Below, piece by piece: positions 1 through 39,712 of a stretch of 39,712 bases of DNA. This stretch comes from a virus. Numbering within the stretch: the first letter of the stretch is position 1; the number at the start of each line of letters is the position of its first letter. The stretch spans positions 1 through 39,712 of the IMG/VR virus record IMGVR_UViG_3300017783_000068; one strand, given 5' to 3'. The position numbers and the translations under genes are program-made. The notes beneath the pieces are model-generated. The model was given only the letters and a program-made list of their open reading frames with translations. It did not search any database and was not told the DNA's origin.

Positions 1-2130
1 GCTGGCGACGGTTTGGCATTGATAGCAAAAGTGGCAAATATAAAAATGATAGAAGCAGCAAAGCAGATCGCGCCGGTTCTTGGTGTTGATACACTGCAAA
101 AAGTAGATAAAAAAGCAATTGAGGCGAACAAGAAAAAAGCCGCCGCGAACAGAAAAAAGCGCGAAGAAGCCGAAAAAGCAGAACGCGAAAAGGGTGCGAA
201 AATAGCAGTAGACATTTGGAAAACCTGCAAGCCAGCATCGTTAGATCACCCGTATTTGCAAAAGAAAATAATACACGATCACGGCGCGCGTGTTCTGACT
301 GCTGAGCACACGAACAACGAAACTAAGTTTGACGCGGGAACGCTGGTTATCCCTTGCGCTAATTTTGACGACAAAGGCACCCTTAGAATTCAAAGCCTTG
401 AGTTTATTAGCTTAAATAAAAAGCAGGGCTTATACGGCGGCAAACGAAGCGGCTGCTTTTACGTCATGGGCGGCTCAGAAACGCTTAAAGATGCACCCAG
501 AATATTCGTGAGCGAAGGGTTTGCGACCGCAGCAACGATAAAAGAGCAGACCGGCGCACCATCAGTTTGTTGCTTTAGTAGCGGCCAGCTAAAGGCAGTG
601 ACCGCAGCACTTAAAAAACACTATCCAGATTCGCAAATTGTCGTCTGTGCAGATCGTGACGAGAGCGGCGACGGTGAAGAAAAGGCCAAAAAGACCGGCT
701 GCAAATATTTGCTGGTGCCTGCTGTTGAGGGCGTTACCGATTGGAATGATTATTACGTGCAAGGCTTTGACGTTGTTGGCGCAATGATGACGATTGAAAT
801 GGAGCAAGCGCAAGAGCACGAAGCCGACGAACATGAGGCGCATTATGAGGAAGCAAGCGAACAGCAAGAGATTGAAAAAACGCCGGCGGAATCGAAAAAG
901 GAGAACGACACAGCAGCGATAGAGTACGACTGGCGCAGCGATTTAATATTTAAAAAAGACGGGCTGACAATCGAGAACAGCATCAACAATGCGCAGATTT
1001 TATTTAGCTATCACGATGAAATGCGGGGCGTTTTGGGCTTCAACGAGTTTTCTAAGTCAGTCGATGTTTTATGTTCGCCGCCTTGGAAGGACAACGCAAA
1101 AAAATACCCTCGCGCGATTAACGACGTTGACGACACTCGCGCAACGGCATGGCTAGAGCGCCTAGGCTGCAAGCTTCAGATTGGAAACGTCCACAACGCG
1201 CTTGTGTCTGCTGCGCATCATAACCCGTTTAACCCGTTAGTGGATTTTTTAGAGGGCTTAGAGTGGGACGGTAAAGCTCGCATTAATAACGTGCTGCATA
1301 AGCTTTTCGGCTGCCCAGATGATGAATATACGGCCAGCGTTTCGCGTCGGTTCTTAGTCGGTTCTGTTGCAAGGGCGATTGATGCAGGTTGTAAAATGGA
1401 CACTATGCTAATTCTGGAAGGCCCGCAAGGGTTGAAAAAGTCAACGGCAGTCGCGGAGCTTTACGGCGAAGACTGGTTTACAGACGAGCTTGGCGACTTG
1501 GGTTCTAAGGATGCCGCGCTGCAAGTTCAGGGGGTGTGGGCTGTTGAGATCGCAGAACTCGCGACGATGAACCGCGCAGAGTCGAACAGAATTAAGGAAT
1601 GGATTACGCGCCGAGAAGATCGTTTTAGACCGCCTTATGGCCGCAACATAGTCAGAGCGCCTAGGCAGTGCGTATTAATCAGCACAGTAAACCCAGAGGG
1701 CGGTTATTTGAAAGACGCAACTGGCGGGCGTAGGTTCTGGCCGGTGAAATGCACGCTAATTAATGTCGAATGGATTAAAAAATATCGGCTGCAAATATGG
1801 GCCGAGGCAGTCGCAGCTTATAAAAACAACGAGCGCTGGTGGTTTGACAAGGACGAAATGCACATCGCGCAAGAGCAGCAAGAAATGCGCTACGAGTCGG
1901 ACGCATGGACAGACCAGATAAAAGAATTTTTAGACGATCCTTCGCGAACTAAGCAGATTTCAGTGAGCGAGATTATGAACGATTGCTTAGACTTGCCCGC
2001 AGCACAGCAAACGCAGATTGCAGCTAACAGGGTTGCGAAGGTGTTAACCGCTGACGGATATCATAGAGTGCGCAGGCGCATAGCCGGAAAGCTAAAATGG
2101 GTTTATGAAATGCCTGAAGATCATATTTAA
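1..2130 (+). CDS. Toprim/VapE-type DNA primase-helicase, 5' partial
   Basis: Phage replication protein predicted to prime and unwind DNA. The reading frame is open to base 1 (residues AGDG precede the first possible TTG start at 13), so the N-terminus, probably a zinc-binding primase domain, lies outside the window. Counting from the TTG at 13: a lysine-rich linker (30-60), a Toprim domain with the acidic motif SEGFATA (E168) and the CADRDES motif (D214, D216), an acidic linker (265-300), then a virulence-associated-E (VapE) P-loop domain with Walker A EGPQGLKKST (469-478), Walker B-like VWAVEIAEL (508-516) and a basic RFRPPYGR segment. Family and domain order match known phage primase-helicases. 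It converges with the leftward 2214-3081 genes. Confidence 0.93.
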   Translation, partial: AGDGLALIAKVANIKMIEAAKQIAPVLGVDTLQKVDKKAIEANKKKAAANRKKREEAEKAEREKGAKIAVDIWKTCKPASLDHPYLQKKIIHDHGARVLTAEHTNNETKFDAGTLVIPCANFDDKGTLRIQSLEFISLNKKQGLYGGKRSGCFYVMGGSETLKDAPRIFVSEGFATAATIKEQTGAPSVCCFSSGQLKAVTAALKKHYPDSQIVVCADRDESGDGEEKAKKTGCKYLLVPAVEGVTDWNDYYVQGFDVVGAMMTIEMEQAQEHEADEHEAHYEEASEQQEIEKTPAESKKENDTAAIEYDWRSDLIFKKDGLTIENSINNAQILFSYHDEMRGVLGFNEFSKSVDVLCSPPWKDNAKKYPRAINDVDDTRATAWLERLGCKLQIGNVHNALVSAAHHNPFNPLVDFLEGLEWDGKARINNVLHKLFGCPDDEYTASVSRRFLVGSVARAIDAGCKMDTMLILEGPQGLKKSTAVAELYGEDWFTDELGDLGSKDAALQVQGVWAVEIAELATMNRAESNRIKEWITRREDRFRPPYGRNIVRAPRQCVLISTVNPEGGYLKDATGGRRFWPVKCTLINVEWIKKYRLQIWAEAVAAYKNNERWWFDKDEMHIAQEQQEMRYESDAWTDQIKEFLDDPSRTKQISVSEIMNDCLDLPAAQQTQIAANRVAKVLTADGYHRVRRRIAGKLKWVYEMPEDHI

Positions 2131-2137
2131 CAAGCAT

Positions 2138-2164
2138 AAAAAAAGCCCCTTGGAGAGAGGGGCT
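2138..2164 (-). terminator. Rho-independent terminator of the leftward 2214-3081 operon
   Basis: A 7-bp stem (AGCCCCT/AGGGGCT at 2144-2150 and 2158-2164) with a 7-base loop. On the minus strand it is followed by a run of seven Ts (2138-2144 read in reverse). The plus side has no T tract, so it should stop leftward transcription before it enters the primase-helicase gene antisense. Confidence 0.85.
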
Positions 2165-2213
2165 AAAATAAGGAATCACTTGAAAACAACGACCCCAGCT
2201 TAATTTATTTTTT

Positions 2214-2459
2214 TTACTCTTGCAAGGGTTTAGGCGGCGGGCCAACTGTTAGGCAATGAGGCCCTATTAAATCCAAGTTATCGGATAGTCTATCTAACAA
2301 CGATTGAAAAGTGCTCAGCGTCACAACTTCTTCTCTTTTCTTCCATGATCCACGCACCTTCTCATAGTAACTAAAAGTTAAAACTTCACCGCCTATATTT
2401 TCAGCTTCTTCGTCTGTAAGGAAGCAAAGCAGATGGTTTTTAAAATAAAAATTTCTCAT
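2214..2459 (-). CDS. Hypothetical small phage protein
   Basis: Unrecognised protein of 81 residues from the ATG at 2459. The frame stays open upstream, with an ATG at 2495 and a TTG at 2510. None of the candidate starts has a convincing Shine-Dalgarno, so the start is uncertain. The composition looks coding: an acidic segment (TDEEAENIGGE), a charged middle (KVRGSWKKREEVV) and a proline-rich end (VGPPPKPLQE). It is the last gene of a leftward cluster and is followed at once by a minus-strand terminator. No function can be inferred; it is probably an accessory early gene. Confidence 0.55.
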   Translation of the reverse strand: MRNFYFKNHLLCFLTDEEAENIGGEVLTFSYYEKVRGSWKKREEVVTLSTFQSLLDRLSDNLDLIGPHCLTVGPPPKPLQE

Positions 2460-2542
2460 GACCAAATCCAAGTTAAAAGAGCCACTACAAAACATAATCC
2501 ATACAAACAAAAAAGCAACGCAAGAAAAAAATTATAATTTAA

Positions 2543-2650
2543 TCATGATGCTTCGCGCATTGCCTCGCACGTACAACTGCCAGTAAAAATAACCACCGAT
2601 ATTGAGGCGAGAATCTTTAATATAAAAATTATAGGTGCAAAATCTAACAT
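2543..2650 (-). CDS. Small predicted membrane protein (35 aa)
   Basis: Short ORF whose ATG overlaps the TAA of the upstream 143-aa gene (TAATG) and which is preceded by a purine-rich AGGGGAAG at good spacing. The peptide has a hydrophobic stretch (FAPIIFILKILASISVVIFT) and then a small cysteine-containing tail (SCTCEAMREAS), consistent with one transmembrane segment or a weak signal/lipobox-like N-terminus. Translational coupling and the ribosome site support a real gene. Function unknown. Confidence 0.55.
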   Translation of the reverse strand: MLDFAPIIFILKILASISVVIFTGSCTCEAMREAS

Positions 2651-3081
2651 TATTCTTCCCCTACCATATCTTTAAATACTTCTTTTTTAGCTCCCCTCTG
2701 TAACGCATTGCTGATAATTTCGGCGGCGGTAAAAGCTCTTTCATGATCTTCGTTTTGCAGAAATTTTGCGGCGTTTTCGCAAAATTTAATTACTTTTTTT
2801 ATCTCTTGCCTTTCATGCTTAAGCTTTAAATATTCCTTAGTTTGGTCGCCGCAAGCGTGATTAATAGCTCTAACTGTTGTGGAGGGAGGGCCAAAAAGCG
2901 TATTTTCATAACCAAACTCGCTGCCGCACCGTTTAGTGAAACGAATCTCACCAATTCTAAATTGCGTTGGTGTAGTCGCTGTTACCTTTTCCGCAACGTA
3001 AAATGTTTTGTAGTTACGCGGTGCAATTTTGACGAATTTACTCATTAAGACTATATCGCCTTTTTGTATGTTCTCGAACAT
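2650..3081 (-). CDS. Hypothetical phage protein, 143 aa
   Basis: Unrecognised. The N-terminal half (FENIQKGDIVLMSKFVKIAP) looks like a small beta-rich domain of the kind that starts with a GD-I-V-L turn. The C-terminal half (about 85-143) is charged and helical, with possible coiled coil around LKLKHERQEIKKVIKF. The start is supported by AAGGA about 9 bases upstream. It is the first gene of the leftward cluster and is read away from the repeat-rich regulatory region at 3082-3482, so it is probably driven from there and is a good candidate for early expression. No catalytic motif is seen. Confidence 0.75.
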   Translation of the reverse strand: MFENIQKGDIVLMSKFVKIAPRNYKTFYVAEKVTATTPTQFRIGEIRFTKRCGSEFGYENTLFGPPSTTVRAINHACGDQTKEYLKLKHERQEIKKVIKFCENAAKFLQNEDHERAFTAAEIISNALQRGAKKEVFKDMVGEE

Positions 3082-3482
3082 TTTTCTATTCCTTGTTTAA
3101 GTTGTTTTTTAATCTTGTATATATAATAGATTATATCAATAATTAAGTCTATTTTTGCCTAAATTTATTTTGTTATAAGTGGGAACATTTTTATAGCCAG
3201 TGTTCCTAGTGTTCCCACTCTTATACTAGGATGCTGAACTTTATTGCAAAAAAATATACTCTTAACTATATATAAAGGGTGCTATACTGGGAACTGGGAA
3301 CAATACTGGGAACGCTGGAAGCCGCATGTGGCCTAGTTTGTCCCACTGTTCTATATATTCCTACTATATATATAAAATGTAATATAATATGGTATATAAT
3401 AGTATGTATAACGTTTATAATATAAGTTAGACCTATACCTAAAACTGGGAACAACTGGGAACACTTAAAAATGGAGAAACAA
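3082..3482. promoter_or_regulatory. Divergent intergenic control region / candidate origin
   Basis: About 400 bases with no convincing gene, between a leftward and a rightward gene. It holds extremely AT-rich DNA (3361-3420 has 9 G/C in 60 bases), TATACT -10-like hexamers at 3222-3227 and 3283-3288, and a cluster of ACTGGGAAC repeats in both orientations. This layout fits divergent promoters with operators, or an iteron origin with a DNA-unwinding element. The sequence alone does not decide between them. Confidence 0.6.
3179..3462. repeat. ACTGGGAAC repeat cluster (iterons or operators)
   Basis: Direct copies of ACTGGGAAC lie at 3286-3294 (extended to 3301 as a partly overlapping second unit), 3305-3313, 3444-3452 and 3454-3462. 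The last two are 10 bp apart, about one helical turn. Related or inverted forms occur at 3179-3187 (GTGGGAACA), 3201-3208 (TGTTCCTA), 3209-3218 (GTGTTCCCAC) and 3339-3346 (TGTCCCAC). The copies flank an approximately 90-bp stretch of almost pure A/T. Confidence 0.8.
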
Positions 3483-3884
3483 ATGTTAGAAAAAATCAGC
3501 CATGTTTTTGAGATTAAAAACGATCAGATTGTCTATAAAAATCCGACCTCAATTTGTTGCAAAGTTGGGCAAGAAGCTGGCACACTCGTTAACGGCCATT
3601 ATCGGGTTATGGTTGCAGGGGATTATTTCCCGCTCTCAAAAATTGCTTGGGCGCTTTTGTTCGATGAATGGCCAAACTCAACTGTATACTTTGTGACCGG
3701 CAAAACAGCTAAGCGAAAAAATTTAACCAAGGGCCGGTGCGCTTCAATTCAGTCTGTTAAGATTTGGGAGCAAGACGGAGTGATCCTAAAAAATGACGGG
3801 TGGCATTGTCAGGAGTTCGGGCCGTTTCTGAAGCCGCAACAAGCACTGTCAACGCATCGACTGTTAACTGATAAAAAAGATTAA
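3483..3884 (+). CDS. HNH-fold-like protein lacking the catalytic residues
   Basis: The start is set at ATG 3483 rather than 3471 because GGAG at 3473-3476 lies six bases before it. The 133-residue protein has the scaffold of small phage HNH proteins: G-H-Y-R-V-x-V-x-G, then IAWALLFDEWP where family members have HRLxWxxxxGxWP, then TGKTAKRKNL where members have the D-H-I-N-G-N-R-x-D-N-R-I-x-N-L metal site. The expected H, D-H and N are all replaced (SKIAW, YFVTG). Its place directly before TerS matches HNH proteins that assist packaging in other phages. I infer a non-catalytic DNA-binding derivative; a different fold is possible. Confidence 0.6.
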   Translation: MLEKISHVFEIKNDQIVYKNPTSICCKVGQEAGTLVNGHYRVMVAGDYFPLSKIAWALLFDEWPNSTVYFVTGKTAKRKNLTKGRCASIQSVKIWEQDGVILKNDGWHCQEFGPFLKPQQALSTHRLLTDKKD

Positions 3885-3910
3885 CAGGGCCATTTAAAAT
3901 AGCCGTAACT

Positions 3911-3939
3911 TTGAAAAAGCAAGGCGCGGCTGTTATGTT
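3911..3939 (+). promoter_or_regulatory. Candidate sigma70-like promoter of the late operon
   Basis: TTGAAA at 3911-3916 and TATGTT at 3934-3939 are separated by 17 bases, just before the terminase small-subunit gene and its GAGG ribosome site (3958-3961). The -35 matches consensus at five of six positions and the -10 at four. No other rightward promoter was found before the long structural gene block. Confidence 0.4.
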
Positions 3940-3969
3940 GTAAATAATTATTTTTTTGAGGCATGAAAA

Positions 3970-4380
3970 ATGGCAAGGCCGTATGTGTGGGAAGTGGACG
4001 AAAACAAGAAAATTGTTGATAAGTCGATTTTTCAACAAATAGAAGATTTTGCTGCAACTGGCTTAACGAAAAAGCAAATCGCTTTTAATATGGGCATCAA
4101 TGAAAACACGTTTAATGCGTACCAAGAACGTGACGGGCGGGTAAGAGAAGCTTACGACACCGGAAAGGCCAAAGGCATACAGGCGGTAACAAACACGCTT
4201 TACAGCAAAGCCAAAGAAGGCGACAACACCGCAATGATTTTCTTTCTAAAGAACCGCGACCCTGAAAATTGGGAAGATGTGCAGAAACGTCACCATGCAG
4301 GGCATGACGGGGGGCCGGTTAAGATAACGAGCATTACGCGCGAAATTGTAGACAGCGTGGACGATGAACCTAGCGATTAA
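3970..4380 (+). CDS. terS: Terminase small subunit
   Basis: DNA-recognition subunit of the packaging motor. The N-terminal half carries a helix-turn-helix (LTKKQIAFNMGINENTF, about residues 33-49). It is followed by the family signature KEGDNTAMIFFLKNRDPENW (about 88-107), typical of small terminases that precede PBSX/Terminase_3-type large subunits. GAGG lies eight bases before the ATG. The last 17 bases overlap the TerL start in another frame, so the pair is translationally coupled. Length (136 aa) is normal for the family. Confidence 0.9.
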   Translation: MARPYVWEVDENKKIVDKSIFQQIEDFAATGLTKKQIAFNMGINENTFNAYQERDGRVREAYDTGKAKGIQAVTNTLYSKAKEGDNTAMIFFLKNRDPENWEDVQKRHHAGHDGGPVKITSITREIVDSVDDEPSD

Positions 4381-5596
4381 AACCCCGCGCTGGTGTAAGC
4401 CGTTAATCGAGCCGCCAGCGCTGTTAGCCGCTTATCTTGGTGCAAAGGGTGGGCGTGGTTCTGGTAAATCTCATTTCTTTGCCGAAAAAGTTGTTGAAGA
4501 AATGGTGGCCGACCCTGATGTTTGCATTGTCTGTATACGAGAGATTCAAAAATCGCTAAAGTTTTCAGCCAAAAAACTGATTGAGCAAAAAATACGTGAT
4601 CTAAAAGTCAGCCATTTGTTTGAGGTGACGCTTAACGAGATTAAGCGCAAGAGTGGCGAAGGCATTTGCATATTTCAAGGGATGCAAGATCATACAGCAG
4701 ATTCTATAAAATCGCTTGAGGGCTTCAAATACGCATGGGTTGAGGAAGCGCAAAGCATGAGCGCTAGATCACTCGAATTATTAGGCCCGACCATCAGGAT
4801 GGAAGCTAGTCAAATTTGGTTTAGCTGGAACCCTGACCAGCCAGACGACCCCGTGGAGAAGCTATTCGCCAAAGCTGCGAACGATGAAGATTTAGTTCTT
4901 GTTCACGTTAATTTTAATCAAAATCCTTGGTGCACTAAGAAGCTCAAAAAAGAAGCCGAGCGGCACAGAAGGCGCGACCCTGACACCTACGGGCATGTTT
5001 GGCTTGGTGAGTTCAACACCAAATCGGATGATCAGGTTTTATGCGGTCGTTGGTCTATTGACGAATTTGCAGCGAATGACCAAGAATTTAACGGGCCATA
5101 CTTTGGCGCTGACTGGGGTTTTAGTGTTGACCCGACGACGTTAATTCGCTGCTGGGAAAAAGAAATCGTTTTATATATTGATCGAGAGGTCTACGGAAAC
5201 GGCGTTGAAGTAATCGACACCCCTCAGCTATTTGCGCAGATCGAAGGCAGCGAAAAAAGCGTTATTCGCGCAGACAACGCTAGGCCCGAATTAATCAGCC
5301 ACATGCAAAAGCATGGCTACCCAAAATTAATTTCTTGTCAAAAATGGAAAGGCAGCGTCGAGGACGGTATCACAACGCTGCGAAGCTTTGAAAAGATAGT
5401 GATCCACCCTAGTTGCGTGCATACTGCGGAAGAAGCTCGGCTTTGGAAGTACAAACGGGACGCAAAAACGAACGAAGTCTTGCCCGCTTTGATAGATAAA
5501 AACAATCATTGTTGGGACGCGGTTAGATATGCTATTGAAAAAATGATAAAAAGAGCTAATACTTTAAGTGAACTTTTGGCGGCTGCTGCCGGTTAA
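4364..5596 (+). CDS. terL: Terminase large subunit (ATPase-nuclease)
   Basis: Motor that pumps DNA into the prohead and cuts the concatemer. Walker A is GGRGSGKS (29-36), Walker B is YAWVEEA (123-129), and the coupling motif is SWNP (154-157). The RNase H-like nuclease acidic residues are visible as D250 (GADWGF), D304 (IRADNARPE) and D385 (HCWDAVRYA). Length (410 aa) and motifs fit the Terminase_3/PBSX-like family. The gene overlaps terS by 17 bases. It is unusual that the portal gene does not follow directly: about 8 kb of other structural genes intervene. Confidence 0.95.
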   Translation: MNLAIKTPRWCKPLIEPPALLAAYLGAKGGRGSGKSHFFAEKVVEEMVADPDVCIVCIREIQKSLKFSAKKLIEQKIRDLKVSHLFEVTLNEIKRKSGEGICIFQGMQDHTADSIKSLEGFKYAWVEEAQSMSARSLELLGPTIRMEASQIWFSWNPDQPDDPVEKLFAKAANDEDLVLVHVNFNQNPWCTKKLKKEAERHRRRDPDTYGHVWLGEFNTKSDDQVLCGRWSIDEFAANDQEFNGPYFGADWGFSVDPTTLIRCWEKEIVLYIDREVYGNGVEVIDTPQLFAQIEGSEKSVIRADNARPELISHMQKHGYPKLISCQKWKGSVEDGITTLRSFEKIVIHPSCVHTAEEARLWKYKRDAKTNEVLPALIDKNNHCWDAVRYAIEKMIKRANTLSELLAAAAG

Positions 5597-5616
5597 TTAA
5601 ATAAAAGGGTAAAATT

Positions 5617-6081
5617 ATGGCATCAGGAATATTTAATATTGCGCGGGGCGGCGTAAACGAATTAGTCAATCAAGTAGCTTTAAGTACTCATGAATTGGTT
5701 GTGGTTCTGTTAAAAACAACAGAGTCTGACGATCTTTTACAGGAGCGAACGAATTTAACAGAAATACTGCAGGCGGCAGGAAATACAGAAGCAGACTTCA
5801 CAAATTATTCGCGCAAAGTTTTAACGACGACAGAGATCAACGCGCCGACGATTGATAACGGTGACGACTCCCGATCTTCTTTTGTTCCAGATATTGAATG
5901 GGCTGACGCAGGTGGGTCACTAAATAACAGTTTAGTAAAACTTATTATATGTCAGCGCCCTTTAAATCAAACGTCTACGGTGACATTTGTACCCCTTTGC
6001 CAGTACGATTTTATCGGCACGACGAACGGCACTTTACTGACAGCGAAAGCACCTGTAACTGGATTCTTTAAAGCCTCTTAG
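5617..6081 (+). CDS. Predicted virion structural protein
   Basis: 154 residues, preceded by AAGGGT seven bases before the ATG. From memory it resembles an uncharacterised phage structural family with the core TEADFTNYSRKVLT (about 57-70), then an aspartate-rich turn and a Trp-containing strand (DIEWADAGG), ending in GFFKAS. The predicted structure is mostly beta with no catalytic motif. First gene of the TerL-portal cassette, it is probably a head-surface or fibre-anchoring protein. The role is inferred from position; the family recognition is moderate. Confidence 0.6.
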   Translation: MASGIFNIARGGVNELVNQVALSTHELVVVLLKTTESDDLLQERTNLTEILQAAGNTEADFTNYSRKVLTTTEINAPTIDNGDDSRSSFVPDIEWADAGGSLNNSLVKLIICQRPLNQTSTVTFVPLCQYDFIGTTNGTLLTAKAPVTGFFKAS

Positions 6082-6092
6082 GAGCCTAAAAA

Positions 6093-6842
6093 ATGGCTAA
6101 ATTCTTTTTTGATCCAGCGGCTTATGCTGATGAAACAGATATACGAACGCTTGGCTGGCAAGCGCCGATCGGATTTTTTGCACGGACAGTTAACGGCATT
6201 AGAGTCTGGAAGGAAAATGCGCCAACATTTGTTTTTGGAACGGTTCCGAAAAACGTATATTTTAACGCGTTAGGGCCAATTGGCGCTTTCGATATTTTAC
6301 TAATACAGAATTTTGGGGTGTCTGTTCACGCTGACCCGCAATTAATTAACCCGATGCTTGGCGCAGGTTTATTTAATGAAGACCCACTAAGATCAGAAGC
6401 TTTGCATTTTGAAACTTTTTCTGATGTGCCGACTTATAACCCTAATAGTACCTATCCAGCGTCAAACATTGTTACCAACTCAATTGCAGGCGGGCTAGAT
6501 TCAACGGTCGCAACGGCGGTTCGCGCTTCGTTTGATGGTACAACTTGGCAAGTAAAAGCGTGGCAAGCGCCTGTTGATCAGTTGGAAGCAAACGAATCTT
6601 CAGCGACAATTGTACACACTGAAACGGTAAACGCTGGCTTTTTAGCAGATGGAAAAGTTATGCCATCGTTTACGTTTAGACCAAAAACAAACTTTGGTCT
6701 TTCGCTTTCAAGCATTAGCGTTGGCACCGATGGCGATCTAGCACCTTTTGTTGATGTGCCGCCACCAGTTATTACAGCCCCGACCAATCTAACTGTTTCA
6801 AATATTACGAGCAATAGCGCTGATTTAGACTGGGACGTTTAA
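6093..6842 (+). CDS. Structural/adhesin protein, N-terminal part; FN3 cut by stop
   Basis: 249 residues with a strong AGGAG ribosome site. Residues 1-225 are beta-rich and unrecognised, perhaps the particle-attachment part. After a proline linker (DVPPPVITAP) comes the beginning of a fibronectin type III domain, with strands A and B ending in SADLDWDV. Then TAA (6840-6842) stops the frame. The next codons in the same frame (TTT ATG TCT TTT GGC TAT GAG) give the expected FN3 strand C, so the domain continues past the stop. Either the product is truncated here, or this is the first part of a longer protein made by readthrough. Confidence 0.7.
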   Translation: MAKFFFDPAAYADETDIRTLGWQAPIGFFARTVNGIRVWKENAPTFVFGTVPKNVYFNALGPIGAFDILLIQNFGVSVHADPQLINPMLGAGLFNEDPLRSEALHFETFSDVPTYNPNSTYPASNIVTNSIAGGLDSTVATAVRASFDGTTWQVKAWQAPVDQLEANESSATIVHTETVNAGFLADGKVMPSFTFRPKTNFGLSLSSISVGTDGDLAPFVDVPPPVITAPTNLTVSNITSNSADLDWDV

Positions 6843-6845
6843 TTT

Positions 6846-7793
6846 ATGTCTTTTGGCTATGAGATAGAGCTTAAAAACTTAAACACTGGCGAAACTCAGT
6901 ATATTGCTGGAAGCGAAAGCACTTCAGGGCCGCTCAACGTAACCGAAAGCAATGGCGTTTTGTCTGTCACCACAGACGGAACTTATGATTTCAGTGGTAT
7001 CAAGGCGGCAGTCTGGAAGGACGAGCTAGATTACTCAGAGCCAGCAGGTCAAGCGCCAACGGGTAATTATGCAGACAATAGAGATGTTGTACTTGATGAT
7101 CAAGTGACGCTAGGAAATCGCCCTCGATCTTGGAAAGGGACAGTCAAAGGCAAGCTCGACCCTCTCGTAAACAGGACAGAGTCTATGTATGCTACGTGGT
7201 GGCAGCAGTTTAGTTGTGACTTAGAAGACCCTGCCTTTTTCACAACTAATAATCGTTCCGATAAATTTGCACGAGTCTGGGATGACAGTAACGGCAACGG
7301 TACTCGTGTTTCGTGGACTAAAATGCATCTCACTTACAGTGATGCTAATGATACAGATTGGGAAGGTATGAATTTTGTACCTAATACGTGGACTCGAATG
7401 GAATTGTGGGTTACGCCAACGACGATTAAGGCGTTGCAAGATGGTGTTGTGGCTCATGATATTAGTGATCAAGTTGATCAAGACTTAACGAAAGACCTTT
7501 TCTGGGCGCAGGTTGGTTACGACATGAGCCAAACTGTACATGCTATTCAGTCATTTAATTGGTGGTTGAGTGATCTGTACCAACTAGACACCCCCGCTCG
7601 CGTAGAAATATCTGATTCTCCAACTTGGAATAACGGTCAAATTAAGCGCTACGTTCAAGACGTAATAAGCGCAGATGCAACAACTATTCAGGCGAATTTA
7701 AATCTATCTGACTTGACAGGCAGCACATACGTTTACGTTGTTGACGAGAACAACAATGTTATGAACGAAAACGGCGTGTCAGTAGGAGCGTAG
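6846..7793 (+). CDS. Adhesin middle part: FN3 strand segment plus lectin-like module
   Basis: 315 residues in the same frame as the preceding gene, one codon after its TAA. No good ribosome site precedes ATG 6846. Residues 1-27 (GYEIELKNLNTGETQYIAG) look like FN3 strands C-E that belong to the half-domain upstream. The rest (about 28-315) is a tryptophan-rich beta-sandwich module of concanavalin/LamG style (WTRMELWVTPTTIKALQDG), followed by a small Ig-like end (ARVEISDSPTW ... YVYVVDENNNV). This end type is known from marine bacterial and phage surface proteins. The frame ends with TAG 7791-7793, and open sequence continues in frame to the next ATG at 7812. Confidence 0.65.
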   Translation: MSFGYEIELKNLNTGETQYIAGSESTSGPLNVTESNGVLSVTTDGTYDFSGIKAAVWKDELDYSEPAGQAPTGNYADNRDVVLDDQVTLGNRPRSWKGTVKGKLDPLVNRTESMYATWWQQFSCDLEDPAFFTTNNRSDKFARVWDDSNGNGTRVSWTKMHLTYSDANDTDWEGMNFVPNTWTRMELWVTPTTIKALQDGVVAHDISDQVDQDLTKDLFWAQVGYDMSQTVHAIQSFNWWLSDLYQLDTPARVEISDSPTWNNGQIKRYVQDVISADATTIQANLNLSDLTGSTYVYVVDENNNVMNENGVSVGA

Positions 7794-7811
7794 GGACGAT
7801 GGGATCATAAC

Positions 7812-9635
7812 ATGGCTGTAACTGTACCTTTAGACCAAAGCACTAGCTATGAAGCGCGCGTTCGTCGCACGTATACGGTTAACGGCGTTGTCATGTATTC
7901 GCCGTGGTCAAATATTCAAACTTTTACGTCCTTAGTCAGTACAAATACTGAAATAAACCTATCTACTTTAAACGAAAGCTCAGCAGTTAATGACTTTGTT
8001 TTTGAGGTCGGCATAAACGCGCCAGTGATAACGCTAAATGGCGGCAATGAAGTAGATCATGTGCTCGGGATGCCTTGGGTCGAATTAGGCTTTACAGCTT
8101 CAGACATTGAGGATGGCGACCTGAGCGCAAGCGTCGTTATAACAGGCACAATAAACGAAAACGAAAACAGCTATCAAACGCTAACGTATTCTGTTACAGA
8201 TTCGGACGGAAACACTACTCAGATAGAAAGAATTGTTGCGGTAGCGCCAATTTTAGCGCCTACATCGTTTGATGTGCGTTATAAGACTCAATCTGACCCA
8301 GATTTCACAATCGTTACAGGCGTTATAGATTCTGACTTATCATTAACAGGTTTGGCTACTGATGAGACATATAGCTGGGGCGTAAGAGGCGACAACAGCG
8401 GCGCAAAAAGTGATTGGGTGAACGGCCAAGACTTTTTAGTTTCTTCGACTTTGCCAGTGACAATAAATCTTTCTACACTGCTAGAAACGAGCGAGGTATT
8501 TAGCTTCGTATTTGAAGCTGGCGTCAATATTCCAGTGCTTACGCTTATCGGCGGCAATAACGTCACTCACTCACTTGGCACGCCTTGGGTAGAGTTAGGT
8601 TTTACTGCGATAGATGCCGAGGACGGTGATATAAGCGCAAGCGTTGTAATCACTGGAACGATTGACGAAAACGAAAACAGCTACCAGCTATTAAATTATT
8701 CTGTTACAGATTCTGATGGCAATACAGCAGAGCAAGAGCGGCGCGTTGCAGTCACAGAGTTTTTAAATGCGGCTACGTTCGACGTAGGTTACAAAGAGCA
8801 AGGCGAAACAAGCTACACAGTAATAGAAAGCCTTACTGACTCAGATTATGCGCTGACAGGGCTAACAAATAACGAAACCTATAACTGGCGCGTAAGGTCA
8901 GTAAACGGGAATGTGCGCAGCGATTGGGTTAATGGTCAGGATTTTCTAGCCTTTGAAGACCCACCAATTGAAATAAATTTCAATACTGTTATTGAGAAAA
9001 GTTCAGTCAATGAATTTACTGTTGAAATCGAAGACGGGCCTATAACTGTTTTATTTACGACAGTTCAAGAGTCTTGCCAAGTAGATGAATTTGTTTTTTC
9101 TGTTGTCGATCCTGATAATGTTGTAACGCCAACAGAATTTGAGGTTGAAATAAATAATTTAACGGCAGGGACTAGCCAGCTAATTGCTGCAAGCAGCACA
9201 AGCCTTGCCTTGGCCGGTCTCGACCCTTATCAGCTTTACAGGATACGGGTTCGCGGCGTGTTTACCCTATATTTCAGTGCTTGGACAGAATTTTTAACTT
9301 TTTACACCCGCCCTGTAGTCTCAGGGTACGGCGAAAGCGATTATTTCACAGCGCCGATAGCGTCGGAAACTGTAAGCATTGATGTAAGTGACTTTGATTT
9401 TGATCCAAACGGCGAAGATTTATCAGGGCCGGTTAATAGCAATGTCGCGGGCGTTGATGTTGAAATATTAGGCTTAACGTATCCTGCTGAAATAAATAAC
9501 AATGCGTGGTATCTTGAAAATCCGTTTGAAGGGTTTATGCAGATGTTCCAAGACGATTCGCTAGACCAGCAGATAATATTCAAGGTAACAGATGATAATT
9601 TGACAGAAACGCAAGTTTATGGTTTCAGGAGATGA
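7812..9635 (+). CDS. Multidomain Ig/FN3 adhesin-like virion protein
   Basis: 607 residues in the same frame as the two ORFs before it. It opens with FN3 strands F-G (STSYEARVRRTY, SPWSNIQTFTS), so it starts in mid-domain. Then come two exact-length 170-residue repeats (41-210, 211-380). Each has a linker motif (INLSTLxExS), a DUF5011/HYR-like Ig domain (GxPWVELGFTAxDxEDGD; YSVTDSDGN) and an FN3-like domain ending SDWVNGQDFL. Two further linker motifs follow (387-431), then a third FN3 (440-500) and a unique beta-rich end. The ribosome site is weak (TGGGA). Probable role: an extended fibre or appendage on the virion. It overlaps the next gene's first possible start (ATGA). Confidence 0.7.
   Translation: MAVTVPLDQSTSYEARVRRTYTVNGVVMYSPWSNIQTFTSLVSTNTEINLSTLNESSAVNDFVFEVGINAPVITLNGGNEVDHVLGMPWVELGFTASDIEDGDLSASVVITGTINENENSYQTLTYSVTDSDGNTTQIERIVAVAPILAPTSFDVRYKTQSDPDFTIVTGVIDSDLSLTGLATDETYSWGVRGDNSGAKSDWVNGQDFLVSSTLPVTINLSTLLETSEVFSFVFEAGVNIPVLTLIGGNNVTHSLGTPWVELGFTAIDAEDGDISASVVITGTIDENENSYQLLNYSVTDSDGNTAEQERRVAVTEFLNAATFDVGYKEQGETSYTVIESLTDSDYALTGLTNNETYNWRVRSVNGNVRSDWVNGQDFLAFEDPPIEINFNTVIEKSSVNEFTVEIEDGPITVLFTTVQESCQVDEFVFSVVDPDNVVTPTEFEVEINNLTAGTSQLIAASSTSLALAGLDPYQLYRIRVRGVFTLYFSAWTEFLTFYTRPVVSGYGESDYFTAPIASETVSIDVSDFDFDPNGEDLSGPVNSNVAGVDVEILGLTYPAEINNNAWYLENPFEGFMQMFQDDSLDQQIIFKVTDDNLTETQVYGFRR
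7932..8951 (+). repeat. Two tandem 510-bp coding repeats (Ig + FN3 module)
   Basis: Residues 41-210 and 211-380 of the protein encoded from 7812 align without a gap. PWVELGFTA, DENENSYQ/NENENSYQ, YSVTDSDGN and SDWVNGQDFL recur exactly 170 residues apart. This is a tandem module duplication. The nucleotide sequence has diverged, so it is not recent. Confidence 0.85.
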
Positions 9636-9637
9636 TA

Positions 9638-10255
9638 ATGAGAGCAGTAAGTTACGCGCAACGTCGAGCAGAACAAACAGACAAAACGCTTACAGGCGGT
9701 GATTTAATTGCAGTTGAAATAGGTCAGCGCAGCCATGTAATAACGGTTGACGAACTGAACCAGCTTTTGTCTGGCGCTACTACTTTGCAGGGCAGGCAGG
9801 AAGCGTTTCGAGGTTGTCGCGTTGGTCTAGATTCAGTGGCAAATAATTATTGGGGCAATTTGTTCTCAGTGGAGTGGTCGAAAGTCGATTTTGATTCCGA
9901 CTCAATATACAACGGCTTAGCAGCGACAGCTTTAGTCGCCCCTTCAGATGCGACAAAGGTTAGAGTACAAGGCAACTTTAAAATCGCAGGATTTACTTCG
10001 CCCGACACTATCTATACGACAGTAGAGGTAATTTTAAGAAAAAATGACGAAGAAATAACTTCAGATGTAAAAAAAGGAAAAGGAGGCGACACGGCGGCAG
10101 AGTTAGGCGATGTTTTTTATGTAGACAGCGGGCCGATAGATGTTGCTCCGAATGACATTTTTACCTTTTATTTAAAGCTAAGCAACTTTGGCTCTATTTT
10201 ATTGAATCCAGAGGGTACATGGGGTTCGCTTGAAGTTGTGGAACAGTTACCGTGA
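9638..10255 (+). CDS. Predicted fibre/structural protein, jelly-roll-like
   Basis: AGGAG at 9627-9631 is six bases before ATG 9638, so this start is preferred to the overlapping ATG at 9632. 205 residues. The N-terminal 40 look like a short docking region. The rest has the alternation of a C1q/TNF-like trimeric jelly roll (KVRVQGNFKIAG, TTVEVILRKNDEEI, DSGPIDVAPNDIFTFYLKL), a fold found in many phage fibre tips. No enzyme motif. It lies between the Ig/FN3 protein and the subtilase, with coupled stop/start overlaps on both sides. Role inferred. Confidence 0.5.
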   Translation: MRAVSYAQRRAEQTDKTLTGGDLIAVEIGQRSHVITVDELNQLLSGATTLQGRQEAFRGCRVGLDSVANNYWGNLFSVEWSKVDFDSDSIYNGLAATALVAPSDATKVRVQGNFKIAGFTSPDTIYTTVEVILRKNDEEITSDVKKGKGGDTAAELGDVFYVDSGPIDVAPNDIFTFYLKLSNFGSILLNPEGTWGSLEVVEQLP

Positions 10256-11541
10256 TTATAGTTGTAACCCATAAGGGCCAAGAAAACGCTTTTATAGATC
10301 TATTGTCTAATCTTGATGTCAAATTTGAGCAGCGCAGAACAAAGCATATTTTTTATGTGCATGATATTGACAAAGAAAACCCTATTTTAAGTCACTCATG
10401 CGTAAAAGATTTTCAGGAAAATGTAGAATTTAATCCTGAAGATTTTCTTATGGGTGCGCAGCAGATAGATATTGATAAAAGCCAGTTTGCTAAGTTTATG
10501 CGTATGCAGCCTGTAAGCCCTCCTCTAAAAACATCGCCTTGGCAAATTGCTGATGCAATTAGGCGCGTCAGTCCGTGGACTAACTCAAACAACAGAAAAG
10601 CAAGCAGCACGTTTAAATGTAAACGCACTGGTGAGGGTGTGGATATTTACGTTTTCGACACGGGCATGTCGTGTGATGATGAAGAATTTGAAGATCGAGC
10701 ATTTGACGTGGACGGGCTGCGTTATCCTGAAAAACTAATGACTCGTTGGTGGGGTGGTTTTCATGGATCAATGGTCGCTGCGGGAGCGGCAGGAAAAGTA
10801 CACGGCATCGCTAAAAAAGCGACTTTATGGAACAAGTTAGCGCTGTATTCTGGAGGCCGTACAGCCGCTTTTCTTTTCGAGCAAATGGAAAAAGTCCACG
10901 CCCATATTGACTCAAGAATAAGCCTAAATCGTCCCGCTATAGTCAATATGTCTTTAGGTGGGCCACCTATGCCCCAATTAAAAGCAGAAATGGAAGAAAT
11001 GCTCGATAAAGGCGTTATTTTTGTTGCTGCTGCGGGCAATTTAAGTATCACGCTATCAGATAGCGGATTCGGCGCAGTTACTTTTGAGCCTGCTAGTTAT
11101 GCATTTGATGGATTCATAACAGTCGGTGCAACTAATTTAGAGCGAAATATTGCCTTTTTTAGTAATTATAACCATCCAAGAAGAATGATTTACGCAGGAG
11201 GAGAGGTAGCAAGTGGTAAAACAATGACAAGCTATTTACCAGATGCACCGCTAAAAGATACGTTTATCAGTGGAACTTCATTTGCAAGCCCTTTAGTTGC
11301 TGGGATTCTAGCTTGTATGCTTCAAGGCCATAACCGTCCAACTAACCGAGCAGAAGCAGAAGCGGCTATCCAAGCCCTTTTAAAAAACGCAACAAAAAAC
11401 GTCATTAACCCAAGAGTAAAAGGCCGTCAATTAGGGTATGGCCCAGTTGAAATAGAAATGACAGAAGGCCAAAACTTACTGGCTTACCTAGACCCAAATA
11501 TTGAATTTGAGCTGATCGAAGGGCTGACTAAAAAGGTTTAA
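10252..11541 (+). CDS. Subtilisin-family (S8) serine protease
   Basis: 429 residues starting at GTG 10252, which overlaps the preceding stop (GTGA). The catalytic triad is visible: D136 in VDIYVFDTGM, H171 in GGFHGSMVAAG, and S343 in ISGTSFASPLVAG; the oxyanion asparagine is N263 in VAAAGNLS. Residues 1-100 look like an inhibitor-type propeptide (FIDLLSNLDVKFEQRR). There is no obvious signal peptide, so it is probably active inside the cell or carried in the particle rather than secreted. It sits inside the virion-protein operon, which suggests that it processes neighbouring structural proteins or acts on the host surface. Family certain; target unknown. Confidence 0.92.
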   Translation: MIIVVTHKGQENAFIDLLSNLDVKFEQRRTKHIFYVHDIDKENPILSHSCVKDFQENVEFNPEDFLMGAQQIDIDKSQFAKFMRMQPVSPPLKTSPWQIADAIRRVSPWTNSNNRKASSTFKCKRTGEGVDIYVFDTGMSCDDEEFEDRAFDVDGLRYPEKLMTRWWGGFHGSMVAAGAAGKVHGIAKKATLWNKLALYSGGRTAAFLFEQMEKVHAHIDSRISLNRPAIVNMSLGGPPMPQLKAEMEEMLDKGVIFVAAAGNLSITLSDSGFGAVTFEPASYAFDGFITVGATNLERNIAFFSNYNHPRRMIYAGGEVASGKTMTSYLPDAPLKDTFISGTSFASPLVAGILACMLQGHNRPTNRAEAEAAIQALLKNATKNVINPRVKGRQLGYGPVEIEMTEGQNLLAYLDPNIEFELIEGLTKKV

Positions 11542-11543
11542 TC

Positions 11544-11939
11544 ATGATTAAAGTATCAACGTTAATATTTGATGAAGGCTTGAGTAAGTTTTCAGAAGCT
11601 TTTCAAATCTGTGTCTGTCAAGGCGAGCCGTTAACTGCAAGCGACGTTAACAACACACTAAGCAGCGGTGGCAAGCGTGTAACGCCTTTTAAGACTTTTA
11701 ACGCGGGTGAAATAGCTATAGGTGATGGTCTTGAGTCAGAATCTAGGGCGATTACTATCCCTAACTCACTTTTTGATTCGTCAGTATTAGAAAATGTTTC
11801 GCTCGCTTCTGCTGACTTATATGTTGCTTGCATTGCAGGCGCTGACATACTATTAAAAAGTGATCAAGTGCAAAATCAGCAATTAGTGGTTGGTGCTACG
11901 CTTCAAGTCGATGCTTTTGAATACGGGATCAAGCAATGA
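11544..11939 (+). CDS. Predicted small virion protein (decoration/fibre family)
   Basis: 131 residues of unknown function. Its layout (N-terminal LIFDEGLSKFSEAFQICVCQGEP, then a GDGxxSxSRxITIP turn, V-x-x-x-x-x-A-x-x-Y-V-A, and a closing beta strand) resembles a widespread phage structural family. It also resembles the 122-aa protein at 12894-13262, so the two may be diverged paralogues. It is mostly beta. It follows the subtilase by two bases and overlaps the next start (ATGA). It may be a substrate or partner of the protease; that is inference. Confidence 0.5.
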   Translation: MIKVSTLIFDEGLSKFSEAFQICVCQGEPLTASDVNNTLSSGGKRVTPFKTFNAGEIAIGDGLESESRAITIPNSLFDSSVLENVSLASADLYVACIAGADILLKSDQVQNQQLVVGATLQVDAFEYGIKQ

Positions 11940-12544
11940 CAGAGATTGTTTTAGATACGGTCTACGAAAACAACAATCCTTTTTTGTTGGGCGTTCCTGC
12001 CGTTAATTTAACGACTCTGGCCGAAGCTGAACAGCTAAACCGCATAGAAGCGCATCCTAATATTTACACAATAGACGCTGCTGAAAGCGTCAATGAATTT
12101 GGTTCGTTTACGGGGCTTACGACTATTATCGCAAGCGAACGAGCTAACGATATTTATATTCCGTTAGAAGTTAATCAGATTCAAGACGGTACTTATCCTG
12201 TCACGTTCACGGCCAAAACTGCGAGCGGCTTAACTGTCACTAAAACGGTGACAATGACGGTCGGCACAGAGTTAAACGTTTTTTATGCAAGACAAGATGA
12301 ACAGTCTAGCGTCAATGAGTTTTTATTCTCAGTTGAGTCAAGCGGCACAGCATTAAGTAGTCAGTCTTTAACTTTAAGCACAGCGATTAGCGATAGCGCG
12401 TTGACGCTAAAAACAATTTTAAGTTCTGAGGCCGTTACGCTTCAGAGTTCGCTTAGTTCTTCAGTGCTTGGAGAGGATGAAGGGTTAGTATCTGACGATT
12501 TAGTAAATCAACTAAATCTAACAGCTTCAGATATAACCATTTAA
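11936..12544 (+). CDS. Ser/Leu-repeat structural protein, N-terminal part
   Basis: 202 residues. It has an Ig-like beta region (about 40-112, DGTYPVTFTAKT), then the linker motif LNVFYARQDEQSSVNEFLFSV (113-133; also present in four versions in the 7812-9635 protein), then a low-complexity Ser/Leu/Thr repeat (LTLSTAISDSALTLKTIL, LSSEAVTLQSSLSSS). The repeat is cut by TAA at 12542-12544. The same repeat style goes on in the same frame beyond the stop up to 12883. Either truncated, or extended by readthrough. Likely a fibrous part of the same appendage as the upstream adhesin. Confidence 0.6.
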   Translation: MTEIVLDTVYENNNPFLLGVPAVNLTTLAEAEQLNRIEAHPNIYTIDAAESVNEFGSFTGLTTIIASERANDIYIPLEVNQIQDGTYPVTFTAKTASGLTVTKTVTMTVGTELNVFYARQDEQSSVNEFLFSVESSGTALSSQSLTLSTAISDSALTLKTILSSEAVTLQSSLSSSVLGEDEGLVSDDLVNQLNLTASDITI

Positions 12545-12616
12545 TCAATAGCCGCAAGCGAAAACTTACAGCTAAGCTTATCCGTTAGCGATTCGCTTAT
12601 AAGTGAGTCGCAGCCA

Positions 12617-12883
12617 ATGCTTACAGATTCGCTTAGTGCAGCTTGCCAGCTAACAGAAAGCTTCATAAATCAGAAGCCGCGCGTAAACTCAGATCCTATA
12701 ACAGCAACGATTATTTTAGACAGTAGCGCCATAGGTCGCAGAGTAGAGCTTTATTCTGATAATATCGATCTAAGACTATTACTAAGCGACAACACGCCGC
12801 GTCCGCTAAATGTTCGCGAAGTGGATGCAGATAACATATACTTCAAATCAACAACGCCAGTAATAAAATTTAAAGACTTGTAA
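12617..12883 (+). CDS. C-terminal part of the Ser/Leu-repeat protein
   Basis: 88 residues from the first ATG after the in-frame TAA at 12542, with only a weak ribosome site. In-frame coding sense begins earlier, directly after the TAA (SIAASENLQLSLSVSDSL), and continues the Ser/Leu repeats. The rest (about 30-88) is a compact beta domain (ITATIILDSSAIGRRVELYS) ending at TAA 12881-12883. I regard it as the C-terminal piece of the gene starting at 11936 (948 bases, 316 codons including both stops) rather than an independent gene. Confidence 0.5.
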   Translation: MLTDSLSAACQLTESFINQKPRVNSDPITATIILDSSAIGRRVELYSDNIDLRLLLSDNTPRPLNVREVDADNIYFKSTTPVIKFKDL

Positions 12884-12893
12884 GGGGTTCAAA

Positions 12894-13262
12894 ATGGGCA
12901 AAAAAGTCTCAGATAGCGTATTAGATAACGGGCCTCAATACGTTAAAGATAATGTCACAGCCATGATTCTGACGGATGCAGAACCGTCAAGCCGAGCTGA
13001 TGCAATTGCAAATGCGCTGGTCACTGTGCCAATGTCTAGCACTGACATTACCGTGGGCGATGGCACTCCAAACGGGCGCGGGTTCGTGACTTCTGAAAAG
13101 CTAGATCAAGACGTTACAGCAAGCGGCAATCGGGGCCACACTTCGCTAATATCTGCGGGCGAATTAATGGTGGTTACCGTCGCCAACGTTGTCGAGCCGA
13201 TAAACTCAGGGAACAAGGTTGATGTTCTTTCGTGGAGCATGACCGTTTTAGACCCTGTTTAA
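12894..13262 (+). CDS. Predicted small virion protein
   Basis: 122 residues, good ribosome site (AAGGGG). Unknown function. Contains VGDGTPNGRGFVT and a run of short beta strands (GELMVVTVANVVEPI), similar in layout to the 131-aa protein at 11544-11939, with which it may be homologous. This kind of protein is common near capsid and portal genes. No catalytic motif. A head decoration or fibre-base role is likely from position only. Confidence 0.5.
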   Translation: MGKKVSDSVLDNGPQYVKDNVTAMILTDAEPSSRADAIANALVTVPMSSTDITVGDGTPNGRGFVTSEKLDQDVTASGNRGHTSLISAGELMVVTVANVVEPINSGNKVDVLSWSMTVLDPV

Positions 13263-13274
13263 TAGGTTCTTCAA

Positions 13275-13589
13275 ATGGAATTAATTTTCAACGGTTACAA
13301 CAATACGGCATCTGTGCAGGTTACACGTTATGACCCGCTAACAGAAACGGAAGAGTCTTTCCCGTTTGAAGACGTTACCAGCGTCGAGGCTTATATTGTC
13401 GAGCTTGATCAAACGATCACTACAGGCATAGATAAAAGTCAGGGTGACGGTATTTTGAAGTTTCTATGGGGTAACTTGGGTTTACCTAAAGGCCGCTATT
13501 GTGTGCGATTGATTATTAATGATCCTGTGAACGGCACGCAGATTTTGACGCATGAGTCACAGCGCAAGCTTGGGTTAAGGGTTTTATAG
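13275..13589 (+). CDS. Predicted beta-sandwich virion protein
   Basis: 104 residues, unrecognised. Alternating hydrophobic strands (SVEAYIVELDQTITTG, GRYCVRLIINDP) suggest a small beta-sandwich like those of phage appendage and adaptor proteins. Its stop (TAG) touches the portal ATG directly, so it is co-translated with the head genes. Last member of the cassette between TerL and portal. Role unknown. Confidence 0.5.
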   Translation: MELIFNGYNNTASVQVTRYDPLTETEESFPFEDVTSVEAYIVELDQTITTGIDKSQGDGILKFLWGNLGLPKGRYCVRLIINDPVNGTQILTHESQRKLGLRVL

Positions 13590-14924
13590 ATGAAGGTCAC
13601 GCGCAGACAGTTAAAGCTTAATATGGGTTCGCCCTCGCTTGAGCGGGAAAGGCAAACGAACTTAGGCAATTTAGGAATATCAGGCGGCAGCTATACCGGC
13701 GACAGTATGCATGATATTTTTAAAGATTTTGGCTACCCTGAGAACGTAAGCTTTCAGCAGCTTTGGCACATGTATAGGCGGCTGGGTATTGCTAAAAATG
13801 CCTGCAATTTGCCAGTGCAATCAACGTGGGCGCAGCACCCTAAAATCAAAGGCACAGACCAGTTTAATGCAGAACTTGAGCAAATACCTGAATTGATCTC
13901 AAGGATAAAGGCCCTAGACAAGCGCCAGCGCGTCGGAAGATATGCAGCCCTATTTATGCGCGTGGCAGATGACAAGAAGCCCAGCGAAGAACTAGAAACC
14001 GGCTTAAACGGTGTCGCCTCGCTCGTTGGTATGACTCCAATCTATGAGGGCCAGCTTAGGGTTAACGAAACAGACAATGACCCGCAAAGCAAAAACTATG
14101 GCTTGCCTAAAATGTATCATTTTCAGAGTAGCGGGCAAGGCAACCGAAACGAGCAGGCCAGCGCATCGCTATCTATTCACCCTAGCCGGTTAATTATCGC
14201 AGCAGAAGACGCAGACAACGGCGGCATATATGGAACGCCTGCGATTGAAGGATGCTTTAACTCGCTAATGGATATTCGCAAGATTATAGGCGCAGGTGGT
14301 GAGGGTTTCTATCGAAACGCAGCGCAATCAATCGTGTTTGAGCTTGATGAAAGCGGCGGCGCGTCTGCTGATTTAGGTATGCTAAAAGACTTTAACGATA
14401 ATGCCGATGATTTTATGCGAAACAGGCGTCGCCGGTCATTATTTGCACCACACATGAAAGCGAGCACGCTAGACAGCAATCTAGTAAGCCCTAAAGACTT
14501 TTTCATGAACGCCCTAAATGATGTGGCTGCAAATACTGGCATCCCTGCAACGATTCTAATTGGCCAGCAAACGGGGCGGCTTGCTTCAGGCGAAGACAGC
14601 GACCATTTTTTAGCCATGACTAAATCAAGACAAGAGAACTGGGCTACTCAGCTTTTAAGTTCTGTTTTAGATTGGTTTATAAAATACGGCATATTGCCTG
14701 CAAGCAAATACGAAATAACATTTGCCGACCCGCTTGAGCTATCCGATGAAGCTAAGCTAGAAAGCTGTCAGAAAATGGCAGAAATTAACTCTAAACAGTT
14801 TAATTCAGGACAAGAGCCGGTATTTAGTGCAGAAGAAATACGCAAGCAAGCCGGTTATGATGATACTGTAGAGATTGATTTGCTAGAAAACGAAGGCGAA
14901 ACGCTAGATGGCGAAGAAGACTAA
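13590..14924 (+). CDS. Portal protein (DUF1073-type)
   Basis: Forms the dodecameric ring through which DNA enters the head. 444 residues. Recognised by the order of segments typical of the DUF1073/Mu-like portal family: LWHMYRRLGIAKNACNLPV near residue 60, YAALFMRV (about 120), GTPAIEGC (about 211), the helical stem region, and NDVAANTGIPATILIGQQTG (about 310-330), then an acidic C-terminus. AAGGG precedes the ATG. The last 17 bases overlap the MuF-like gene. Confidence 0.88.
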   Translation: MKVTRRQLKLNMGSPSLERERQTNLGNLGISGGSYTGDSMHDIFKDFGYPENVSFQQLWHMYRRLGIAKNACNLPVQSTWAQHPKIKGTDQFNAELEQIPELISRIKALDKRQRVGRYAALFMRVADDKKPSEELETGLNGVASLVGMTPIYEGQLRVNETDNDPQSKNYGLPKMYHFQSSGQGNRNEQASASLSIHPSRLIIAAEDADNGGIYGTPAIEGCFNSLMDIRKIIGAGGEGFYRNAAQSIVFELDESGGASADLGMLKDFNDNADDFMRNRRRRSLFAPHMKASTLDSNLVSPKDFFMNALNDVAANTGIPATILIGQQTGRLASGEDSDHFLAMTKSRQENWATQLLSSVLDWFIKYGILPASKYEITFADPLELSDEAKLESCQKMAEINSKQFNSGQEPVFSAEEIRKQAGYDDTVEIDLLENEGETLDGEED

Positions 14925-15846
14925 ACAAGACCCGACAGGGCAGCGCGTGAACAGAGCCAAAGCAGCAAAGTCGATTGTTGTAAGGCTTGACGCCGCTGAG
15001 AAAAGGGTTAAATCTTTGTTTCGCATAATTCCTAAGCAGCGCAGATCAGAAAAGCCTATTGTCAATAAAACCATTTTCGATTACGACATAACAGCGCAGC
15101 AGCGCGAGTACCTAGAGCAAGAAATAAAACGCGCTTTAGATGAAGAACTAGAGACAGAGCAAGACCGGCGACCGTTTAGCTGGTGGTATGAGTCAAGCTT
15201 AGAGCTACCGTTTAGGCAGGGCACAGTCGAAGAAATAGTCCAATTTAATCAGCTTGTGCAAGGCGCTATTATTGCCGGTGCGCTCGTTAACGGAATGCCG
15301 CCGCGTAAGTTCCCGACTGAAATTGTTTTGCAGTCACAGCCCTATTTGCAGGCGCTCAACAGCGTCTATGTTGAAGGCTATGCAGATATTAAAGGCTTGA
15401 GCAATAAAACGTCGGCGCTAGTATTTCAGCAGATAAACAATGGCCTAAGTTCTAAGCTTGCCCCTAGAGAAATTAGCGAAAAAATAGCGCAAAGATTTAG
15501 GGTTGCAAGGTCAGACGCAAAGCGAATAGCCGTGACTGAGGTTAACAAAGCATACAATGATGCAAGGCTTGAGGCGTCAAATATAGCCGCGAATGAGACA
15601 GGGTTAAGGGCCGGAGTAATTCATATTTCAGCTTTAATGCCTACAACGCGCGACGATCATGCAAACAGGCATGGCAACGCGTACACGGTAGAAGATCAAC
15701 GCGAGTGGTGGAATACTGGCGCAAATCGTATAAACTGCCACTGCACGACAGAAACTGTTTTAATTGATAATCAAGGGCGAGTCGTCCAAAAAGAAAAGCA
15801 AGAGGCGTTAAAAGATGAGCGGAAATTCTTTGACAAGGCATCATAA
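14908..15846 (+). CDS. MuF-like head morphogenesis protein
   Basis: 312 residues with a Phage_Mu_F domain in the C-terminal half: a helical AxxIAxRFxVARSDAKRIAVTEV region (about 190-215) followed by the diagnostic MPTTRDDHANRHG and RINCHCTTE motifs (about 245-285), containing conserved His/Cys residues. Such minor head proteins are packed in the capsid near the portal and are sometimes ejected. It overlaps the portal gene upstream and the protease/scaffold gene downstream. Confidence 0.88.
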   Translation: MAKKTKQDPTGQRVNRAKAAKSIVVRLDAAEKRVKSLFRIIPKQRRSEKPIVNKTIFDYDITAQQREYLEQEIKRALDEELETEQDRRPFSWWYESSLELPFRQGTVEEIVQFNQLVQGAIIAGALVNGMPPRKFPTEIVLQSQPYLQALNSVYVEGYADIKGLSNKTSALVFQQINNGLSSKLAPREISEKIAQRFRVARSDAKRIAVTEVNKAYNDARLEASNIAANETGLRAGVIHISALMPTTRDDHANRHGNAYTVEDQREWWNTGANRINCHCTTETVLIDNQGRVVQKEKQEALKDERKFFDKAS

Positions 15847-17254
15847 CGAAGCAACCAGCAATCAGCGCCTAGTGCATTGCTCAACACTCGTTAATAAAAG
15901 TGCTGTTCGTCGCGAAACGGTAAACGGTGTCGAGCACGTTGTAATTAGCAGCTATACATTGCCCGATAATATTGTAATGAATGGCGGGCTTTATCCTGCT
16001 GACGAAATAGAAAAAGGCTATAAAACGCTAGAGCGCACCCCCGCGCCGGTAGAGCACCCAACAGATGAAAACGGCAACTTTATACCGGCAACTGACCCAG
16101 ATGCTTTGCATAATTTCTATGCTGGTGCTTATAACACGAATGTAAAGCGTGAAAATGGCCGCGTGCATATTGAAAAACGGGTGAATGTCCAAGAGGCTTT
16201 AAAAAGCGAGCGCGGCAAACGATTACTAGACCGCATCGAAGAATTAGAAACGAACAGCGAACCGCGCCCAGTGCATACAAGCGTTGGTCTGTTGCTAAAT
16301 GTCGAGCAGCTAGATAAGCCACGCACGAATGCTGCGGGCCAGTCTTATGATTGGGTAGCTAAAAATATGGAGTTTGATCACGATGCTATCTTGCTTGATA
16401 GTGTTGGGGCAGCTCAACCGACGCAAGGCGTAGGCTTAGCAGTAAATAAAACCGGCGATAAAATAGACGTCGAATCATTTTATTTTAACGGCTTTGATGA
16501 CAGCCCGCGCGACGAATACGAAAAAGAAGTGGAAAAAGCTACAAGAAACATCGAAGCAAATGCTGTCGGCATGAGCTTAAACGACATTTACAGCGCGCTA
16601 AGCGGAGTGGTGCAAAACATATTCCCTGAGTGCGAATATGCGTATGTAGTTGATATTTTCCAAGATGAAGTTATATTTGAGACTGACAAGGGCTTGTTTG
16701 GTGTCCCTTATCGGATAGACGAGGGCCGCGCGTCGATTGTTGGGATTCCTAACACAGTTAGCCGCGAGGTTTCATACACACCAAAAACTAACGCTAAGGG
16801 TGGTAAATCCATGTTTAAAGAAATGGTATTAAACGCGCTTGCCGAAGCTGGTACTAATACAGATGGTCTATCTGATGAACAGCTTTTAGGTAAGTATAAC
16901 GAATTGCAAAAGAAAGAAAGTGATGCGCAGCTTGCGAAGCTTTCAGAAATTTGCAGTCAAACGATTGCAGAGCAATTAGGCCAGCTTGTCGAAAAAGTTA
17001 ACACTTTAGAATCGGCAGTTAATGCAAAAGCTGACACCGAAAAAACTGATCTTGTAGAAACTATTGTAAATAGTGATAAATACGAAGGCATGACGAAAGA
17101 AGTGCTAAGCGGTATCGCTATCGAGACGCTCAAGTCAATGGCTGCTAATTGCAAATCATCATACGGTGTAAATGCTTCCGAGTCGTTTGATTCTAGCGCG
17201 TTAGGTGAGGGTTATGCCGCGCCTTCTAAAATGTTCAACAGCCAAGAGGGTTAA
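15815..17254 (+). CDS. DUF2213-type prohead protease fused to scaffold
   Basis: 479 residues; starts 32 bases before the end of the MuF gene. Residues 25-330 match the pattern of DUF2213 head-maturation proteins (SSYTLPDNIVMNGGLYPADE, a GYKTLERTPAPVEHP segment, then HTSVGLLLNV and EFDHDAILLDS). Residues 330-479 are helical and charged, with coiled coil around AEQLGQLVEKVNTLESAV, as expected for an internal scaffolding part. This is the standard protease-scaffold fusion before decoration and capsid genes. The catalytic residues cannot be assigned with certainty from sequence alone. Confidence 0.75.
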   Translation: MSGNSLTRHHNEATSNQRLVHCSTLVNKSAVRRETVNGVEHVVISSYTLPDNIVMNGGLYPADEIEKGYKTLERTPAPVEHPTDENGNFIPATDPDALHNFYAGAYNTNVKRENGRVHIEKRVNVQEALKSERGKRLLDRIEELETNSEPRPVHTSVGLLLNVEQLDKPRTNAAGQSYDWVAKNMEFDHDAILLDSVGAAQPTQGVGLAVNKTGDKIDVESFYFNGFDDSPRDEYEKEVEKATRNIEANAVGMSLNDIYSALSGVVQNIFPECEYAYVVDIFQDEVIFETDKGLFGVPYRIDEGRASIVGIPNTVSREVSYTPKTNAKGGKSMFKEMVLNALAEAGTNTDGLSDEQLLGKYNELQKKESDAQLAKLSEICSQTIAEQLGQLVEKVNTLESAVNAKADTEKTDLVETIVNSDKYEGMTKEVLSGIAIETLKSMAANCKSSYGVNASESFDSSALGEGYAAPSKMFNSQEG

Positions 17255-17257
17255 AAA

Positions 17258-17710
17258 ATGTCTGTTATTGGAAAAAGAGTAATTTACGCTGGCCCTGCTG
17301 ACGGTCAAGACTGCAAGCCATTAAAGATTGAAGGTGCTGCGCTTGCTGCTATTGCTGCGGGCTCTTTGGTTGCTTCTGCTACTAATGGCATTGAACTAGA
17401 CGGAAGTGCAGCAACTGCTTTTGGTTCGTCCATTGTTGTTGCAGATAAAGATCAGCTTCGCACGCGTAGCGTTGATGATGCTTGGACATCTGGCGAAAAT
17501 ATGGTCGCAATTCGTGGCCGGTCTGGTGAGTTCTTAAACGTTATCGTCGCTGCAGGTAATAACATTACAAAGAAAGGCGTGGCATTAACCCGCAACGGTT
17601 CTGGCAAGCTGCAAATTGCAGCAACTGACGGTTCAGAACAGATTCTTGCGTATTCTGATGAAGTGGTAAACGTTACTTCTGACGCGCTTGTCCGTGTTTA
17701 CGTTGCATAA
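17258..17710 (+). CDS. Head decoration-like protein
   Basis: 150 residues, preceded by GAGGG. Rich in Gly, Ala, Val and Ser with short beta strands (AAIAAGSLVASATNGIEL; GEFLNVIVAAGNNITKKG), the layout of capsid decoration or stabilisation proteins that sit between scaffold and major capsid genes. No trans-membrane or catalytic features. Assignment rests on position and composition. Confidence 0.65.
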   Translation: MSVIGKRVIYAGPADGQDCKPLKIEGAALAAIAAGSLVASATNGIELDGSAATAFGSSIVVADKDQLRTRSVDDAWTSGENMVAIRGRSGEFLNVIVAAGNNITKKGVALTRNGSGKLQIAATDGSEQILAYSDEVVNVTSDALVRVYVA

Positions 17711-17721
17711 GGAGCAATATA

Positions 17722-18789
17722 ATGATTTTTGATCAAAAGATAGTAGGTAATAGCCAACTAGCGAAAAAGCAGTGGGATGAAGTTATTCGTTCACGTGATG
17801 CAATGAACTTGCACGAACAAGCTGTGCATAACCAGATCATGCAAGCACATGGCTTTAAAGTTAACGAAGGCTTAGTGCCGCAAGACGTTTACCAAGAAAT
17901 GGACGCACAAACGGTTGAGGTTATGACCTCTGACGATGGCGACACGTTCTTGAATGATATGCTTCCACAAAGCCGGTCGGTAAACATTGGCAAGCTGGTT
18001 AGCAAATACCGCAAAGCTTCAGATGCAGGTATTGCTAAAAACAGCATGACAGGTCAAACGGGTTCAATTATTGATCAGGTTGAGTATTCTTATGATGGTA
18101 CGCTAGTGCCTATCGTTGATACCGCTTTCGGTCGTAACTGGCGCGAATATGCTGCACAGCGTTCTGAAGGTTTCGACGCTCTGATTGATGATCAGCGCGA
18201 ATGTACTAAAACGATTCGCCGGAAGCTTGCTGATAACTTCCTTGACGGTATCACTGACGATAACGGCCAGTATATTACTGTTGATAGCATTTCGTGGAAG
18301 GGCATTAGAAACGACGACCGCGTTGCAACGGTTGATCTTTCAGGCGGCGGCTTAAATTTCGATTTCACAGAGGACACTAAAACTTATGAGCAAATCGAAG
18401 CAGCGTTTAAGAAAGTTCGTGATGTTTTATGGATCGACAATAACGCAGAAATGCCCGCTACTTATTACGTGAGCCGACAGGTTGCAGCAAACTTAGAGCG
18501 TAATTCTAGCGAGTTTGCATCGAGTGAAAACAAAGTTTTACAGCGACTAGCTGCGCTGCAAGGTGTTGCGGCAATCAAGTCAACGTCAAAGCTTACGGGT
18601 AATCAAATGTTTGCTATCCCGCTAGGGTCTGGCATGGTTCGCCCTGTTGTTTGTATGGGTGTTAATACTGTTGCTATGCCTCGCGCTAAGTATAACGATG
18701 ATTATACTTTTATGATCATGGGCGCAATCGGTTACGAAGTTAAAACCGATTACAACGGCAACAACGTAGCTCTTTACGCGGCAGGTTAA
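17722..18789 (+). CDS. Major capsid protein
   Basis: 355 residues with the strongest ribosome site of the head operon (AAGGAG), fitting a high-copy product. Begins with a helical N-arm, followed by segments typical of HK97-fold coat proteins of this type (DGTLVPIVDTAFGRNWREY, about 130-148; the long helix around CTKTIRRKLADNFLDGI; a conserved GSGMVRPVV and final beta strands GAIGYEVKTDYNG). Position after protease/scaffold and decoration genes and before a terminator supports the call. Confidence 0.85.
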   Translation: MIFDQKIVGNSQLAKKQWDEVIRSRDAMNLHEQAVHNQIMQAHGFKVNEGLVPQDVYQEMDAQTVEVMTSDDGDTFLNDMLPQSRSVNIGKLVSKYRKASDAGIAKNSMTGQTGSIIDQVEYSYDGTLVPIVDTAFGRNWREYAAQRSEGFDALIDDQRECTKTIRRKLADNFLDGITDDNGQYITVDSISWKGIRNDDRVATVDLSGGGLNFDFTEDTKTYEQIEAAFKKVRDVLWIDNNAEMPATYYVSRQVAANLERNSSEFASSENKVLQRLAALQGVAAIKSTSKLTGNQMFAIPLGSGMVRPVVCMGVNTVAMPRAKYNDDYTFMIMGAIGYEVKTDYNGNNVALYAAG

Positions 18790-18793
18790 TATT

Positions 18794-18976
18794 ATGGCTA
18801 AAAAGACTTTTGTAGTCGGCAAAGATAACTGTTACTTAGCAGGCAAGGAAGGCAAGCTTGAATGCTTTAGTGCTGGTGACGTTGTTGAAATGGACGAAGC
18901 GCAGGCAAAGGGCAATGCTCATTTGTCTGTGCAAGTGCAGAAAGCCCCTAAATCAGCCGGAAAGCCGAAAGGCTAG
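18794..18976 (+). CDS. Small hypothetical protein after the capsid gene
   Basis: 60 residues: a small beta-like N-terminal part (KTFVVGKDNCYLAGKEGKL) and a basic tail (KAPKSAGKPKG). Starts four bases after the capsid stop and ends just before a terminator, so it is co-transcribed with the capsid. Similar small proteins follow coat genes in other phages, but function is unknown. Confidence 0.6.
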   Translation: MAKKTFVVGKDNCYLAGKEGKLECFSAGDVVEMDEAQAKGNAHLSVQVQKAPKSAGKPKG

Positions 18977-18999
18977 AAAATAATTCATTTAGGTGCTAT

Positions 19000-19027
19000 A
19001 AAAAGGGGGGCTTATGTTCCCCTTTTT
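19000..19027 (+). terminator. Rho-independent terminator after the capsid operon
   Basis: AAAAAGGGG (19000-19008) pairs with CCCCTTTTT (19019-19027) around a 10-base loop containing CTTATG, and ends in a T tract. It is probably leaky, because the tail genes downstream have no clear promoter of their own. It would lower expression after the capsid gene. Confidence 0.8.
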
Positions 19028-19042
19028 ACTTTGGATAATAAG

Positions 19043-19321
19043 ATGGCAGATACAAGACCGAATATCACTTTACCCTTCAATCAGTGGGTCAATTTGTACG
19101 CAGAGACAGGCATTGCCGTAGGCACTCGAATTGCTGTTGAAAATGTCGGTTCTGCTGATGTTTATTTAACTGTTTCGCCTACTGAGCCGCCTTTAAATTA
19201 CGATGCTTATTGCATTGTTAGGCGTGACGGGCTTCCCTACGCTAATTCACAGGGCGATTCTGGCGCGTGGGCGCTGTGTTCGCACACTGAAGGCAAGCTT
19301 AACGTTCGGGAGATTGATTAA
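19043..19321 (+). CDS. Predicted small structural protein
   Basis: 92 residues from ATG 19043 (a TTG at 19031 is in frame but lies in the terminator tail). Contains NQWVNLYAETGIAVGTRI, a pattern seen in a family of small phage proteins of unknown role found near head and tail genes, and short beta strands (VENVGSADVYLTVSP). It begins a three-gene accessory set between capsid and head-completion genes and overlaps the next ATG (TAATG). Confidence 0.6.
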   Translation: MADTRPNITLPFNQWVNLYAETGIAVGTRIAVENVGSADVYLTVSPTEPPLNYDAYCIVRRDGLPYANSQGDSGAWALCSHTEGKLNVREID

Positions 19322-19866
19322 TGGCTGACGGTTTCGGGCCTTACTTTGTTTTTTCTCAAAATGGCGGCAGTCAGTGGGATACAGAAGATCCAAAAGTCGG
19401 CTTTATTGATTACAACGATACGGCGACAGCAATCACACCGATTGTAATGCTTGAGGATGACTGGACAACGATCACGAATGACGGGCTAGGGCCGTTTACT
19501 AACAAAACTTTTCGGCCAGAATATGCCGACGAATTAATGATAAATAACGGCCAGTTTGATTTTAGCCAAATCCCTCTAGGTTATGGTGTCGATATTCGTC
19601 AAGATTTTAGCGTAACGCCAACGATTAACAGAACGCTTGTTGAAGCGCGGTATCAAATAGGCGCAGGGCCAGCGTACACCCTAGAGACTACGGTAGGCGA
19701 ACTGGTGCAAGGTTCAGGGCGGTTTTACAGGTTTTCACTCTATTTGCATTATGTTTATATGGGCGATACGAACACGCGAGATAATCCGTTGTCGTTTCAG
19801 TTAAAAGCATCTTCAGATTGTACAGTTGTTAACGCGGGATGCGTTGTCAGGGTATCTAGATCATGA
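19321..19866 (+). CDS. Predicted beta-rich structural protein
   Basis: 181 residues with many aromatic beta strands (GFGPYFVFSQNGG; FYRFSLYLHYVYMGDT). Looks like a trimeric beta-sandwich of fibre or head-surface type; no known motif. Coupled to both neighbours by overlapping stop and start codons (TAATG upstream, ATGA downstream), so likely a subunit of the same assembly as the LamG-like protein encoded next. Confidence 0.5.
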   Translation: MADGFGPYFVFSQNGGSQWDTEDPKVGFIDYNDTATAITPIVMLEDDWTTITNDGLGPFTNKTFRPEYADELMINNGQFDFSQIPLGYGVDIRQDFSVTPTINRTLVEARYQIGAGPAYTLETTVGELVQGSGRFYRFSLYLHYVYMGDTNTRDNPLSFQLKASSDCTVVNAGCVVRVSRS

Positions 19867-21140
19867 TAAAAATTTATGGCAGAGGCGCAGCGGTTTACAT
19901 TGAAAACGCTAACGGCGCACAACACCTTTTTTCTCTGCAAGCGGTTATTGATAGTAATGGCACGTCTTTATCAATAAAAGACATTCCAAAAGCAATTGAA
20001 ATCGTATCGGGCGTTAATCATGATGTTTTTGTAAAAGAAGACGATACGCCATACACGGGAACGCCAACGCAAATATGCGACCAGCTAAACGCTGTTTTTA
20101 ATGCAACAGGTAGCCATGACGGTGAGCCACCAGTTATAACGTCTAATCTTTCGATTGCATCTGTTGAGAGTCACACTATTAATTACGAATTAACGGCAAA
20201 TTTTGGCGTTGGTTATGAATGGGCAAACTTGCCGGAAGGCGTCACAACAGTTAACGGAAATGTGCGGAAGCTAATAGGCGGTGCTAATTTATCCAGCGGC
20301 GTTTATGTGATTACTGCGCGAGCTATTAACCTGTTTGGTTTTGATGAAAAAGACATCACGCTAACAATTAGCGATCCGCCTTTTGCTGATACTAAATCTA
20401 TCGAGTTTCAGAACAATGATTACATGGGCGCAAACGCTGCGCTTGTTGAGCCTGTATTCGGTAGAACGGGCAACGGTTCGGGCGTTAATGATGCTTGGAA
20501 ACTTTCACTTAAGTTTAAGGCTGGCACAGCGTCCAATCAAAATCAGACTATATTTTATTTTGGCGCTCAAGACGTAGCGAACGGTGGACAAATACAATTA
20601 AAGTTTGATGGTAGCGCATTGAGAAAATGCTTAGTGCTTAGATACGGTTCTAACAATAACCGGCTAGAATTAAGAACGCCTGATTTTAGTGTGCCTGTTA
20701 GCGGCTGGATTAGTGTAATCGTTGACTATGATGGCGGGACAACTGGCAGCGCATCGAATGAAGTAAGCGACTATTATAGCCGGTTCAAAATAGCAATTGA
20801 AAACGTAGACCAAGCCCTAACGGGTACGCACCAAAACTTCGGCTATTCAGGGCAAATTGAGGGTGTAAATTATCGAATAGGCCGGTGGAATAACGGCCAA
20901 AGCTTGCGCAACGGTTGTAAGGTTAACGAGATTGCCGCGTGGTCTGGCGCTCAAATGCCGACTAACTCAGAGATTTATAATAGCGGCGTAAACTTTGATT
21001 TTTCAACGCTTACTGATTCGCCTTTGCACTGGTATCGCTGCGGCGACGACGACAATTATCCTATTATTACTGATGTAATTGGCAACGCGCATTTTCAAAT
21101 GTATAACATGACAGCGGCCAGCATTGTTAACGACGTTTAA
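19863..21140 (+). CDS. LamG/concanavalin-like head or fibre protein
   Basis: 425 residues. The N-terminal 80 are probably an attachment domain (MIKIYGRGAAVYIENANGA). Residues 88-172 look like an Ig/cadherin-like domain (ANFGVGYEWANLPEGV, VYVITARAINLFGFDEKD). Residues 175-425 form a LamG/ConA-like lectin sandwich (SIEFQNNDYM at its start, WKLSLKFKAG, VSGWISVIVDYDGG, then NEIAAWSGAQM and HWYRCGDDD near the end). Such domains often bind glycans. Location between capsid and head-completion genes suggests a head-surface adhesin rather than a tail fibre. Role inferred. Confidence 0.6.
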   Translation: MIKIYGRGAAVYIENANGAQHLFSLQAVIDSNGTSLSIKDIPKAIEIVSGVNHDVFVKEDDTPYTGTPTQICDQLNAVFNATGSHDGEPPVITSNLSIASVESHTINYELTANFGVGYEWANLPEGVTTVNGNVRKLIGGANLSSGVYVITARAINLFGFDEKDITLTISDPPFADTKSIEFQNNDYMGANAALVEPVFGRTGNGSGVNDAWKLSLKFKAGTASNQNQTIFYFGAQDVANGGQIQLKFDGSALRKCLVLRYGSNNNRLELRTPDFSVPVSGWISVIVDYDGGTTGSASNEVSDYYSRFKIAIENVDQALTGTHQNFGYSGQIEGVNYRIGRWNNGQSLRNGCKVNEIAAWSGAQMPTNSEIYNSGVNFDFSTLTDSPLHWYRCGDDDNYPIITDVIGNAHFQMYNMTAASIVNDV

Positions 21141-21149
21141 GGGCTTAAT

Positions 21150-21530
21150 ATGTGCCAAGTAGATATAAATAAAGTGCAAAGTATTTTGCCGATAGGTAAT
21201 CAACTGACAGACAGCCAGCTTAATATTGCTATTGATGCAGCCATTTGCACGATGGCGAAAGCGGCTCGCTGCTTGGAGGGTTATAGCGAGGATTGCCAGA
21301 GCACTATTGCTGCTTATCTTGCAGCGCATTATGCGGCGATGTCTGACCATGCCTTGGCTGTGAAAAGCGAAACAGACCCCTGCTGCGGCTCAGCTATAAC
21401 GTGCGGCTTTGAGTTCGGCACAGGCTTAAACGGCACGCCATACGGTCAAGCTGCAATAACGATGTCAGGCGGGTGCTTGGCTGACATTGACAAGCCGAAA
21501 GCGCGGCTTTATAGCATAGGCTGCATTTGA
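21150..21530 (+). CDS. DUF4054-like head-completion (connector) protein
   Basis: 126 residues, helical in the first two thirds (LTDSQLNIAIDAAICTMAKA; IAAYLAAHYAAM), as in gp6/DUF4054 connectors that bind the portal. Alanine-rich and Cys-rich C-terminus (CCGSAITCGFEFGTGLNGTP). Preceded by AAGGG. First of the head-to-tail joining genes and coupled to the next (TGATG). Confidence 0.7.
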   Translation: MCQVDINKVQSILPIGNQLTDSQLNIAIDAAICTMAKAARCLEGYSEDCQSTIAAYLAAHYAAMSDHALAVKSETDPCCGSAITCGFEFGTGLNGTPYGQAAITMSGGCLADIDKPKARLYSIGCI

Positions 21531-21895
21531 TGAATACGCAGCTATTTAAGCGAAACCTTGCGCGGTGCGGCAAAATGGTAAAGCTGCAAAACCGTGATAT
21601 AGAAGCGCCTCGATTTGATAGCGCAGACTTTGACGAACTATTTAGCGAAATAAAAGAAGTACCTGCAATAATTAAAACACCGCGCGGGCGAATAGTGTTT
21701 GATGGCGTAGACACAGAAACGCAGGTTACACATGAAATATGTATTGCTTACGTTGCAGGCGTTACTTCTGAAACTTGGATTGAGTTTAAAGGGCGGCGCT
21801 TTGACATACTAAACGTGCAAAACTGCTGCGAGGAAGATGCTGTATTGATATTGGATTGTGCAGAGAAAGGCGTTAATGAGGCGTCAAAAGCATGA
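21530..21895 (+). CDS. Head-tail joining (stopper-like) protein
   Basis: 121 residues from ATG 21530 (TGATG overlap); an upstream TTG at 21527 is less likely. Contains TWIEFKGRRFDILNV (about 80-95), the beta-strand signature of small head-tail adaptor/stopper proteins, here followed by a Cys pair (NCCEED). Position between DUF4054 and gp10-like genes fits this role. Confidence 0.65.
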   Translation: MNTQLFKRNLARCGKMVKLQNRDIEAPRFDSADFDELFSEIKEVPAIIKTPRGRIVFDGVDTETQVTHEICIAYVAGVTSETWIEFKGRRFDILNVQNCCEEDAVLILDCAEKGVNEASKA

Positions 21896-22350
21896 TGAAT
21901 CTGGACAGCAAGCGGTTAGTCAGCAAGATAAAAGATTTTGACAAGTTAACCGTTGCAGGCATCCAATATGCGGCATTTATAAGCGGCAAGCAGCTTAAAA
22001 CAGCCACCAGCAAGGAAATATTGCGCAAGCCTAAAAGTGGTCGCGTTTACATAAGAAGAACGGCCAGCGGGCGCAGGAGGCGGCACGTAGCAAGCGCAGC
22101 CGGTGAAACGCACGCAAACATGACCGGCACGCTACGCAGATCGTTAAGTTTTCGAGTCAATACAACCAGCTTAGAGTTTGGCTATGGCGTAACAAAAGGA
22201 AATGCGCCAAACTATGCTAAATTTGTTGAAAATGGTACGCGCAAAATGGGGCCAAGGCCGTCACTTATGAACGGAATAAAAGCAACGCGCCGAAGCTTTC
22301 AAAACAATTTCGAGCGTGAAATAGGCAAGCGCATAGGGGCGTTAGTGTGA
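21892..22350 (+). CDS. HK97 gp10-like tail-completion/neck protein
   Basis: 152 residues, basic. The C-terminal part has YAKFVENGTRKMGPRPSL (about 111-128), typical of HK97 gp10-type proteins that join tail to head. A basic RRTASGRRRRH region (about 55-65) is prominent. Starts within the preceding stop (ATGATG) and ends overlapping the GTG of the next gene. Confidence 0.8.
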   Translation: MMNLDSKRLVSKIKDFDKLTVAGIQYAAFISGKQLKTATSKEILRKPKSGRVYIRRTASGRRRRHVASAAGETHANMTGTLRRSLSFRVNTTSLEFGYGVTKGNAPNYAKFVENGTRKMGPRPSLMNGIKATRRSFQNNFEREIGKRIGALV

Positions 22351-23420
22351 GAGCAAGCGATATTGTGAAACAGTTAGCGCGGGTGCTGCCTAAGTATGCT
22401 GATGATTTTACAGACAATTTTGCGATTGTTTCGATTACTCGCCAAGGGACAACGGCAACAGCTACGACAGTAGAGCCGCATAACTTGGAACAAGGAAAGC
22501 AGGTAAACATTAAAGGCGCTCAAAACCCTATTGCATTTAGTCTAGTTAGGTCTGGAATTGAGGCAACGCTAACAACTAGCCAAGATCACGACTTTACAGA
22601 AAACGCAGGCATGAGCGTAATTATAGACGAAGCAAGCGACCCCGTATTAAATGGCACCTTTGAACTGTTGCGCGTGCCTAATCGTCGCACGCTTAAAATA
22701 AAAGTTGCTGATGCAGGGCCGGTGAGCGCAGCAGGCTTGATATTAAACGGCTCTAATTATTTCAATTCGTTCGGCGGCTTGGTGATGGTTACTGGCGTGC
22801 CAAGTGAAACAAGCTTTGAGTATACGGTGAGAGATACCCTATACACTGAGTCTAGGGGCCAAGCTTTTGCTTGTTCAGAGCCTAGAGTCACAGCGGCAAT
22901 AGATATGGAAAAAATGATCGCTGCCTATACGAAGCAACCGCAAAAGTCAGCATGGCTGTTTGTTGTGCTGGGCAACGCAATCGCAAGTAAAAGCAGAGGC
23001 ATAGACATAGACGCGACTGACAATATTCAGCGCGGCAACTATTTTAACCAGCGCTTAATTCAGGACGTTAACATATATGTAATCTATCCAACGTCGCAAG
23101 AAATAGCGGGCAGAACAGCACGCGACAGGTGCGAAGAATTGCTCAATCCGATTTGCAAGAGTGTTCTTGGCGCTAAATTTCCGTCGCTGGTTGAGTCACG
23201 CAATAACCCGCTAATGATTACCGGCCATGGTGCACAGGATTACAGTAACGCCTATTACGTGCATAATTATGCTTTTGAGGCTACGCTACAGCTTGGCCCG
23301 TCCGATATTTACGTGCCAGAGGAAGACGTTGCGTTTCGAGACATTACGCTACAAAATTCGTTCAATACGGGTTCTGGTGTTATGCTTACAGATATAGACT
23401 TGGATGATCAGCCGTTATGA
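22347..23420 (+). CDS. Tail terminator-like protein with inserted beta-barrel domain
   Basis: 357 residues from GTG 22347 (GTGA overlap). By position, and by the helix-rich ends (IVKQLARVLPKYADDF; ARDRCEELLNPICKSVLG), it resembles Gp37/tail-terminator proteins, which are usually nearer 200 aa. The extra length comes from an inserted beta domain at about 27-165 with the pattern GTTATATTVEPHNLEQGKQV and a second related copy (GIEATLTTSQDHDFTENAGM). A similar insert is present in the baseplate J-like protein. Coupled to the next gene by ATGA. Confidence 0.6.
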   Translation: MRASDIVKQLARVLPKYADDFTDNFAIVSITRQGTTATATTVEPHNLEQGKQVNIKGAQNPIAFSLVRSGIEATLTTSQDHDFTENAGMSVIIDEASDPVLNGTFELLRVPNRRTLKIKVADAGPVSAAGLILNGSNYFNSFGGLVMVTGVPSETSFEYTVRDTLYTESRGQAFACSEPRVTAAIDMEKMIAAYTKQPQKSAWLFVVLGNAIASKSRGIDIDATDNIQRGNYFNQRLIQDVNIYVIYPTSQEIAGRTARDRCEELLNPICKSVLGAKFPSLVESRNNPLMITGHGAQDYSNAYYVHNYAFEATLQLGPSDIYVPEEDVAFRDITLQNSFNTGSGVMLTDIDLDDQPL

Positions 23421-23587
23421 AAATACAGGTGTTAAACGTCCCTAATCATGCAGGGCAGACAGAAATAAAAACGGACTCTAAAGGCGTGCCGCTTGATAGA
23501 TTTTGGAGGCGGCGGCTCAGAGATTCAGCAATAGATAGTTGTTTAAAGGTAGTTAGTAAGAAAAAACGTAAGGAGAAGGTGCAATGA
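23417..23587 (+). CDS. DUF2635-like small tail protein (56 aa)
   Basis: Short ORF coupled on both sides by ATGA overlaps. It contains GVPLDRFWRRRLRDSAI, which matches the core of DUF2635, a small protein that precedes the sheath gene in Mu-like phages. C-terminus is lysine-rich (VSKKKRKEKVQ). Function unknown; its fixed place suggests a role in sheath or tube assembly. Confidence 0.75.
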   Translation: MKIQVLNVPNHAGQTEIKTDSKGVPLDRFWRRRLRDSAIDSCLKVVSKKKRKEKVQ

Positions 23588-25137
23588 CAGTAATCAGACA
23601 GCCGAGGGTAAATGTTAATATTGTTCCTTCGAGCGAAGAAGTACAGAACACTGGCCAAAAGATTTTATTTATTGGCCAGAAAACGGCGACAGGTACGGCA
23701 ACTGCTGGCGCTTTAAACGAAAATATTGCAAACGGGGGCGCAGAAGATGGTTTATTTGGTTCTACGTCGATGCTTGCAACGCTTATTCGCGCAAATAAGC
23801 GCCGTAATCAGCAAATACAAATTGATGCTATTGCGCTTGATGACGACGGTTCTAGCACAAAAGCTGCGGGAACTATATCTTTTACCGGCGTGGCGACGGA
23901 AGACGGTTCGCTAACAGTCATTTTAGGCTCAGAGCGAAACTATAAAATTGAAGTGCCAGTATCAACCGGCGATACAAATACCGACGTAGCGACAAAAATC
24001 GGGGTTTCAGCTTCGTTAATTGAAGGGATGCCAGCGACAGCGATTGCAAGTTCTGGCGATATTCTTGTTGAAGCAGTAAACGGTGGCACGTTTGGCAACT
24101 CGATACCCTTAGAAGTGCGCGGAATTGTTGCCGGTATTGGAAGCAGCGTTACAGGCATGAGCGGTGGCGCTACTGATCCAAGCTTAACGGGCGTTTTTGA
24201 CGTTATTGGCGACCAGCGTTATCAGGCTATCGTGTGGCCTTACCCTGATGCCACAGACGAAGTGCGCGGATTGTTAGACCCTCGCTTTAATGCAGATGGC
24301 AAGGTTTTAGATGGCGTTGCCTTCACTGCTAAAAATGATACGTTTGCAAACATTGTTTCACTTGCTACGCCTTTAAATAGTCAATCATTAGTCATGTTTG
24401 GCGGCTCGCTCGAATCAGAGACAAATTACTCAGGCGGCGACGTTTGCGAAATACCAATGCTAAAAGCTGCGATTTTTGCAGGTTATCGAGGCTTGCGCTT
24501 AGACATTGACGGATTTAGCATTGCTGATTTGGTTATCAGTGCAAACGGGCCTTTAGATAGCTTTGGCGGGCCAGCGTTGGCGAGTAAACCGTATTTCAAC
24601 ACGCCTTTTGCAGACTTCGCGCCGGTTAAAGTTGGGCGCGGCTTCGATGATCAAGAGATCGAAGATATTAAAAATGCGGGCGCAACTGTGCTAGGCAATA
24701 ACACTGCAGGAAACGGCGTAATCTGTGGCGAGGTCGTAACTACTTACAAAACAGACTTTGCAGGCAATCCAGATATTACTTATGTCTATCTGAATTATGT
24801 CGATACAGCTTCGCAAGCTCGCGAGTATTTTTACAACAATTACCGCAAGCGTTTTGCTCAATCTCGTTTAACTGAGGGCGATTTGCTAAAAGGTCGCGAC
24901 ATGGCAAACGCTGAATTGATCCGATCATACAGCAAGCGATTGTTTCAAGACCTTAGCGGCGTAGATTTTGTTCTGCTGCAAGCTGGTGAAGATGCTTTAA
25001 TTTTCTTTGATACAAACTTAATTATTGCTATTGATATGGCGCAAGGAAAAGTCACTATTCAAATGACTGTTCCACTCGTTACGCAGTTGCGCGAAATTGC
25101 TGCAACGATGAAAATTGCTTTTAGCACTGAGGCTTAG
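23584..25137 (+). CDS. Contractile tail sheath protein (Mu gpL-like)
   Basis: 517 residues. N-terminal sheath start (QKILFIGQKTATGTA), a middle variable beta domain (AAGTISFTGVATEDGSLTVI) and the conserved C-terminal core (YVYLNYVDTASQAREYFYN; ...LTEGDLLKGRDMANAELIRS), with the closing VPLVTQLREIAATMKIAF strand that links subunits. AAGGAG before the start fits a high-copy product. Proves contractile-tail morphology together with the tube gene. Confidence 0.92.
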   Translation: MTVIRQPRVNVNIVPSSEEVQNTGQKILFIGQKTATGTATAGALNENIANGGAEDGLFGSTSMLATLIRANKRRNQQIQIDAIALDDDGSSTKAAGTISFTGVATEDGSLTVILGSERNYKIEVPVSTGDTNTDVATKIGVSASLIEGMPATAIASSGDILVEAVNGGTFGNSIPLEVRGIVAGIGSSVTGMSGGATDPSLTGVFDVIGDQRYQAIVWPYPDATDEVRGLLDPRFNADGKVLDGVAFTAKNDTFANIVSLATPLNSQSLVMFGGSLESETNYSGGDVCEIPMLKAAIFAGYRGLRLDIDGFSIADLVISANGPLDSFGGPALASKPYFNTPFADFAPVKVGRGFDDQEIEDIKNAGATVLGNNTAGNGVICGEVVTTYKTDFAGNPDITYVYLNYVDTASQAREYFYNNYRKRFAQSRLTEGDLLKGRDMANAELIRSYSKRLFQDLSGVDFVLLQAGEDALIFFDTNLIIAIDMAQGKVTIQMTVPLVTQLREIAATMKIAFSTEA

Positions 25138-25146
25138 GGGTAAAAA

Positions 25147-25536
25147 ATGGCTAGTCAATTAAATGATATTACAATTATCGTAAACGGCGTTCAGGTTGCG
25201 TATGAGGCTGATTCGTTGAAATGGAAAGACGGATTCGGCGAGTATAACGTCCGAAATGCTGTCGTAGGTGGAGGTCAGACCTTGCAAGTATTTAGCAAGG
25301 ATTTATCGTCAAAGTTCGGAATGGTTGCTTTTTCGATGCCTTCAATTCCTGAAAACGAAGCGTTAAAGCGTGCTTGGAAGGTTAACAACAATAACAATGT
25401 TGTGGAGCTTGTTGGGCCTACAGGTAGCGGAATCGCTAAGATATTTACGCAAGCAAGCATCCTAAACGATCCAGAAACGAACGCGGCCACTGATGGCTCA
25501 ATTGAGGTAGAATTCAACACAAACCCCGCGCAATAG
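25147..25536 (+). CDS. Tail tube protein (Mu gpM-like)
   Basis: 129 residues directly after the sheath gene, with AGGGG before the ATG. Beta-barrel pattern (DITIIVNGVQVAYEADSLKW ... GMVAFSMPSIPENEALKRAW) matching Mu-type tube proteins that form the inner channel. No unusual features. Confidence 0.85.
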   Translation: MASQLNDITIIVNGVQVAYEADSLKWKDGFGEYNVRNAVVGGGQTLQVFSKDLSSKFGMVAFSMPSIPENEALKRAWKVNNNNNVVELVGPTGSGIAKIFTQASILNDPETNAATDGSIEVEFNTNPAQ

Positions 25537-25558
25537 CGCAAAATAGCAAGGTCAATTT

Positions 25559-25981
25559 ATGAAATACGAACTAAAAAAGTCGTTTCAGTACTCTCACAAC
25601 GGCGATACGGAAAAAGCGCAGTTTATAGAGGTTAAAGAGCCTACCTATAAACAGATTCAGTATGTAAGCAAGATCAAGCAGCAGCTTATGAACGCGCTGC
25701 ATGGTCTAAGCTCGGACGCTGAGACTGCCTCCTCTGAGCAGTCAAGCGGTGATACTACGCTAACGGGCGCACAGGCAATGCAAATTCTTTACAGTAGTAA
25801 AGAAACTATTGCGCCAGTGTTTACCTGTATGGCTGAGATACTACGCGCGTGCGCTGTTATTGATGGCTCGGAGGGGTTCACGGCTGGTTATGTAGACCGT
25901 TTAAGTGCTGCGGATTTTGAAGGCATTACAGGCGATTACATTGCAAATTTTATAACACCGTCCCTGCTGGATGGACTGTAA
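25559..25981 (+). CDS. Tail assembly chaperone, short (zero-frame) product
   Basis: 140 residues, AAGG ribosome site. Charged N-terminus (FIEVKEPTYKQIQYVSKIKQ) typical of Mu gp41/GpG-type chaperones located between tube and tape measure. It ends at TAA 25979-25981 soon after a slippery heptamer. The -1 frame is open past this stop and encodes the conserved second part (see the longer product). Confidence 0.85.
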   Translation: MKYELKKSFQYSHNGDTEKAQFIEVKEPTYKQIQYVSKIKQQLMNALHGLSSDAETASSEQSSGDTTLTGAQAMQILYSSKETIAPVFTCMAEILRACAVIDGSEGFTAGYVDRLSAADFEGITGDYIANFITPSLLDGL

Positions 25982-26151
25982 CCGCAGCCCGTTTAGAACT
26001 ATGCAAGGTTGCGGCATTTTACGAGGGTGGCATAAGCTACACAGAGTTAAAAGAAATGCCGTTAACTGAGCTATTCGGTGTGATAGAATGCGCTAACACT
26101 ATCGACAAGCAGCGACGGGAAGCAGCAGAGAGGGCAAGGCGTGAGCAATAA
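25559..26151 (+). CDS. Tail assembly chaperone, -1 frameshift product
   Basis: Long form made by -1 frameshifting at AAATTTT (25945-25951). After 131 zero-frame codons the -1 frame gives YNTVPAGWTVTAARLELC and about 66 codons in all to TAA 26149-26151 (about 197 aa). The extension (ELCKVAAFYEGGISYTEL, then a helical, charged end) matches the usual second half of such chaperones and has no start codon or ribosome site of its own. Its end overlaps the GTG start of the tape measure gene. Binds the tape measure during tail assembly in known systems. Confidence 0.75.
25945..25951 (+). other. Slippery heptamer for -1 frameshift (A AAT TTT)
   Basis: X-XXY-YYZ heptamer AAATTTT correctly phased in the zero frame (GCA AAT TTT), 27 bases before the zero-frame stop and inside the overlap with the open -1 frame. 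No strong downstream stem was found by eye. Confidence 0.65.
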
Positions 26152-27580
26152 AGTCAGCTTTATAATTCAGTTTAAAGACCGATTTAGCAAAGTAAACGAA
26201 AAGCTAAACGCGGGTTTAAAAAAAGCTCAGCGTAATGCTAAAAAGCTTGGCGAAGATGCCAAGATAACAGCCCAAAAAATCAAAGCATCCCTTCAGAATA
26301 TTAAAACATCGTTCGGCAACGTAGGCCGGTCAATGGCAAAAACTGGTGCGGTGATGACTGCCGCAGTTACTGTGCCTATGGCCATGATGGCAAAATCTAT
26401 GGTTGACGCGGGCAGCGATGCGGTGGAAACGGCTAATAAATTCAATACTGTATTCGATGACGTAAAAGGAAAGGCTAATCAGACTGCAAGCGAGTTTGCT
26501 AAAAGCTTTGGCACAGCGACCAGCACAGCTCAAAAGTTAATCGGGAATACCGGCGATCTATTAGTGGGGTTTGGGTTTTCGGGTGACAGTGCATTAGATT
26601 TTAGTCGAAGGGTAAACGAAGCGGCAGCAGATTTAACAAGCTTTCAAAACGTCGAGGGAGGCGTTGAAGCAGCAAGCAAGGCGCTGACCAAGGCAATACT
26701 GGGCGAGGCTGAAAGCGCCAAATCACTTGGCATTGTTATTCGTCAAGACACAAAAGAGTTTCGCCAAAAGGTAAAAGTTTTATCTAGAGTTAAGCGCATT
26801 ACAGAGCAGCAAGCCCGCGCTGAAGTAATATTCCAGCAGATTTTGTCTCAATCACAAAAGTCTGTGGGCGACGTTAGCAGAACTTGGGACGATTACGCAA
26901 ACGTTCAGCGTAGAGCAGTAGAAAAAAATAAGGAAATGCGCGAATCATTCGGGCGGCTACTGTTACCGATTGCCACCAAGCTGCAAAACGCGATTATCTT
27001 TGTTACTGAAAAAATTAATAAATTGTCGCCAGAAATGAAAGACCTTGTTTTGATTATCGGGGGTGTTGCAGCGGCAGCAGGGCCGTTATTGTTTATCATG
27101 GGCGGCATTGGTATTGCCGTTGCCGCTATTAGTGCGCCGGTTCTGGCTGTTACTGCTGCGCTAATGGGTATCGGTGCGGCGGTTGCTTATGTTTCAATGA
27201 ACTTTGAAAAGTTTGAAAACGAAATAAAGCTGATAACTGATATTGCTACGGGGTTTTGGAACGTATTAAAAGAAATTGGTGTATTTATAGGCGAAACGTT
27301 TGCTAAGGCAGCTATATTGATCGACAATTTTAGCTTTGACAGCATAGCAGAAATGTTCGGCAACTTGTTTTCTGGTTCTGTTGATGTAAACGCGCCAGAG
27401 CTATTAAACCAAACGACTGCGCCAACAGTTAGCGGCGTGCCGGTAAACAGCGCAAATGCAACGCTAAACGGACAAATTAAAGTTTCTGCTGATGCAGGAA
27501 CGACAGTAAAAAGCACAGCAATGAACACGAAAGCAAGCGGCTTTGATGTAGGGGTAAACATGGGGGCGGCGTATGGCTGA
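26141..27580 (+). CDS. Tape measure protein
   Basis: 479 residues from GTG 26141. N-terminal coiled coil (KLNAGLKKAQRNAKKLGEDA), the usual TMP helix pair with AVMTAAVTVPMAMMAKSMV (about 68-86), and a long hydrophobic segment (LVLIIGGVAAAAGPLLFIM and following, about 302-350) that could cross the host membrane during DNA delivery. It is short for a myovirus; if length scales at about 1.5 angstrom per residue as in other phages, the tail would be roughly 70 nm. Follows the frameshifted chaperone as expected. Confidence 0.9.
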   Translation: MSNKVSFIIQFKDRFSKVNEKLNAGLKKAQRNAKKLGEDAKITAQKIKASLQNIKTSFGNVGRSMAKTGAVMTAAVTVPMAMMAKSMVDAGSDAVETANKFNTVFDDVKGKANQTASEFAKSFGTATSTAQKLIGNTGDLLVGFGFSGDSALDFSRRVNEAAADLTSFQNVEGGVEAASKALTKAILGEAESAKSLGIVIRQDTKEFRQKVKVLSRVKRITEQQARAEVIFQQILSQSQKSVGDVSRTWDDYANVQRRAVEKNKEMRESFGRLLLPIATKLQNAIIFVTEKINKLSPEMKDLVLIIGGVAAAAGPLLFIMGGIGIAVAAISAPVLAVTAALMGIGAAVAYVSMNFEKFENEIKLITDIATGFWNVLKEIGVFIGETFAKAAILIDNFSFDSIAEMFGNLFSGSVDVNAPELLNQTTAPTVSGVPVNSANATLNGQIKVSADAGTTVKSTAMNTKASGFDVGVNMGAAYG

Positions 27581-28769
27581 TGAACTAAAAGTAATAAATG
27601 GATATTTTCAAAGCTTCCCTATAGCGATAGAGAGAGCAGGTTTAACGGGTGGCGTAAAAAACAGCGTTAAACAGTACCCGAACAAAAACACTCAAAGCGT
27701 TGAATATCTTGGTTTAGTGCCAAGAAAGTACCAGCTTGATATTATTATTAGCTCTTTTTTAGAAAACAATTATTTCAATTACCGTGATAGGCTTTTGGAA
27801 GTTTTAGAAAACGGTAAAACTGGGATATTGATCCACCCTTTATACGGCAGTGTTGAAAACGTTATTGCGGTCAGCTACTCAATAAACGAAAACTTTGGGT
27901 CGTTTGGCGACACCGTTGTAAGCGTTGATTTTGAGATAAACGAAAATACCGGCGTGCCAACTACGAGCGATAGCGTAATAACGCAGATTGCTAGTTTAGG
28001 CAGCAATGTAGACCAGCAAGCAAAGCGCAACATACAAAACAAATTCGGCGTTACTGGCTCGTTCTTAGGCAGTTTTAGCGGCGCTGTTGCAAAGGTTAAT
28101 GCGTTAATAGAGCAAGTAAAAAAATCCACTGAATTTATTGGAGAGGCGGCTACAGAGCTAAACATTTTTAGCAATGAATTAGGCGAGCTTTCGGCAAATG
28201 TAAATTCTTTAGTATCTGACCCGATAGCTTTATCTGATGCGCTTGGCTCGCTGTTTGACAATATAAGCGGATTGTATGCAAGCTCGGAGGCTACGCTCGA
28301 AACGTTTGCGGGCCTGTTTGGGTTTGGTGATGATGACGCACTGTTAACGCTAGACACAGCGCCAAAGATAGAGCGAACGAATAACAATAACGCTATTAAT
28401 GCAAGCGTAGCGGCTTCGTCGTTGTCTTATGGCTATCTTGCTGCGGTAGACATTGAATATGAAACGGTTCGCGACGTTGATGCAGTTTTGGCAGCGCTTG
28501 ACGATCAATATACGCGAGTTGTTGAAAGCGAAGCAGAGCAAGAATTAAAAGACTCAATTACTGATATGAGAATCCTTGTGCTTGAGTCACTAAACGAGCT
28601 TAGACTAAATGCGAGCCAGATAATCACTGTTGAAACAAACGAAACAAGCAGCAGGCTTTTAAGCTTTGCTTACTATGGCAGCGACGAAAACGCGCAAACT
28701 ATAAACAACTTGAATAAAATAAGTGATGTTAGCTTTGTTAGCGGGCTGGTCGAGGTCGTAACAAAATGA
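27573..28769 (+). CDS. Mu gpN-like (DNA circulation N) tail protein
   Basis: 398 residues. The N-terminal 130 (FPIAIERAGLTGGVKNSVKQ ... LIHPLYGSVENVIAVSYS) match the DNA_circ_N domain of Mu gpN. The remainder is helical with acidic loops. In Mu it is a baseplate/tail-hub component. Overlaps the tape measure gene by 8 bases and the next gene by ATGA. Confidence 0.85.
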   Translation: MADELKVINGYFQSFPIAIERAGLTGGVKNSVKQYPNKNTQSVEYLGLVPRKYQLDIIISSFLENNYFNYRDRLLEVLENGKTGILIHPLYGSVENVIAVSYSINENFGSFGDTVVSVDFEINENTGVPTTSDSVITQIASLGSNVDQQAKRNIQNKFGVTGSFLGSFSGAVAKVNALIEQVKKSTEFIGEAATELNIFSNELGELSANVNSLVSDPIALSDALGSLFDNISGLYASSEATLETFAGLFGFGDDDALLTLDTAPKIERTNNNNAINASVAASSLSYGYLAAVDIEYETVRDVDAVLAALDDQYTRVVESEAEQELKDSITDMRILVLESLNELRLNASQIITVETNETSSRLLSFAYYGSDENAQTINNLNKISDVSFVSGLVEVVTK

Positions 28770-29845
28770 AACTTGAGGTTAACGGCGTACAATACGAAAA
28801 CTTTTTGTCAGCGTCGGCAACTATTCGGCTTGATGCGCTTTGCAATGAATTTGCATTTGAAGCCAGCGCGATACAAGGGCAACCGCTACCATTTAGGGGC
28901 GGCGAGCAGTGCAAGGTGTATGTAGATAATAAGCTCGTTATAACTGGTTATATCGAAGTCGTGCAAGTTAATTATGATGCTTCTGACCATGTTGTCAGCG
29001 TGTTAGGTAGAGATAAAACAGCAGACTTGTTAGATAGTTCGATTGATGCGATTGACGACATAAGAACAGACGGGTTAACGCTAAAAAGCTTAATCGAGCT
29101 AGTAATTGAAAAGATTGGCTTAGATATAAAAGTTATCGACAACGTAAGCCCGAAAGAATACAGCCCCGCAGAAGATATTGCAGGGCCAGAAATAGGCGAA
29201 AATGCGTTTGAGTTCATCGAAGGTTATGCGAAAAAGCGCCAAGTGCTGCTAACATCAGACGAAAACGGCGACATTGTAATTAATAGCAATTCTGGCGAAA
29301 GCTCAGAGCTAGTTTTGCAAAACAAGTTAAACAGTAACGATAACAATATTATTAGCGCAAACTTTAGCTATGATACTACGGGGCGTTATAACAGTTACAA
29401 GCTGGCGTCCTCACTAAATCCCGTTGCCCTGAATGCAGCCGGTGATACCGACCTTGCATCATTGGTTAATCAGGGCGGCGGGGTCTTTGATTCTGAAATA
29501 AAAAGACCTCGCCAACTAGTGCTAGTTCCCGATTTAAATCTATCGAGCGCTGATTGCCTCAACCAAGCAAACTGGGAGGCAGATATAAGAAAAGCACGCG
29601 GCTTAGTTTATTCTGCAAAGGTTAGCGGCCATTCTGTAAATGGTGAGCTATGGCAAGTTAATAAGCTGCATCAAATAGTTGATGATTTTGTGGGCAAAAT
29701 TGAGCCTATGCTTTTGAATAGCGTAAAATTTAACTATGATTTAAGCGAAGGCAAAACCACACAGCTAGGATTTGTCGGCCAAAGCGCTTACACGCTGTTT
29801 ATCGGTGAGAATAAATATGCAGAAGTTGCAGCAAATATTATCTAA
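28766..29845 (+). CDS. Mu gpP-like baseplate hub protein
   Basis: 359 residues, similar in order of segments to Mu gpP/GpD hub proteins: VNGVQYENFLSASATIRL at the start, GYIEVVQVNYDASDHVVSV (about 57-75), GRDKTADLLDSSID, and a C-terminal barrel (VKFNYDLSEGKTTQLGF). Forms the central hub to which the spike attaches. The next gene starts inside its last 30 bases. Confidence 0.85.
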   Translation: MKLEVNGVQYENFLSASATIRLDALCNEFAFEASAIQGQPLPFRGGEQCKVYVDNKLVITGYIEVVQVNYDASDHVVSVLGRDKTADLLDSSIDAIDDIRTDGLTLKSLIELVIEKIGLDIKVIDNVSPKEYSPAEDIAGPEIGENAFEFIEGYAKKRQVLLTSDENGDIVINSNSGESSELVLQNKLNSNDNNIISANFSYDTTGRYNSYKLASSLNPVALNAAGDTDLASLVNQGGGVFDSEIKRPRQLVLVPDLNLSSADCLNQANWEADIRKARGLVYSAKVSGHSVNGELWQVNKLHQIVDDFVGKIEPMLLNSVKFNYDLSEGKTTQLGFVGQSAYTLFIGENKYAEVAANII

Positions 29846-30530
29846 AATTCTGCCTAAGTTTGGCAAGATTACTAAAACTGGTTCAGATAACGAACAGTTT
29901 GCAACGCAGCAAGTGGAGCATTTAGGGAAGCTTAGCGATGCTTTGATTGTTTTTCCTTATGGCGTACACGCTAACGTGACGCCTGACGCTCTTGCTTTAA
30001 TGTTTCAAGTGCAAGGCTCAAGATCAGATAAAGCAGCGATTGCGTGGACGCCTAAAATTAGACCGCTACTAAAGGGCGGTGAATGTGCGTTTTATCATCC
30101 ACCTACAAGAGCGATTATTAAATGGGACGAAGGCGGCAATCTGCACATAACAACTGGCAACGACGCAGCGGGTAATATTTACATAAACACAACTAATGCA
30201 ACCGTAAACGCATCTAATGCTGTGGAAGTTAATGCAGATAATTCGACTACAATTAACACGATGGACGCAACAGTAAACGCGCAAACAGTTGCGGTTAATA
30301 CTGAAACTGCTAATGTTGACGCAGGAGCAAGCATTGATTTAAAAGCGCCAGTGATTAATATGACGACAGCAGCAGCGACAGTAACAGGAAATTTAGCGGT
30401 GGGTGGCGGTTTAGCCGTTACGGGGCCGTCATCGTTAGGCGCTGCAACGTCAAACGGTGTTAATATAGGCAATACGCATACGCATGGCGGCGTTGAAACT
30501 GGTAACAGCAGCACGAGCGGGCCACAATGA
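29817..30530 (+). CDS. Mu gp45-like baseplate spike
   Basis: Start chosen at ATG 29817 (237 aa) because GGTGAG lies just before it; longer in-frame starts at 29772 lack a site and overlap the hub gene more. N-terminal OB-type region (VFPYGVHANVTPDALALMFQ), then a beta-helix with short repeats (NATVNASNAVEVNADN; DATVNAQTVAVNTETANVDA), ending in the metal-binding tip motif IGNTHTHGG. This is the membrane-piercing spike of Mu-type tails. Confidence 0.88.
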   Translation: MQKLQQILSKILPKFGKITKTGSDNEQFATQQVEHLGKLSDALIVFPYGVHANVTPDALALMFQVQGSRSDKAAIAWTPKIRPLLKGGECAFYHPPTRAIIKWDEGGNLHITTGNDAAGNIYINTTNATVNASNAVEVNADNSTTINTMDATVNAQTVAVNTETANVDAGASIDLKAPVINMTTAAATVTGNLAVGGGLAVTGPSSLGAATSNGVNIGNTHTHGGVETGNSSTSGPQ

Positions 30531-30967
30531 CACAAGACGCAATATTAAAAAAGCAAAGTGAAATATATGATTTTTCGCTAAATGAAAACGGCGACATAAG
30601 TGTTGCAGACTTTTTTGATACGGCGATCCTTTATAGCTTGTTTGGCGAGCGTCGAGCGGGCGAAGATGAAGTGATAGAGCCGCAGCGTCGGCGCGGGTGG
30701 ATTGGTAACGGTGAGTTTGAAAACGGCTCTAAGATTTGGCTGTTTGAGCAAGCAAGAGTCAATCGTGACATAATGAACCGCATAGCTGACGAAGCGAAAA
30801 AGGCTCTGCAATGGCTTGTTGATGATGGTTATGCAGTATCTATTGACGATCCAGAAACAATATATAAAAACGGCGTTTTATGTCTTGAGGTTGTAATCAG
30901 GCGCAGCAGGGACAAAGTTGATCGTCGTTTTTTTGAACTTTGGGAGAATACAGCGAATGCCTCTTGA
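30527..30967 (+). CDS. Mu gp46-like baseplate wedge protein
   Basis: 146 residues. Contains RRRGWIGNGEFENGSKIWLF (about 48-67), the hallmark of the Phage_GP46 family, functionally like gp25. Coupled to the spike gene by ATGA and to the next by an 11-base overlap. Confidence 0.9.
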   Translation: MTQDAILKKQSEIYDFSLNENGDISVADFFDTAILYSLFGERRAGEDEVIEPQRRRGWIGNGEFENGSKIWLFEQARVNRDIMNRIADEAKKALQWLVDDGYAVSIDDPETIYKNGVLCLEVVIRRSRDKVDRRFFELWENTANAS

Positions 30968-32264
30968 TATACCAGATAGCGCAAAGGAAGTTGTAGCAAG
31001 ATCGAAAGCTGATGTGCAGCGGGAGCTACAGCAATCGAACCCCTTTCTAAAAAATAGCTGGCTTGGCGCAATCGTTACCGGCGCAGCAAATAGAATTTAC
31101 GACTTTTATTTGCAGCTAAAAGAAGCAATTAAGCAAAGCTTTCCTGATACAGCTACAGGCAATTATCTAATCAGATGGGGAGCTATATTTGGTAAGCAGC
31201 CACTGGCGGCAACAAAGTCGAGCGGGCAAGCTGTGGCATCTGGTGTGGCGGGGAGTATAGTCCCTGCGGGCATAGTTTTGACTGCTTCAGGGGTCGGAGA
31301 ATTTGACGTAATAAGCGGCGCTACGATTAGTAATAATCAAATAGCTGTTAATGAGTTAAAGCGTTCAGGGTCAACAGTAACGGCGACAGTGACAAGCACA
31401 GCAGGCTTGTTTGATGGCATGAGCGTAACCGTAACCGGCGCAGCGAGTTCTGATTACAACATAACGGCAGAATGCGTTGTGGTTTCTGGAACTGCTTTTC
31501 AGTATGAAATAACAGGCGCTCCAAGCGACGAACTAAACACAAGTGCGCTTGCTTCGTTTGTGTCTGCGCTGGTTGACGTACAATCGAAAGAGTTCGGCGC
31601 TGATCAAAACTTAGACGCGGGATCACCGTTAAAGCTGCAAAGCCCTGTGGTCGGTGTAGACGATGAATTTAGAGTAAATTTTGGCGCGATTGGCGGCGGC
31701 ACAGATCAAGAAACAGACGCGCAGTTTAGAAACAGGGTTTTAGACCGCATACAAAACCCCGTCGCAAACTTTAATGTTGCCGCAATTAAGGAAAAAGCGA
31801 AAGAGGTTAACGGGGTAACGCGCGTTTTTGTGCAAGAGGTAACGCCAGAAGTCGGCCAAGTAACGACCTACTTTATGCGCGATAACGATGTAAACCCGAT
31901 ACCTGACGCCTCAGAGGTCGCAGCGGTTCGAGATAAAATATTAGAAATTAAGCCCGCTAATACTGATAGCGTGGACGTTTTTGTTTTTGCGCCTTCGCCG
32001 GTCAGTGTAAATTTTGATTTTAGTTCGATTACCCCTAATACTGTTACAATGCAGGCAGCTATAAAAAGCAACTTAGAGCAGTTTTTTATTGATACGCCTA
32101 GTGTTGGTGTTGACGTAGACAAAGACGCTTATAGATCGGTTATTTATAGCACTGTGGACACAGTAACGGGCGATACAGTAACGAATTTTGTTTTAAATGC
32201 ACCAAACAATGATATAAGTATTGGTGTCGGAGAAATTGGCGTTTTAGGGTCGGTGACGTTTTAA
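30957..32264 (+). CDS. Baseplate J-like protein (Mu gp47-like)
   Basis: ATG 30957 preferred (GGGAG at 30942-30946); 435 residues. N-terminal SNPFLKNSWLGAIVTGAANR, then the J-type core (GGTDQETDAQFRNRVLDRIQ, about 240-260) and the C-terminal beta part. Residues about 132-205 (GSTVTATVTSTAGLFDGMSV ... FQYEITGAP) form an inserted beta domain similar to the insert in the 22347-23420 protein. Part of the baseplate wedge. Confidence 0.88.
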   Translation: MPLDIPDSAKEVVARSKADVQRELQQSNPFLKNSWLGAIVTGAANRIYDFYLQLKEAIKQSFPDTATGNYLIRWGAIFGKQPLAATKSSGQAVASGVAGSIVPAGIVLTASGVGEFDVISGATISNNQIAVNELKRSGSTVTATVTSTAGLFDGMSVTVTGAASSDYNITAECVVVSGTAFQYEITGAPSDELNTSALASFVSALVDVQSKEFGADQNLDAGSPLKLQSPVVGVDDEFRVNFGAIGGGTDQETDAQFRNRVLDRIQNPVANFNVAAIKEKAKEVNGVTRVFVQEVTPEVGQVTTYFMRDNDVNPIPDASEVAAVRDKILEIKPANTDSVDVFVFAPSPVSVNFDFSSITPNTVTMQAAIKSNLEQFFIDTPSVGVDVDKDAYRSVIYSTVDTVTGDTVTNFVLNAPNNDISIGVGEIGVLGSVTF

Positions 32265-32872
32265 TGATTTTGTTTAAGCGAAGATCGAAGCCAGATTACA
32301 CAGACAGCTTAGCTAGGTATTTGCCGAATGACCGGCTTTTTGCTGCTAAGAATGTCGAGGGTTCAAACCTTAGAAGCCTGTTAAACGGTTTATCTGCTGA
32401 GAACTTTAGAACTAACGGTTATTTGCGCGAATACCTTGATCAGATTATCCCAGACAAGACAGAAAAGTTTTTAGGTGAATGGGAGTCGGCGCTAGGTATT
32501 CCAGATTGCTGCTTTACGGGAACGGGAACTATTGAAGATCGGCGGCGTGACGTTTTAGTAAAGTTGGCAAGTTTAGGCGTGCAAACTGAGCAAGATTTTA
32601 TCGACCTTGCCGCAATGTTTGGCGTTTCTATTACGATAGAAAAAGGCAGCGTTTCGGGCGGGTTTCCGTTGCAATTCCCAGCGTTGTTTTTTGCTACTGC
32701 TGAAAATGCACGTTTTACTATATTTATTAACGTGACGGTGCCCTTGCAGGTTACTTTTCCTTATTCGTTCCCTGTGCCTTTTGGTACTAGAGAAACGGGC
32801 TTGATAAAGTGTATATTTGAGAAACTAAAACCGGCCAATTGTAATTTGGTAATAAGACAGGTGACAGAATGA
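32264..32872 (+). CDS. Mu gp48-like (DUF2313) baseplate protein
   Basis: 202 residues, TAATG overlap with the preceding gene. YLPNDRLFAAKNVEGSNLRS at the start and WESALGIPDCC (about 72-82) then ERRDVLVKLASLG-like IEDRRRDVLVKLASLGVQTE match the DUF2313/YmfQ family between baseplate J and tail fibre genes. Likely connects fibre to baseplate. Confidence 0.85.
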   Translation: MILFKRRSKPDYTDSLARYLPNDRLFAAKNVEGSNLRSLLNGLSAENFRTNGYLREYLDQIIPDKTEKFLGEWESALGIPDCCFTGTGTIEDRRRDVLVKLASLGVQTEQDFIDLAAMFGVSITIEKGSVSGGFPLQFPALFFATAENARFTIFINVTVPLQVTFPYSFPVPFGTRETGLIKCIFEKLKPANCNLVIRQVTE

Positions 32873-34308
32873 AGCAATTAAATAACAAAGTAGACGGCGC
32901 AGGCGGCGAAACTGGAAGCTTACCAGCCGACGAATGGAACCAGACCGCAAGCGAATTACAAAACGTTATCGAGTCAACAGATCAGACGCTTAACGGCGCT
33001 GTAGATGATCAGCTAGTAAAAGCCGTTTCTGCTTATGCTGCAAAGGGTGATTTTTTCGAGGATTCTGGAACCGTTAACGCTTACGACGTTGCGCCTATTG
33101 GTGACTATGTTGCACCTGCATCATTGCAAGCGGGTATGACTGTTCGCTTTATTCCGCAGAATAATAATACTGGCCCATCAACGGTAAACTATGCAGGGCT
33201 TGGCGCTGTCAGTATTAAAATGATCGGCGGCGGCGAGTTAACAGGCGTCGAATTAGTTGCGGGCCAACAAATAACGCTGCAATACAACGGCACAGAATGG
33301 GAGATTTTACCGCAATACGTTGGAAGCGATGGCAAGAACCTATTACTCAATTCAAATTTTAGACGAAGCAGACGATTTGCTATTAACGGTAATAGTGAGC
33401 TGTTTGATTTCTTTGGTGCGCCCACCAACTCAAACTATGGCCCTGATATGTGGGCAGTTTCATCTGCACGTACTATAGAGCGTGTGTTTAATGACAACCC
33501 CAGCTATTCAACATCTAAGACAAGCTTAAGGGGGAAGATAGCTTCAGGTAGCACAGGTACAAGAGCACAATTATTAACAGCAGTAGAGTTGTTTGGGGAT
33601 AACCAAGCAGCCTCTGACGCTGTTTTTCCTGTAGGTAGTACGTACACACTAAGCTTTGCCCACAAAGCACCCGCTGGAGAAGACCTATTAGTTAATCTCT
33701 ATTTTCGGGACGGTGTAGGTATATCGGGCAATGACGTAGTTGTAAACAACACAACCTTTAGCTCGGCAGGTACAGGTAGTTGGAGTGCTGAGCGAAAGTC
33801 TGTAACCTTTACTATCCCCAACTTACCAGCAGCAACAAACCAGTGTCTAGAACTAAACATTGCTGGTTCGCTTGTTACAGCAGGTGATCAAACTACGTTC
33901 ATCCAACTGGCAGACGTTAAGCTAGAGCGTGGCAGTGTAGCAACGCCTTATGTTGCGCCTGATCGAATAGAGGAGGAAGCTAAAACAGCTAGGTACTGCT
34001 TAGATAATTCTACTGGTGGGGCAGGACAGCATACGGGCTTTATTGTTGGCCCTACTGAAGCCAATGTGATGATAGGCACAAACACGAGAATGCGAGTGCC
34101 GCCTACTTTTGTTACTGAAAACAATGCAAATGTATTAAAACTAAACTATGGTGGCTCAACAGACTCAGTAACACCCTCATCCATTTCAAGGTATGGAGCA
34201 GACATTCGTATGAAGCTAGTAAAAGTTGGTGGCGGTAACCTATCTGTCACAAGCGGGGCCTGCTATTTACGGGTAGATGACAACTATGTTTTAGACGCAT
34301 CATTATAG
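32869..34308 (+). CDS. Tail fibre protein
   Basis: 479 residues, ATGA overlap. N-terminal 150 residues are a baseplate-attachment type sequence (GDYVAPASLQAGMTVRFIPQ; ITLQYNGTEWEILPQ). From about 160 a carbohydrate-binding-like module begins (GKNLLLNSNFRRSRRFAING ... GSTYTLSFAHKAPAGEDL), ending in the fibre signature LADVKLERGSVATPYVAPDR; the last 110 residues form the tip. Base and codon choice changes from roughly 33400 onward, suggesting that the distal part was exchanged. Probably determines host range. Confidence 0.8.
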   Translation: MKQLNNKVDGAGGETGSLPADEWNQTASELQNVIESTDQTLNGAVDDQLVKAVSAYAAKGDFFEDSGTVNAYDVAPIGDYVAPASLQAGMTVRFIPQNNNTGPSTVNYAGLGAVSIKMIGGGELTGVELVAGQQITLQYNGTEWEILPQYVGSDGKNLLLNSNFRRSRRFAINGNSELFDFFGAPTNSNYGPDMWAVSSARTIERVFNDNPSYSTSKTSLRGKIASGSTGTRAQLLTAVELFGDNQAASDAVFPVGSTYTLSFAHKAPAGEDLLVNLYFRDGVGISGNDVVVNNTTFSSAGTGSWSAERKSVTFTIPNLPAATNQCLELNIAGSLVTAGDQTTFIQLADVKLERGSVATPYVAPDRIEEEAKTARYCLDNSTGGAGQHTGFIVGPTEANVMIGTNTRMRVPPTFVTENNANVLKLNYGGSTDSVTPSSISRYGADIRMKLVKVGGGNLSVTSGACYLRVDDNYVLDASL

Positions 34309-34317
34309 GAGTAAGAC

Positions 34318-34710
34318 ATGAACAAGGTATATATTGAAAATCGTGAAGGGTCTTACACTTATGACTACATCACCTTTAGCGCACCAGAGGGCGATGATGC
34401 ACCTAACCGCTACTACTTGCAGATGCAGCAAGAGCTTGCAGGTAATGTAGAGATTGATGGCGATCTTGTAGTAGCGTCTGTTGATGCATATGCAGGGTCA
34501 GACCGAGAAGCAGCAGACCTAGCAGCACAAGCTGAAGCGACGGAGCGTAACTGGCGTGATGCAGAGCTTAGCAATGCTGACATAGAAATATACAAGTTAG
34601 AGGACAGTGCAGGCGATACTACAGTTTGGAGAGCTTACAGAAAAGCTTTAAGGGACTATCCACAGCAGCCTGACTTTCCTAACGGAACACGGCCAACAGC
34701 GCCTGTATAA
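34318..34710 (+). CDS. Tail fibre assembly/chaperone-like protein
   Basis: 130 residues with GGAG before ATG. C-terminal part TVWRAYRKALRDYPQQPDFP followed by a proline end matches the phage tail-assembly-chaperone (APC/Tfa-like) family; helix with RNWRDAELSNADIEI precedes it. Placed directly after the fibre gene, with the same base style as the distal fibre, so the two probably moved together. Confidence 0.75.
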   Translation: MNKVYIENREGSYTYDYITFSAPEGDDAPNRYYLQMQQELAGNVEIDGDLVVASVDAYAGSDREAADLAAQAEATERNWRDAELSNADIEIYKLEDSAGDTTVWRAYRKALRDYPQQPDFPNGTRPTAPV

Positions 34711-34712
34711 AT

Positions 34713-34952
34713 ATGGATGAAAATTTAAAGCTGATAGCTGCAATTACCGCAGCCGGTTCGCTGGGTGGCTTTGGTGGGCATAGCATAGGTTCAACAGATT
34801 TTGACAGCGTAACAATAGAATCTTGTGCGCCATTTGTCGAGCACGCGCGGCAACATGCAAGCTTAGTTTGCGAAGATCAGAAGCTTAAAATATCAAATTT
34901 ATGTGAAGGGGTGGAGCTATGGCAATTAAGACAAAAAACTTTAACCCAGTAA
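34713..34952 (+). CDS. Small hypothetical protein of the lysis region
   Basis: 79 residues, two bases after the preceding stop, with weak ribosome site. The N-terminal segment LIAAITAAGSLGGFGGHSIG is hydrophobic and glycine-rich and could be a membrane anchor; the rest is charged with three cysteines. It overlaps the endolysin gene by 34 bases. A spanin-like or holin-accessory role is possible from position only. Confidence 0.5.
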   Translation: MDENLKLIAAITAAGSLGGFGGHSIGSTDFDSVTIESCAPFVEHARQHASLVCEDQKLKISNLCEGVELWQLRQKTLTQ

Positions 34953-35308
34953 GCGACCCGAAACTAAAGTGTACCTGCGGGCATCCTGATTGCGATTATC
35001 GAAGCGTTGACCAAGAAACGCTTAATATGGTGCAGGCTATTCGCGACGATCTTGGGCGACCTATGATTATAACAAGCGGCGGTCGGTGTCCTAATCATCC
35101 GAAGGAAGTAAACAAGCTAAAGGCGGGAGACCACCAGCTTTGCAAAGCGGTCGATATTGCTTGTGATAATGAATATCTTGCCACTAAAATAAAGGTATTA
35201 GCAGGCCGCTACGGAGCCACAAGGGTGGCGGGCGGTGCTTATTGCGGTTTTGTGCATGTTGCGTGGACGCCAACAAACGATAAAAGCGTGCCTACTTGGA
35301 GTTATTGA
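34919..35308 (+). CDS. Endolysin, peptidase M15 family
   Basis: 129 residues, GGAG before ATG. Zn-peptidase motifs are visible: GDHQLCKAVDI (H72, D79) and FVHVAWT (H113), with IITSGGRCPNH before them. This is the M15A/PF08291 type found as phage endolysins that cut peptidoglycan cross-bridges. No signal peptide, so release should need the holin encoded next. Confidence 0.88.
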   Translation: MAIKTKNFNPVSDPKLKCTCGHPDCDYRSVDQETLNMVQAIRDDLGRPMIITSGGRCPNHPKEVNKLKAGDHQLCKAVDIACDNEYLATKIKVLAGRYGATRVAGGAYCGFVHVAWTPTNDKSVPTWSY

Positions 35309-35309
35309 C

Positions 35310-35780
35310 GTGAGTTTTCTTTCTAAAGTAAGTAATTTTGTGTCGGGTTCATTATTCAAAGAAATGAAAGAAGGCATAATGGCCTATTTCCCGCCCGATA
35401 TGACGCCACAGCAAAAAGCAGAGGCAGAATTAAACGTGCAAAAGTTTTTGCATGAAAAAGAAATTGCAGCAAATAAGGTTATTAGTGATGCGGCGGCGCA
35501 ACTCGATAAGCGTATAGCAGCGCAAGAGGGCACAGCGTCCGATTTGAAAGCGATTCCCATTATAGGGCATGTGATATTATTCCTTAGAGGCTTGCAGCGT
35601 CCTACGTGGGGATTTGCCACCTTATACATAGACTATCGCTGGCTATTTGGCGGCGGTGAGTTTAGCGAGCGACAGAACACGGCAATTATTGTGATAAACA
35701 TTTTAGTTTTAGGTTTTTTATTTGGTGAGCGAACTATTAAAAACTTAGAACCGTTAATTATTAAAGTGTTTTCAAAATAA
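35310..35780 (+). CDS. Holin-like protein (GTA-type three-TM holin)
   Basis: Start set at GTG 35310 because GGAG is eight bases upstream (156 aa). A helical, charged N-terminal half (PQQKAEAELNVQKFLHEKEI) is followed by membrane segments: IPIIGHVILFLRGLQRPTWG, FATLYIDYRWLF and NTAIIVINILVLGFLFG. The order and the RPTWG/YIDYRW pattern fit the family described as holin of 3TMs for gene-transfer-agent release. Located next to the endolysin. Confidence 0.75.
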   Translation: MSFLSKVSNFVSGSLFKEMKEGIMAYFPPDMTPQQKAEAELNVQKFLHEKEIAANKVISDAAAQLDKRIAAQEGTASDLKAIPIIGHVILFLRGLQRPTWGFATLYIDYRWLFGGGEFSERQNTAIIVINILVLGFLFGERTIKNLEPLIIKVFSK

Positions 35781-35789
35781 GGGCTTATT

Positions 35790-36125
35790 ATGCACGATGA
35801 AAGCGTACGTTTTAGCGATCAAATGTTGTTTCAGATGCGCAACGACATCACGCAGAAAATAGAAGAAGATCGCGAGTCACGCGAAAAGATAACCAAAGAA
35901 CTGCACGCTATTAATGAAAAAGTCGATACACTAGGGCTAAAACAACAAGAGCTAGAAGAAAACACTGCGGTGTGGGTGCAGCTTGGCAAAGACGTAGGCG
36001 GCACAATGAGGCTGGGCAAGTCGTTTCAAAACTTTTTAGTCTGGCTGCTTAAATGGGGCGCAATCGGTTACGGGCTATATTCTGCTTTGAGTAGTTTTAC
36101 AGAGCTTATAGAAAAACATTTTTAA
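35790..36125 (+). CDS. XhlA/hemolysin-like coiled-coil membrane protein
   Basis: 111 residues. Charged coiled coil in the first 65 (KIEEDRESREKITKELHAIN), then one C-terminal transmembrane segment (FLVWLLKWGAIGYGLYSAL, about 83-101). This is the layout of XhlA-type holin partners. Ends directly at a bidirectional terminator, closing the rightward late operon. Confidence 0.7.
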   Translation: MHDESVRFSDQMLFQMRNDITQKIEEDRESREKITKELHAINEKVDTLGLKQQELEENTAVWVQLGKDVGGTMRLGKSFQNFLVWLLKWGAIGYGLYSALSSFTELIEKHF

Positions 36126-36156
36126 AAAAAGGGGCTTATGCCCCTTTCATTTTTTC
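36124..36156. terminator. Bidirectional rho-independent terminator
   Basis: AAAGGGG (36128-36134) and CCCCTTT (36141-36147) around loop CTTATG. On the plus strand a T-rich tract follows (36151-36156); on the minus strand seven Ts follow at once (36124-36130). It serves the convergent late operon and the leftward recombination operon. The TAA of the leftward gene (36136-36138) lies inside the hairpin loop. Confidence 0.88.
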
Positions 36157-36426
36157 GATGATATTTTTTGTGTTGTGTAGCGCTCGTTCTTGATTCCGTT
36201 TTACAACTAGCTTTTCAAGTTCCTCATAGCTGGTGCCATGTACGCCTTTGCCATGCAAAACGCCAAGCTCATACTGTATGTCGCCGACTTTTTGCGCGTA
36301 TTCTTTGGTGTCGTTGTCGATAATGCTTAATAAATCAAGATAAGGCTGTGAATCATATACGCTCTTTCTTGCGTTTTATGTTATTTCATTTATTTTTTCA
36401 AAAAATTTGTCCATATAGTTGCTCAT
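36136..36426 (-). pseudogene. Small gene interrupted by an in-frame TAA
   Basis: From ATG 36426 (GGGG before it) the frame reads MSNYMDKFFEKINEIT, then TAA (36376-36378), then without shift NARKSVYDSQPYLDLLS and about 79 coding codons in all, ending KMKGA at TAA 36136-36138. The second part has no ATG, GTG or TTG for the first 40 codons, so it can hardly be an independent gene. The whole would be a charged helical protein of 96 residues (EYAQKVGDIQYELG; YEELEKLVVKRNQERA). Either a nonsense mutation or a readthrough site. No family recognised. Confidence 0.6.
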
Positions 36427-36428
36427 GC

Positions 36429-36599
36429 TTAGCCCCAAAAAGTCGTTAACAATAATAGAAAAAAAGCCATAGTGCTGATCTGATACAGCAGCGCGTGCGC
36501 GGGCTTCATTTCACTATTTGATTTGAGAGAAGCGCCGCAATCGACGCAGTTAACAGCCTTGTTAGAATGTATCATCCCGCATTGATTGCAGCTTTTCAT
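36429..36599 (-). CDS. Zinc-ribbon membrane protein (56 aa)
   Basis: Short ORF whose ATG (36597-36599) overlaps the TAA of the recT C-terminal fragment (TAATG). It has two CxxC knuckles (CNQC, CVDC; 4-21) forming a zinc ribbon, a short linker, and a C-terminal transmembrane segment (YQISTMAFFLLLLTTFWG). Translational coupling supports a real gene. Function unknown. Confidence 0.6.
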   Translation of the reverse strand: MKSCNQCGMIHSNKAVNCVDCGASLKSNSEMKPAHALLYQISTMAFFLLLLTTFWG

Positions 36600-37093
36600 T
36601 ATATTACGTCCTCGGCGCTAGTTTCTGGCAATATTTCGCCCTCTATTACGTCTGATTGTGCCTCAGTTTGATTTTGCTGGCTAGGGGCTGGCTCATTGTC
36701 CATTATGTCATTTAAATCGCTTGTGCTGGCCGGTGCTGTCTGCCCTTCAATCACCATCTTTTCAGGATCGAAGTTAGCGTTGTCCTTTTCTAGCGCCATT
36801 TCTAACGATGTCGATTTAGGCGCATACTTAAGAACATTTTTAATAGCTGTTTTTTTCCACCATTCCTCAAAGTGCTGGCCGCGTGCTGGGTCGTATTGAT
36901 AGCCGTTTTTGCCGCCTGACGCTATTTGCATGATGCGCTTTTTTGTCAGTATCGAGTTTATTTTTTCGCCGTTCTTGAGCGTGATTACTGCATAGGCCCC
37001 AACAGCTTCTCCGCGCTCGCCAAACCAGTCAGGGTCAAATACTGGTTGATCGTCCAAGCCCGCTTTATAGCTAAAGCTATCCTCTTTATACAC
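36599..37093 (-). CDS. recT: RecT single-strand annealing protein, C-terminal fragment
   Basis: 164 residues from GTG 37093. Contains the second half of RecT: DDQPVFDPDWFGERGEAVGA, then VITLKNGEKI and QHFEEWWKKTAIKNVLKYAP (about 74-93), and an acidic tail. The conserved residues just before this start (IIAQVVYKED) are encoded in the same frame upstream, so the GTG is not the true start. The fragment belongs with the 36985-37431 ORF in a -1 relation. Combined length 277 aa is normal for RecT. It may be expressed by frameshifting, or the gene may be broken. Confidence 0.85.
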   Translation of the reverse strand: MYKEDSFSYKAGLDDQPVFDPDWFGERGEAVGAYAVITLKNGEKINSILTKKRIMQIASGGKNGYQYDPARGQHFEEWWKKTAIKNVLKYAPKSTSLEMALEKDNANFDPEKMVIEGQTAPASTSDLNDIMDNEPAPSQQNQTEAQSDVIEGEILPETSAEDVI

Positions 37094-37431
37094 AACTTGG
37101 GCAATAATGTTTTTATCTCGTTGCTATTGCGCGCCAGCTTGATTAAGCCTTGCGTCATCGGCATGTAAACGACTTCGTTTTTAAATGTGACTAGCGTTGC
37201 CTCTTTGCCGTCGAGCATAAGCCCGTCGCTTGCTGCCTTCTGGCATGAATTGAACAGGCTTTCACGATCTGCTGATAGTAGCTGGTCGCGCTGTTTGTGC
37301 GTCGATATGCCGGTAACAACGTTTCGACAAAATTTCTTAACGTCTAAGCCTTCAGGCAGCATACTAGCTAAAGACTTTGATTGCGCTGCGAGGTCTTTTG
37401 TAAACGCTTGAATTGCAGGTAAATTACTCAT
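36985..37431 (-). CDS. recT: RecT single-strand annealing protein, N-terminal fragment
   Basis: Starts at ATG 37431 with AAGGA upstream. Residues 1-109 follow RecT (LDVKKFCRNVVTGISTHKQR; DGKEATLVTFKNEVVYMPMT; GLIKLARNSNEIK). After the run of five A (plus-strand T at 37110-37114) the frame loses RecT similarity and runs on as about 39 unrelated residues. One extra A there, or a -1 slip on ATA AAA ACA, restores the C-terminal half found in the other frame. Confidence 0.85.
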   Translation of the reverse strand: MSNLPAIQAFTKDLAAQSKSLASMLPEGLDVKKFCRNVVTGISTHKQRDQLLSADRESLFNSCQKAASDGLMLDGKEATLVTFKNEVVYMPMTQGLIKLARNSNEIKTLLPKLCIKRIALAIKRAWTINQYLTLTGLASAEKLLGPMQ

Positions 37432-37445
37432 GTTTTGATTCCTTC

Positions 37446-38627
37446 TTATGATTTAATTTTGTGCCAGCTTGGTAAGCTGATCGGTTCTATTTTATCGCTG
37501 TAAGCGGGCCAGTGATCTTTTTCGCTACATTCTGCATATATATTCATTAGCGTTTCTATTTCATTGCAGCCCTTGCTAATTGCGTCCTGATCTAAGTCGT
37601 AAACTGCAACGGCATACGGCGGCTTTTTTTCTACTGCTACAAATAAAAAGCCTTTTGGCTCGTATTCAAACGCTTTTGCAAATGCTGTGCGGTAAAAAGG
37701 CTCTTGTCTATAATAACCAAAATTAGCAATACTTTTTGCAAATCCTTCGGGGCTTGCGTCTGAAGTAGTTTTTAAGTCTACAATTATGCCGTTGTGATTG
37801 ATAAAATCTAAACGCGCTTTGCAGTCAAGATTATGCTTTTTATCTTTCCAATAAATGCTTACTTCTGGATTGCCGCTTGCTAAAAGCTTCGACGCTAAAG
37901 GGTGCGCTAACACTGACGCAGACATTTCGCGGGCTTGCGTTTCTAGCTCTTTGCTTATTACCGTTTTATCGCCCAAATATTCTAAATATTCTATGTAATT
38001 TTTGCAGCGTATAAAATCAGTCTGCTTTATTATCTCGCGCCCGCCTAGCTGATCGAGGTAACAAATAAAATCACAAGCCTTATCAATAGACGCCTTTTTT
38101 ACTATTTTAAGGTTTCGCCCTTTTGCGTCGGATTCGTATTTTTCTAGCTCTTTCTTGCCTTCCTTCGTGCGCTTATTGATTGATTCGGGTATGCAGTCAA
38201 AAAGCTCATAAATACCTTTGCCTTTTTCTTTTAGAGTTTCGTAAATCTCGGCAGCTTCGCCGGTTGGCGTTCTTACAACGGCTATATCTGATTCATGCAC
38301 AAAATGCATGTCAAAATCATTTGATGTTATCGCGTCCATTATTCTAGCTAAGCGTTCGCCTCTTGGCTTGCTGGGGTCGTTCTCGCCTGCAACGTGAAAG
38401 CCATTTAGGAATGCTTGCTCGCCTTCCAGCGTGAGCGCGTGAACGGCTCGCCCTAAAATAAACGCGGGGGTGTCTTCTGGCGGGTTTTCTAAAGCAGCTT
38501 TCAAATGTGCGGGGCTTTTCATTAAACAGCCTAAAGCAGAGTTAGAAACCGCCGTGACGCTGTGATATTCGCGATCACTTTGGTCATTCACTGCATAGGC
38601 CATTTCGTTGTTTTCTTCTTTTTTCAT
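37446..38627 (-). CDS. recE: RecE-like exonuclease (PD-(D/E)XK, DUF3799)
   Basis: 5'-3' exonuclease partner of RecT in homologous recombination. 393 residues. N-terminal FILGRAVHALTLE (56-68, H63) and catalytic E255, D274 in CKARLDFI, and D284-x-K286 in GIIVDLKTT are visible, the signature of the exodeoxyribonuclease VIII/PDDEXK family. AAAGG lies seven bases before the ATG. Ends 14 bases before recT. A palindrome overlapping a likely promoter lies upstream, suggesting repression. Confidence 0.9.
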   Translation of the reverse strand: MKKEENNEMAYAVNDQSDREYHSVTAVSNSALGCLMKSPAHLKAALENPPEDTPAFILGRAVHALTLEGEQAFLNGFHVAGENDPSKPRGERLARIMDAITSNDFDMHFVHESDIAVVRTPTGEAAEIYETLKEKGKGIYELFDCIPESINKRTKEGKKELEKYESDAKGRNLKIVKKASIDKACDFICYLDQLGGREIIKQTDFIRCKNYIEYLEYLGDKTVISKELETQAREMSASVLAHPLASKLLASGNPEVSIYWKDKKHNLDCKARLDFINHNGIIVDLKTTSDASPEGFAKSIANFGYYRQEPFYRTAFAKAFEYEPKGFLFVAVEKKPPYAVAVYDLDQDAISKGCNEIETLMNIYAECSEKDHWPAYSDKIEPISLPSWHKIKS

Positions 38628-38651
38628 GTGATTACCTTTATTTCTCGTTGT

Positions 38652-38668
38652 TGTGTATACACATAATA
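38652..38668 (-). promoter_or_regulatory. Palindromic operator and -10 for the recE operon
   Basis: Perfect 12-bp palindrome TGTGTATACACA (38652-38663). On the minus strand it directly follows a -10-like TATTAT (38663-38668), where a transcription start would be expected. The rest of the 38628-38750 spacer is AT-rich and non-coding. A repressor binding here would block recE-recT; the binding protein is not known. Confidence 0.5.
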
Positions 38669-38750
38669 GAGCAAATAAAATAAAAATAAATAGATTTATT
38701 CGCTTTTTTTGTTAATATTCACATATAAGAGAAAAAAAGGAGGCTAAAAA

Positions 38751-38933
38751 ATGCCAGTAAACAAAACAGACAAAAAACAATCGTTTTTAGACGATCTTAA
38801 ACAGCACGGAAACGTGACGCGCTCGGCTGAGCGAATGGGCATAACTCGGCGCTTAGTCTATACGTGGGCGGCAAAAGATCAGGAGTTTAACGCAGCGCTG
38901 GCGAAGGCAAAGCAGCAAGCGTTAGCTTTTTAG
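38751..38933 (+). CDS. Small HTH protein (60 aa), divergent from recE
   Basis: Has the consensus-like AAGGAGG ribosome site. Helix-turn-helix at about 17-40 (GNVTRSAERMGITRRLVYTW), then DQEFNAALAKAKQQA. The layout resembles the N-terminal part of terminase small subunits (compare TerS here: LTKKQIAFNMGINENTF), but no oligomerisation domain follows. It is the only rightward gene among leftward early genes and overlaps the VRR-NUC gene tail-to-tail by 12 bases. It may be a regulator acting on the nearby palindrome; that is inference. Confidence 0.65.
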   Translation: MPVNKTDKKQSFLDDLKQHGNVTRSAERMGITRRLVYTWAAKDQEFNAALAKAKQQALAF

Positions 38934-39293
38934 TTCGTAAATACCAGCGCTTATTAGCTGGTTTGCTTCTTCATCTGATCGGGCAACACCAGCAAAGCCG
39001 CCTAGATTTTTAACAATAAGAATAAAATTCTTTTGCTCTTTCGTTGCTGTTCCTTTCAGCGTCTTGGCTTCTATGGCGGTAAATACTGCAACTTTTTTAC
39101 CAACCATTTCGGGCGTTATCGTAACGGGGGTAAATCCGATACCGTCAGAACTACCTTTGCACAATCCAAAGCGGTGAACTTGGCCGCGGTTGTCTTTCAC
39201 CATGCCCGTGTGGTTTCTAAATAACCTTGTGCCGAAAGCTTCACTCACTGCAACCCGAATGCGGTTAAAAATGTTATTCTCTTGACTAGCCAT
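38922..39293 (-). CDS. VRR-NUC domain nuclease
   Basis: 123 residues. Catalytic pattern of the VRR-NUC family: D50 in KGSSDGIGF, E75-x-K77 in FTAIEAK, then Q87 and the closing LGGFAGVARS (97-106). Compact phage version of a structure-specific endonuclease, probably resolving branched replication or recombination DNA. Starts inside the end of the helicase gene (8-base overlap), so co-translated with it. Confidence 0.9.
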   Translation of the reverse strand: MASQENNIFNRIRVAVSEAFGTRLFRNHTGMVKDNRGQVHRFGLCKGSSDGIGFTPVTITPEMVGKKVAVFTAIEAKTLKGTATKEQKNFILIVKNLGGFAGVARSDEEANQLISAGIYELKS

Positions 39294-39712
39294 AAGCTGC
39301 GCCCATTTGTTGCTTAACTTGCTGTATTTTTAATCTTAGTTCTTTCGGCTTAAATTTGTAAACGTCTGAGCGATTATAATCAAGCGGCAAGCCGACCTGC
39401 TGAGCGCCTACGGTTAAATTAAATAGCTCTCGCTGCAACGCCTGCTTTTCTTCGCGGGCCTTCTGAACGTGGTCTGCATAGCCTTTCTTGTAACCTTTTT
39501 CAGCAGCAAACTTTTCTAGGTCTTCAGAACTATGCGCGGCGGCTCGCTCTTGAGCAAACTGCTTTCTGATTTCTTCAGGGTTCAATTCTTCGAGTTCGCC
39601 CTCGACTGTTTCAAGTTTACGGTCTTTAACTTCGTAAACATGGCCGCAATCGGGGCAAGCTGGCGCTGGCTTATGGACAAAATAGCACTTATTGCACTGC
39701 TTAACTGGTTCA
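39286..39712 (-). CDS. Helicase C-terminal end, 5' partial
   Basis: The frame is open to the right edge; about 141 C-terminal residues are present. It begins with a zinc ribbon (CNKCYFVHKPAPACPDCGH), followed by an acidic helix (EELNPEEIRKQFAQ) and a coiled, basic C-terminus. This ribbon and tail, placed directly before a VRR-NUC gene, are what I know from the ends of phage DEAD/DEAH (SNF2-like) helicases. The ATPase domain is outside the window, so the class is inferred. Confidence 0.65.
   Translation of the reverse strand, partial: EPVKQCNKCYFVHKPAPACPDCGHVYEVKDRKLETVEGELEELNPEEIRKQFAQERAAAHSSEDLEKFAAEKGYKKGYADHVQKAREEKQALQRELFNLTVGAQQVGLPLDYNRSDVYKFKPKELRLKIQQVKQQMGAAYG

Follow-up and report, generated by a model that had tools for sequence, protein, structure and literature searches.

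Results

The genes lying between the TerL and portal genes of IMG/VR virus record IMGVR_UViG_3300017783_000068 (positions 1–39,712, the whole 39,712-nucleotide stretch analyzed, hereafter the window) are, on balance, probably an accessory module that encodes a virion appendage and is passed as one block from tailed phage to tailed phage; its parts would be an adaptor, a filament, a latch and a protease. The gene order o1-o2-o4-o5-subtilase was kept in the window and in five other IMG/VR phages (L018, L024, L064, L067 and L090) of siphovirus and podovirus type, whose cassette proteins had 22–47% identity to those of the window. Because this ordered set recurs with different packaging and head genes, its terminases and portals included, it appears to be an exchangeable accessory module; the first-pass annotation, which had proposed a dedicated appendage system and a search for the same gene set in other phages, was borne out to this extent. 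Pairwise identities among the five compared phages were 23–41% for o2, o4, o5 and o6 and 40–61% for o1, and the compared cassettes matched each other at the DNA level over short stretches only.

In the window, the cassette is bordered by TerL on the left (4364..5596, + strand; phrog_3717, E = 9e-57) and by the portal protein on the right (13590..14924, + strand; phrog_146, E = 1e-71). Eight to ten intervening genes had been claimed, and we counted 11 ORFs (o1–o11, 5617–13589), all on the + strand. Their tight coupling by overlapping codons was found at o4/o5, o5/o6 and o7/o8 (ATGA or GTGA), while the remaining junctions are gaps of 2–72 nt. No internal promoter or terminator in the cassette scored above shuffled sequences. 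The adjacency of terminase and portal, taken as normal in the earlier reading, was the rule in the examined core relatives KLEP17-4, Lbo-JY16 and phi1422, but genes intervene elsewhere, as they also do in Vibrio phages 1.076 and 1.016 and Aeromonas Avpd1.

The surroundings of the cassette differed among the other phages. L024 has the cassette between TerL (phrog_979) and portal (phrog_145), whereas the layout in L018 is cassette-TerS-TerL-portal (phrog_156). In N4-like L064 the cassette adjoins a tail-type gene of 1,890 aa, and in the T7-like podophages L067 and L090 it is located where the tail-fibre gene is expected, following internal virion proteins and lysozyme in L067. A tail sheath was sought in eight related records and found in none, so a contractile tail is established for the window phage only. 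The first 25 kb of the window gave zero megablast matches to phages, o6 and the portal, each used alone as a protein query, had no hit among viral contigs, and o2 and o3 had zero matches in 50,697 annotated phage records. Literature searches on phage subtilases, split FN3 and head fibres with proteases found nothing describing the cassette gene set.

An FN3 domain divided between adjacent genes

The o2 protein (6093..6842, + strand), with homologues in the five other phages, has an N-terminal domain of unknown fold and ends in FN3 strands A–B (6777..6839, + strand), its last 20 residues matching PF00041 positions 2–21. The FN3 continues from strand C in the next gene, and the division, which the first-pass annotation had overlooked, falls at the same residue in 6/6 phages. 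In the window the conserved break reads TAA TTT ATG (6840..6848, + strand), with an SD-like GGGA in the Trp-Asp codons just upstream. When the o2 tail was joined to the head of the next gene and compared with PF00041 (84 positions; cut-off 25 bits), matches covered positions 2–82 in the window and L024, 3–80 in L018, 2–79 in L064 and 4–72 in L067 and L090, with E values from 2e-7 to 7e-4. Scores were over the cut-off for the window (31.3 bits), L024 (34.0), L067 (30.7) and L090 (30.9), and under it for L018 (20.3) and L064 (22.4). The nine other window junctions, joined likewise, gave no domain. A model of the joined L024 chain, with the stop codon read as Gly, had an FN3 fold at residues 217–315 (Z = 15.4 over 95 residues, rmsd 1.7), and the pLDDT of its strands A–B was about 93.

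A split at one place in six phages suggests that the two proteins lock by sharing a domain. Judged from sequence, a natural split FN3, in which the products of two adjacent genes complete one fold in trans within one fibre, is plausible though somewhat short of probable. The C-terminal A–B strands of o2 would supply what the N-terminal FN3 of the following protein lacks (o4 or, in the window, o3 with o4), and o2 and the next chain would be locked through strand complementation.

Two other explanations were weighed at this junction. Phage FN3 and Ig domains are often dispensable decorations, and the cassette may be an ordinary fibre or adhesin cassette at an unusual place with a hitch-hiking protease, its FN3 split being a tolerated break with both truncated ends non-essential. 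On this account, the conserved Trp codon, TGG, would double as part of a ribosome-binding site. The tail-fibre position in T7-like phages agrees with an ordinary fibre, and an SD-like GGGA, GGA or GGGG lies in the Trp codon context just ahead of the next ATG at 6/6 junctions; on the other hand, all six phages break at one and the same residue despite an o2 identity of 23–36% (pairs measured), and both halves keep FN3-type sequence, as ends without a use would not be expected to do. We regard this explanation, ordinary cassette and tolerated break together, as rather unlikely. The second explanation is programmed readthrough or frameshifting, which in a minor fraction of the molecules would extend o2 into the following ORF, so that a rare long protein contains the complete FN3. 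The reading-frame relation and the stop codons at the break differ among the six phages, and 4/6 junctions are in one frame with a single codon separating stop from ATG, which agrees with this explanation; but L064 has tandem stops (TGA TAG), L018 a TAATG overlap in another frame, and L090 a 4-nt gap in another frame, unlike its sister L067, and this explanation is very improbable. Stop-codon recoding was also considered as an origin of the split and rejected, as stop usage in the window is unremarkable (TAA/TGA/TAG = 23/14/7) and the relatives break at this place with other stops and frames.

The window FN3 is in three pieces (o2, o3 and o4) because o3 (6846..7793, + strand) is inserted. Present among the six phages in the window only, o3 has a head corresponding to FN3 strands C–C′, with residues 1–28 occupying positions 1–30 of an o4 profile built from relatives only; beyond this head it is an inserted module without a database match. 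The remaining strands form the head of o4 (7812..9635, + strand). Owing to this insertion, a latch in the window would have to engage three chains, or else it may be defective.

By Pfam and profile matches, o4 is a putative Ig/FN3 filament protein. The Ig and FN3 domains announced for the cassette are indeed present in it, as two PF16403 Ig domains (E = 6e-29) and a PF00041 FN3 (E = 2e-11). Further FN3 matches inside o4 span strands C–G only, so half-FN3 units may be usual and need no partner. The ETD-type hairpin repeats of o4 were tried as strands A–B of these internal half-FN3s, with a slight gain in two phages and none in the window. The description of o2 and o3 as lectin-like was not upheld: Pfam gave nothing for either protein, the o2 model is of low quality in its N-terminal part, and a PDB profile search with o2 gave FN3-type matches only.

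Putative adaptor, fibre-like protein and subtilase

The first gene, o1 (5617..6081, + strand; family phrog_26662), encodes a small fibre-adaptor-like protein with 46 IMG/VR relatives at 36–49%. Its AF2 model (pLDDT 92.8) resembles ten phage baseplate, fibre and neck chains with Z scores of 10.2–4.9, all above unrelated entries. These include the T4 baseplate (Z = 10.2), the Bxb1 tail tip (8.5), the GP4 fibre/fibre-tail adaptor (7.3) and the Sf14 neck (6.4). Foldseek against the PDB was weak (best E = 0.18). PRMT-type barrels and antibody domains, which were in the fold list at Z = 3–4.5, were discounted. Small proteins of the cassette had been called decoration-like, a label that does not suit the fibre-adaptor-like fold modelled for o1.

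The fibre-like protein o5 (9632..10255, + strand) contains a domain homologous to residues 469–606 of PDB 9euf. The jelly roll suggested for o5 is plausible but was not confirmed, the profile matching one domain of a protein of solved structure (PDB 9euf/9eul, E = 4e-27), the GP-PDE domain-containing protein. In that protein, also named ORF58, the o5-like domain is part of a larger protein whose enzyme domain, a phosphodiesterase, is in the same chain, whereas the cassette enzyme is a separate subtilase, and the full architectures differ. The source of 9euf/9eul is presumably Staphylococcus phage phi812, judging by the neighbouring entry 9euj.

The subtilase reported in the cassette is o6 (10252..11541, + strand; S8, proteinase K-like), which matches PF00082 over positions 2–288 of 288 (E = 1.5e-24). 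Its best PDB relatives by profile are keratinase, aqualysin and proteinase K. The triad and the oxyanion Asn are intact (D136, H171, S343 and N263), the N-terminal region is propeptide-like, and the C-tail YLDPxIxFExIxGL is conserved. The catalytic residues are kept in a 12-row subtilase alignment, except for a change of Asp to Glu in L018, which would weaken an essential protease role.

An o5-type gene is located directly upstream of the subtilase in 15/15 cases with a subtilase profile E below 1e-60, whereas the remoter subtilases L097, L098, L101 and L103–L106 (E = 1e-26 to 1e-50) are without one. Among the 15 are Xanthomonas phage Mallos (Bradleyvirinae), in which gp44 (putative tail protein) and gp45 (S8 protease) lie on the same strand like o5 and o6, and Variovorax phage V45iii, which has the same pair. 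The Mallos gp45-type subtilase is homologous to o6 (28%) and directly follows the o5-type domain. Unlike in the cassette, o1, o2 and o4 were not found in Mallos and V45iii, and the pair ends the tail-tip genes, before lysis. In general, the pair without the other cassette genes is mostly found at the tail-tip end of siphophages (Mallos and several contigs). Mallos gp44 is longer than o5 and includes a second segment, of FRGA type. The Mallos paper (PMC9316219) was found to give no virion proteomics.

Kind of appendage and proposed mechanism

The head fibres proposed by the first-pass annotation were not specifically supported. The tail-fibre position in podophages (T7-like and N4-like placement), the tail-tip o5-subtilase pair and the resemblance of o1 to fibre and baseplate adaptors favour an adhesin/enzyme appendage of fibre type. 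A neck fibre is possible, given the Sf14 neck protein among the o1 matches and the neck fibres of Anabaena myophage A-1(L), which are built from several genes (gp82-gp81-gp80) and self-assemble head to tail via N-terminal beta-hairpins (PMC10966104). The passages on the A-1(L) fibre mention neither a protease nor a split FN3, and the likeness lies in this multi-gene build. An alternative in which fibres assemble on the capsid or neck and are trimmed by the subtilase that the phage itself encodes would also agree with the borders of the cassette in both the window and L024, terminase and portal, and with Streptomyces phage Galactica, where an o1 relative lies together with a "minor tail protein" between the capsid and head-tail adaptor genes. 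The place of the cassette nevertheless varies among phages and is tail-fibre-like in podophages, and the o5-o6 pair without the rest sits at the siphophage tail tip; we consider a head or neck system quite unlikely.

In the fibre-type appendage that we favour, o1 would be the adaptor fixing the appendage to the virion, with tail or neck more likely than the capsid surface, and o2 and o4 would form the Ig/FN3 filament. The subtilase o6 may be a partner enzyme borne by o5, which would be the fibre domain at the distal end or on a branch. During assembly o6 would be kept inactive by its N-terminal region; at adsorption it would digest protein of the host surface, and it may trim the fibre as well. 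Maturation of the fibre by o6 proteolysis is possible, and a protease that is carried on the virion and attacks the host surface is at least as good an account. The TerL-portal interval would be merely a landing site in the window phage and L024.

Completion of a beta-sandwich by strands of another chain is known from donor-strand complementation in chaperone-usher pili and from engineered FN3 fragment complementation. The cassette differs in that a natural FN3 is split over two adjacent phage genes, with complementation in our proposal only. Modular Ig/FN3 surface proteins, as in the cassette, are also found in Hoc and the gut-phage Ig-like adhesins (PMC13370021), which are single display proteins, whereas the cassette is a conserved adaptor-filament-protease gene set.

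If the proposal is correct, the cassette would be an adsorption module, composed of adaptor, filament, fibre domain and protease, that can be plugged into myovirus, siphovirus and podovirus particles, and would show how host-contact machinery can be swapped among phages independently of tail type. The split FN3 would then be a genetically encoded non-covalent latch in a mobile adhesin-protease appendage across all tail types, and would offer a ready-made pair for joining proteins as well as a question of fibre assembly that can be answered. A virion-borne subtilase would extend phage surface enzymes beyond glycan-cutting ones.

Remaining genes of the cassette

Downstream of the subtilase, the small cassette protein o7 (11544..11939, + strand) has homologues in L018, L024 and L064. 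The repeat protein o8 (11936..12544, + strand), with homologues in L018 and L024, has a terminal hairpin of Ig/PKD type and a single Pfam match (He_PIG, E = 0.04). The ORF o9 (12617..12883, + strand), found in the window only, is in the frame of o8 at a distance of 72 nt, and o10 (12894..13262, + strand) is a small protein without a match; neither had homologues among the fetched relative loci tested. The last ORF, o11 (13275..13589, + strand), encodes a small protein that is also present near the equivalent place in L024 and L018.

Gene block between TerL and the portal gene

The window is an IMG/VR virus record of 39,712 bases. Gene order and profile matches give the phage a layout of the contractile-tail type: it has TerS-TerL, a portal gene of phrog_146, genes for head morphogenesis, major capsid, tail sheath, tape measure and baseplate, and a usual tail fibre and its assembly gene at 32869-34710. 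Eleven ORFs (o1-o11, the cassette), all on the + strand, separate the end of TerL (5596) from the start of the portal gene (13590). The first-pass annotation had taken adjacency or near adjacency of TerL and portal as the norm; in phages with related core genes, such as KLEP17-4 and Lbo-JY16, both genes are adjacent. Within the block, curated cut-offs were passed by two PF16403 Ig domains and an FN3 domain in o4 (7812-9635), and by a full-length subtilase in o6 (10252-11541).

The same gene set in other phages

With o1 (5617-6081) as query against viral contigs, 46 relatives were obtained, and the complete set was found, in order, among their contigs; the collection searched is metagenomic, and its records are mostly incomplete. 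Recurrence of the set in other phages, proposed earlier as a check, was observed in order in L018, L024, L064, L067 and L090, the last three of which were found by searches with subtilase alignments. In L018, o1-o2-o4-o5-subtilase-o7-o8-o11-like genes are followed by TerS-TerL and a portal of phrog_156. In L024 (near copy: L031), TerS-TerL and three small genes precede o1-o2-o4-o5-subtilase-o7-o8-o11 and a portal of phrog_145, and the tail genes of L024 are of siphovirus type, based on the ORFs inspected. In L064, which is N4-like, 70 kb long and encodes a protein of 3,087 aa, the cassette has a tail-type gene of 1,890 aa and an endolysin on one side and a portal of phrog_1216 on the other; in the T7-like podophages L067 and L090 it comes after internal virion proteins and lysozyme. 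Across the five phages compared, pairwise protein identity was 23-41% for o2, o4, o5 and o6 and 40-61% for o1, and DNA similarity between cassettes was almost nil. Since the surrounding packaging, portal and tail genes belong to different families, the conserved set is a transferable, exchangeable unit, and a position by TerL or portal does not define it.

A gene boundary inside an FN3 domain

The C-terminus of window o2 (6093-6842), ...APTNLTVSNITSNSADLDWDV-stop, supplies the first two strands (A and B) of an FN3 domain; strand C opens the next ORF. L018, L024, L064, L067 and L090 share this break, to the residue. When joined, the halves covered most of PF00041 (cut-off 25 bits) in all six phages, with scores of 31.3 (window), 20.3 (L018), 34.0 (L024), 22.4 (L064), 30.7 (L067) and 30.9 bits (L090); the separate pieces tested scored lower or not at all. 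Joining neighbouring genes at nine further window junctions produced no domain. For L024, a model of the joined chain in which glycine takes the place of the stop codon folds as FN3 (Z 15.4; pLDDT ~93 for strands A-B).

The junction reads stop-NNN-ATG in one frame in the window, L024 and L067, TGA TAG ATG in L064, and TAATG in L018; L090 has a 4-nt gap, and in both L018 and L090 the two ORFs are in different frames. Because frames and stops vary, a fused readthrough product cannot be the conserved feature. What is conserved is the gene boundary inside the FN3 domain, which divides the domain between two genes. L067 and L090 may be one lineage, so the independent cases number about five. Immediately ahead of the next start codon lies a G-rich, Shine-Dalgarno-like sequence that includes the TGG codon of the conserved Trp, an arrangement suggestive of coupled translation.

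The window carries an additional ORF, o3 (6846-7793), after the break. Its residues 1-28 correspond to the o4 start of relatives, and window o4 begins at position 31 of an o4 profile built without it, which shows an insertion within the FN3 domain: on this comparison a module of ~290 residues has entered the domain and left it in three pieces. The module had no match among the phage records searched.

Strands A-B are likewise missing from the FN3 matches inside o4, and half domains may be a more general trait of the cassette proteins. In four phages, o8 begins with a lone Ig/PKD-type terminal hairpin (GTYPVSITATRDDGLTVTRNATVTI and similar; L018:9590, L024:14894, L067:11011, L090:9005), a possible second split domain; the corresponding hairpin is internal in window o8 (11936-12544), at 12179-12265.

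The o5-subtilase pair

An o5-type gene (window o5, 9632-10255) lies directly upstream of the subtilase, mostly overlapping or abutting, in 15/15 phages of the subtilase clade, defined by profile E below 1e-60, a threshold chosen after the data were seen. Within this clade the pair is invariant. These phages include Mallos (gp44-gp45) and Variovorax V45iii, and in several siphophages the pair comes after the tail-tip protein. More distant subtilases from the same searches had no o5-type gene upstream; one distant contig (L098:7539-10973) carries two subtilase genes in tandem, without o5.

The window subtilase retains Asp136, His171, Asn263 and Ser343. Among the subtilases compared, the catalytic Asp is replaced by Glu only in L018 (gene at 7969-9195), whose enzyme is possibly inactive. 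A ~95-residue N-terminal region precedes the catalytic domain, and the C-terminal tail YLDPxIxFExIxGL is common to nearly all subtilases of the clade. The o5 profile matched (E 4e-27) one domain in 9euf/9eul, solved structures of a GP-PDE domain-containing protein; by analogy, o5 would serve as an enzyme mount, the enzyme here being a separate chain.

Fold of o1 and proposed working

The AlphaFold2 model of o1, built from 37 sequences, had a mean pLDDT of 92.8. Each of its ten best VIA-align neighbours was a phage chain from a baseplate, tail fibre, fibre adaptor or neck, with Z scores of 10.2 for the T4 baseplate, 8.5 for the Bxb1 tail tip, 7.3 for the GP4 fibre/fibre-tail adaptor and 6.4 for the Sf14 neck among them, and unrelated folds ranked next at Z 4.5 and below. 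Matches to predicted viral structures were chiefly uncharacterised phage proteins and tail-collar fibre proteins. Because Foldseek E-values against the PDB were weak, a fibre/baseplate adaptor-type fold is a good lead rather than proven.

We infer that o1 would anchor an appendage, the shared FN3 domain would lock o2 to o4, o4 would supply an Ig/FN3 filament, and o5 would present the subtilase, which may digest host surface protein or trim the fibre. The positions of the cassette and the pair in podophages and siphophages favour a location on the tail or neck rather than on the capsid surface. Phage A-1(L) offers a close working parallel in its neck fibre, which several genes encode and beta-hairpins join (PMC10966104).

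Additional features of the window

The Ig-FN3 units of o4 are duplicated (a stretch of 222 nt recurs in the cassette with 71% DNA identity), and short hairpin repeats lie between these units in o4 and related proteins (xVxLGxAxETDxALxV in L018). Only 72 nt and a single stop (12545-12616) part o8 from o9 (12617-12883), both in one frame; o9 may represent the detached end of a longer o8. An acetyltransferase-like gene (phrog_8270/2725) and a 425-aa ORF with no match are among the genes at 19031-21140, which separate the major capsid gene (17722-18789) from the neck genes. The helicase/primase gene begins at position 13, and the minus strand of 36599-38627 encodes a RecT-like annealing protein and an exonuclease VIII-like gene.

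Follow-up and report, generated by a model that had tools for sequence, protein, structure and literature searches.

An FN3 domain divided at a gene break in a viral adhesin locus: a candidate joint between two proteins

How does one FN3 domain come to lie on both sides of stop codons in a viral adhesin locus, and do its parts belong together? The question is raised by the window analysed here, the whole stretch of 39,712 nucleotides that makes up the IMG/VR virus record IMGVR_UViG_3300017783_000068. A first-pass annotation, made from the sequence alone, had read positions 6093-9635 as one fused translation in which a lectin-like module interrupts a single FN3 domain. This stretch is indeed a single frame, but two in-frame stops, TAA at 6840-6842 and TAG at 7791-7793, cut it into ORF1, ORF2 and ORF3 (Table 1), so that the fused protein had to be abandoned.

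FN3 strands across three ORFs

In a search of the whole record, an fn3 profile match (6777-6947; E 3.4e-5, profile positions 2-45) passed straight through the in-frame TAA. The FN3 had been proposed to stop at ...QYIAGSESTS (6926) and to resume at 7812. When the segment 6780-6926 was joined to the start of ORF3, it scored 34.0 and 35.2 bits over positions 2-82 of the 84 in Pfam fn3 (PF00041; cut-off 25 bits), whereas the unjoined piece and seven control tails scored 19.6-21.2 bits (the controls include the segment's own continuation, with 20.1 bits in a separate run). This rise from about 20 to 34-35 bits bears out the proposed junction and indicates that the split FN3 is real and not a chance match.

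Two details of the first-pass annotation needed extension. Strands F and G had rightly been assigned to ORF3, which supplies strand E as well, and the break at 6926 had been recognised while the earlier one at the TAA, after strand B, was missed. The further FN3 that the annotation placed near the C-terminus was borne out as an FN3-like unit at ORF3 residues 441-499. The FN3 of the window is spread over three ORFs, with strands A-B in ORF1, C-C' in ORF2 and E-F-G in ORF3.

Table 1. Features of the adhesin locus in the window
Feature	Position	Strand	Basis and remarks
Small conserved gene, phrog_26662	5617..6081	+	PHROG E 3e-14; precedes gene 1 in L091, L165, L166 and L169
ORF1 (gene 1)	6093..6842	+	249 aa; domain of ~215 residues (motif GTDGDxAP), then FN3 strands A-B
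FN3 strands A and B, C-terminus of ORF1	6780..6839	+	fn3 profile; identity comparison
Gene break in the FN3 B-C loop, TAA TTT ATG	6840..6848	+	Same place in L091, L165, L166 and L169
ORF2	6846..7793	+	315 aa; FN3 strands C-C' and inserted module; ends with TAG
FN3 strands C and C', N-terminus of ORF2	6846..6926	+	fn3 profile; strands 255-262 and 268-274 of the read-through model, modest confidence
Inserted cassette	6927..7817	+	Module, TAG, GGGA, ATGGCT of ORF3; absent from four relatives; atypical codon usage
ORF3 (gene 2)	7812..9635	+	607 aa; FN3 strands E-G, Ig-like domains (PF16403), FN3-like units without recognisable A-B
FN3 strands E, F and G	7818..7931	+	fn3 profile score of joined pieces; family profile
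Internal FN3-like unit starting at strand C	8775..8927	+	Profile 31-80; upstream hairpin adds no fn3 score
Internal FN3-like unit starting at strand C	9132..9293	+	Profile 30-80
Conserved gene 3 of the adhesin block	9632..10255	+	Found in relatives
Subtilase (PF00082) of the adhesin block	10252..11541	+	Pfam; found in relatives

All structure models were single-chain read-throughs. That of the window was poor (mean pLDDT 44); its strands came in the order A-B-C-C', followed by E-F-G after the insert. The insert itself was unfolded, and the alignment held no homologues of it, so the model is silent on its fold. For L165, a related phage described below, the stop was read as Gln and the product folded with its relatives, which gave a mean pLDDT of 74 and mostly about 90 in the FN3 part. 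Strand B (234-239) and strand C (247-254) flanked the stop residue at 242, and for residues 217-313 the matches among solved FN3 domains reached Z 15.8 (4lsd_F, with an rmsd of 1.5 over 93 residues). The read-through product of L165 is accordingly predicted to be a canonical seven-strand FN3 with the break in its B-C loop, a site at which a fold lends itself to division. Foldseek against a viral library returned numerous tail proteins of lectin and FN3 type with low TM-scores.

The gene break in related phages

Single-protein scans of viral contigs with ORF1, ORF2 and ORF3 gave no relatives, and ORF3 had no match in 23 of 80 terminase-related records; relatives by terminase resembled the window in their terminase and portal genes and lacked the adhesin block. 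An alignment of the upstream phrog_26662 gene led to 75 viral loci, among them the first syntenic relative, L091, which shares the gene order of the window (gene 1, gene 2, a 183-aa gene, the subtilase and a 132-aa gene). A search with an ORF1 alignment recovered L091 only. With an alignment of the two subtilases, L165, L166 and L169 were found, each carrying the gene 1-gene 2 pair; in L168, L170 and L171 the subtilase is present and the pair absent. The gene 1 products of the relatives are 22-34% identical to that of the window. Gene 1 and gene 2 of L165, compared with 50,697 phage records, gave weak or Ig-domain matches only.

In the window and all four relatives, gene 1 stops 2-4 codons past the Trp of strand B and gene 2 opens at strand C. 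In the window, L165, L166 and L169 the start follows the stop after 3 nt and the frame stays the same; in L091 the two codons share bases (TAATG) and gene 2 lies in another frame. Four of the five members have TAA as the stop, and L166 has TGA followed by TAG. These tandem stops stand directly before the gene 2 ATG (L166 7750-7758). The break in the B-C loop is the conserved one of the two in the window.

Whole-record fn3 matches spanned the stops in L165 (38.0 bits, one TAA), L169 (31.4 bits, one TAA) and L166 (22.7 bits, TGA and TAG); in L091 such a match cannot span the break because the frame changes. Joined gene 1-gene 2 peptides scored 38.6 bits (L165), 32.0 bits (L169), 23.4 bits (L166) and 20.4 bits (L091), the last two lying below the Pfam cut-off, and all four covered the profile from positions 2-4 to 72-82 (3-80 in L091). 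The gene 2 pieces alone gave a reported fn3 match in one case of four (L169, 20.6 bits). For comparison, 31 further records, hand-chosen from those available, yielded 13 fn3 matches, and none of these contained a stop. We also scanned 14,766 stop-start pairs in 247 loci and obtained ten spanning matches, of which nine belonged to the five phages, counting duplicate loci, and the tenth was a weak chance match; the profile had been trained on the five members themselves, which makes the scan a search and not an independent proof. The profile became shorter on iteration, and the iterations were dropped. A later L165 gene ending ...QWDAS showed no FN3 junction in the profile scan. The family with this break, one of uncultured phages, consists of five members only, the window and the four relatives. 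All five have a stop and a restart inside the domain, and in none is the FN3 one continuous polypeptide.

The gene 1 domain also occurs in single longer ORFs (L119 8564-10282, L111 2997-4463 and L264; motif GTxGDxAP). No fused, unsplit homologue of the pair was seen: the domain is not followed by an FN3 in L119 or L264 (718 residues), and L111 was covered over the match only. In GTDB genomes the gene 1 profile was found in one of 385 from the class of G036, namely L264 with the gene 1 domain only, and in none of 369 from the class of G041, a set with no positive control.

Between the break and the upstream stop there is no in-frame start, and the product of gene 2 must therefore begin at strand C unless recoding occurs. 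TAA is generally a tight stop. Recoding would mean that some ribosomes read through or shift at the break and produce a fused long form beside the short ORF1, as in phage SPP1. It would suit the shared frame of four members, and the addition of an FN3 to a phage protein is known from the SPP1 major tail protein gp17.1, where a ribosomal frameshift adds it (excerpts of PMC8718954). However, the tandem stops of L166 and the frame change of L091 exclude simple readthrough as a family-wide mechanism, the stop is TAA in most members, and no single recoding event would serve the TAA, the TGA-TAG and the frame change found among the five. We consider recoding distinctly unlikely.

The inserted cassette

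The second break of the window lies in a segment between 6926 and 7812 across which the reading frame is maintained, as the first-pass annotation had stated. Its in-frame insertion of 885 bp stands except in size. From the Tyr of strand C to the aromatic residue of strand F there are 34 residues in L091 and L166 (counted by eye), and the window also has 34 when the 'MA' of ORF3 is assigned to the insert. Because the FN3 regains its normal length in this way, we place the insert at about 6927-7817, that is, about 891 bases or 297 codons. So defined, the cassette carries its own stop and restart.

The proposed search for related phages without the segment succeeded: it is absent from L091, L165, L166 and L169, all syntenic, and we regard it for this reason as an insertion in the lineage of the window. 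Among 32 segments it deviated most in codon usage (z -3.06; the next, at -2.36, was not far off), and its G+C content was ordinary. The absence from relatives and the atypical codon usage support a cassette inserted in an FN3 loop of a phage adhesin, the loop being C'-E. The FN3 of the relatives is free of the insert, yet divided between two genes, so that the ancestral state is not one fused protein. An ORF2 that folds alone, together with relatives in which no FN3 runs without the insert, had been named as the opposite outcome; the relatives do have such an FN3, and ORF2 was not shown to fold alone.

The description of the insert as concanavalin-like was not confirmed, as no match turned up in Pfam, PHROGs, NCBIfam or PDB sequences or by tblastn, and the model left it unfolded. 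No relatives of the insert were found in viral contigs, genome contigs or phages, where two Listeria phage records at E 2 were the only matches, or by phmmer among 7,970 ORFs of the fetched loci (best E 0.03). We rejected an intein, given the TAG stop inside the insert and a Pfam result for ORF2 that held no intein family. An intron was likewise rejected: no Rfam family reached its gathering score in the window, and the one sub-threshold match, to tmRNA, lay elsewhere.

A receptor-range switch, as suggested in the first-pass annotation, would accord with a tail-like adhesin locus and with an insertion that relatives lack. With no lectin identity found and no alternative cassette at the site in the four relatives, the suggestion is left unsupported, and we think it highly improbable. 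The three products of the window, compared with two in the relatives, and the unusual codon usage of the insert could also point to a decaying or misassembled copy, that is, a gene with a nonsense mutation and an insertion. This seems very unlikely to us, since the stop recurs in four other contigs, the ORFs are all long and intact, and the frame is kept.

A possible joint between two adhesins

The part of gene 1 that encodes strands A-B showed a mean identity of 41.8%, compared with 26.9% in the rest of the gene, and was the more conserved in eight of ten pairs; both exceptions involve L169. For the first unit of gene 2 the values were 38.8% and 27.8% in the rest of the gene (higher in nine of ten pairs), with pairs that include the window counted over strands E-G only. 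The ten pairs come from five members and are not independent. Each part thus lies above the rest of its protein, indicating that both sides of the stop are kept, and the two products appear to carry complementary incomplete FN3 folds.

We propose that the locus encodes two virion adhesin proteins, produced by coupled genes and joined by a naturally split FN3, a reading for which we see the chances as about even. Gene 1 ends with strands A-B and gene 2 starts with C-C'-E-F-G. The two proteins would be made one after the other by coupled translation, as is suggested by the stop and start within 3 nt in the B-C loop, and the two FN3 parts would then assemble into one beta-sandwich that joins the proteins non-covalently, in the manner of strand complementation. 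In the lineage of the window, the cassette of ~297 codons in the C'-E loop has distributed the domain over three products (A-B, C-C' and E-F-G), each break lying in a loop; in this three-piece form the joint may have been damaged. Throughout the family the stop and the start are no more than about 10 nt apart, with a 3-nt gap in four members and an overlap in one. SD-like pairing with the 16S tail before gene 2 was weak, above that of the median site yet equalled at 10-33% of the background sites; such weakness is compatible with termination followed by renewed initiation but does not demonstrate coupling.

The same arrangement could arise from two separate adhesins with ordinary translational coupling, whose A-B tail and C-G head are conserved for other reasons (for example, an autonomous C-G unit) and do not meet. 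A stop and start within 3 nt are typical of coupled genes (PMC3711429, in part), and the internal FN3-like units of gene 2 point the same way: of their eight Pfam matches over the window and the four relatives, seven start between profile positions 25 and 32, with a similar picture from the family profile. The hairpins before these units were rejected as candidate A-B strands, as they add no fn3 score. Since units of this kind start at strand C without recognisable A-B, the C-G unit may be self-sufficient or have other partners. Against separate proteins, the A-B tail has an FN3 sequence with the core Trp and is better conserved than the rest of gene 1; moreover, nothing in this explanation would make the tail end exactly where gene 2 starts, and the five junctions keep complementary halves. 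We regard separate adhesins as somewhat unlikely.

For the split-FN3 joint, the internal units cut two ways. Either they fold in another way, which would weaken the case for the joint, or they are further sockets for the A-B plug of gene 1. Joining the A-B part of gene 1 to internal units gave 32.2 and 39.2 bits, which shows that profile scores add and is no evidence of docking. An extended form of the proposal, which we consider fairly unlikely, casts the product of gene 1 as an exchangeable lectin-like head, held by its C-terminal A-B hairpin in FN3 sockets of a stalk that gene 2 encodes, and the insert of the window as a second head on the same joint. Besides the socket at its N-terminus, the stalk would then carry two or three more units without A-B, so that a single stalk could take up several heads, or those of related phages, with no covalent fusion. 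In the window, the FN3-like units of ORF3 that begin at strand C without A-B, as in gene 2 of the relatives, lie within 8265-9308.

In chaperone-usher pili, subunits are joined by donor-strand complementation, in which an Ig-type sandwich is formed from strands of two polypeptides and links adhesive subunits. The proposed joint would likewise form an Ig-type sandwich from two polypeptides between adhesive subunits. In contrast to the pili, two C-terminal strands (A-B) would here complete an FN3 whose other strands open the product of the next gene. As with SPP1 gp17.1, judging from excerpts of PMC8718954, a phage structural protein has an FN3 that depends on events at the end of the upstream frame, whereas here the stop and the start fall within a single FN3 and no one recoding event would account for all members. 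The conserved stop and start within 10 nt resemble the coupled gene pairs described in parts of PMC3711429, and differ from those in that a single domain spans the pair. In the open-licence literature searched, we found no account of two phage genes that share an FN3. If a gene boundary does split an FN3 in nature, the parts would make a protein fastener that needs no design, and phages could use it to join or exchange adhesin parts without gene fusion. Domains that cross stop codons stay hidden in gene-by-gene annotation, which calls for caution.

The adhesin and subtilase block of the window (5617-12544, or about 8 kb when taken as 5617-13589) lies between terminase and portal, two genes that adjoin in L028, a relative by terminase. 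The PHROG and Pfam matches found in the block, to tail protein, Ig-like, fn3 and subtilase families, would suit a tail adhesin accompanied by a protease. The subtilase is kept downstream of the adhesin genes in L165, L166 and L168-L171, including loci without the split pair. A similar subtilase follows tail genes in the cultured Xanthomonas phage Mallos, where no such pair was seen. At the other end of the block, the phrog_26662 gene has distant homologues in Streptomyces and Pseudanabaena phages. The Streptomyces phages Galactica and Spocter have this same gene upstream of a large adhesin-like minor tail gene; unlike the split pair, this is one large gene, and no FN3 was seen at a gene junction. 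The phrog_26662 family precedes large tail or unnamed genes in the unrelated phages Galactica, Spocter and Pam4.
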